Source: a candidate division KSB1 bacterium
GTDB taxonomy: Bacteria; Zhuqueibacterota; JdFR-76; DREG01
NCBI GenBank assembly: GCA_022566355.1
Contig: JADFJB010000044.1
Span: 1 to 33,301 of the forward strand
Reading direction: 5' to 3'
Length of the DNA stretch: 33,301 nt
Notes under the pieces: model-generated
Databases searched by the model: none
What the model saw: the letters and a program-made list of their open reading frames with translations, nothing else
What the model was told of the DNA's origin: nothing
Shown: positions 1 through 33,301 of the stretch, one piece after another
Numbering within the stretch: position 1 is the first letter of the stretch
Layout of the letters: every line of letters starts with the position of its first letter
Translations under genes and position numbers: made by a program

Positions 1-219
1 TATCAGGAATAACAATCCCACAATTGAAATTGCAATTTTTAAATTATTGTAATGATTGGATATTTACTTGATGAATTCGATTTTTTAGTTATATTTGTTG
101 CTATTGTTTTTCTGGACACCCCTAAAAGCATAAAAATATGCATTATCTATTTCTGTAAAACCTGTTCATCGACTCATTATATTCATATGGAGACTCAGTG
201 AAAATAGGAAGCATAATTT

Positions 220-639
220 ATGAGTGAAAAAAAATTCAATACATTATTAATCGAGGACAATCCGGATCATGCCATGCTCATTCGCAGCATACTTTGCAAG
301 TGTACTCAAGTTGCAAAAGTGCAGATTGCAAGTGATGGTCAACGGGCTATTAATTTGTTAAAAGATACGGGCAATTCAACGCTACCTGATTTAGTCATTT
401 TAGATATTAAATTACCCAAGGTAAGTGGTTTCGAAGTGTTAAGTATTTATAAAAACAATGAACGATCTTGCCACATTCCGATTATCGTGTTAAGTACCTC
501 GGGTATCGACAGAGATAAAACCAAAGCCTTGGCATTGGGGGCAGATTATTACCTTATAAAACCCAATGATTTTCAAATATTACATAAGCAGTTCTGCTCT
601 ATTCTCTCAAAGATATCTACTGGTGCAATGGTTTCCTAA
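220..639 (+). CDS. CheY-like single-domain response regulator (Rcp1-type)
   Basis: A 139-residue stand-alone receiver domain with no output domain. The acidic pocket is E12-D13, the phospho-acceptor is D62 in the segment VILDIKLPKVSG, the switch Ser/Thr is S92 and the conserved lysine is K114 followed by P115. The IEDNPDH start and the length are typical of the Rcp1 subgroup, which usually receives phosphate from phytochrome-like or hybrid histidine kinases. No kinase gene is next to it, so its partner is unknown. An AGGAAG ribosome site lies about eight bases before the ATG. It is probably cytoplasmic and monocistronic. Confidence 0.93.
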   Translation: MSEKKFNTLLIEDNPDHAMLIRSILCKCTQVAKVQIASDGQRAINLLKDTGNSTLPDLVILDIKLPKVSGFEVLSIYKNNERSCHIPIIVLSTSGIDRDKTKALALGADYYLIKPNDFQILHKQFCSILSKISTGAMVS

Positions 640-737
640 GCCAAATTATTCAACGCAGAATCCAAAACTTTAAGTATTTTTCTATATTTTTATGGGAGTT
701 ATGTATAGCTTCTGTTAAATAAAATAACCATTCATAT

Positions 738-1778
738 CTACTCTTTAATTCCGCTCATTAAAATACTTATTGGCTTCCATCCCTTTACATTTCCTGTTAC
801 GATTTTAATGGAAGCAGCAATTGGAACTGCGAGCACCATTCCAACGATTCCCCATAGAAATCCCCAGAAAATCAAAAATAAAATAACAACCAATGGACTC
901 AGGTCCAAACTCTTGCCCATCAATTTCGGTTCTAAAATATTTCCCATTAACATTTGAACAACTATTAATGAGATTCCAATCCATAATGGGTAAAGTAATG
1001 AATCAAATTGCAGGAATGACAAAAGGATGGGCGGAATAATTGCAATGATGGATCCAACGTTGGGAATAAAATTGAGTAAGAATGTGAGTAGTCCGAAAAC
1101 AATAGCGAGATCGACATCAAATAACAGTAAAATACAAGTAACTAATACTCCCGTTATAAAACTAATAAGTGTTTTTGTGACAAGATAACGTTGAATCTGT
1201 GAATTGATATTTGTAATTGCCGTCATGATCTCATTAGATTTTTTATCTGGAAATGCCCGACGAATTCTGACGATCAAGTATTCTTTCCCCAATAATGCAT
1301 AGATCATAAAGATCAAGACTAAAAATACATTTCCCAGGAAGGAAAAGATCGAACCTAAGCTGCTGGAAACGAACGATGGTAGGGAAAGATCTTGAATTGC
1401 CTTTGCCCAATCTATCTCTTTGATGTAGTTATTTAAATCTTCCACTGGTATGTTAAAGAGATTTAGAGCGCTGTGGAACAATGCAACGATTTTACCTTCG
1501 TATTTCGGATATTCTGTGGAAAATGAACTGGCCCCGGCATATACCGAGATGCCAAGCAAAATCAAAGTTGTGAAGGCAATGATCAACACCAAAATCACAG
1601 CTAACGGTTTGGGAAATTTCAAACGCCTGAAACCGGACATTACCGGCTCGAAAAGAACCGCAAGAAACATTGCGACAAAAAATGGCCGCAAAATGTTTCT
1701 TAAAAGATAGCAGACAAAAGCAAAAACCACGACAACTAAAATTCCTAGCAGAACGGGTGAAGTTTTGGATTCTTTCAT
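738..1778 (-). CDS. AI-2E family transporter (PerM/YdiK-like membrane protein)
   Basis: A 346-residue polytopic inner-membrane protein. Hydrophobic segments occur near residues 8-50, 60-85, 145-165, 200-235, 240-265 and 290-330, matching the AI-2E transporter family layout with a soluble loop around residues 85-140. The motif FGLLTFLLNFIPNVGSII and the later GNILEPKLMGKSLDLSPLVV are hallmark conserved stretches. The family is named for autoinducer-2 export, but many members act as Na+/H+ or small-molecule exporters, so the substrate is not known. An AGGT element precedes the ATG. It is transcribed opposite to the response regulator, and the two genes converge. Confidence 0.93.
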   Translation of the reverse strand: MKESKTSPVLLGILVVVVFAFVCYLLRNILRPFFVAMFLAVLFEPVMSGFRRLKFPKPLAVILVLIIAFTTLILLGISVYAGASSFSTEYPKYEGKIVALFHSALNLFNIPVEDLNNYIKEIDWAKAIQDLSLPSFVSSSLGSIFSFLGNVFLVLIFMIYALLGKEYLIVRIRRAFPDKKSNEIMTAITNINSQIQRYLVTKTLISFITGVLVTCILLLFDVDLAIVFGLLTFLLNFIPNVGSIIAIIPPILLSFLQFDSLLYPLWIGISLIVVQMLMGNILEPKLMGKSLDLSPLVVILFLIFWGFLWGIVGMVLAVPIAASIKIVTGNVKGWKPISILMSGIKE

Positions 1779-2171
1779 AAATGTACCTGAATTAAATTAA
1801 GATTAACTTTCAGAATAATAGGATTATAGAAGATATGCCGGTAAAATTCGAATTCCAAATGTCTAATTGCTAAACAATTTTATAAATCTCAAATTGTTAT
1901 TCCATAAACCTGATTTGGATACAAATATTCAAATTCAAACCAAGACACCTTTTAAAATCTGTTTAGTAATTTAAGCCGTTGAACATACTACCAATCAGCC
2001 ATACCATTTGATTAACTCCGGGATTTATGTGGTCTGTGACCATACTGCTCGCTCATTAGCCGCTTCAGGGGCTTTTATGCGTGCTCATCACTCAAGGCAA
2101 CAATAACCATGGCCCCTCGAACATTGAGGGCTTTACCATTTAAACAAATCTTGTTGATCCCGCCTAATATT
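1779..2171. other. Intergenic region, no gene recognised
   Basis: About 390 bases between two minus-strand genes. The half next to the AI-2E gene is AT-rich and presumably holds its promoter. The stretch at about 2030-2130 has a more coding-like composition but is interrupted by stops in every frame, and I could not assign it to a family. It may be the remnant of a lost gene. Confidence 0.5.
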
Positions 2172-2900
2172 TTACAACCTGTTCAAAACGTTTTGCAAGC
2201 GGTCCGGGCGATCGGTTATTATGCCATCCACTCCCATTTTGATAAACCGCTTCATTTTCGTTTCCTGATTAACGGTCCAGACTATGATCTTTTTTCCTAC
2301 ACGATGAATGTGCGAAATCAAATCACGATCTACAATTGTAGCATGGCAAACGAAGACATCGAATACGCCCTTTTCCAAATTTGGTGGAATGCCCGAATGA
2401 GTAATCAACCCAGTTGTCATGTTAGGATCAATTTCCAAAACACGGTGGATAGATTTCGGATCAAATGAAGTGATCATACAGTCATCTACGAATTCTTCTT
2501 CTTCTAAAACCTGCACAACCCGGTCAGCCAGGTTTTTCTGCTTCGAGGATAATTTGATCTCAATATTTAATTTTAATCGATTTCGAATTTGATCGATAAC
2601 TTCTTTTAATGTGGGAATTTTTTCCGAAGAAAATTTTGAATGAAACCAGGATCCGGCATCCAGTTTTGCAACTGTGACCCAATCATATTTCCATATTTTC
2701 CCGGATCCGTTTGTTGTCCTGCTTAGGGACATGTCATGCAATAAAACCACTTGCTCATCTCGAGTAAGATGTACATCAATTTCAGCATAATCCGCACCAT
2801 ATTCTATAGCCAGTTCCAAGGCGGAAATAGTATTTTCCGGCGCCAGACCTGAAGCGCCTCGGTGCGCCATTGCAACAAAGTTGGAATTCGAATTATTCAA
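2172..2900 (-). CDS. Glycerophosphodiester phosphodiesterase (GDPD/UgpQ-like)
   Basis: Hydrolyses glycerophosphodiesters to sn-glycerol 3-phosphate and an alcohol. The 242-residue TIM barrel has the family signature: H13-R14 in HRGASGLAPENT, E40 and D42 in AEIDVHLTRD, and H55 in LLHD. The late elements EIKLSSK, MITSFDP and the C-terminal GVDGIITDRPD are also present. There is no signal peptide, so it is a cytoplasmic UgpQ-type enzyme rather than a secreted GlpQ. The annotated start is TTG at 2900; the next in-frame ATG at 2870 would place the protein's first residue only one before the catalytic HRGA motif, so the TTG or a nearby upstream start is more likely. No good ribosome site is visible. 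Confidence 0.93.
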   Translation of the reverse strand: MNNSNSNFVAMAHRGASGLAPENTISALELAIEYGADYAEIDVHLTRDEQVVLLHDMSLSRTTNGSGKIWKYDWVTVAKLDAGSWFHSKFSSEKIPTLKEVIDQIRNRLKLNIEIKLSSKQKNLADRVVQVLEEEEFVDDCMITSFDPKSIHRVLEIDPNMTTGLITHSGIPPNLEKGVFDVFVCHATIVDRDLISHIHRVGKKIIVWTVNQETKMKRFIKMGVDGIITDRPDRLQNVLNRL

Positions 2901-3044
2901 TTGAACGTATCGGTAGGTCAGGATGGTGAGTTATTGGTTGAACAATGAATACCATATTCGAAAGGAAAGTCATTATAAATTGTGACTAATGATGTTCAGC
3001 AGACTTCGGCACTAAGAGTTCTTAGAGTCTTAACTTTAAATTTG

Positions 3045-4160
3045 TTAGCTCAACACTTCTTCGATATTCGTATATTCCAGATCAAATGCTTCGGCAACAT
3101 TTTCATAAGTCACTTTTCCGAAAACCACATTTGCACCTTTTCTAATTTCCATATTTCCCAAAATGGCTTTTTTGTATCCGAGGTTGGCAATTTCAACAGC
3201 ATACGGCAATGTCGCATTGGTCAATGCCATTGTTGAAGTAATTGGAACCGCGCCTGGCATATTCGCGACACAATAATGAATGACTCCATCAATTTCATAT
3301 ACCGGATCCTGATGTGTGGTTGGTTTTGAGGTTTCCAGAGAACCACCCTGGTCAATGGCGACATCCACAATAACTGCACCTTTCTTCATTTTCTTAATTA
3401 GTTCGCGGGTGATTAACTTAGGCGCTTTTGCTCCAGGGATCAATACACCACTCACCAATAAATCCGCTATTTGTGCGAGTTCTCTAACGGATTCCGGATT
3501 GGATATGATCGGAATTACATTTTTGGGCATCACATCGCTCAAATAACGCAGCCTGGACAAATTAACATCTAGGATGTAAACTCTTGCTCCTAAACCAGCT
3601 GCCATTTTCGCAGCATTTGTTCCGACAACACCCCCTCCAATTATTACTACTACGGCGGGTTCGACGCCAGTTACACCACCCAGCATAATACCACGTCCAC
3701 CCCGTGTCTTTTCGAGAAAAGTAGCGCCTGCTTGGATTGATAAACGTCCCGCAACCTCACTCATCGGGGTTAATAGGGGCAACTCTCCTTTATCATTTTC
3801 TATTGTTTCGTACGCAATAGCGATACAGTTGGAATCAATTACAGCGCGAGTGAGCTCCTCTGAAGCTGCAAAGTGAAAATAAGTAAATAAGATCTGCCCT
3901 TCCCGCATCAAAGGATATTCCTGTGGCAAGGGCTCCTTTACTTTCATCACCATATCTGCACGATCGTAAATTTCTTTGGCAGTTTCACAGATTTCAGCGC
4001 CGGCAGCCTGGAATAGACCATTCGGAAACGAGCTTCCGTCACCAGCATGCTTTTCGACAATAACATCATGACCATTTTGCTTTAGCAGTTCAACTCCGGC
4101 AGGTACCAAAGACACACGGTTTTCATCAGGCTTAATTTCTTTCAGGACCCCGACTAGCAT
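3045..4160 (-). CDS. ald: Alanine dehydrogenase
   Basis: NAD-dependent oxidative deamination of L-alanine to pyruvate and ammonia, or the reverse. The start at 4160 is chosen because a strong AAGGAGG lies five bases upstream and the resulting N-terminus MLVGVLKEIKPDENRV aligns with known alanine dehydrogenases; a longer open frame to 4232 adds 24 residues not typical of the family. The 371-residue product has the pyruvate-binding R15, catalytic K75 (VKEPLP) and H96 (FTYFHFAA), and the Rossmann motif IIGGGVVGTNAAKMA. The product is a soluble homohexamer in known relatives. It is monocistronic, with a perfect inverted repeat about 115 bases upstream. Confidence 0.96.
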   Translation of the reverse strand: MLVGVLKEIKPDENRVSLVPAGVELLKQNGHDVIVEKHAGDGSSFPNGLFQAAGAEICETAKEIYDRADMVMKVKEPLPQEYPLMREGQILFTYFHFAASEELTRAVIDSNCIAIAYETIENDKGELPLLTPMSEVAGRLSIQAGATFLEKTRGGRGIMLGGVTGVEPAVVVIIGGGVVGTNAAKMAAGLGARVYILDVNLSRLRYLSDVMPKNVIPIISNPESVRELAQIADLLVSGVLIPGAKAPKLITRELIKKMKKGAVIVDVAIDQGGSLETSKPTTHQDPVYEIDGVIHYCVANMPGAVPITSTMALTNATLPYAVEIANLGYKKAILGNMEIRKGANVVFGKVTYENVAEAFDLEYTNIEEVLS

Positions 4161-4164
4161 GTTG

Positions 4165-4171
4165 CCTCCTT
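4165..4171 (-). promoter_or_regulatory. Ribosome binding site fixing the ald start
   Basis: The minus-strand sequence AAGGAGG ends four to five bases before the ATG at 4160. It decides between this start and a longer open frame beginning at 4232. Confidence 0.85.
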
Positions 4172-4273
4172 GGCTTGGCTTAAGTTCACTTCCTGATTGT
4201 TTGGTCATTTCTAATTTGAATTTGGGAAACAATATAAGGATTTTTTAATGTACTAACAAACAAATTGATAAAT

Positions 4274-4295
4274 AAAGTTAGCTCTCGCTAACTTT
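4274..4295. promoter_or_regulatory. Perfect 9-bp inverted repeat (operator or hairpin)
   Basis: AAAGTTAGC, loop TCTC, GCTAACTTT. It sits between the divergent ald and cytochrome genes, where no transcript should need to end, so an operator for a dimeric regulator is possible. A bidirectional hairpin with a T-run on the plus strand is the alternative. Confidence 0.4.
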
Positions 4296-4552
4296 TTGAT
4301 AATTGACATTCATTGAATTTTGGAGCAGATAAAGCCCAAATTACAGTTGATTAATAGAAAATTATTTCTGGATTTTTTCAATTAGTCTTTTCATATTAAT
4401 CGAACCACAAAAAAAATCAAAGGTATTGCGGAGGATCTATTTTAAGTTTGTTCAGTTTATATCAACTATGCCTTTTAAAGCAAAATAGTAATTAAGTTAA
4501 TACCCTTTTTGCATAATAATTATAATATTTCATGGATTGGAGAATTTATCAA

Positions 4553-4987
4553 ATGACCCGAATTGGCTCTATCCTTGTACTGGTGTTTCTTGCTTTCATA
4601 GGATGTGAAGGAAAAATCATAACTGAAGCTGATTTTGCAAATGAGAATAACAACAATGGTTCTCCAGCACTAACCTTTGCGGAAATTCAAACCCAGGTTT
4701 TTACACCAAGATGTGCTACAAGCGGATGCCATACCGGTCCAAATCCTCAAATGGGTCAAAACCTATCCGCAGGACAGGCTTATGCAAATATCGTAAATGT
4801 AAACAGCATTGAGAACCCAGCACTAAAAAGGATCGATCCCTTCAATAGTGCGGATAGTTATTTAATCAGAAAACTAAGAGGGCAAAACATCTCTGGTAAT
4901 CGTATGCCAAATGGCAGACCGCCTCTTTCAAATTCGATTATCAATTCTATGGCTGCTTGGGTTGATGCCGGCGCACCCAATAATTAA
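4553..4987 (+). CDS. Lipoprotein c-type cytochrome (single heme)
   Basis: A small envelope electron-transfer protein. The start at 4553 is preferred over 4532 because GGAGA lies nine bases before it and the N-terminus MTRIGSILVLVFLAFIGC then forms a compact lipoprotein signal ending at the lipidated Cys18. After a short Asn-rich linker, the heme site is CATSGCH (C54, C59, H60), a CX4CH variant rather than CXXCH. Met118 in NRMPNG is the likely sixth ligand, and the C-terminus SIINSMAAWVDAGAPNN is typical of cytochrome domains in FCB and planctomycete surface proteins. It is first in an operon with YceI and DUF5777 genes. The partner oxidoreductase is not identified. Confidence 0.82.
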   Translation: MTRIGSILVLVFLAFIGCEGKIITEADFANENNNNGSPALTFAEIQTQVFTPRCATSGCHTGPNPQMGQNLSAGQAYANIVNVNSIENPALKRIDPFNSADSYLIRKLRGQNISGNRMPNGRPPLSNSIINSMAAWVDAGAPNN

Positions 4988-5044
4988 TTGGGCTCCTTTA
5001 ATTAACTAAACTATTTAATTAATAACCAAAAAGGGAAAGTTATA

Positions 5045-5632
5045 ATGAGAAATTATTTATTGGCAGCATTCATTTTGACTTTTTCAAACCTTGCTATCGC
5101 TGATGAATTGCATGTAGACAAATCAAAAAAGAACCAGGTACAATTCACGGCAAAGGCGCCGTCTTTTCTATCTTTAGCGCCTGTAGTTGGTAGCTTTGAT
5201 GGAGTTACTGAAAAGATTGATGGCTACGTTTTCTGGACCGGGGATGATATGAAATCAGACAGTGAAATATATTTTGAGGTGGATTTGAATTCACTCGACA
5301 CAGGAATTGGTTTGAGAAACAGGCATATGCGAGAAAATTATCTTGAAACCGATGAGTATGCATATGCAAAGTACTCTGCAAAAATCACTAAAGTTGAAAA
5401 AGATTCTACAGGTTTGTTGATCACGGTTAATGGAAAAATGACTATCCATGGTGTTGAAAGAGAACTAGAGACAATCGGAAAAGTTATCGTGGATGGGGAT
5501 AGTTACAAAATTAGCTACGTAATCCCTTTAAAATTATCGGATTATAAAATCAATCGAGGTGCGATTTTTAAAATTAGCGATGATGTTAAATTGACTTTGG
5601 ATTTCTATTTGAAAAAAATCAAAAAAGAATAA
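5045..5632 (+). CDS. YceI family protein (secreted lipocalin-like)
   Basis: A 195-residue protein with a signal peptide (residues 1-19, ending near AIADE) followed by a YceI domain. Family features include VVGSFDGVTEKIDGYVFW, the conserved RNRHMRENYLETDEYAYAKY segment, and the C-terminal strand KLTLDFYLKK. YceI proteins form an extended lipocalin-like barrel that binds polyisoprenoids or other amphiphiles in the periplasm. It lies 57 bases after the cytochrome gene and 12 before the DUF5777 gene, so the three are probably co-transcribed. A quinone- or isoprenoid-linked redox role is an inference from that context. Confidence 0.9.
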   Translation: MRNYLLAAFILTFSNLAIADELHVDKSKKNQVQFTAKAPSFLSLAPVVGSFDGVTEKIDGYVFWTGDDMKSDSEIYFEVDLNSLDTGIGLRNRHMRENYLETDEYAYAKYSAKITKVEKDSTGLLITVNGKMTIHGVERELETIGKVIVDGDSYKISYVIPLKLSDYKINRGAIFKISDDVKLTLDFYLKKIKKE

Positions 5633-5644
5633 TTTGGAGGACCC

Positions 5645-6505
5645 GTGAAAAGACTTTTACTTTTTGCTATACTTATTTCGATTTTAGCACCAAGCCTAAT
5701 GGCCCAACAAAGGAGCCCCCGGTGGAAACGGACAGAGGCTCCCGTAAAGCTTGATCTTCGTTTATTCCATTCCCCCCATGCATTAAATTTACCTACCGCG
5801 GAAACCTTGCAAAAGGGCGATCTTGAAATCGAAATCTCCCACAGGTTCCTTCCCCCTCTATCCGAGGGTTTTGATCAGTTGTATGGGATTGACGGTCCCA
5901 TCAATAACCGACTGGCAATCGGGTATGCCCCTTCTAATAGAATGGTGATAACCATTGCCAGAAGCAACACCAACGACAATCTCGATTTTCAGATTAAGCA
6001 TAAAACCATACAAATCTACAGTCAATCTCTACCTACTGAAATTGGCTTGTTAGGCGGAATCGGTTGGAATATGGAAGTCTTTGATGAAAACGGAAAGCGC
6101 TCAAGAACAGATTCAAAGAATTTCCAGTTTTACGGTCAAATGATTACAAATAGCTTAATGAATAAACACTTTGGCTTTGGGCTTGTGCTTTCTCACCTGG
6201 AAAACAGCCGATTTTTCGGGGATGAAACGTTGAGCACTACCGCATTAGGAGGTTATATCGGTTATTTTTCGTTCAAGCGTTGGAATTTTATCGCCGAATG
6301 GAACCAAACCATCGATGGCTATAAAGTTCATTCCAATTCATTGGCTATGGGTTTCGAATTGGAAACCGGCGGTCACATTTTTAAAATTCTTGTCGGGAAT
6401 AGCGCTGCAATGAATCCTAGTCAATACCTGGCCGGAGCAGATATCAGTCCGGATCTGGATAATTGGCGCCTGGGATTTATGCTTACGCGATTACTTAAGA
6501 TTTGA
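5645..6505 (+). CDS. DUF5777-type outer-membrane beta-barrel protein
   Basis: A 286-residue exported protein starting with GTG, with a TGGAGG ribosome site just upstream. The signal peptide ends at MAQQ (about residue 21). The mature part has the pattern of a beta-barrel: LDLRLFHSPHALNLPTAETL, GDLEIEISHRF, then GLDQ-like and NNRLAIGYAPSNRM segments with alternating polar and hydrophobic residues. This resembles DUF5777, a family of unknown function found in Bacteroidota and relatives next to cytochrome c and YceI genes. It is the last gene of this operon. I recognise the family but not a biochemical activity. Confidence 0.75.
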   Translation: MKRLLLFAILISILAPSLMAQQRSPRWKRTEAPVKLDLRLFHSPHALNLPTAETLQKGDLEIEISHRFLPPLSEGFDQLYGIDGPINNRLAIGYAPSNRMVITIARSNTNDNLDFQIKHKTIQIYSQSLPTEIGLLGGIGWNMEVFDENGKRSRTDSKNFQFYGQMITNSLMNKHFGFGLVLSHLENSRFFGDETLSTTALGGYIGYFSFKRWNFIAEWNQTIDGYKVHSNSLAMGFELETGGHIFKILVGNSAAMNPSQYLAGADISPDLDNWRLGFMLTRLLKI

Positions 6506-6724
6506 TATTTTGTGTGATTTTTAAAATTAGTTGTAGGTACACTCGAATGGGATTCAAAACCATAAAAAATACAACCTTCTAAACCCATACCCCAAAAAAT
6601 TCTTGACAAAGGCGCACAATGATATAACTATGGGGAAAAATAAACAAGGATGGGATTAACAGAAAAAACCCATGAAACCATTCTTCAAAGATCTGATTCA
6701 CACATCTCTGCGGTAGAAGTTTAG

Positions 6725-6913
6725 AATAAAAGGAATAAACTATATTCTCGCATCCTTGTGGTCTTTTGGATTCGGGAAGCAGCTATTTTGAGTATTGCTG
6801 AACAAATTAGTAAATTCTGCGAAGAAGTTAAAAAACAGTATCCATTAGAAAGTTGGCAACATGTGCCGATATCGGGGAAATTCTTTTCGCGGGAGGCAGT
6901 TATATTATCTTAA
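6725..6913 (+). pseudogene. Possible HepT/DUF86-like remnant
   Basis: An open stretch of about 62 codons without a start codon, ending in TAA at 6911. Its second half reads SIAEQISKFCEEVKKQYPLE followed by SWQHVPISG, which resembles the HepT core IGEAAKxISEExKxxYPEIPW. After that point the usual RNxxxH active-site motif is missing. No MntA nucleotidyltransferase partner is seen upstream. The similarity is short, so this is a tentative call. Confidence 0.3.
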
Positions 6914-7071
6914 GCCTTAACATCCGCATTTTGTTATCATTTTCAAATAAATAAAGCGGTTTTTATGCATTAGCCTTCACTTGTTTAAAGTACCATTCTT
7001 TAAAAAAAATAAGAATTACCGGCAAATGTTAAAAAACCATAATAAATTAAGTTATTCGAAAACCTCGCATT

Positions 7072-7176
7072 GTCACCCCTGCATGTGTCCCCAAACGCAT
7101 TCGGGGATAGGTCTGGTGGGGGTCCATTTGGGTGTTTTCAATAGGTAGATTCCCGATAAAACCACGTGGGAATCAC
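7072..7176. repeat. Degraded inverted-repeat intergenic element (copy 1)
   Basis: Begins with GTCACCCCTGCATG and ends with CACGTGGGAATCAC, which are imperfect inverted ends. An internal AGATTCCCG segment is shared with the copy at 20128-20203, so this appears to be a diverged member of the same family. Confidence 0.55.
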
Positions 7177-7275
7177 GGTAGCTCGGGGGTTTTCGGATCG
7201 GCTCTAAGTTATCTGTTTTATACAATCCCCAGTTCACAGTTTACCAGATAACGAATTAAAGGAATGAATATCTTC

Positions 7276-7998
7276 ATGCAAAACTATGATAGTGAATTAA
7301 ACAATTTTACAGAAACCGGTTTCTTTCAAGAAAAAGACGCGGCAATGAAACATCTTCGTGATACCGATGATATTTTAACATCAGAGGGTGTAGATTACTG
7401 CCTGATGTTTGGGACCCTGCTTGGACTTCTGCGTCACAAGGATTTCATTCCATGGGACGATGACCTCGATATTATTATCTTTGATATAGTAAAATTGGAA
7501 AATCGCTGTATTAAAAAATTTAAAGAAAGAGGTTATACCGTCTTACAGGATATTCGCAGGATAAGTCCTTTCCCTAAATTGCCGATTTTCAAACTAAAAA
7601 CACGGTGTGGATACCGCATTTACTCAAATAAAGGTAGTGCTATACCAGGGGTTGGCTGGAAATTCCCATGGCTTGGGGTATGGGAATCTGTGTTAAAAAA
7701 GGAGACCATGACTCTTCCGCCTGAAAAATTCGTCTATAATATCAATGATTTTTTTCCTTTACAACGAAGAACATTTAAAGATTTTTCTGTTATGATTCCT
7801 CAAAACCCTGGAAAAATACTTAATGAATATTTCAGTACAGACAATTGGATGGAATATTGTATGCCTTCTACTTTTGATCACCGGCATTACAAATCTACCG
7901 GATTTCCAGTTGTTAAAAAAACAGTAAATGAGGTATTGCAGTTCTTAGAAATACAAAATAACTTTTTAGCGTTCAGTAAACCATTTTCTGACAATTAA
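7276..7998 (+). CDS. LicD family phosphotransferase
   Basis: LicD proteins transfer a phospho-alcohol (phosphocholine in the best-known cases) from a CDP-activated donor onto a surface glycan. The 240-residue protein has the family core LMFGTLLGLLRHKDFIPWDD followed by DLDIII, with the paired metal-binding aspartates of a nucleotidyltransferase fold. A start at 7276 is preferred because AAAGGA directly abuts the upstream ATG at 7264 but lies twelve bases from this one. It is the first gene of the phosphonate operon, which makes nucleotide-activated 2-aminoethylphosphonate, so transfer of AEP to a glycan is the likely job. The acceptor is unknown. Confidence 0.85.
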   Translation: MQNYDSELNNFTETGFFQEKDAAMKHLRDTDDILTSEGVDYCLMFGTLLGLLRHKDFIPWDDDLDIIIFDIVKLENRCIKKFKERGYTVLQDIRRISPFPKLPIFKLKTRCGYRIYSNKGSAIPGVGWKFPWLGVWESVLKKETMTLPPEKFVYNINDFFPLQRRTFKDFSVMIPQNPGKILNEYFSTDNWMEYCMPSTFDHRHYKSTGFPVVKKTVNEVLQFLEIQNNFLAFSKPFSDN

Positions 7999-8060
7999 AT
8001 ACAGCCCACACCCCTTAATAGGATTTATGGAAACTGATATCTCAAGGAGAATGAATTGAA

Positions 8061-8942
8061 ATGAAGAAAACGACACGATTGAAAAACATGCTATATAGCT
8101 CTGAACTGGAATTTTTAATGGAAGCCCACAATGGATTATCAGCACGAATCGTCGAACAGTCAGGCTTCAAGGGTATTTGGGCGAGTGGACTTTCGATGAG
8201 CGCTGCCCTCGGTATCCGCGATAATAATGAAGCGAGCTGGACACAGGTGCTTGAGACAGTAGAATTTATGAGTGATTCCACCTCTATTCCCATTTTACTG
8301 GATGGCGATACGGGGTATGGTAACTTCAATAATTTTCGCCGGCTTATTAAAAAGATTGAGCAACGTGATATTGCGGGGGTATGTGTAGAAGATAAGATTT
8401 TCCCAAAGACCAATAGCTTTCTAAGTGAGCGTCAACAACTTGCCGGCATAGATGAATTTTGCGGTAAAATTAAAGCCGGGAAAGATACTCAGAAAGACGA
8501 TGATTTCTGTATTATTGCCCGTGTTGAGGCCTTTATTGCCGGATGGGGGTTGGAGGAAACACTGAAGCGGGCTATTGCCTACCATCAGGCAGGTGCAGAT
8601 GCTGTGCTTATACATAGTAAAATTTCAACTTTTGATGAAATCCAGTCATTCCTGAAAGAATGGGGCAATCGTGGGCCGGTGGTCATTGTTCCGACAAAAT
8701 ACTACAAAACCCCAACGACCATATTCAGAGAATTTAATATCAGTCTGGTTATTTGGGCCAACCACTTGATGAGATCCGCAATAACTGCTATGAAGAGAAC
8801 GGCTAACCAGATATACGAGATGCAGTCCCTTGATGGTATTGAAGAAAGCATCGCCACCCTTGCTGAAGTATTTGAATTACAGGATGCGAATGAATTGATA
8901 CAGGCCGAAAAGAAATACCTCCCGGCCATTGAAAGGAATTAA
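8061..8942 (+). CDS. pepM: Phosphoenolpyruvate phosphomutase
   Basis: Converts phosphoenolpyruvate to phosphonopyruvate, forming the C-P bond that starts nearly all phosphonate biosynthesis. The 293-residue isocitrate-lyase-superfamily barrel carries the diagnostic mutase loop [11 protein letters not shown] (residues 110-120), matching the EDKxxxxxNS signature that separates true mutases from lyases. Substrate and metal-binding residues appear in [11 protein letters not shown] (38-48) and [11 protein letters not shown] (81-91). AAGGAG lies upstream of the ATG. The gene is followed three bases later by the decarboxylase that pulls this unfavourable equilibrium forward. No extra N- or C-terminal domain is fused. 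Confidence 0.97.
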
Positions 8943-8945
8943 AAA

Positions 8946-10172
8946 TTGATTAATACCGGAGATTTTTTAGAGCTATGCTTAAACCGTGGTTTCAATTTTT
9001 TTACAGGCACTCCATGCTCATATCTTAAACCAATTATTAATTATGTAATTAGCAACGACGCATTTAGTTTTGTCAATGCCGCAAACGAAGGTGATGCCAT
9101 TGCATTGGCTTGCGGGGCTGTTATGGCAGGCAAAAGAAGCGTTGTCATGTTCCAGAATTCAGGGTTTGGCAATGCTGTAAACCCTTTGACTTCTTTGAGT
9201 TACACATTCAAAATCCCTTTGTTGTTAATAGTTACAATGCGTGGCGAACCGAGTGGCCCCAAAGATGAACCGCAACATGAACTTATGGGAAAAATTACAA
9301 CAGATATTCTTGAATCCATGCAAATCGGATGGTCATACTTCCCAAAATCAATTGAAGAAATCGAGAGTGCCCTTGAAAAGGCAGATGCTTTTATGAGTGA
9401 CAAAAAACTTCCTTTTGCATTTGTCTTGCGCAAAGGGGATATCACACCGTATAAACTAAATTCTCTCGATAAAACCAGATCTCTCCATCCTGCCGGATCA
9501 AATAAAGATAACTTTGATATTCGAAACAATAAAATGCCCACCCGCAACGAAGCCCTGAAAACAATACAGTCAGTATCGGAAGAAGGAACTGCTGTAATAG
9601 CAACGACAGGTTTTACCGGTCGTGAACTTTGTATGCTCGATGACAGAGATAACCAGCTTTATATGGTTGGTTCCATGGGATGCGCCCTTTCAATTGGGAT
9701 CGGGATAGCTATCAACAAACCAGCGTTAAAAGTTATTGTGGTGGACGGAGATGGAGCCCTGCTGATGAGAACAGGCTCTATGGCAGCAACCAGCATGTAC
9801 GCACCCGCTAATTTGATCCATATTCTTTTTAATAACGAAATTCATGAGTCAACAGGGGGGCAGCAGACATTATCAGGTAACATCTCATTTCCGGCAATTG
9901 CAAAGGGTTTTGGCTACAATCATATTTTTTCCACTGACGACCTTAATGTATTTAATAACTTCATATTTAAAGCGATGGTAATGAAAGGCCCCATTTTTAT
10001 TCATCTCAAAACACATCCCGGTGTTCCGAAAAATTTAGGCAGACCATCGGTTAAACCGGAACAGGTAAAAGAAAGATTTATGAAGTATCTGGATAAAAAT
10101 TATATAAAAGAGATTTATGTTCAACGTCCGACAAGCAGTCATATTGGGCGCCGGGATTGGGTCCCGTCTTAA
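8946..10172 (+). CDS. ppd: Phosphonopyruvate decarboxylase
   Basis: Thiamine-diphosphate enzyme converting phosphonopyruvate to phosphonoacetaldehyde and CO2, the irreversible step after PepM. The 408-residue protein starts with TTG; AAAGGA lies just before the PepM stop codon, and the N-terminus MINTGDFLELCLNRGFNFFTG aligns with the family start. The pyrimidine domain has GTPCSYLKP and NAANEGDAIALA with the key glutamate; the diphosphate domain has VVDGDGALLMRTG to ILFNNEIHESTGGQ. The usual C-terminus ends near ERFMKYL, and about 26 further residues run into the start of the next gene, giving a 56-base overlap. Confidence 0.95.
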   Translation: MINTGDFLELCLNRGFNFFTGTPCSYLKPIINYVISNDAFSFVNAANEGDAIALACGAVMAGKRSVVMFQNSGFGNAVNPLTSLSYTFKIPLLLIVTMRGEPSGPKDEPQHELMGKITTDILESMQIGWSYFPKSIEEIESALEKADAFMSDKKLPFAFVLRKGDITPYKLNSLDKTRSLHPAGSNKDNFDIRNNKMPTRNEALKTIQSVSEEGTAVIATTGFTGRELCMLDDRDNQLYMVGSMGCALSIGIGIAINKPALKVIVVDGDGALLMRTGSMAATSMYAPANLIHILFNNEIHESTGGQQTLSGNISFPAIAKGFGYNHIFSTDDLNVFNNFIFKAMVMKGPIFIHLKTHPGVPKNLGRPSVKPEQVKERFMKYLDKNYIKEIYVQRPTSSHIGRRDWVPS

Positions 10173-11997
10173 AGGCAAGCTCAATAACCGTCCTAAAGGA
10201 TTTTTAAAATTGGGGGACATGCCGATTATCGAAGAATCTGTTGCTAAACTTATTCGCGCCGGAATAAATGATATTATCATCGTAACCGGCTATTGTTATG
10301 AATTCTATAATACGCTGGCTGAAAAATACCCTTTTGTTCGAACAGTTTTGAACCCGGAATTTGCGACCACCGGCAGTATGCTTTCACTCTGTACCGCGGC
10401 TTCATATGTAACAAGTGATTTCTTGCTTTTAGAGTCTGACCTGGTTTACGAATATAGCGCGCTCCGGACACTCCAGAATTCTCCAAAAGAAAATTGCATA
10501 TTGCTCTCCGGGCAAACCGGATCAGGCGATGAAGTTTATGTTGGAATCCAGGGTGAAAGAGTCGTCAACATGTCGAAAGAGCGTGATGACATTAAAATTC
10601 TGGGAGGTGAGCTTGTCGGCATTTCTAAAATATCGTTAAAACTATATAATCAGATGCTGGATATTACCAAAGAGAAATGTAAGGATATCTCTCAGTATCA
10701 TTATGAAGATTGTCTCACTGACAGTAGTGATTCGAATGCTATTTATTATGAATGCGTAGAAAATCTGGCATGGATAGAAATAGATCATGAAAACCATCTA
10801 TGCAAAGCCCGTGAAAATATCTATCCGTTAATTGAACAAAGAGATGCTGAAAAAATTTTATCGAAAAGAGTTTCAAGAAATATCCTGCTTAACCCGGGGC
10901 CAGCTACCACTACAAATACTGTAAAATATGCCATGGTTGTTGACGATATCTGTCCGAGAGAACATGAGTTTGGCGAGCTTGTAAACGGTATCAAACAGGA
11001 TTTGGTCAGGATTGTTCATGGCGAAGATATGTATGAAGCAGTGCTTTATGCTTCGTCAGGTACGGGCGCTGTTGAAGCCGTTTTAAGTTCGGTTGTTCCA
11101 CATGATAAATCGGTGCTTATCATAAATAATGGCGCTTACGGTAAAAGGATGCAGCAGATTTGCGACGGCTATGGCATTTCCCACATCGATTACAATATAA
11201 CCTGGGGTGACCCCGTAGATTGCAAAAAGATTGAAATAATTCTCGAGCAGCATAAAAAGGATATATCTCATATTGCTTTTATTCATCATGAGACGACCGT
11301 AGGAATCCTGAATGATATCACGGCAATTTCAAATATCGCCCTTCAATTTGGCGTTGAAATAATTGTAGATGCCATGTCCTCTTTCGCGGGTATCCCAATA
11401 AATATTAAGAGTTCTGAAATTCATTATCTTATTGCCTCGGCAAATAAATGTATCCAGGGAATGGCGGGTCTTAGCTTTGTGATCTGTAAAAAGGAATCCC
11501 TTGAAAAGACTAAGGAGATCAAACCAAGAAATTTCTATTTTAATCTTTATCAGAACTACTCCTTTTTTACTCAAAAACATGAGATGCAATTCACACCGCC
11601 AGTCCAGATTTTCTATGCACTGAGGCAGGCGATAAATGAATATTTTCTGGAAACAGAACAGCGTCGGGAACAGCGGTATACCGAAATGTATGAGGTTCTT
11701 GAAAAGGGTCTGCAAGGTATCGGTTTCCACTTTCTTATCGAGAAAAAATATCGTGCAAAAATATTGACGGCAATTATCGAGCCTGAAGATGAAAATTACA
11801 ATTTTAATGAAATGCATGACTTTCTTTACAAGCGGAGTTATACAATTTACCCGGGGAAAGGCGCAAAACAGAACACTTTTCGTCTTGCAAATATGGGGGC
11901 CATAACAAAAAATGACATTACAAGATTTCTCGGTTCTTTGAAAGAATATCTTGTGGTGAACGACATAAAACTCTTTCCAGTTAAGCAGTCAGTATAA
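10117..11997 (+). CDS. pntC: Fused 2-aminoethylphosphonate cytidylyltransferase / AEP transaminase (PntC-PhnW type)
   Basis: A 626-residue two-domain enzyme. Residues 1-245 are a sugar-nucleotide-type nucleotidyltransferase: LGAGIGSRLKG, RPKGFLKLGDMPI, ESDLVYEY with D108 and WIEIDHENHL with D224 as metal ligands. Residues 250-626 are a fold-type I aminotransferase of the PhnW class: LLNPGPATTT, SSGTGAVEAV, VDAMSSFAG with D419, and SANKCIQGMAGLSF with K444 as the PLP lysine. Together they would make 2-aminoethylphosphonate from phosphonoacetaldehyde and activate it as CMP-AEP, as described for PntC fusions. The start overlaps the previous gene by 56 bases, suggesting translational coupling. 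An NTP other than CTP cannot be excluded from sequence alone. Confidence 0.9.
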   Translation: MFNVRQAVILGAGIGSRLKGKLNNRPKGFLKLGDMPIIEESVAKLIRAGINDIIIVTGYCYEFYNTLAEKYPFVRTVLNPEFATTGSMLSLCTAASYVTSDFLLLESDLVYEYSALRTLQNSPKENCILLSGQTGSGDEVYVGIQGERVVNMSKERDDIKILGGELVGISKISLKLYNQMLDITKEKCKDISQYHYEDCLTDSSDSNAIYYECVENLAWIEIDHENHLCKARENIYPLIEQRDAEKILSKRVSRNILLNPGPATTTNTVKYAMVVDDICPREHEFGELVNGIKQDLVRIVHGEDMYEAVLYASSGTGAVEAVLSSVVPHDKSVLIINNGAYGKRMQQICDGYGISHIDYNITWGDPVDCKKIEIILEQHKKDISHIAFIHHETTVGILNDITAISNIALQFGVEIIVDAMSSFAGIPINIKSSEIHYLIASANKCIQGMAGLSFVICKKESLEKTKEIKPRNFYFNLYQNYSFFTQKHEMQFTPPVQIFYALRQAINEYFLETEQRREQRYTEMYEVLEKGLQGIGFHFLIEKKYRAKILTAIIEPEDENYNFNEMHDFLYKRSYTIYPGKGAKQNTFRLANMGAITKNDITRFLGSLKEYLVVNDIKLFPVKQSV

Positions 11998-12016
11998 TAT
12001 TCATAAACTTCACTTT

Positions 12017-12751
12017 ATGTATCGTGAGGCGCTGTTGGAAAATCACTTAAAAAAAATAGACCTGAATGTTACTCAATATCCGAAACTGGCAAACAAATCA
12101 AGTGATGGCGCTTTCAATTATCTGGTTTTACGCCGCTTGTCTGCTCACATAACAAGCTTCTGTTTGCAGCGGGGTATCTCCGCAAATTCAGCAACTATTA
12201 TTGATTTCATTCTCGCCCTTTTTGCAGCATTGAGTTTGTACATGGGATATTTATTTATTGGCGTGACGCTAATTCAGCTCTTTGGCGTCTGGTCCTGTGT
12301 GGATGGGGAGATCGCCCGCGTGACAAAAAGTACCAGCAGGCTTGGTGATTTTTATGATACAATGATTGACAGGGTTGCCGAATACCTTATTACCCTGGCA
12401 CTCTTGCTTCATATGTATAAGGTAGCGCCAGACGTCCACTGGGGCACGATTTTTTTTGCTTATATGGGTACAATATTTTTTATTACTGCGTCATCGGAAA
12501 AGTTTCGTTCTGTTTTCCATAAAAATTATCCCAAAAATGACACCGAGCTGTTTTTTCGCTGGCTTTGTGCAGGTAGCGACACACGACTTTTCTATATTTC
12601 CCTGGGTATTATTGGGTATGCCATTAGTGGTTATGATACTATAATTTATTGGCTAATAATTTTGCAGACCGTTTTCCTTGCTTTTAATTTTATATTCCGG
12701 TTATGGAAAATACCAAAACTAATAAAATCTGCTAAAGATTTTCCTGAGTAA
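12017..12751 (+). CDS. CDP-alcohol phosphatidyltransferase family membrane protein
   Basis: A 244-residue integral membrane enzyme with about six helices. The family moves a phospho-alcohol between a CDP-linked donor and an alcohol acceptor. The motif region reads SCVDGEIARVTKSTSRLG then DFYDTMID: D96, G97, A100, R101, G110, D114 and D118 match the canonical DxxDGxxARx8Gx3Dx3D, but the first aspartate is Ser93. Its position right after the CMP-AEP-forming fusion suggests it transfers AEP onto a lipid such as diacylglycerol to make a phosphonolipid. No clear ribosome site is visible. The Ser93 change might alter the donor or acceptor, or lower activity. Confidence 0.88.
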   Translation: MYREALLENHLKKIDLNVTQYPKLANKSSDGAFNYLVLRRLSAHITSFCLQRGISANSATIIDFILALFAALSLYMGYLFIGVTLIQLFGVWSCVDGEIARVTKSTSRLGDFYDTMIDRVAEYLITLALLLHMYKVAPDVHWGTIFFAYMGTIFFITASSEKFRSVFHKNYPKNDTELFFRWLCAGSDTRLFYISLGIIGYAISGYDTIIYWLIILQTVFLAFNFIFRLWKIPKLIKSAKDFPE

Positions 12752-12758
12752 ATTTGTT

Positions 12759-13463
12759 ATGCAACAATCTCAAACATATAGTTCATTGCAGGTATTTCTG
12801 GACAGCTTAAAGGAGAACTGCCTGCTTCTTGCACGGCATGGTGAAAGCGACTGGAATTCCATTGACCTTATTCAAGGGCAGCAAGACAGACCACTCAGCC
12901 CTGAAGGGTTTAATCAAAGGAAAAACCTCTTTTTCTTATTGCAGTCCGTACCCATTGCACGGATATTCACAAGTGCACTTCAACGGACTATCCAGACAGC
13001 AATACCGATCAGCGATGATAAGAAAATTCCTCTGGAAAAAATGCCGGAATTAAATGAGGCAAAACTTGGAATTTTTGAAGGCCAAAACCGGTCTTTCCCT
13101 TCTGATGAATTTTCCAAAAAGATGTACCGCTCATTTTTAGACGATGAAATTAACGTTATACTACCTGGAGGAGGAGAAAACCTGAAGATGGTTGACAAGA
13201 GAATTGCGAAGCCGGTTGCAATTTTTTTGGACGCCGTTAGTTCGGGACATATTCTTATTGTTGGGCATCGTAACGTTAACAAAATGATAATGAGAACTAT
13301 TTTGGGTCTTTCCTTTAATGATGGATACCGGGTTGAACACGAGAATAATTGTCTTTATGTTTTTGAACCAAAAAGTCAGAAGGCTTTTTTTTTAAGCATT
13401 GAGAATCCTGGCGCTTTTATTAAAATTGAACAAGGATATGTAAAAATAGGAATGACCAGTTGA
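12759..13463 (+). CDS. Histidine phosphatase superfamily protein
   Basis: A 234-residue phosphoglycerate-mutase-like enzyme. The catalytic motif LARHGESDWN has R26-H27-G28-E29, R76 lies in TSALQRTIQTA, the acid/base glutamate region is LNEAKLGIFEG (about residues 98-108), and the second histidine is H170 in LIVGHRN. The family removes phosphate from many small substrates, so the target is not predictable by sequence. It begins seven bases after the CDP-alcohol phosphatidyltransferase stop and is the last gene of the operon, followed by a hairpin. A role in dephosphorylating a pathway intermediate or acceptor is only an inference from this position. Confidence 0.88.
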   Translation: MQQSQTYSSLQVFLDSLKENCLLLARHGESDWNSIDLIQGQQDRPLSPEGFNQRKNLFFLLQSVPIARIFTSALQRTIQTAIPISDDKKIPLEKMPELNEAKLGIFEGQNRSFPSDEFSKKMYRSFLDDEINVILPGGGENLKMVDKRIAKPVAIFLDAVSSGHILIVGHRNVNKMIMRTILGLSFNDGYRVEHENNCLYVFEPKSQKAFFLSIENPGAFIKIEQGYVKIGMTS

Positions 13464-13519
13464 AAATTTGCTGTAAATTATTTCAACAAAATAAGGGAAA
13501 GATAAAGAATTCCAAAGTC

Positions 13520-13542
13520 CCCTCTTGAGATTCTTAAGAGGG
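13520..13542 (+). terminator. Hairpin after the phosphonate operon, probable terminator
   Basis: CCCTCTT at 13520-13526 pairs with AAGAGGG at 13536-13542, with GAG/CTT extending the stem inward (one G-T pair). It is followed by TTTTAGGGG, 57 bases after the stop of the phosphatase gene. The sequence also resembles common intergenic repeats, so it may serve both roles. Confidence 0.55.
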
Positions 13543-13777
13543 TTTTAGGGGTGTGTAATTTTTCTCTATAAACTGTCGCAAAAAATAGTACAACTGTTCA
13601 AAAAGTTATGCAGTTTCTTAAAACTATCCCCTATAGGGTGTTATTCAGCTAGTTCCTGTTATTAGAACTTAAGTTTCTCTTGTGAGTCAGTTAAAATCTA
13701 CTAACTTTGGGATGTTATCAATAAACTATAGAATGAACTCGTTCGGCCACCCATTCAATTACACAATGCAGGTAACT
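13543..13777. other. Intergenic, no gene recognised
   Basis: With the preceding hairpin this makes about 310 bases between the phosphonate operon and the next gene. It is AT-rich and should contain the promoter of the DoxX-like gene. An in-frame GTG at 13682 would lengthen that gene by 32 residues with no family support. Confidence 0.5.
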
Positions 13778-14230
13778 ATGAACTTCAATGAGATTGACCG
13801 TGCGATATCCACCTCTATGCGTCGCTGGGGAATCCCTGCTTTACGCATTTCGTTGGGAATCATCTTTATCTGGTTCGGCGTTCTCAAACCGCTTGGCTTA
13901 TCACCGGCAGAGCCACTAGTCATCGCAACGGTCCGTTGGCTACCGTTTTTCGATGGTGAGTTGTGGGTGAGCATCATAGGGTGGTGGGAAGTTGCGATCG
14001 GATTAGCGTTTCTCTTTCGAAGGACTGTCCGAATCGCCATTGCGCTTCTAGTCTTACAGATGGTCGGAACATTCATGCCTTTGATCCTCCTTCCTAAAGT
14101 CACCTTCCAACCAGGGCATCTGCCCTATGGACCAACCATGGAGGGTCAGTACATCATCAAGAACCTGCTGATAATATCTGCTGCACTGGTTGTTGGTGGG
14201 ACAGTTCGCAGAAGCGAAGAGCCTGCCTAA
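13778..14230 (+). CDS. DoxX / DUF417-like membrane protein
   Basis: A small integral membrane protein with about four hydrophobic segments: ALRISLGIIFIWFGVLK (residues 20-37), WVSIIGWWEVAIGLAFLF, IAIALLVLQMVGTFMPLILL and IIKNLLIISAALVVGG. The sequence LRISLGIIFIWFGVLKPLG resembles the YkgB/DUF417 and DoxX group, whose members are linked to redox or stress functions but lack a defined reaction. The start at 13778 is preferred because a weak AGG precedes it and the N-terminus then runs directly into the first helix; earlier GTG and ATG codons would add an unrelated leader. It stands alone. The base composition is higher in G+C than its surroundings. Confidence 0.72.
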   Translation: MNFNEIDRAISTSMRRWGIPALRISLGIIFIWFGVLKPLGLSPAEPLVIATVRWLPFFDGELWVSIIGWWEVAIGLAFLFRRTVRIAIALLVLQMVGTFMPLILLPKVTFQPGHLPYGPTMEGQYIIKNLLIISAALVVGGTVRRSEEPA

Positions 14231-14558
14231 CGAATATGCGTTCCCGCACGATCCCAGTTTTGAGAGGGTCGATACGCAACGCCTGGTTGAACTCAGCCGT
14301 CCATTTGAATTTCTCATTTTAGAATTTTTCCCCAGGAGCCAGTATGGTTTCTTATTAAAGTTTATTCCGGCGGGTTGGTCCCTTAATCTGAAAAATTACA
14401 ATACTCAAGAAAAAAATAATATCCGGAAAACCATTGACTTTACATTTCTCAACAAGTACTTTGCTTTTATCTGGTGAACTATTAACACTTTTCATTATTT
14501 TTTGGCATGGTTTAGAATAAAATAAAATTTAATCAACAGTGATTTAAGGAGAAGGTTC
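14231..14558. other. Intergenic, no convincing gene
   Basis: A 95-codon open frame spans 14190-14477 but overlaps the preceding gene, lacks a ribosome site and resembles nothing I know. The right end holds the promoter and AAGGAGA ribosome site of the next gene. Confidence 0.45.
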
Positions 14559-15113
14559 ATGAGAAAGTCAATATTAATTTTAGTGACGATTTTTTTTACT
14601 GCTGGCTTCTTAGTCCAGCCCCGCCTCGAGGCGCAAATCTCTATCTCCAAAAGTGTACTAAGCAATGGCGGTGTCGTTATCAACAATGGCGAATTTACCA
14701 TGCTGGGAACGGTCGGACAACCATTCGTTGGTGTTGTAGGAAATTCAACCCATGTGAACCGGGTCGGTTTCTGGTATCTTACCGATCAAAAAGTAGCGAC
14801 AGATGTTGCTGATGACCCAAACCTTAGCCTACCGACTGAATTCGGTCTTGACCAAAACTATCCGAACCCCTTCAACCCTGAAACTGAAATTCCATTTCAA
14901 CTGCCGCAAGAATCCGATGTTGGTTTAAAGATATTCAACATTCGCGGCCAGCTTGTGCGCACACTCATACAAGCTGATTACACGCCTGGATTTCACAGCA
15001 TTCGCTGGGATGGCAAGGATAACAATGGTACTTCTGTTTCGAGTGGATTGTATATTTACCAGTTCCTGGCTGGAGAGTTTGTCCAGGTCCGGAAGATGAG
15101 TTTGCTGAAATAG
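14559..15113 (+). CDS. Small secreted protein with FlgD-like / type 9-style C-terminal sorting domain
   Basis: A 184-residue exported protein. The signal peptide covers about residues 1-26 (ending LEAQ). Residues 27-75 form a short GGVVINNGEFTMLGTVGQP module that ends in RVGFWYL. From about residue 90 there is an FCB-type sorting domain: FGLDQNYPNPFNPETEI, then LKIFNIRGQLVRTL, WDGKDNNGTSVSSGLYIYQF and a terminal KMSLLK. Such domains are related to FlgD Ig folds and, in Bacteroidota, direct type IX secretion. The small module has no known function. AAGGAGA lies eight bases before the ATG. This gene is one of the best clues to the host lineage. Confidence 0.85.
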   Translation: MRKSILILVTIFFTAGFLVQPRLEAQISISKSVLSNGGVVINNGEFTMLGTVGQPFVGVVGNSTHVNRVGFWYLTDQKVATDVADDPNLSLPTEFGLDQNYPNPFNPETEIPFQLPQESDVGLKIFNIRGQLVRTLIQADYTPGFHSIRWDGKDNNGTSVSSGLYIYQFLAGEFVQVRKMSLLK

Positions 15114-15422
15114 GAATAAAGAACTAGCGAAGCTTCGCCTCAAACCGACAAGAAAAACAAGCTTAATAAACTCGAAATGTTAATATCGAAATCCTAAACA
15201 AATACCAATGATAAAATTCCAAATACACCAAACAAAACCAAGAAACCTAATGAGGAGAATAAATCAGTTTTGTCCTTATTTTTAATTTTGTACATTCGAA
15301 TTTTCGATATTTAGGATTTCGAATTTTAAATCAAAGTAACAGATCCAAATGATGAATCTTTAATTCATGAACGATACCATCGTTTCGTTACTAATTAATT
15401 ATTATTATTGGAGGTTTTTATC
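15114..15422. other. Intergenic, AT-rich with an inverted repeat
   Basis: About 310 AT-rich bases. It contains a 13-base inverted repeat pair (15186-15198 and 15310-15322) and, at its right end, the GGAGG ribosome site (15411-15415) of the broken surface-protein gene. Confidence 0.55.
15186..15322. repeat. Inverted-repeat element, possible MITE
   Basis: TCGAAATCCTAAA at 15186-15198 is the exact reverse complement of TTTAGGATTTCGA at 15310-15322. The 111 bases between are AT-rich and non-coding. Size and structure fit a miniature inverted-repeat or REP-like element; only one copy is in the window. Confidence 0.45.
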
Positions 15423-17623
15423 ATGAAAACAAAAAATTGTTTCCGTATTCTTGCATTCATGCTGCTATTGATTTTACCGGGACTTGTCCTGGGGTAAATT
15501 CCCAAAACCATGAGTTACCAGGGTGTCTTGATCGATGCGGAAGGTAATCCGGTGCCAGATGGCAACGTCGTGCTAACCTTCAAGATCTACGACACCGCCA
15601 CAGATGGTGAGTCGCTCTACCAAGAGACACAAAACGAAGTGAATGTGGCCGGCGGCATCTTCAGCGTCATCATCGGCAGCACAAATCCCTTGAATCTACC
15701 CTTTGACAAGAAGTATTGGCTTAGCATAACCGTAGGTGCGGAAGGTTCTGAGCTTACTCCAAGGATAGAACTGACATCCTCGGCGTATAGTTTGAATGCC
15801 CAGTCGATAGTGGATAATGCCGTGAGCACAGCAAAGATTCAGGATGGCGCGGTTACTGACGCAAAGATCGCCGCCGGTGCGGTTGACGCCGATAAAATTG
15901 CCGATAACGCGGTCACCAGCGAAAAGATCGCCGGGGGTCAAGTGGTTAAAAGCCTCAATGGTTTGACCGATGATGTAACGATTGAAGCCGGGAATAATGT
16001 GACGATTACTCAGAGTGGCGATACATTGACCATAGGTGCAACAGGCGGAGCCGGGACCGGAGACGGCCATTCACTTGATGCCGCCGATGGCGACCCGACG
16101 GATGTGGTTTTTGTGGATAATGACGGTAATGTATTCATTGGCATCACAAGTCAAGAGTTCACTTCAGTTAACGGTACCACTAACATAAGGGCCCCCTCGG
16201 CATTGATATCAACTCCAACCAGGACTTTGCACATAAATACACCCCTGCAGGCATCATGGACGGAGGGGTAATCAAAATCACAGTCCCCACTAGTTGGAGC
16301 TCCCCTGGTGGCGATCATGAAACCGAAGTTAGAGATGATGGCATCACCACAACTGGTAATATCGTCCTTCAAGATGGCATTGGCACAAGTGAATATAATA
16401 TGTCCAACTCCGACGGAGTCATTAAGATTACATACGGATCTGGCGGACCCACTACCGAAGGGAAAATCGAAATCGCAGTTCCGACTAGTTGGAGCTCCCC
16501 TGGTGGCGATGATGAAACCGAAGTTAGAGAGGATGGCATCACCACCACTGGTAATATCGCCCTTCAAGATGGCAATGACACAAGTGAATATAATATGTCC
16601 AACTCCGCCGGGGTCCTTAAGTTTACATACGCATCTGGTACACCCCATACCGAAGCTACCGAAGGGACAATCGAATTCGCATACGCCGCTAATTTTCAAG
16701 CCCCCATCACAGCTGAAGGTGGCATTAAAATCAGCAACAAAGGAGACGAAAACGCTCCCGCCGGGACGGTCAGTGGGGACATAGAGGTGGTTGGTGAAGT
16801 CTTTGCCAAGAGTTTTCATGTGGTAGATTTCGTTGGCAATCAACTAAGCAATTTCTTTTCGGATGGCAGTTCATCGCAGGAAGGAAAGGCTACCTTTAAA
16901 AGTGGCATAAAAATGACGAGGGGAAGTCTTGAATTCCCTGATGGAACAAAACAAACAACTGCGGGAGGAGGAGACAACAAGGGTGACATGACGGTCAAGG
17001 GTGAGATTCTTGCCAAAAGCTTTCACGTGGTCAGCTTTGATAGTTCGGGAAACGTTACCGATACTCTCACCAGTTTCAATTCAGATGGCACTTCACTGCA
17101 CAAGGGGAAGGAGACCTTTAAGGAGGACGTCGTAATCTTTGGTTCCTTATCTGTCCAGGGCTTCATAGAAAAAACCGGTGGAGGTTTCAAAATTGACCAT
17201 CCGATTGATCCCGCCAACAAATATCTCAATCACGCCTACGTTGAAAGTCCGGACATGATGAATGTCTACAACGGTAATGTTATCCTGAATCCTGATGGTG
17301 AAGCGATTGTGGAACTGCCCGAGTGGTTCGAAGCCCTCAACAAAGATTTTCGTTATCAACTCACTTGCATCGGTGGCTTTGCTCCAGTATTTTTCGCTGA
17401 AGAGATCTCAAACAACCGCTTCAAGATTGCAGGTGGCAAGTCTGGGATGAAGGTTTCATGGCAGGTAACCGGCATTCGCAAGGACGCTTAAGCAGAGCAG
17501 AATCGAATGCAAGTGGAAGTAGAGAAACCAGACCACGAACGTGGCAAATATCTGTATCCAAAGACTTATGGTATGCCGGAAACAAAAGGGATAAACCCTA
17601 AACTAATAATCGAAAATAAATAG
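15423..17623 (+). pseudogene. Broken gene for a large exported head/stalk surface protein
   Basis: Reading from the ATG with GGAGG upstream gives a signal peptide (MKTKNCFRILAFMLLLILPG), then TAA at 15495 in the same frame as the mature protein, which continues IPKTMSYQGVLIDAEGNPV. In relatives this junction reads QIPKTxSYQG, so a CAA-to-TAA change is likely. Around 16184-16200 the frame shifts by the GCCCCC run, from NGTTNIRAP to LGIDINSNQDFAHKYTPAG. A second in-frame TAA at 17489 follows GIRKDA, after which homology resumes as AEQNRMQVEVEKPDHERGKY until TAG at 17621. The stalk has DAKIA/DKIADNAV repeats and the C-terminus has the conserved HAYVESPDMMNVYNGNV domain. Shorter frames restarted at 15510 and 16256 are the visible pieces. 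Confidence 0.78.
16265..16654 (+). repeat. Two tandem 195-bp (65-residue) repeats inside the surface-protein gene
   Basis: The unit starting near 16265 recurs at 16460 with only scattered differences, each encoding PTSWSSPGGDxETEVRxDGI followed by TTTGNIxLQDG and SEYNMSNSxGV. A third, partial and diverged unit starts near 16664 (GTIEFAYAANFQ). The pattern suggests recent in-gene duplication of a beta-rich stalk module. Confidence 0.8.
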
Positions 17624-17628
17624 AGGCA

Positions 17629-17765
17629 AGCTAATAGCTATTGGCTGTTGGCATTTTTTAAAAAATTAAAAGATGCAAAAGTGATTATTTATCAGTTAAA
17701 TAGTGATCAAAAAATTAGTAACAATCAGTTCTCATCAGCAAGCTAAAGGCCAATAGCTAAAAGCT
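17629..17765. repeat. Inverted-repeat element, possible MITE
   Basis: Ends AGCTAATAGCTATTGGC (17629-17645) and GCCAATAGCTAAAAGCT (17749-17765) match as inverted repeats at 15 of 17 positions, enclosing about 100 AT-rich non-coding bases. A GCAAGCTAA word occurs beside both ends. It lies between the broken surface gene and the dioxygenase gene. Confidence 0.5.
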
Positions 17766-17815
17766 ATGGTTGAGTGCAAGATAAAAATAGATAAATAATC
17801 TTAAAGAGTGGGTAA

Positions 17816-18856
17816 ATGACAAGTTCATTTGCAAAAAAAGAGTCTCCTTCAGCATGGTATGGCGTTGATATGGCTCGACGCCGGAGTGAATGGGTGACTG
17901 ATATTACTTCGGATGAAGTGACTGAGCTGGAAGTAGCAGCTAAAAATCTCCTTTTATCTGAGAGAGATATTGCTCAAATTGCAGCAAAAGATTTTAATCT
18001 ACCGATTCTCGGTAAAAAGCTGTTAACTTTGCGTGAAAATTTATTACAGGGCAGGGGCTTTGCTGTACTTCGTGGATTACCCGTTCATGGTTACAGTGAA
18101 CGACTATCAGCAACCATGTTTTACGGCATTGGCTGTCATATTGGGCATCCTCGCTCTCAGAATAGGGAGGGCCATGTATTAGGCCATGTCCGTGATTTAG
18201 GTGTTAAGGGGTCTGATCCCAACGTACGAATTTATCAAACCAATGAGCGTCAAACATTTCATACCGACTCAGCCGATGTTGTTGGACTTTTATGTTTGAA
18301 AACGGCCAGGTCGGGAGGTCAATCACTGCTGGTGAGCGCTTCGACGATTTTTAATGAGATGCAGTCGAGGCGTCCGGATTTACTGGAATTGTTATTACAA
18401 CCTATAGCAACCGACAGGAGAGGGGAAGTTCCTGATGAGGAAAAGCCATATATGCTGATTCCTGTCTTTAGTGACTATAAAGGTTATCTAACCATATTCT
18501 ATCAACGACAATATATAGAGTCGGCTCAGCGCTTTGAAGATGCTCCCCGACTGACAGAACAGCACATAGAAGCCCTTAATCTGTTCGACGAACTGGCCAA
18601 TGACCCGATGAACCATTTTTCGATGAATCTTGAGCCGGGAGATATACAATTCGTTCACAATCATTCTCTTTTGCACGATCGAACCGGCTTTGTCGATTGG
18701 GAAGAGGATGCCGAGAAACGTCATTTATTGCGTCTTTGGTTATCAGTCCCTGGCGATCGTCCATTACCGGAAATTTTTGTTTCCCGGTTTGGCAGTGTTA
18801 CCATAGGTGACAGAGGCGGAATTATTGTTGCGGGCAATAAATTAAATATTTCCTGA
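17816..18856 (+). CDS. TauD/TfdA-like Fe(II)/2-oxoglutarate dioxygenase
   Basis: A 346-residue soluble oxygenase of the TauD/clavaminate-synthase-like group. The iron facial triad is H149 and D151 in QTFHTDSAD and H287 in HSLLHDRTGF; R306 in RHLLRLWLS is placed to bind 2-oxoglutarate. Substrates in this superfamily range from taurine to amino acids and natural-product intermediates, so the reaction cannot be named. The distribution of conserved blocks (GRGFAVLRGLPV, GCHIGHPRSQNREG, ARSGGQSLLVS) resembles a widespread uncharacterised TauD-like clade. It is monocistronic, about 4 kb after the phosphonate operon, and I see no direct evidence for a role in phosphonate tailoring. Confidence 0.9.
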   Translation: MTSSFAKKESPSAWYGVDMARRRSEWVTDITSDEVTELEVAAKNLLLSERDIAQIAAKDFNLPILGKKLLTLRENLLQGRGFAVLRGLPVHGYSERLSATMFYGIGCHIGHPRSQNREGHVLGHVRDLGVKGSDPNVRIYQTNERQTFHTDSADVVGLLCLKTARSGGQSLLVSASTIFNEMQSRRPDLLELLLQPIATDRRGEVPDEEKPYMLIPVFSDYKGYLTIFYQRQYIESAQRFEDAPRLTEQHIEALNLFDELANDPMNHFSMNLEPGDIQFVHNHSLLHDRTGFVDWEEDAEKRHLLRLWLSVPGDRPLPEIFVSRFGSVTIGDRGGIIVAGNKLNIS

Positions 18857-19046
18857 TCAATTTCGTCACTGAACCGATGATCTTCGGTGTTTAGGTAAAA
18901 ACAATTTTTTAGTGGGTTAGCGGAAATTGAAAAGCATTTGGGAGTGTTTTGGCAAGGCAAAAGGAACTTCCGGTATATTTTGAGGCCGGTTACTGGGGAG
19001 ATGGCAGTTGCAAATAAAAGAAATGTGAGCCGTTGCGCGTGAATCT

Positions 19047-19268
19047 TTGTTCGGAAATGTTGAATTTTTTGTTAGGCCAGTCCAATTGCATATTAGAAAT
19101 ATAATCACAGATGCCGTTACGTGTTTTAAAAAAGTTGTGGAAGATGCATATGTATCTGTGAAAATTGAACTGGAAGGTAAAATTGCCAGCAGTGAAATTT
19201 CCATTGAATATGCCGATAAGTTCTATTGGCGTTTAGTTTGGCAAAAATTAAGTAATAAAATGGATTAG
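19047..19268 (+). CDS. Small hypothetical protein, possibly partial
   Basis: A 73-codon open frame with only a TTG start; in-frame reading is open back to a stop at 19026, so the true start is unclear or lost. The product is not membrane-spanning and shows a beta-rich pattern (VEFFVRPVQLHIRNII, VSVKIELEGKI). I do not recognise it. It ends four bases before the next ORF, which suggests a two-gene unit. It might be the tail of a decayed gene. Confidence 0.35.
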   Translation: MFGNVEFFVRPVQLHIRNIITDAVTCFKKVVEDAYVSVKIELEGKIASSEISIEYADKFYWRLVWQKLSNKMD

Positions 19269-19272
19269 GAAT

Positions 19273-19746
19273 ATGGCTATAAAGAAAGAGATTGAAAAAA
19301 TAATAAAAGAATTTCGTGAAGTCAAAGTGGGCAAACGCAAATCCTTTACCCTTGCCAATAGCAGATCCTTTACCCTGGACAATAGCAGATCCTTTACCCT
19401 TGCCAATAGCAGACCCTTTACCCTGGACAATAGCAAATCCTTTACCCTTGCCAAAAGCAAATCCTTTACCCTTGCCAAAAGCCAGGAAAAACCGATCTAT
19501 AAAATCCCCGAGCCAAAAAAGATGGCAAACGTTAAAATAAAACTTGATTTTAAGATACGTAAATTGCCGCCCCATTCTGTGCATATTTATGTGGAGGATT
19601 ATGGTAGAGGTGAAAACGGAGAAGTGCAATTAAGTCCGGAAATAGAAGACGAAAAAGAACTTGATAACTATATTGATTTTCTTATTGCGGAATTGTTGCA
19701 AGTGCGAGACGAGGGGAGAAGAAAGTTTCGACAGGCAAAAAATTAG
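19273..19746 (+). CDS. Hypothetical protein with six 8-residue repeats
   Basis: A 157-residue acidic/basic soluble protein of no family I recognise. Residues 1-22 are a charged helix (KKEIEKIIKEFREVKVGKR). Residues 24-71 are six tandem copies of an octapeptide of the form SFTLANSR / SFTLDNSR, encoded by a 24-bp minisatellite. Residues 75-157 are a non-repeated part ending in a helix (IDFLIAELLQVRDEGRRKF). A weak AGGAAT precedes the ATG. The opposite strand is also open across the repeat, so coding on this strand is supported mainly by the non-repeated ends and by the close spacing to the ORF upstream. Confidence 0.5.
   Translation: MAIKKEIEKIIKEFREVKVGKRKSFTLANSRSFTLDNSRSFTLANSRPFTLDNSKSFTLAKSKSFTLAKSQEKPIYKIPEPKKMANVKIKLDFKIRKLPPHSVHIYVEDYGRGENGEVQLSPEIEDEKELDNYIDFLIAELLQVRDEGRRKFRQAKN
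19342..19485 (+). repeat. 24-bp minisatellite, six copies
   Basis: Six units of 24 bases in perfect register, consensus TCCTTTACCCTTGCCAATAG plus CAGA. Units alternate between CTTGCC and CTGGAC in the middle for the first five copies, which suggests expansion by a 48-base double unit. The unit length keeps the reading frame. Confidence 0.95.
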
Positions 19747-20243
19747 TCTGTGTGTCAAGTATATAATCACCCACCTTTATTTATTCTTACCAACGCCAAA
19801 AACCCTCGACAAATCAAAATATCCCTTAAATTTATCCCAATTGAGAATATCGTTCTTTTTTAACATTGTGTATTAACACAATCCTAATCTAACTACAACT
19901 TAAGATGACCAGCCGCAACACCAAGCGTGGATCATTCAGGTTCTGCGGATAACAAACCCGGCGCGGTTGACGTGTGCTCTTTTTAAAAGTAATAAATCTG
20001 AGCAAATTCATTTTCTAAAATTTATTTGTTTGATTGATCAATTTGTTTTGTTACTTTTACTATCACACGTTATCTAAATTAAAAAGAAAAAGGAATGCTA
20101 ATTCGTATCTGACCGAAAATCATCAATGTCATCCCTGCAATCTTTAGGCCGGAATCTCGTTATTTCAGGCTGGAGATTCCCGCTAGAAACATGCGGGAAT
20201 GACAGAAAAGGGTATTTTCGTTCAAATTCTAGTTAAGAAAATC
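19747..20243. other. Intergenic region before the arsenosugar cluster
   Basis: About 500 AT-rich bases without a gene. It contains a small perfect hairpin (ATTGTGT, ATTA, ACACAAT at 19865-19882) and a dispersed inverted-repeat element at 20128-20203. The promoter of the arsenosugar cluster should be here. No tRNA or riboswitch was recognised. Confidence 0.5.
20128..20203. repeat. Dispersed inverted-repeat intergenic element (copy 2)
   Basis: Starts GTCATCCCTGCA and ends TGCGGGAATGAC, imperfect inverted ends (10 of 12). The interior GGAGATTCCCGCTAGAAACA resembles REP-like elements common between genes of related genomes. It shares its outline with the element at 7072-7176. An apparent upstream ATG for the next gene (20199) lies inside this repeat and is therefore unlikely to be the real start. 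Confidence 0.7.
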
Positions 20244-21599
20244 ATGACAACCTATTCAGTCATTATCCCAACCTGGAACGAAGAAGAAACCATTGGCGAC
20301 TGCATCAACAGCATTCGAACTGCAAATCAAGAAACTGAAATTTTATTGTCTGACGGTGGTAGTTGGGACAAAACAATCCGAATTGCCAAAGAGCTGAACT
20401 GTAAAGTGATTTCTTCTCCAAAAGGCCGTGGCATCCAAAGCAATGTCGGGGCTTCATGTGCCTCAGGCTCTATCCTTTTATTTTTACATGGAGATACACA
20501 ACTTCCGCCTGATGCTTTTGAGATCATTGATAAACAATTTGAAGATCAGTCAGTACAAATCGGCACCTTCCGCATTTCATTTGATCACAATCACTGGTTA
20601 TTGAATTTCTATGCCTGGTTCACCCAATTCGATTTTATTTTCTCACGTTTTGGAGATCAATGCATTATCGTCCGGCGCAGGTTTTTTGATAATCTTGGTG
20701 GATTTCCCAAATGGAAATTATTCGAAGATGTCGACTTCCTGCGAAAAGCACGAAGAGTTACAAAAATACATTCGTTGCCGGCAAAAGTAAAAACCTCCGC
20801 CCGTCGCTTCTTAAAGAACGGCATTTTGCGCCAGCAAATCCAAAACGGTTGGCTTATTCTATTGTATTTTTTAGGATTTGGCGGCAATCGATTATATTTG
20901 AAATACGAAAAGATAGAAGCGCTTCAGCAAGGGACATCATTGATTGTCTTCGCACGCTATCCGCGCCAGGGAAAAGTGAAGACCAGGCTCGCAAGCACAA
21001 TCGGTAACTTATTGGCTGCAGAATTTTATAGAATCTGCTGCGAGCATATCTTTGCAATCTGCAGAAAATTAAAACCAGAGATGACAATTAATTTATTCTA
21101 TGCTGACAGCGAAGATGCCGAATCGATAAGAAATTGGCAAGGATCGGATTTTTATCTTTTACCGCAAATAGGCGATGATTTGGGTGAGAGAATAAAAAAC
21201 GCTTTCCAAACAATTTTTGATCGAGGTACTGAAAAAGCCATTATTATAGGAACAGATGTTCCCGAGCTATCCGGAGAGATTATCAAACAGGCAGAAAACG
21301 CACTTGATATCCATGACCTGGTTATTGGTCCCTGCCCGGATGGTGGATATTATCTTTTGGGAATGAAATCGGTTAATAAAGAGTTATTTAATGGGGTAAC
21401 TTGGAGTACAGATCGTGTTTTTGAGGAAACAATGAAGAAAGCAAAGGTAAACAAATTATCTGTTTATGAGTTGCCGATATTTGCAGATATCGACACCGAA
21501 GACGAACTGCTGCAATGGGCAGATACAAACAAAACTCATAAGAACCAGGCAATGATTCAATTTGTGAAAAAGCTTAGATCACCTGTGGCGGAAGGATAA
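20244..21599 (+). CDS. Fused glycosyltransferase (TIGR04283 family 2 + TIGR04282/DUF2064)
   Basis: A 451-residue two-domain protein. Residues 1-220 are a GT-A family 2 glycosyltransferase of the TIGR04283 type: VIIPTWNEEETIGDCI, LLSDGGSWDKT, KGRGIQSNVGA and LHGDTQLPPDA with the DxD-like site. Residues 230-430 are a DUF2064/TIGR04282 domain: LIVFARYPRQGKVKTRLA, GDDLGERIKNAF, GTDVPELSG and GPCPDGGYYLLG. The two domains are usually separate neighbouring genes. This pair is a marker of arsenosugar and related gene clusters, where it is proposed to add or shape the sugar. The start at 20244 is used because the longer frame begins inside a repeat element. Confidence 0.9.
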   Translation: MTTYSVIIPTWNEEETIGDCINSIRTANQETEILLSDGGSWDKTIRIAKELNCKVISSPKGRGIQSNVGASCASGSILLFLHGDTQLPPDAFEIIDKQFEDQSVQIGTFRISFDHNHWLLNFYAWFTQFDFIFSRFGDQCIIVRRRFFDNLGGFPKWKLFEDVDFLRKARRVTKIHSLPAKVKTSARRFLKNGILRQQIQNGWLILLYFLGFGGNRLYLKYEKIEALQQGTSLIVFARYPRQGKVKTRLASTIGNLLAAEFYRICCEHIFAICRKLKPEMTINLFYADSEDAESIRNWQGSDFYLLPQIGDDLGERIKNAFQTIFDRGTEKAIIIGTDVPELSGEIIKQAENALDIHDLVIGPCPDGGYYLLGMKSVNKELFNGVTWSTDRVFEETMKKAKVNKLSVYELPIFADIDTEDELLQWADTNKTHKNQAMIQFVKKLRSPVAEG

Positions 21600-21604
21600 T
21601 ACCT

Positions 21605-22399
21605 TTGAACTTAAAAGTGACTCGAAACTTATTTTTTATTTGTTCAATGACGCTCTTGTCCAGCTATGCTTATGCCAATGGATCAAATTTGATATTCACG
21701 AACTTGCTACAAAAACATGTTCAAAACGGTCTTGTGAACTATTCAAGGTTATGCTCAGATCCAAAGCTCAACGAATATATCAATCAGCTCTCGGAGACGA
21801 ATCCGGATACGATCAGGGATAGAAACGATTTATTGGCATTTTGGATCAACGCTTATAATGCATTCACATTAAAAGTGATCTGCGATAATTATCCACTCAA
21901 ATCCATTAACGATTTACACTTTGGCGGGCTGGTGATAGGAACAGTTCTCAAAAAGACGGTTTGGGATAAAAATTTCATAGAGATCGACAAAAAGAAATAC
22001 TCGTTAAATAAAATTGAGCATGAAATCATCAGAAAAAAATTTAATGACCCCCGCGCTCACTTTGCCCTGGTTTGTGCGTCTCTCGGGTGTCCGTCACTTT
22101 TAAACGAAGCGTTCGTCGGAGACAAATTAGACGAACAATTAGAACAGCAAGGGAACCGATTTCTGCAAGATTCAACTAAAAATGTTTTCGATATCGAAAA
22201 AAAGATAGCCAGGATTTCTAAAATATTCGATTGGTTCAAGAATGATTTTGGGAATAACAAAAAGGAAAGGCTTCTCTATTTATCCAGGTTTTTACCTGAG
22301 GAAATTGCAATTGAGATTCGGCTGAATCCGGAACAATGGAAAGTGAAACACACCAAGTACAATTGGAATTTAAACGAAATAAAGGAAGCAACAAATTAA
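21605..22399 (+). CDS. DUF547 domain protein, exported
   Basis: A 264-residue protein starting with TTG, with GGAAGGA seven bases upstream inside the end of the previous gene. A signal peptide covers residues 1-25 (ending AYANG). The DUF547 core follows: HVQNGLVNYSRL, NDLLAFWINAYNAFTLKVIC, and HFALVCASLGCPSLLNEAF with conserved Cys residues. DUF547 shows distant similarity to papain-like/transglutaminase folds, but no reaction is established for this type. Its tight coupling to the glycosyltransferase fusion indicates a role in the same pathway, probably in the periplasm. Confidence 0.88.
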   Translation: MNLKVTRNLFFICSMTLLSSYAYANGSNLIFTNLLQKHVQNGLVNYSRLCSDPKLNEYINQLSETNPDTIRDRNDLLAFWINAYNAFTLKVICDNYPLKSINDLHFGGLVIGTVLKKTVWDKNFIEIDKKKYSLNKIEHEIIRKKFNDPRAHFALVCASLGCPSLLNEAFVGDKLDEQLEQQGNRFLQDSTKNVFDIEKKIARISKIFDWFKNDFGNNKKERLLYLSRFLPEEIAIEIRLNPEQWKVKHTKYNWNLNEIKEATN

Positions 22400-22419
22400 T
22401 GATCCGAAGGAGAAAATAA

Positions 22420-22755
22420 ATGCACTATTTTGAGTCCGATGACCTAAAAAAATTTGGTGAAGTTGGAAAATTCAGTGGTGATTTGATGAAAAAATTCTTT
22501 ACATATTATAATGCCGCAACCAGTGAAGAAGGAGCGTTATCAAAAAGAGAAAAGGCATTGATTGCATTAGCCGTGGCACATTCAAAACGATGCCCATATT
22601 GCATTGACGCATTTACCACTGCTTGCCTGGAGGCCGGCTCGAACCCCGAACAAATGACCGAAGCCATTCACGTGGCCAGTGCCATGGAGGCTGGGGTTAC
22701 ACTGGTGCATGGCGTCCAGATGCAAAACGTGATGAAGAAAACCGGTGCACTATGA
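22420..22755 (+). CDS. Arsenosugar-associated carboxymuconolactone-decarboxylase/AhpD-like protein
   Basis: A 111-residue CMD-family protein with the redox motif CPYCIDAF (CxxC, residues 58-61) followed by HVASAMEAGVTLVHG. It matches the small peroxidase-like proteins found beside ArsS and ArsM. CMD/AhpD proteins are thiol-based peroxidases or disulfide reductants, so it may keep arsenical thiols or the enzymes reduced. AAGGAG lies eight bases before the ATG. It sits 20 bases after the DUF547 gene in the same operon. Confidence 0.9.
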   Translation: MHYFESDDLKKFGEVGKFSGDLMKKFFTYYNAATSEEGALSKREKALIALAVAHSKRCPYCIDAFTTACLEAGSNPEQMTEAIHVASAMEAGVTLVHGVQMQNVMKKTGAL

Positions 22756-22792
22756 TTATTATTAACCATAAAAGGTGATATTTGTGTTTTCT

Positions 22793-22875
22793 GTCATTCT
22801 GATCCCGCCTTGGTGGGAGAAGAATCTCCATCTAAACATATTTTGCCCTTCGACTCCGCTCAGGGCGCTACTTCA
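22793..22875. repeat. Dispersed intergenic repeat element (copy 3)
   Basis: Starts GTCATTCTGATCCCGCC with a small CCCGCC-TT-GGTGGG hairpin (22804-22817), then AGAAGAATCTCC, and ends with CTTCGACTCCGCTCAGGG. These words are typical of short repeats scattered between genes of FCB genomes. It separates two genes of one cluster, so it may act as an attenuator or simply be tolerated there. Confidence 0.6.
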
Positions 22876-22932
22876 CCCTTTTTGCAGTTTAAACATTTTC
22901 TAATATGTTATTTGAACAACTAGGAGACATGA

Positions 22933-23961
22933 ATGGGTGAACCAATAATCTTAGCGCCTGAAATCGAGGCTCACGAAGATTCCAAATTCAATTTTAAGAA
23001 AATAATCAGAAACCATAAGTTAGACCTCAAACCAGTTTCGATTGAGACTTTGCAGGTGAATATTACCAAACTTTGCAACCAGGCCTGTTTGCATTGCCAT
23101 GTTGACTCCGGTCCCAAACGCACTGAGCAAATGGACCTCAAGACAGTCGATCGTTGCCTGGAAATTCTGCAAAACCATGATTCGATTAAAAACCTGGATG
23201 TAACCGGGGGCGCTCCGGAATTGAGTCCTTATTTTGATTATATGGCTATTGAAGCCCGCAAAATGAACAAACACGTAATGGTCCGGCATAATCTTACCGT
23301 AATCGCGGATGGCAATCCCCAAACCGGAGAATCTAAAGATTATTTACCCGAATTTTTTGCCCGGCATCAACTTGAAGTTATTTCTTCACTACCCTACTAC
23401 CAGGAATATTTCACCGATAAACAGCGCGGCAAAGGTGTCTTCGAAAAAAGTATCGAAAGCTTGAAATTGCTCAATGAACAGGGATATGGAAAAGAAAATA
23501 CAAATTTAAATTTGAACCTGGTTTACAATCCCGTCGGTGCTTTTCTACCAGCTGCCCAGGAAAGTTTGGAGGCTGATTTCAAACGAGAATTACTGGCCAA
23601 GTTTGGGATCGTTTTTAACAACCTATACGTCATCACAAATATGCCCATCCACCGTTTTAAGACCCAGTTAAAACAACTTGGCGGTTATGAAGAATATATG
23701 ATAAAACTGGTTAACGCTTTTAATCCGGTCGCTGCTGAGGGGGTAATGTGTCGTTCTCTAATAAGCGTCAGTTATGATGGTAGGATTTTTGATTGTGATT
23801 TTAATCAAATGCTTGAGATGCAGGTTTATAGTGGCAATCTTAGTACGGTCTTTAATTTCGATTACGATGATTTGATGAGCCGTAATATCAGGTTTGCCGC
23901 TCATTGCTTCGGTTGCACAGCCGGCGCCGGCAGCAGTTGTGGTGGGGAAATAGCAAGCTGA
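22933..23961 (+). CDS. arsS: Arsenosugar biosynthesis radical SAM protein ArsS
   Basis: A 342-residue radical S-adenosylmethionine enzyme. The 4Fe-4S motif is C48, C52 and C55 in KLCNQACLHCHVDSG. Downstream are DVTGGAPELSP and NLVYNPVGAFLPAAQ, both typical of the ArsS/TIGR04167 group. The C-terminus HCFGCTAGAGSSCGG (C325, C328, C336) is the second Cys cluster; some homologues carry selenocysteine in this region, but here the codons are ordinary cysteine. ArsS is proposed to attach a 5'-deoxyadenosyl group to dimethylarsenite, the first sugar-forming step. AGGAG lies just before the ATG. Confidence 0.93.
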   Translation: MGEPIILAPEIEAHEDSKFNFKKIIRNHKLDLKPVSIETLQVNITKLCNQACLHCHVDSGPKRTEQMDLKTVDRCLEILQNHDSIKNLDVTGGAPELSPYFDYMAIEARKMNKHVMVRHNLTVIADGNPQTGESKDYLPEFFARHQLEVISSLPYYQEYFTDKQRGKGVFEKSIESLKLLNEQGYGKENTNLNLNLVYNPVGAFLPAAQESLEADFKRELLAKFGIVFNNLYVITNMPIHRFKTQLKQLGGYEEYMIKLVNAFNPVAAEGVMCRSLISVSYDGRIFDCDFNQMLEMQVYSGNLSTVFNFDYDDLMSRNIRFAAHCFGCTAGAGSSCGGEIAS

Positions 23962-23973
23962 AACTAATGCTAA

Positions 23974-24309
23974 ATGGATTGGTCTTCGCTTAAAGATTGG
24001 TTTTTGGAGCTCGGTGAGCAATATGGAGTCAACCCGATTATTTTTGGCGCAATATACGTCGGTGCAATTCCATTTTTTACATTATCCATAGCCTGGTTGG
24101 TCAATAACTTTCGTAAGAAAAAATCGATTGTTCTTCCAGCCCTGTTGGCCGGTTTTTTCTTTATTTCGGCCTACCTGTATCTCATCATTGTTGGTAAGAA
24201 CGTTCCATTTTGGGTTTATTCTTTTGTAGCTTTTCTTGTTATTTTTAGCACCTGGTCAACTATTAAGAAAGTAAAATCAAGAATTCATGAGGAGGCGAAT
24301 GAAGTATGA
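23974..24309 (+). CDS. Small membrane protein of the arsenosugar cluster
   Basis: A 111-residue protein with three hydrophobic segments (about residues 21-44, 50-73 and 76-95) separated by the basic stretch NNFRKKKS. I do not recognise a named family. It starts 12 bases after arsS and overlaps the flavoprotein gene by 11 bases, so it is translationally coupled to both. A membrane anchor or transport accessory role is possible but not shown. Confidence 0.75.
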   Translation: MDWSSLKDWFLELGEQYGVNPIIFGAIYVGAIPFFTLSIAWLVNNFRKKKSIVLPALLAGFFFISAYLYLIIVGKNVPFWVYSFVAFLVIFSTWSTIKKVKSRIHEEANEV

Positions 24310-25783
24310 TTATGACATGATCGTTATCGGCGGCGGCGCTGGTGGTCTAACCGCAGCTGGAATGTCAGTTTCATTTGGTGCCAAGACCGCATTGATCGAA
24401 GCCAAAAAATTAGGCGGCGACTGCACGTGGTATGGCTGCGTCCCAAGTAAAACCTTGTTGAAAGCCGCAAAAATTGCCCACTATTTCAAAACAGCAAATC
24501 GTTATGGATTAGAAGCCTCAGAAGTTAAATTTGATTTTGCTAAAGTGATGGAACATGTTCATCAAACCCAGGAAGAAGTTTATAGAGATGCGGATGACCC
24601 TGCAATTTATCGGAAAATGGGGATCGATGTCCTGGCCGGGACTGCAAAATTTCTCGACAATCATAGAATTGAATTCGATGAAAATGGTGCTACTTCCAGG
24701 CAGTTGTCGTCAAGATACTTCGTAATAGCAACCGGAAGTTCGGCTGTTGTTCCGCCCATCGAAGGTCTTTCGCGTGTCGATTATTTAACAAATGAAACCC
24801 TATTCAACTTATCCAAACTTCCATCAAAATTGATTGTTATCGGAGCCGGTCCGATCGGTATCGAAATGGCCCAGGCATTCATTCGATTGAATTCTTCGGT
24901 AACCGTCATCAATCGGGCAGAAAGAATATTAACAAGAGACGATCGCGAACTAGCTGTCATCCTGCAGGAAAAGCTTCAAGGAGAAGGAATCCGGTTTGTC
25001 TTAAAGTCTGCGGTAAAAAGCATTAACCAAAAGAACGGAACTATCTCTGTTATTACAGAAGATTCATCCAAACAGACGACTTTAACGATTGATGGCGATA
25101 CTGTCCTGTTATCTGTCGGTCGCAAAGCGAACATCGCCAATTTAGGTTTGCAGGAAGCTGGAATTGAATCCAACAAAAGGGGAATTGTGGTTAATGATAA
25201 ATGTCGGACTTCAGTAAAAAATATTTATGCTGTCGGAGATGTGGCCGGTAGATTCCAGTTCACACATTTTGCTGAACACATGGCAAAGGTGGCTACCAGC
25301 AATGCACTATTACACTTCCCCATGACGCTGGATTCCAAACACATTACCTGGTGTACGTTCACCGAACCGGAGATGGCCCATGTCGGTGCCTCTGAAAATG
25401 AATTAAAGCAAAAAGGAATATCTTACGAGCTTTATAAGTTTCCCTTCAATAAAATTGATCGAGCCATTACTGAGAACGAAAAAATCGGATGGATCAAAGT
25501 TTATGCAAAAAAATTCAATGGCAAAATTTATGGAGTCAATATTTTGGGAACTAACGCCGGTGAAATGATTGGTGAGTATGCCTTAGCCATGCGAAATGGG
25601 GTTACCCTGAGACAAATGGCAGATACGATCCATCCTTATCCCACTTATGTTTTGGGAAATCGGCGGGCTGCGGACCAATGGTATGTAAGAAAGCAATCGA
25701 GATCGTTTGTATGGCTGTTGCAAAAACTATTTCACTATCATGGCCAATTACCGGATACAAGTGATCCGCAAAGGATAATTTAA
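24299..25783 (+). CDS. MerA-like FAD-dependent disulfide oxidoreductase
   Basis: A 494-residue flavoprotein of the class I pyridine-nucleotide disulfide oxidoreductases. It has the FAD motif IVIGGGAGGLTAA, the redox disulfide C42-C47 in LGGDCTWYGCVPSKT, the NAD(P) motif IVIGAGPIGIEMAQ and YAVGDVAG. At the position of the usual catalytic His-Glu pair it reads IHPYPTYVLGNRRAA, with Tyr as in mercuric reductase and no Glu. It lacks an N-terminal heavy-metal domain and the C-terminal vicinal cysteines of MerA. The start at 24299 is used because GAGGAGG precedes it. In this cluster it may reduce an arsenical or a thiol; that is inference. Confidence 0.9.
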   Translation: MKYDYDMIVIGGGAGGLTAAGMSVSFGAKTALIEAKKLGGDCTWYGCVPSKTLLKAAKIAHYFKTANRYGLEASEVKFDFAKVMEHVHQTQEEVYRDADDPAIYRKMGIDVLAGTAKFLDNHRIEFDENGATSRQLSSRYFVIATGSSAVVPPIEGLSRVDYLTNETLFNLSKLPSKLIVIGAGPIGIEMAQAFIRLNSSVTVINRAERILTRDDRELAVILQEKLQGEGIRFVLKSAVKSINQKNGTISVITEDSSKQTTLTIDGDTVLLSVGRKANIANLGLQEAGIESNKRGIVVNDKCRTSVKNIYAVGDVAGRFQFTHFAEHMAKVATSNALLHFPMTLDSKHITWCTFTEPEMAHVGASENELKQKGISYELYKFPFNKIDRAITENEKIGWIKVYAKKFNGKIYGVNILGTNAGEMIGEYALAMRNGVTLRQMADTIHPYPTYVLGNRRAADQWYVRKQSRSFVWLLQKLFHYHGQLPDTSDPQRII

Positions 25784-25810
25784 TTAGAAGGTTGTATTTG
25801 GAGATTTAGT

Positions 25811-26926
25811 TTGAGTTTATTGTTCATCGGTATTATAATCGGAGTACTTTTTCTCGCCTACGCCAATGGCGCCAATGATAATTTCAAAGGTGTAGCAACG
25901 CTATTTGGCAGTGATACAACAAATTATAAAACTGCAATTATCTGGGCAACGATAACCACTTTTGCCGGCAGCATTTGCTCTATCTTTCTGGCCAAAATAC
26001 TTCTCAATAAATTTACTGGCAAAGGGTTGGTGCCTGATTCAGTGGTCACTTCACCGGAGTTTGTTTTTGCTGTGGTAATCGGAGCAGCGGCAACTGTTTT
26101 GTTTGCAACATTCATCGGCTATCCTATTTCCACAACCCATTCTATCACCGGGGCATTGGTCGGTAGCGGGTTGATGGCATCATCGGCCGGGGTGGACCTG
26201 GCTAAACTGGGCAGCACATTCTTTCTGCCATTATTATTAAGCCCTTTCATCGCGTTAACCCTGGCAGCCATGCTATATATCCTTTTTCATTTCGTCCGTT
26301 TAAAGCTTGGCATCACTTGCCAATCGATTGCTTTCATTCGCAAAGAGACCGAAGCCGTTCCTTCAGTGGTTCAATCATCCGGTGTGGCAATAAATACTTC
26401 GACAAAATTAAAATTCGGCATCTCGGAGGGAAACGGACAGGAAAAGTATTCAGGATCGTTGCTGGGTATTAGATTTCAAAAAATGGTGGATGTTGCACAT
26501 TTTATCAGTTCCGGCGCTGTTAGTTTTGCCAGAGGATTAAATGACACACCGAAGATCGTCGCGTTGTTATTGGGATTACAAGTGATGGGAATGCCATCGA
26601 GCATGATGATTGTCGCTATTGCCATAGCTCTTGGAGGACTTCTAAACGCTAAAAAAGTAGCGATTACAATGAGTAAAAAAATCAGCACTTTTAATGATGG
26701 ACAGGGACTAACCGCTTTGCTCGTTACCAGTTTCCTGGTCATCTTTTCAAGCGTGTTGGCCTTTCCGGTCTCGACGACGCATGTATCCGTCGGATCAATA
26801 ACCGGAATCGGATTGGTTAATCGAACTGCTAATATGGGAATGATCTCAACCATTGTCCTGTCTTGGGTTCTTACTTTACCAATGGCTGCCGGGATCAGCG
26901 CTATGACCTATTTAATAATCAGTTAA
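25811..26926 (+). CDS. pit: Pit-family inorganic phosphate transporter
   Basis: A 371-residue polytopic inner-membrane protein starting with TTG, with TTGGAGA eight bases upstream. The two inverted halves each have the family signature: AYANGANDNFKG (residues 17-28) and GAVSFARGLNDTPKI, plus repeated YPISTTHSITGALVG and FPVSTTHVSVGSITG. Pit carriers move phosphate with cations and usually admit arsenate. It lies between the flavoprotein and arsM genes. It may supply arsenate to the pathway or restore phosphate; sequence cannot tell. Confidence 0.93.
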   Translation: MSLLFIGIIIGVLFLAYANGANDNFKGVATLFGSDTTNYKTAIIWATITTFAGSICSIFLAKILLNKFTGKGLVPDSVVTSPEFVFAVVIGAAATVLFATFIGYPISTTHSITGALVGSGLMASSAGVDLAKLGSTFFLPLLLSPFIALTLAAMLYILFHFVRLKLGITCQSIAFIRKETEAVPSVVQSSGVAINTSTKLKFGISEGNGQEKYSGSLLGIRFQKMVDVAHFISSGAVSFARGLNDTPKIVALLLGLQVMGMPSSMMIVAIAIALGGLLNAKKVAITMSKKISTFNDGQGLTALLVTSFLVIFSSVLAFPVSTTHVSVGSITGIGLVNRTANMGMISTIVLSWVLTLPMAAGISAMTYLIIS

Positions 26927-26947
26927 TTTTGAAAAAACAATAATGCA

Positions 26948-27044
26948 GTCATTTCGAGGAGTTTACGACGAGAAATCTTTTAATCCATACGAGAATAAAT
27001 TGATTGAGATAAGATTTCTCCACGCTTCGCATGTTCGAAATGAC
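26948..27044. repeat. Dispersed inverted-repeat intergenic element (copy 4)
   Basis: Perfect 10-base ends GTCATTTCGA (26948-26957) and TCGAAATGAC (27035-27044), with a second perfect inner pair GAGAAATCTT (26970-26979) and AAGATTTCTC (27011-27020). Non-coding, 97 bases. The outline matches short palindromic elements common in Bacteroidota-like genomes. Confidence 0.8.
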
Positions 27045-27095
27045 ATTCTGTTAATTTTGCAAATGTTCATTTAGTTAATTTATTAAGGAGTTGGA

Positions 27096-28067
27096 ATGGA
27101 AACCTATTTGGAAACCACAAAGAATGTGTATAAAGAAGCAGCTTTAAATCCGGATAAAGGACTTTGCTGCACAACCTCCCCTATTTGGCAGCTGCCCGGA
27201 CTATCAATTCCCCAAAAGATGCTGGATATGAATTACGGCTGCGGCAGTACGGTTCACCCGCGTGATCTGGTAAATAATCCCACGATCTTGTATGTCGGCA
27301 TTGGCGGCGGCATGGAACTGCTGCAATTCTCTTATTTTAGCCGCAAAAAAAACGGCGTCATTGGCCTGGATGTAGTCGATGAAATGGTAACGGCTTGCCG
27401 GGAAAATTTTCAAGAAGCGCAGCGGCTCAATTCCTGGTTTGAATCCGATTTTATCGATATTCGTAAAGGAGACGCACTATCGCTTCCTATTGAGGATGAG
27501 TCTATTGAAGTGGCGGCGCAAAACTGTTTGTTCAACATATTTACTGAAAATGATCTCATACAAGCCCTGGCGGAAATGTATAGAGTTTTGCAGCCACGAG
27601 GAAGATTGGTGTTATCGGATCCGGTTTGCGAGGCGGCAATACCCGATCATTTGAGAAGCGACGAAAGACTTCGGGCGTTATGTCTCACCGGCGCGCTGCC
27701 TCTGAACGACTACATCAAACGAATAACGGATATTGGCTTCGGCACGATAGAAGTGCGGGCAAAACGCCCATACCGTGTTCTCGATCCAAAAAAATACGAT
27801 ACCGATGAATTGATCTATATCGAAAGCGTTGAAATTTGCGCCATCAAAGATCCCATGCCCGATGACGGCCCCTGTGTATTCACCGGAAAAACCGCTATCT
27901 TCTTTGGCGATGACGAATATTTGGATGACCACAAAGGCCACATCCTGGTTCGGAACCAACCCATAGCCGTATGCGATAAAACCGCCGGAGACTTGAATGG
28001 ACTCAGCCGGGATGATTTATTGATTACGGATTCAACTTATTTTTATGATGGCGGGGGGTGTTGTTAG
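27096..28067 (+). CDS. arsM: Arsenosugar biosynthesis arsenite methyltransferase ArsM
   Basis: A 323-residue SAM-dependent As(III) methyltransferase. Arsenic-binding cysteines are C24-C25 in KGLCCTTSPIW and C49 in NYGCGSTVHPRDL; the SAM loop is ILYVGIGGGMELLQF (64-78), and NCLFNIF follows. The C-terminus ends in a Cys pair (GGGCC). This long form, with the LCCTTSPIWQLPGL start and a DDGPCVFTGKTAIFFGDDEY domain, is the arsenosugar-cluster type rather than a detoxification-only ArsM. It would make dimethylarsenite for ArsS. AAGGAG precedes the ATG. It is the last gene of the cluster and is separated from it by a repeat, so it may have its own promoter. Confidence 0.93.
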   Translation: METYLETTKNVYKEAALNPDKGLCCTTSPIWQLPGLSIPQKMLDMNYGCGSTVHPRDLVNNPTILYVGIGGGMELLQFSYFSRKKNGVIGLDVVDEMVTACRENFQEAQRLNSWFESDFIDIRKGDALSLPIEDESIEVAAQNCLFNIFTENDLIQALAEMYRVLQPRGRLVLSDPVCEAAIPDHLRSDERLRALCLTGALPLNDYIKRITDIGFGTIEVRAKRPYRVLDPKKYDTDELIYIESVEICAIKDPMPDDGPCVFTGKTAIFFGDDEYLDDHKGHILVRNQPIAVCDKTAGDLNGLSRDDLLITDSTYFYDGGGCC

Positions 28068-28272
28068 GGCTTTCCTGAATAAAGACCAAAAATAAAGTTT
28101 TATGGGAAGGGATGAAATTGGCAGTTATTCTCTAGAAGTAATACCTCTTCATAACGAGTAAAAACGAACAAATAACTTAGAAAATAACGCGCTCGTGGGT
28201 TTATATTACCTAATTTTATTAAACTATAAATCCTTTCTTTTCTTATAAACATCATAAAGCTAAAGCTCTTGA

Positions 28273-30012
28273 TCATATTTTTATAAATTCTTGCCAATTA
28301 AAGAAATCATTGAAGTCATTTTGAATCTCTTGTTTATTGTATGTCTCAGCCATGAAATAGGAAAAATTAAAATGATATGGACCCTTATCTTTTAATCCCT
28401 TCCAATTATTGATGAATTCTATAAATTGTTCCGAAGATTTTGCTAGATCTGATATTTTCCAAAAATTTTCAAGATCATCCAAATTAATTATTAATGGTTT
28501 GTTTCGTTTAAGATTATTTAGTTTCTTGCTAGCAATATTGTCTGATAGAAAATTATTAAACCTGTCCAATAAATCGTAATCACCTACATAATTTTCTGTA
28601 ACCAAAATAGGTATAATCACTTTTTTAGAACTCATGTGTCCTTCTACGTATTTATCTAATTTATGAAATTTACCCTTGTCTTTTTTATTTCTTGAATTTA
28701 GATCGTGTTTACCTTCATTGAACAGAAGTCTGTAAATATCCTTGAAGAAAAGACCTAAGTCTTCGCTATACAAAGAAGCGAATCTGTAATATTCTACAGT
28801 AAATTCAAAAATAAGTATATGAGTATCTGTCTCTAGAATGGCGTCGGGATATCCGTTAAATTTGCCATTTTTATTTAGTTTTTTATCAAAGATTTTATTC
28901 AATAACTCAACAAAGTATATTTCTAGCAGATTGCCATACTGTTGTTTAATCCCTTGTAAATCTTTTGAAGATATTTCGTTGAGGCGCCAAAAGAAGCCTG
29001 AGCAAATACCCTCAAATAAGAATTTCAAATCAATAATACAAAATTTGTCCTCATTAATTTTAAAAACGGGCCAGTCAAAAAAGCTTTGAAAATCTTTATA
29101 AAAGCCATCTATCGGATCTCTACGAACTTTTTGTAATTTACTATTAAATTTGTCAATATCGAGGGCTAGATGTTTGATAAGCTTGAATAAATCACTGCCC
29201 ATAAAATTTTGTTTTTCAATGTAATACGTTTCAATTTTCTCATAAGTGAAACCTGCAATTTTAAGTTCATTATTTAAAGGATTCCTTCTTATTGTGTTAG
29301 GAAAATTCAAAAACCAAATAAAAATTCCAATCAAAACACGAAAATAATCTGATAAAGAAAGATCAAATTCTTTTGATATTAACTCTATGCCCTCTTTGAT
29401 TTTATCCATTTTATTGGTTTCAAATTGTTCGATTAGATCGTTGTACACATACCAATACCTTTGAAATCTCATTTTATATACATTTTCAACCTCATCAGGG
29501 ATGTAATAGTATGGATAGGCTCTTAGAAAATAATCTCTCAAGAGAATCTGTTCGGATAACGATTTTGGTGGACTGAAAACTGCCTTGCTATTAATAAGTA
29601 ATAAAGCTTTATAATAGGTTGCTGCATTGTCGGAAGTTTTTTGACCAGTAATTCTTGTTTGCCCGGCTTTATCTTTGCTCATTAATTGAGCAATTATATA
29701 GAGTAAATTATCTCTATGAAATATTAGACCATTATTTATAATGTCTATGTTATGAACTAGTTTACATTGTTTGATTTCATTCCATCCAATTTTTGTTGTT
29801 TGTTCTGCGTCTTTTGTTTGTACAATTGCGTTAAGAAAAGAGCTATATGAAATGGCTTCGATACTGTCAAAGTTTTCTATAAAGTGTGTTACTAAATTAT
29901 CAATATTGTCGTCGTCACTCAGATATGAGATTGGTATAAACAAGCCTCTTTTTTCTATTTGTGAAAAGAAGTCTTGATATCTCAAGAAAGTAATTACAGT
30001 TGTATTAGGCAT
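28273..30012 (-). CDS. Large AT-rich orphan protein with weak PD-(D/E)XK-like motif
   Basis: A 579-residue soluble protein that I do not recognise. Residues 1-340 are helical and rich in Asn, Lys, Ile and Tyr. Near residues 358-405 there is a pattern reminiscent of restriction-like nucleases: an N-terminal helix with E364 (GNLLEIYFVELL), then NGYPDAILETD with P389-D390, then HILIFEFT with E403; the lysine of the canonical ExK is Thr405, so catalysis is doubtful. Codon use is visibly more AT-rich than the neighbours. It stands alone, convergent with arsM, without partner genes. Likely a horizontally acquired gene, possibly defence-related; I give no function. Confidence 0.75.
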   Translation of the reverse strand: MPNTTVITFLRYQDFFSQIEKRGLFIPISYLSDDDNIDNLVTHFIENFDSIEAISYSSFLNAIVQTKDAEQTTKIGWNEIKQCKLVHNIDIINNGLIFHRDNLLYIIAQLMSKDKAGQTRITGQKTSDNAATYYKALLLINSKAVFSPPKSLSEQILLRDYFLRAYPYYYIPDEVENVYKMRFQRYWYVYNDLIEQFETNKMDKIKEGIELISKEFDLSLSDYFRVLIGIFIWFLNFPNTIRRNPLNNELKIAGFTYEKIETYYIEKQNFMGSDLFKLIKHLALDIDKFNSKLQKVRRDPIDGFYKDFQSFFDWPVFKINEDKFCIIDLKFLFEGICSGFFWRLNEISSKDLQGIKQQYGNLLEIYFVELLNKIFDKKLNKNGKFNGYPDAILETDTHILIFEFTVEYYRFASLYSEDLGLFFKDIYRLLFNEGKHDLNSRNKKDKGKFHKLDKYVEGHMSSKKVIIPILVTENYVGDYDLLDRFNNFLSDNIASKKLNNLKRNKPLIINLDDLENFWKISDLAKSSEQFIEFINNWKGLKDKGPYHFNFSYFMAETYNKQEIQNDFNDFFNWQEFIKI

Positions 30013-30638
30013 GGCTTCGAAATCTCACATCTCTTGGAAGAACAGAAACTAAATTAATTAAGTATATTTTTTCTATTCCAATAATTTCCGATAGATTTTT
30101 CTTGTTAGCACGAATTTGAATAACAAAAACTCAAATAATAAATCCCTTATCCTTAGTTAAATATTTGCAAGCAGTAAAGATATTCACAAATATGCATACT
30201 ATCATCGGGCTGCGAAAACACCCCACTGCTTTTGAATTATGACATTAAATACAATATTTGACAGAGAATGTCAAGATATTTCTTTATCGATCATTCCTGA
30301 CATAAATACTGCCAAAATAAATCGATAGGTACATTTCCGGGCCGCGCCGCCGATCAAATAGCCGGACAAATCTTCTCCACAAATCCGAATTTGCTTCTCG
30401 AATCATTGACTACGTAGAGAGCAAGTGCCGCATAGCCAGATAACAACCTCGGAGCCTTTTTATCTATAAGAAAAAAAGGGGGTTTGTCATGATAACCGAA
30501 ATAATCAACTTTTTTTCAAGTTGTCCGGTATCCAAAAAGGAAATGCACATTAGATGTAAGCCTATTATCGAAACGATGAAAGATTAAAGTACATTCTGCT
30601 ATTATTTTGGCATGAACTATAAACGGAAGGGATTCCAA
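30013..30638. other. Intergenic region before the serine hydrolase
   Basis: About 625 bases with no gene. It must contain the leftward promoter of the orphan gene and the rightward promoter of the hydrolase. A GC-rich patch near 30340-30385 holds the first copy of a 22-base direct repeat whose second copy follows the hydrolase. A weak CAACTT/AAGTTG hairpin lies at 30506-30523. Confidence 0.5.
30362..30383 (+). repeat. 22-base direct repeat, left copy
   Basis: CCGGACAAATCTTCTCCACA plus AA; it matches the copy at 32291-32312 at 20 of 22 positions. The pair encloses the serine hydrolase gene. Confidence 0.7.
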
Positions 30639-32288
30639 ATGATTCACAACAGAAAATATAAACTTCTAATTGTCGCACTATTATGCATAATTTATACAAA
30701 TGCATTTAGTCAGAATCTCGATTCACTGTTATCATTGTATCAAAAAGAAGGAAGCAGTTTATATCGCGGCGAAGGCAAGTTTCTCGATCTGAAGAGCAAT
30801 TTTAATGGTGCGGTTTTAGTAGCAAAACATGATAAAGTCATTTTCAAGAAAACATACGGCTGGTATAATCGTGATAAAGATATTCCACTCCAAATAGATT
30901 CAAAATTTCAGATCGGTTCGGTTACGAAACCATTTACTGCACTGTTGGTGCTTCAGATGGTGGAAAAAGGTGTTCTAAGTTTAGAACAATCGGTTGCTGA
31001 TATTCTCCCCTACTTTCCAAAACAGAAAGGAGATAAACTCACTATTCATCGATTACTTTCTAATACTTCCGGTCTGCCGCATTATTCAGCACTTATGGAT
31101 TTAGGATTGACAAAAGAGGATTTTTTTCAAAAGGCTTATACACCAGAACAATATGCAAAGCTTATTGGAGATGTAGGATTTATAAATCAACCTGGTAGAA
31201 AGTTTTATTACAGCAGCCTGGGATTTCAGCTATTGGGAGTCATACTCGAAGAAGTTACAGGTCAAACTTATGATGAATTGTTGAAACAGCACATAACATC
31301 TCCGCTTGGACTTAAAAATACCGGCTATTCAGATAATGACTTTGTCGAAAATCATGTAGCAAAAGATTGTAACTTTGAAGACTATTTGTGGGGGTTGATT
31401 GAAACATTTGAGGATGGAGAATTCCGGGATCAATCTACTTCTTATGCTGCCGGCGGGATACACTCGACAGTTGAGGATCTTTATATTTGGAGCCATGCTT
31501 TACGTTCCCATAAACTTCTATCAAAAGAATTGACTCAAAAGATGTTTACAACAAATAAAACTGGATATTGTTATGGTTGGTTTCGAAATCCACAAAATAT
31601 GCTTGAAAGAAATCCGGCTGCAAAACTGTTTTTACACAGTGGCGGAAAGGGGGGTTTTTCAACTTATATAGCTCTATATGACGATAGTACAACCATTATT
31701 GTCTGTTCGAATGTTGGCCCAATTAACATTCAGAAAGTGGTGGATGATATTTACCGTGAAGTACATTTTTCGAATCCAATGCCTGAAAGATTAGTCCTGC
31801 CAAGCCTGCGCAACCTGAAGCATTTTGAATCGGACGAAGAAGGCGGACTTCCAGGTTTGAAAAAATATTTCCAAGTGATATCCGCAAGTGCAGGCTATGC
31901 GATTTTTCCTATTGTTAATTATTTAAGTTCGGTATTAGAGTTATTTTACGATGGCGGAAGATTTAATGAGGCTTATGACGATCTCAAACCTCTTATAGAT
32001 GATAATCCGAATAATGAGGGCATTATAAACCAGGTAGCTTATATGTTCCTGCGAGATGATAAAACCGAGCAAGCCCTTCATTTTTTTCAGCAAAACACAA
32101 CCAATCATGCCAATGCAGCAAATGTCTATGATGGTTTAGGTGATGGTTATGCTGCAAAAGGAGAACACCAACTCGCTCTGAAGAATTACAAAATTGCCGT
32201 TGAACTTGGAGAAACAAACTTTGATTCCAATTTAAAAGTGTACCAAGAAAATATAAAAAGGATGGAAAAGAAATTTAAGAATAAATAA
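30639..32288 (+). CDS. Exported serine hydrolase (class C beta-lactamase fold) with TPR-like C-terminus
   Basis: A 549-residue protein with signal peptide MIHNRKYKLLIVALLCIIYT to about NAFSQ. The start at 30639 is chosen because GGAAGGGA lies six bases upstream. The penicillin-binding fold has S94-x-x-K97 in IGSVTKPFTA, a Y191-S-S193 in place of YxN, and H333-S-G in FLHSGGKGGF in place of KTG. This class includes esterases and peptidases, so resistance is not implied. From about residue 400 there is a helical tail with a TPR-like unit, AANVYDGLGDGYAAKGEHQL then ALKNYKIAVELG, as in other FCB beta-lactamase-related proteins. Probably periplasmic. It stands alone. Confidence 0.9.
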   Translation: MIHNRKYKLLIVALLCIIYTNAFSQNLDSLLSLYQKEGSSLYRGEGKFLDLKSNFNGAVLVAKHDKVIFKKTYGWYNRDKDIPLQIDSKFQIGSVTKPFTALLVLQMVEKGVLSLEQSVADILPYFPKQKGDKLTIHRLLSNTSGLPHYSALMDLGLTKEDFFQKAYTPEQYAKLIGDVGFINQPGRKFYYSSLGFQLLGVILEEVTGQTYDELLKQHITSPLGLKNTGYSDNDFVENHVAKDCNFEDYLWGLIETFEDGEFRDQSTSYAAGGIHSTVEDLYIWSHALRSHKLLSKELTQKMFTTNKTGYCYGWFRNPQNMLERNPAAKLFLHSGGKGGFSTYIALYDDSTTIIVCSNVGPINIQKVVDDIYREVHFSNPMPERLVLPSLRNLKHFESDEEGGLPGLKKYFQVISASAGYAIFPIVNYLSSVLELFYDGGRFNEAYDDLKPLIDDNPNNEGIINQVAYMFLRDDKTEQALHFFQQNTTNHANAANVYDGLGDGYAAKGEHQLALKNYKIAVELGETNFDSNLKVYQENIKRMEKKFKNK

Positions 32289-32290
32289 TA

Positions 32291-32312
32291 CCGGACAGAT
32301 CCTCTCCACAAA
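32291..32312 (+). repeat. 22-base direct repeat, right copy
   Basis: CCGGACAGATCCTCTCCACA plus AA, three bases after the hydrolase stop codon. See the left copy at 30362-30383. Confidence 0.7.
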
Positions 32313-32385
32313 ACTTCCAGGTTTTGCCCTTGCCTTTTCGCTAGCCGCTTCTGTATCTTTATTATAAAGTACAGGAGTAAATAGC

Positions 32386-32724
32386 ATGGTAGAAAATCAG
32401 AATCCATTTGGGCTGCACACGATCACGCCTTACTTAATCGTAGAACGTATCAACCCTTATTCAATTCCTCCAGCGTGTGTTCGATGCCGAATAAAGAGGC
32501 GATCCACGCTATCGGGAGGATGGCAGCGTTAAACATGCAGAAGTAAAGATCGGTGATTCTGTCGTGATGATGGGCGAGCCGATGGATGAAATCGGAGCAA
32601 TGCCCGCTATGATGTATATTTACGTGGAAGACTGTGATGCTACCTACAAGAAAGCCCTTGCAGCAGGCGCTACCCATGTAATGGAACCTGAGAATTTTCC
32701 GCATGGTGTCTTATGGTATTGGCA
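32386..32724 (+). pseudogene. Decayed VOC (glyoxalase/PhnB-like) gene
   Basis: An ATG at 32386 with AGGAG upstream begins MVENQNPFGLHTITPYLIVE, typical of VOC-family proteins. The frame then shifts near 32447; the homology continues in another frame as LIQFLQRVFDAE, meets TAA at 32492, and resumes in that frame as YREDGSVKHAEVKIGDSVVM and MYIYVEDCDATYKKALAAGA. After THVMEPENF the usual C-terminal part is missing, and the sequence runs into the CPBP fragment. So it has a frameshift, a stop and a truncated end. The intact gene would encode a small metal-binding protein of uncertain substrate. Confidence 0.72.
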
Positions 32725-33301
32725 GCGTTTCCCGGCTAAGGAAATAGGACTTGTGTGGGGGCAGCTTGCGGGATCATGGTCTGGCCGTGCTTTATCCGCT
32801 AATCGTTCTAGGAACGATTACACTTATCGTCTTCATGGTTGGGGTTGTGGACCTCGGTGGCGCTGATTGGGAGAAGGCCGGCATCAACATGGCGCTCATG
32901 AGTTCCGTGGGTGTTATTATGGGCCTTCTTACAGAGGAAGGCTTTTTTCGGGGCTGGTTGTGGGCTTCCCCCAAACGGGCAGGGCTAACTGACATGCAGG
33001 TTTTGATCTGGACCAGCGTCCCTTTGTCGCTCTGGCACATTTCCGCAGTCTCGCTCGACACCGGCTTTGATATTCCCGTAGCGCAAATTCGGTTTATTTG
33101 ATTAGCGCTACCTTTATCGGCCTAATTTGGGGGTTGCTGCGGCACCTATCCGGCTCTGTGCTCGTCGCTAGTGTAAGTCACGCGCTATGGAATGGACTTG
33201 ATTACCCTTTCTTCGGGTTTGGCGACAAGATAGGGACACTCGGTATTACGGAAACTGCCATTTACGGACCGGAGGTTGGTTTCCTTGGATTGACTGTAAA
33301 C
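32725..33301 (+). pseudogene. CPBP-family intramembrane metalloprotease, frameshifted and cut by window end
   Basis: Three pieces in shifting frames. The N-terminal scrap RFPAKEIGLVWGQ shifts near 32763 into LRDHGLAVLYPLIVLGTITL and the core LLTEEGFFRGWLWASPKRAG, which holds the EExxxR motif, then SLWHISAV with the second metal histidine. Near 33090 a single missing base shifts the frame; it continues VYLISATFIGLIWGLLRHL and SVSHALWNGLDYPFFGFG with the HxxxN-type motif to the end of the window. CPBP proteins are membrane proteases or related factors. G+C is higher than in the rest of the window. Either a decayed gene or one with assembly errors. Confidence 0.72.

Follow-up and report, generated by a model that had tools for sequence, protein, structure and literature searches.

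Gene organization and predicted supply of CMP-AEP

The window (the whole 33,301-nucleotide stretch of DNA analysed) contains six tightly packed genes transcribed in one direction (7264–13463), with intergenic distances from the first gene to the last of 62, 3, −56, 19 and 7 nt. In order, they encode a LicD-like cytidylyl-linked head-group transferase, a PEP mutase (PepM), a phosphonopyruvate decarboxylase (Ppd), a PntC–AEPT fusion, a CDP-alcohol phosphotransferase (CDP-AP), and a histidine phosphatase (HisP). Family membership was assigned from HMM scores relative to Pfam and NCBIfam cut-offs, and the matches lie well outside what chance would give. A preliminary description had listed the same six genes in this order and direction and interpreted them as an operon; both points hold, given these distances and the gene order kept in other genomes. 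Its start for the set, at 7276, is the next in-frame ATG of licD after the one at 7264. An Rfam scan of the window returned zero RNA families, and promoter and terminator scans found sites no more commonly than in shuffled sequence.

PepM (8061–8942, forward strand) is predicted to convert PEP to phosphonopyruvate. It scores 384.2 bits against the TIGR02320 equivalog (cut-off 319.6), carries a loop that fits EDKxxxxxNS, as described earlier, and falls under the cut-off of the phosphonopyruvate hydrolase model; its nearest structure is PEP mutase (1pym/1m1b, E = 4.7e-127). Ppd (8946–10172, forward; TIGR03297 equivalog, 405 bits, cut-off 312.5) would then decarboxylate phosphonopyruvate to phosphonoacetaldehyde. 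The fusion (10117–11997, forward), which overlaps ppd by 56 nt, combines an N-terminal AEP cytidylyltransferase with a C-terminal AEP transaminase. Its transaminase part matches PhnW-AepZ (TIGR03301, 412 bits, cut-off 360.8) and would aminate phosphonoacetaldehyde to 2-aminoethylphosphonate (AEP), and its nucleotidyltransferase part matches the MobA-like NTP transferases (PF12804, 42.9 bits, cut-off 27) and would form CMP-AEP from AEP and CTP. Residues 4–612 align end-to-end with residues 2–609 of Tde1415 (6PD1/6PD2, E = 7.5e-164). In this Treponema denticola enzyme, the N-terminal PntC makes CMP-AEP with a kcat/KM of 6.8e4 M-1 s-1 and the C-terminal domain is an AEP transaminase (Rice et al. 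2019, PMC6697681). Five Tde-PntC residues tied to catalysis or AEP binding (R15, K25, K153, E104, and E196), of which E104 and E196 hold the primary amine of AEP (PMC6697681), are all identical in the window fusion. Because each step has strong orthology to characterised enzymes, the route from PEP through phosphonopyruvate, phosphonoacetaldehyde and AEP to CMP-AEP, proposed earlier from the known families, can be regarded with high confidence as secure, given the equivalog scores and the full-length Tde1415 match. This chemistry and the PntC–AEPT fusion are already known, and the fusion itself is not novel (Tde1415, PMC6697681).

LicD (7264–7998, forward) matches PF04991 with 61.6 bits (cut-off 22.6), its best stretch being the catalytic block FGTLLGLLRHxDFIPWDDDLDII, which shows no change in five cassette homologues; its sole NCBIfam match is the diacylglycerol cholinephosphotransferase Mf1, at 56.7 bits against a cut-off of 225. 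HisP (12759–13463, forward) is a branch-1, CobC-like histidine phosphatase (His_Phos_1, PF00300, 133 bits, cut-off 21.7) whose catalytic R26, H27, and H170 are unchanged in five homologues. Its score against alpha-ribazole phosphatase (CobC, TIGR03162) is 93.1 bits, below the cut-off of 162.9, and as it reaches no specific family cut-off, superfamily membership is the safe assignment.

Mobility of the cassette and its LicD/CDP-AP/HisP trio

A genome from another family of the host phylum (L008) and a Desulfobacteraceae genome (L009) carry all six genes with their order unchanged, indicating that they form a real unit and matching the earlier treatment of PepM and its neighbours as a set. Identities to the window proteins are 87% (PepM), 78% (Ppd), 82% (fusion), 79% (CDP-AP), 81% (HisP), and 78% (LicD) in the former, and 81, 71, 79, 72, 76, and 70%, respectively, in the latter. 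Partial sets on shorter contigs occur in three further Desulfobacteraceae/Desulfobacterales genomes (L010, L012 with L014, and L013). RpoB of the host genome (G000) is 67% identical to that of the L008 genome (G069) and 50% identical to that of the L009 genome (G083). The cassette proteins, at 70–87% against 50–67% for RpoB, are therefore closer than the genomes that carry them, whereas the flanks of the cassettes have no genes in common with the window except one distant oxidoreductase pair. A sharp-edged unit with this excess of identity is a mobile cassette that moved horizontally between phyla. In marine bacteria, pepM clusters have already been described as frequently transferred (PMC8931226).

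Strong full-length matches to the fusion were found in one other genome among 82 of the host's own phylum. The CDP-AP subtype occurs in 2 of these 82 genomes; among genomes sampled from other phyla, it was found in 1 of 395 from the Desulfobacteraceae phylum and in 3 of 392 from the Planctomycetota. No compositional trace of transfer was detected (G+C of 39.4% in the cassette and 38.1 and 40.4% in the flanks). The CDP-AP family was absent from the viral contigs searched and gave one distant match among the plasmids searched; the fusion had no close relative among plasmids and phages, the best being a Sulfitobacter set at 28%. Assembly contamination was considered as a cause and rejected, the cassette lying on contigs of 33, 105, and 193 kb from three independent genomes.

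Planctomycetota carry reduced versions of the set. One locus (L011) contains licD, the fusion, CDP-AP, and HisP, with pepM and ppd not adjacent. Two others (L055 and L056) contain, of the cassette, licD, CDP-AP, and HisP alone (52–60% identity); the genes immediately upstream of these encode a PntC-like nucleotidyltransferase and a PLP enzyme. The nucleotidyltransferase keeps both amine-holding Glu residues (equivalents of E104 and E196) and not K153, and the PLP enzyme comes nearest to CobD, a threonine-phosphate decarboxylase, at 177 bits where the cut-off is 291. No PepM match was found in the Planctomycetota genomes G082, G813, and G644, which include those of L011 and L055/L056; these are draft assemblies, which makes the absence suggestive at most. 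HisP is kept at every locus whose contig extends far enough past CDP-AP.

The co-occurrence of the trio without pepM, ppd, or pntC–aept in two Planctomycetota argues that LicD, CDP-AP, and HisP act together, and its position beside another nucleotidyltransferase and a CobD-like enzyme makes the head-group supply appear swappable. Phosphoethanolamine is the phosphate isostere of AEP. We infer that the trio is an attachment module whose supplier may provide AEP or an amino-alcohol phosphate, for example phosphoethanolamine. Among the papers searched, none treated LicD and a CDP-alcohol phosphatidyltransferase together.

Variant signature and relatives of the CDP-AP

CDP-AP (12017–12751, forward) matches PF01066 (CDP-OH_P_transf) with 36.8 bits (cut-off 22) and carries seven of the eight residues of the class I signature D1xxD2GxxAR…GxxxD3xxxD4, a signature described as absolutely conserved (PMC4634129). 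The window motif reads SxxDGxxAR…GxxxDxxxDR, with Ser93 at D1, and every cassette or trio member has this Ser within WSCVDGE[IV]AR. Six distinct cassette/trio motifs thus have Ser at D1, as against Asp in 21 of 21 other distinct motifs collected, among them five from the host genome as well as the motifs of further Ppm clusters. Asp63, on the preceding helix, is found in the Ser-type proteins only, the others having Ser, Gly, Asn, or other residues; the remaining seven signature residues are invariant across phyla at 56–79% identity. In the simplest reading, the loss of Asp1 and gain of Asp63 are read as a relocated metal ligand within a rearranged metal site, not as a dead enzyme. The cassette CDP-AP is a naturally occurring departure from a signature regarded as absolute, and so offers a test of how a large membrane enzyme family binds metal.

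By sequence and fold, the closest relatives are AF2299, IPCT-DIPPS, and the PIP synthases, not the choline/ethanolamine phosphotransferases (CHPT1/CEPT1); with a mean pLDDT of 60 the AlphaFold model is weak, so the fold matches are supportive only. Scores against the NCBIfam equivalogs DIPPS (75.7 of 580 bits), PIPS (51 of 170), and AIPS (59 of 180) all lie below the cut-offs. AF2299, DIPP synthase, and the PIP synthases are six-helix enzymes with soluble phosphorylated acceptors.

Directly after D4, all six distinct motifs of the cassette and trio proteins have an Arg (R119 in the cassette enzyme), as do the DIPPS/PIPS types; the CDP-APs of the other Ppm clusters all lack it. The equivalent R94 of MtPIPS is crucial there and is reported to be conserved among CDP-APs with inositol phosphate as substrate (PMC6506517). 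In addition, S159-xx-K162-x-R164 has the same spacing as MtPIPS S132/K135/R137. R119 and R190 are invariant, R190 aligning with a DIPPS-type Arg and corresponding to MtPIPS R155 by motif only; R228, compared with MtPIPS R195, is invariant in the family and has no Arg opposite in the DIPPS-type rows. The closest relatives, R119, R190, and the S159/K162/R164 spacing together make it probable that the acceptor of CDP-AP is phosphorylated.

Inositol-1-phosphate synthase (INO1) was found in all seven cassette or trio genomes tested, a count of those genomes alone and hence permissive only. In L012 it lies directly upstream, with a DIPPS-like fusion. In the host genome it adjoins another CDP-AP, so that INO1 may serve ordinary inositol lipids. 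Inositol phosphate was accordingly rejected as a proven acceptor, the seven-of-seven count covering cassette and trio genomes alone and one INO1 lying beside another CDP-AP.

Proposed attachment reaction and alternative readings

In the DIP pathway, the action of DIPP synthase is followed by that of a phosphatase. PIP synthases likewise leave a phosphate that is removed by a second enzyme (PMC4634129, PMC9246714). By similar logic, CDP-AP would couple a donor linked to CMP or CDP with an acceptor that, in the manner of inositol phosphate, bears a phosphate group; removal of this phosphate by HisP would render the step irreversible, as in the pairs of PIP synthase with PIP phosphatase and DIPP synthase with its phosphatase. 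As donor, CMP-AEP is narrowly favoured over CDP-diacylglycerol. Since the Arg after D4 is typical of phosphorylated-acceptor enzymes, the scheme would explain why HisP sits beside CDP-AP, and we hold this two-step reaction to be supported, at somewhat better than even confidence. LicD would use CMP-AEP to place AEP on a hydroxyl group of a putative glycan or glycolipid acceptor. Taken together, the gene content makes it rather probable, though far from assured, that the locus is a mobile phosphonyl-tailoring (Pnt) cassette in which CMP-AEP is made, LicD and CDP-AP attach the head group, and HisP trims the phosphorylated acceptor. The surface- or acceptor-tailoring purpose given in the preliminary description is thereby supported. 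Its further proposal, that two transferases imply AEP on a glycan and a lipid, or a choice between the two, is possible and not the best supported, given a CDP-AP nearest to AF2299/DIPPS/PIPS, with Arg after D4 and without D1.

A more specific version is tentative and more doubtful than not: LicD, Ser-type CDP-AP, and HisP may constitute a portable, undescribed attachment module with interchangeable suppliers, either of AEP or, in L055/L056, of an amino-alcohol phosphate through the CobD-like decarboxylase and PntC-like cytidylyltransferase. In such a module, Asp63 would replace the first signature Asp at the metal site, and the phosphorylated acceptor would resemble inositol phosphate and be trimmed by HisP.

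Alternatively, CDP-AP may make a lipid acceptor from CDP-diacylglycerol and a phosphorylated alcohol, with HisP dephosphorylating the lipid and LicD alone adding AEP from CMP-AEP to the lipid head group, yielding a phosphonylated glycolipid. The similarity to PIPS/AIPS (51–59 bits), the MtPIPS-like spacing of K162/R164, the Mf1 match of LicD (56.7 bits, under 225), and retention of the trio when the head-group supply changes are all in keeping with such a role. However, among families CDP-AP scores highest against the DIPP-synthase domain (75.7 bits), which takes a soluble CDP-alcohol as donor, and the host genome already has other CDP-APs, one of them beside INO1; we therefore consider this reading unlikely, if still a serious competitor. 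A Kennedy-type reaction, in which CDP-AP moves AEP from CMP-AEP to diacylglycerol to give a phosphonolipid, LicD serves a glycan, and HisP has a side function, appears improbable. Within the Desulfobacteraceae phylum, canonical CDP-APs do appear repeatedly in other Ppm clusters (L039–L045), and in Sulfitobacter one lies beside AEPT and a phosphocholine-type cytidylyltransferase, but these show the reverse of the cassette pattern, with D1 present and the Arg after D4 missing. Moreover, the cassette enzyme is not closest to CHPT1/CEPT1, and HisP is kept wherever the contig reaches far enough past CDP-AP.

Least probable of these is a catalytically dead CDP-AP that has lost D1 and leaves LicD as the only transferase. 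The literature gives D1 as absolutely conserved, and in CHPT1 it bridges both Mg2+, with Ala substitution of any of the four Asp residues, D1 included, leaving <20% activity (PMC10182977). Sequence drift is what one would expect of a dead enzyme, however, and the seven other signature residues are invariant across phyla, with Asp63 co-conserved. The preferred reading thus remains an active CDP-AP working with HisP on a phosphorylated acceptor.

The fate of CMP-AEP is the open step of bacterial phosphonate tailoring, its later steps having been called enigmatic (PMC6697681). Here, candidate transferases and a phosphatase come as a fixed, compact, and transferable set suited to expression as a whole, and the natural variants without phosphonate genes offer a built-in comparison. 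The locus is a variant of the known Pnt pathway, with which it shares the Ppm, Ppd, and AEPT logic, the identical two-domain fusion of Tde1415 with its catalytic and AEP-selecting residues, and a LicD-like gene nearby. Beyond the preliminary description are the mobility of the cassette, the trio without phosphonate genes, and the Ser-type CDP-AP. Unlike the Tde1415 system, the cassette adds a variant CDP-AP and a histidine phosphatase, is compact, and moves between phyla; the main text of PMC6697681 names neither a CDP-alcohol transferase nor a phosphatase.

The Lic pathway, in which CDP-choline and LicD decorate glycans, similarly hands a CMP-activated head group on to a transferase of the LicD family, whereas the cassette head group would be a phosphonate made de novo, choline import and kinase genes are absent, and CDP-AP and HisP are additional. 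PIP synthase with PIP phosphatase, and IPCT-DIPPS (AF 4MND) with its phosphatase, resemble the cassette, as read from its genes, in pairing a CDP-AP that has Arg after D4 with a phosphorylated acceptor and subsequent dephosphorylation. The cassette differs from them in the change of D1 to Ser, the gain of Asp63, the inclusion of LicD, and a phosphatase that is a CobC-like histidine phosphatase. In Bacteroides, the PIP phosphatase step is assigned to BT_1525, which has PgpA homology (PMC9246714). The Ppm clusters L039–L045 also bring PepM, Ppd, AEPT, and PntC together with a CDP-AP, but theirs is canonical in keeping D1 and lacking the Arg after D4; neither LicD nor HisP of the cassette has a match in these clusters, and the shared enzymes are 35–49% identical.

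Cassette relatives in other genomes

In the cassette locus L008, from another family of the host's phylum, the PntC–transaminase fusion gene (L008:10001-11881, corresponding to G069:C79:28227-30104) is interrupted near the start of its transaminase half by a single in-frame TAA and so reads as two ORFs, 10001-10846 and 10886-11881. The gene may genuinely be split, or a base may be wrong in the sequence.

Two Planctomycetota loci (L055:9825-14005 and L056:9168-13349) carry an operon encoding a PntC-like nucleotidyltransferase, a CobD-like PLP enzyme, LicD, a Ser-type CDP-alcohol phosphotransferase and a histidine phosphatase, possibly a phosphoethanolamine counterpart of the phosphonate cassette.

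Genes for inositol metabolism seem to neighbour a Desulfobacteraceae copy of the cassette: the stretch immediately upstream of it, L012:2604-6500, encodes inositol-phosphate synthase, a bifunctional protein resembling IPCT-DIPPS, a PfkB kinase and an HD/DUF4202 protein.

Window genes downstream of the cassette

The gene at 14559-15113 (+) encodes a short secreted protein that scores above cut-off for TIGR04183, the sorting domain of type IX secretion, which fits an FCB-type host. The protein at 15510-16271 (+) weakly matched, below cut-off, the N-terminal domain of a Bdellovibrio mosaic adhesive trimer fibre; the next ORF (411 aa) gave no match in a Pfam search.

Arsenosugar biosynthesis cluster

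Positions 20199-28067 (+) of the window constitute an arsenosugar biosynthesis cluster, comprising a TIGR04283/TIGR04282 glycosyltransferase fusion, a DUF547 protein, a TIGR04169 peroxidase-like protein, the radical SAM protein ArsS (TIGR04167, 415 bits), a MerA/lipoamide-dehydrogenase-like oxidoreductase, a PHO4 transporter and an arsenosugar ArsM (NF038099, 558 bits).

Follow-up and report, generated by a model that had tools for sequence, protein, structure and literature searches.

Eight codirectional genes at positions 20244-28067 of the window (the whole 33,301-nucleotide stretch of DNA that was analysed) very probably form a cluster of the arsenosugar type, as the initial annotation had proposed: ArsM and ArsS occur here with conserved partners, and every core family of the cluster exceeds its curated NCBIfam cut-off. 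As a whole, the locus is probably best explained as a Calditrichota arsenosugar biosynthesis cluster whose product would be finished by phosphorolysis, activation and transfer; the host, initially annotated as an FCB-type bacterium, does belong to such a lineage, the Calditrichota. The eight genes look like an almost full set for converting toxic arsenic into arsenosugars, which rank among the major forms of arsenic in seaweeds and seafood. To our knowledge, only the first two steps of the pathway, those of ArsM and ArsS, have been assigned so far. The cluster type is already known and NCBIfam names its families; what is added here is a nucleoside phosphorylase (PNP or MTAP) and a CofC-like TIGR04282 protein as candidates for the unassigned steps.

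The sequence itself demonstrates which genes are present, to which families they belong, that they co-occur with arsS and that two of the families are fused. All eight open reading frames are intact, and their ends coincide with, or lie within a few codons of, the limits initially annotated:

20244-21599, + strand: TIGR04283 GT2-type glycosyltransferase (N-terminal) fused to a TIGR04282/DUF2064 CofC-like nucleotidyltransferase (C-terminal), from NCBIfam and PDB matches
21605-22399, + strand: DUF547 protein (PF04784) with an N-terminal hydrophobic signal-like segment and a TTG start
22420-22755, + strand: CMD/AhpD-like protein with a CPYC motif, arsenosugar-associated and peroxidase-like (TIGR04169)
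22933-23961, + strand: ArsS, a radical SAM enzyme with a DUF3641 C-terminal half, in the Cys form (not Sec), from TIGR04167 and motifs
23974-24309, + strand: three-helix membrane protein of 111 aa, overlapping the next gene by 23 bp
24287-25783, + strand: MerA-like/PRK06370-type flavoprotein disulfide oxidoreductase with CX4C and no C-terminal CC pair
25811-26926, + strand: Pit/PHO4 family phosphate(-arsenate) transporter (PF01384), TTG start
27096-28067, + strand: ArsM, an arsenosugar-type As(III) SAM methyltransferase of 323 aa with a GGCC tail (NF038099)

From 5' to 3', the intergenic gaps are 5, 20, 177, 12, -23, 27 and 169 bp, and the identical eight-gene order recurs in a genome of the host's own family (G005, locus L046). 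An Rfam search for regulatory RNA gave no match, and promoter and terminator scans returned counts at or under shuffled expectation.

ArsS enzymes couple dimethylarsenic to a 5'-deoxyadenosyl group. The ArsS of the window scores 415.2 bits against TIGR04167 (NCBIfam cut-off 300), carries the CX3CX2C motif at Cys48/52/55 and further cysteines at C-terminal positions 325, 328 and 336, and has the expected C-terminal end, HCFGCTAGAGSSCGG. ArsM scores 558.1 bits against the AsSugarArsM family NF038099 (NCBIfam cut-off 400), with conserved cysteines at 24, 25, 49, 144 and 196, and belongs to a subfamily common to Pseudanabaena and Bacteroidota operons. Its initial description as a long form was not sustained, as 323 aa is an ordinary length for this arsenosugar subfamily.

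The fused protein starts with the ATG at position 20244 and is 451 aa long, in a frame open from 20199. Both families assigned initially are present on this single polypeptide (TIGR04283, 234.7 bits, cut-off 182; TIGR04282, 202.4 bits, cut-off 134; NCBIfam), but as two fused domains rather than as alternative names for one glycosyltransferase. The N-terminal half matches GT2 enzymes in the PDB, while the closest solved relative of the C-terminal half is 3cgx, a 'putative nucleotide-diphospho-sugar transferase' (E = 5e-37). At the sequence level, TIGR04282 showed neither the fold nor the motifs of a glycosyltransferase, the name it was given; by these sequence comparisons it is a DUF2064/CofC-like nucleotidyltransferase that has been misnamed, with similarity to CofC itself (TIGR03552, 34.5 bits; PF01983, 24.7 bits). 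For the glycosyl-transfer step, a better reading is predicted nucleotidyl activation plus GT2 transfer, both carried out by a single fused protein. The fusion was found in four genomes, the others being represented by loci L046, L055 and L087.

Among the accessory genes, the CMD protein (TIGR04169, 164.2 bits, cut-off 120) agrees with its initial description as a peroxidase-like protein with a CxxC motif, present as CPYC. DUF547 (PF04784, E = 9e-27, Pfam) retains the invariant residues N82, Y84, E138, D148, R150, H152, C157 and C162; its AF2 model has a pLDDT of 89, and comparison with the PDB gave neither a significant fold match nor a solved relative by sequence. The flavoprotein (Pyr_redox_2, E = 4e-64, Pfam) has a redox CX4C at Cys46/51. 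It is MerA-like, as initially labelled, but was rejected as a mercuric reductase since its TIGR02053 score of 392 bits falls below the cut-off of 454 and no Cys occurs beyond residue 356, and hence no C-terminal pair. The reduction step initially attributed to it has weak support at most. Its tie to arsS rests on Burkholderiales, Acinetobacter and Pseudanabaena loci, in which arsS has a counterpart of it as a neighbour, either joined to TVP38 in one protein or encoded next to it. The three-helix protein matched nothing in Pfam or NCBIfam and has only two other homologues among those found, in L046 and in Pedobacter locus L066 (where it adjoins the FAD gene); a general role has little or no support. 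The Pit gene (PF01384, E = 4e-60, 204 bits, gathering score 33.7, Pfam) also adjoins arsS in L046, L110, L114, L259, L262, L287, L289 and L290.

Conservation of the neighbours with arsS, on which the initial annotation had staked its proposal, was surveyed by comparing open reading frames proximal and distal to arsS at 86 loci. CMD lay within 4 kb of arsS in 53 of the 86 loci and was distal in none. Proximal to distal counts were 29:0 for TIGR04282, 25:0 for ArsM, 19:1 for TIGR04283, 11:1 for DUF547 and 10:0 for PNP/MTAP; enrichment at the named loci was not significant for the FAD protein (4:3) or the three-helix protein (2:0). Conservation is upheld for CMD, ArsM, the glycosyltransferase, the nucleotidyltransferase and DUF547; Pit and the flavoprotein show it weakly, and the three-helix protein to a negligible degree. 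ArsS itself is common: among the genomes sampled, 122 of 297 from Bacteroidota and 106 of 349 from Burkholderiales encode it.

Cyanobacterial arsM-arsS arsenosugar loci are known from Synechocystis and Nostoc. The cyanobacterial locus on Pseudanabaena plasmid pPg_02 (L256) shares with the window the ArsS and AsSugarArsM families and a 'mercuric reductase'-type flavoprotein adjoining them, but that stretch carries two TVP38 genes, which the window lacks, and has no DUF547, glycosyltransferase, nucleotidyltransferase, CMD or Pit gene, whereas the window has these, the first two enzymes as a fusion, and a three-helix gene. An Acinetobacter portensis plasmid (L262) and Burkholderiales loci (L287, L289 and L290) share ArsS, an FAD oxidoreductase, DUF547, TIGR04283, TIGR04282, an ArsM-like methyltransferase and Pit with the window, and differ in having an MTAP gene, a TVP38-flavoprotein fusion and separate glycosyltransferase and nucleotidyltransferase genes. 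Unlike the window, L262, L289 and L290 also encode a fatty-acid-hydroxylase-family protein, the ArsM proteins of L262 and L289 (the two tested) fall outside NF038099, and TIGR04169 is absent from the Acinetobacter and Burkholderiales loci read. Bacteroidota operons (L294-L298) share CMD, ArsS, AsSugarArsM (tested for L294), DUF547, glycosyltransferase and nucleotidyltransferase genes, but the latter two are separate, a PNP gene and often a rhodanese gene are linked, and no Pit or MerA-like gene lies within the operon.

Two phosphorylase subfamilies appear to have been recruited to one gene set. In Bacteroidota operons ordered CMD-ArsS-TIGR04282-PNP-ArsM-DUF547-TIGR04283, a PNP-type phosphorylase lies directly 3' of TIGR04282, abutting or overlapping it. 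The corresponding gene set of Burkholderiales and Acinetobacter is bordered by a phosphorylase of the MTAP type, as mtnP on the Acinetobacter plasmid (with ArsS, TVP38-FAD, DUF547, TIGR04283, TIGR04282, methyltransferase and Pit) and in a TIGR04282-TIGR04283-MTAP arrangement on a B. glumae plasmid. With profiles seeded from phosphorylases picked for being arsS-linked, the best PNP match lay within 10 kb of arsS in 12 Bacteroidota genomes, and 10 of the 11 top MTAP-profile matches in Burkholderiales lay 0.1-12 kb from arsS, against expectations of ~0.8 in each case that ignore shared ancestry; assuming four PNP/MTAP genes per genome weakens this linkage to P ~1e-4 and 1e-3. The linked MTAPs retain TD(Y/F/W)D(C/S)W, and the linked PNPs have T-D but lack the His that housekeeping PNPs have at the 5'-OH site. 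The missing His is not specific, because His-less PNPs also occur in ArsS-negative Bacteroidota, and the PNP type was rejected as an ArsS-specific marker, its association in Calditrichota (11/13 versus 30/69, p = 0.007, uncorrected for phylogeny) being too weak alone. Counting against a phosphorylase step, most arsS loci lack a linked phosphorylase and the window contains none, with no PNP or MTAP within ~12 kb of arsS; the PF01048 genes of the host lie on contigs C84, C35 and C45 and none on the window's contig (C44), and the unlinked candidate on C84 (genome G000) is of the type found in 30 of 69 ArsS-negative Calditrichota genomes.

These observations suggest a route to which we give close to an even chance. 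Pit would let arsenate in along with phosphate, the cell would reduce it, ArsM would generate dimethylarsenic and ArsS would attach this to the 5'-deoxyadenosyl group. A nucleoside phosphorylase, arsS-linked in Bacteroidota and Burkholderiales and unlinked in the host, would then remove adenine to give 5-deoxy-5-dimethylarsinoyl-ribose-1-phosphate, which the CofC-like domain would activate and the fused GT2 domain would transfer to a glycerol-type or lipid acceptor, with CMD, DUF547, the flavoprotein and the three-helix protein as accessories. Our searches of the open literature, outside which most primary arsenosugar papers lie, found no paper tying arsenosugars to MTA and none joining them with glycosyltransferases plus radical SAM enzymes; in one open paper mentioning arsenosugar and phosphorylase, PNP figures as an arsenate reductase.

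MTAP and MTA/AdoHcy nucleosidases clear 5'-deoxyadenosine, so the linked phosphorylases might instead salvage 5'-deoxyadenosine or MTA from abortive ArsS turnover, easing product inhibition while the arsenical is depurinated otherwise. Linkage in only ~1/10 of ArsS-positive genomes would suit such a role, but we consider it unlikely: adenine loss is required for the product, the PNP gene has TIGR04282, which it overlaps, on one side and ArsM on the other instead of keeping to ArsS only, and on the B. glumae plasmid MTAP is next to TIGR04283/TIGR04282, with arsS several kb away. The same overlap fits consecutive steps on the sugar and argues against an equally improbable scheme, in which not the arsenosugar phosphate but the aglycone (an acid resembling phosphoglycerate or glycerol phosphate) is what TIGR04282 activates, and TIGR04283 then joins both. 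Such a substrate is suggested by the likeness to CofC, since CofC enzymes (as CofC/FbiD) activate phosphoglycerate-like acids, and known arsenosugars bear glycerol, phosphoglycerol or sulfonate aglycones; GT2 enzymes, however, mostly use NDP-sugars as donors. Least probable is a methylation and detoxification cluster that ends at dimethylarsinoyl-adenosine, its glycosyltransferase, nucleotidyltransferase and DUF547 genes serving another envelope pathway. Several Calditrichota relatives (L041-L045) have just CMD-ArsS-ArsM, and the arsenosugar product is a prediction from genes, but TIGR04282, TIGR04283 and DUF547 are concentrated beside arsS in several phyla.

The nearest solved relative of the arsS-linked Acinetobacter MTAP is RSFP (PDB 4glf; 443 bits, nearly full length), an MTAP from an Antarctic soil metagenome (PMC3561333) that has been studied solely for its binding of rhodamine B, with no genomic context stated in the relevant passages. 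If the phosphorolysis, activation and transfer route is true, this structure may model the phosphorylase, and the two NCBIfam 'glycosyltransferases', TIGR04283 and TIGR04282, would acquire distinct roles. TIGR04282 and the phosphorylase linked to it in other bacteria would supply arsenosugar steps that have no assigned enzyme, giving these steps named, expressible candidate genes. More generally, and with slightly less than even confidence, bacterial arsenosugars may be finished by a dedicated phosphorylase, recruited independently from PNP and MTAP, a nucleotide-activating CofC-like enzyme and GT2 transfer.

The gene cluster that the initial annotation assigned to arsenosugar biosynthesis is present: eight codirectional genes span 20244-28067 on the plus strand, with intergenic gaps of 5, 20, 177, 12, -23, 27 and 169 bp, in order. 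Its core families exceed the curated NCBIfam cut-offs, namely TIGR04283 and TIGR04282 (fused in a single polypeptide), TIGR04169 (the CMD protein, with a CPYC motif), TIGR04167 (ArsS, in its Cys form, with CX3CX2C) and NF038099 (AsSugarArsM). Pfam matches were to DUF547, PHO4 and pyridine-nucleotide disulfide oxidoreductase, and the 111-aa three-helix membrane protein received no family assignment from NCBIfam or Pfam profiles. Two gene descriptions required revision. The predicted glycosyltransferase does feature a GT2 domain, but this is fused to a CofC-like nucleotidyltransferase domain (TIGR04282, also kin to 3cgx). The flavoprotein retains a redox CX4C and is MerA-like at superfamily level only, as it scores below the NCBIfam MerA cut-off and lacks the MerA C-terminal Cys pair. 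The DUF547 protein (21605-22399) gave a confident model (pLDDT 89) and features invariant Cys, His, Asp and Arg residues, with no significant match in the PDB by sequence or fold. Repeats and repeat-like sequence were also observed in the window:

16261-16650, tandem duplication of 195 nt (88% identical) within a long ORF (16256-17491)
19308-19499, tandem 24-nt repeats, translated as FTLANSRS-like units of 8 residues within an ORF of 157 aa directly upstream of the cluster
20150-20200, 22780-22900 and 27000-27060, spacers at or inside the cluster with look-alike stretches of the TGTCATTC/GGAATGACA type, which may represent a repeat dispersed in the genome

ArsS exceeded its cut-off in only 13 of 82 genomes of Calditrichota, the phylum assigned to the host. 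One member of the host family (G005) encodes the same eight functions in identical order, with Pit as two ORFs, and more distant relatives within Calditrichota feature CMD-ArsS-ArsM only. Neither Acr3 nor Grx-type ArsC was found in the window genome (4.6 Mb, 98.5% complete), where two LMW-phosphatase family genes are possible arsenate reductases.

To assess which neighbours are conserved with arsS, ORFs within 4 kb of the gene were set against those at greater distance, for 86 arsS genes drawn from many phyla. This supported an association for CMD (53 near:0 far), TIGR04282 (29:0), ArsM (25:0), TIGR04283 (19:1), DUF547 (11:1) and PNP/MTAP phosphorylases (10:0), but the other proposed members, Pit (4:0, p = 0.1), the flavoprotein (4:3) and the three-helix protein (2:0), were not significantly enriched. 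Annotated plasmids provide independent views of this neighbourhood. An Acinetobacter portensis plasmid encodes ArsS, a TVP38-flavoprotein fusion, DUF547, TIGR04283, TIGR04282, a methyltransferase, an inorganic phosphate transporter, mtnP and a sterol desaturase; of the window components, only the TIGR04169 CMD and three-helix proteins are missing from it, and it has an MTAP in addition. A Pseudanabaena plasmid encodes TVP38, a "mercuric reductase", ArsM, TVP38 and ArsS. The Acinetobacter plasmid (pJNE5-X3_NDM-1; near-complete cluster at L262:8001-16843) is mobilizable and, by its name, carries NDM-1. Three IMG/VR contigs filed as viral (L128, L129 and L130) encode ArsS relatives, with 37-47% identity across partial matches, which may be phage-borne or contaminants.

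The best-supplied arsS loci encode a PF01048 nucleoside phosphorylase, which is missing from the window. In Bacteroidota (ArsS in 122/297 genomes), the best PNP match lies within 10 kb of arsS in 12 genomes, versus ∼0.8 expected, and in Burkholderiales (ArsS in 106/349 genomes) 10 of the 11 best MTAP-profile matches lie 0.1-12 kb from arsS, versus ∼0.8 expected; both figures ignore phylogeny, derive from profile seeds picked for their arsS linkage and weaken once all PNP/MTAP paralogues are allowed. Fetched Bacteroidota operons read CMD-ArsS-(rhodanese)-TIGR04282-PNP-ArsM-DUF547-TIGR04283, where the TIGR04282 gene overlaps or abuts the PNP gene, and Burkholderiales loci read ArsS-[TVP38-FAD]-DUF547-TIGR04283-TIGR04282-DUF3047-ArsM-Pit with MTAP adjacent. 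That one gene set carries two phosphorylase subfamilies suggests that selection acts on the reaction rather than on one particular protein. Several of the Bacteroidota operons place a rhodanese-domain protein after ArsS and before TIGR04282 (L294:7298-7864, L297:6719-7267); it could conceivably provide a sulfur step, perhaps towards thio-arsenosugars.

A TD(Y/F/W)D(C/S)W motif is retained in the arsS-linked MTAPs. In the linked PNPs, the base site features T-D, and the His found in housekeeping PNPs at the 5'-OH site is missing, as would be expected for a 5'-modified nucleoside; this loss is not specific to them, as it also occurs in unlinked PNPs from genomes negative for ArsS. By its residues, the better of two PNP candidates in the window genome lies on another contig (C84) and is of a type widespread in genomes without ArsS. 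PNP genes resembling the arsS-linked type stand in tandem pairs in ArsS-less Bacteroidota (G280:C1:654534-656164, G143:C11:532372-534025). The nearest solved structure to the arsS-linked Acinetobacter MTAP (L262:15366-16226) is RSFP (4glf), an Antarctic soil MTAP investigated for its rhodamine B binding, which may be an arsenosugar-pathway enzyme.

In the most likely route, ArsM generates dimethylarsenic and ArsS couples it to the 5'-deoxyadenosyl moiety, both as known for these enzymes; PMC12159101 summarizes how a radical SAM enzyme adenosylates arsenic. Phosphorolysis would then strip adenine to give a sugar-1-phosphate, with the phosphorylase acting in trans in the window genome. TIGR04282 would convert this into a nucleotide-activated sugar, which TIGR04283 would transfer to an acceptor; fusion of the two domains in four genomes supports their acting consecutively. 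A fatty-acid-hydroxylase/sterol-desaturase family gene (OlsE-like, NCBIfam) adjoins arsS at L056, L057, L065, L066, L119, L289, L290 and L262, and a PlsC-type acyltransferase gene lies beside it at L074, L082 and L099. These recurrent genes hint at lipid acceptors at such loci and at a possible link to arsenolipids.
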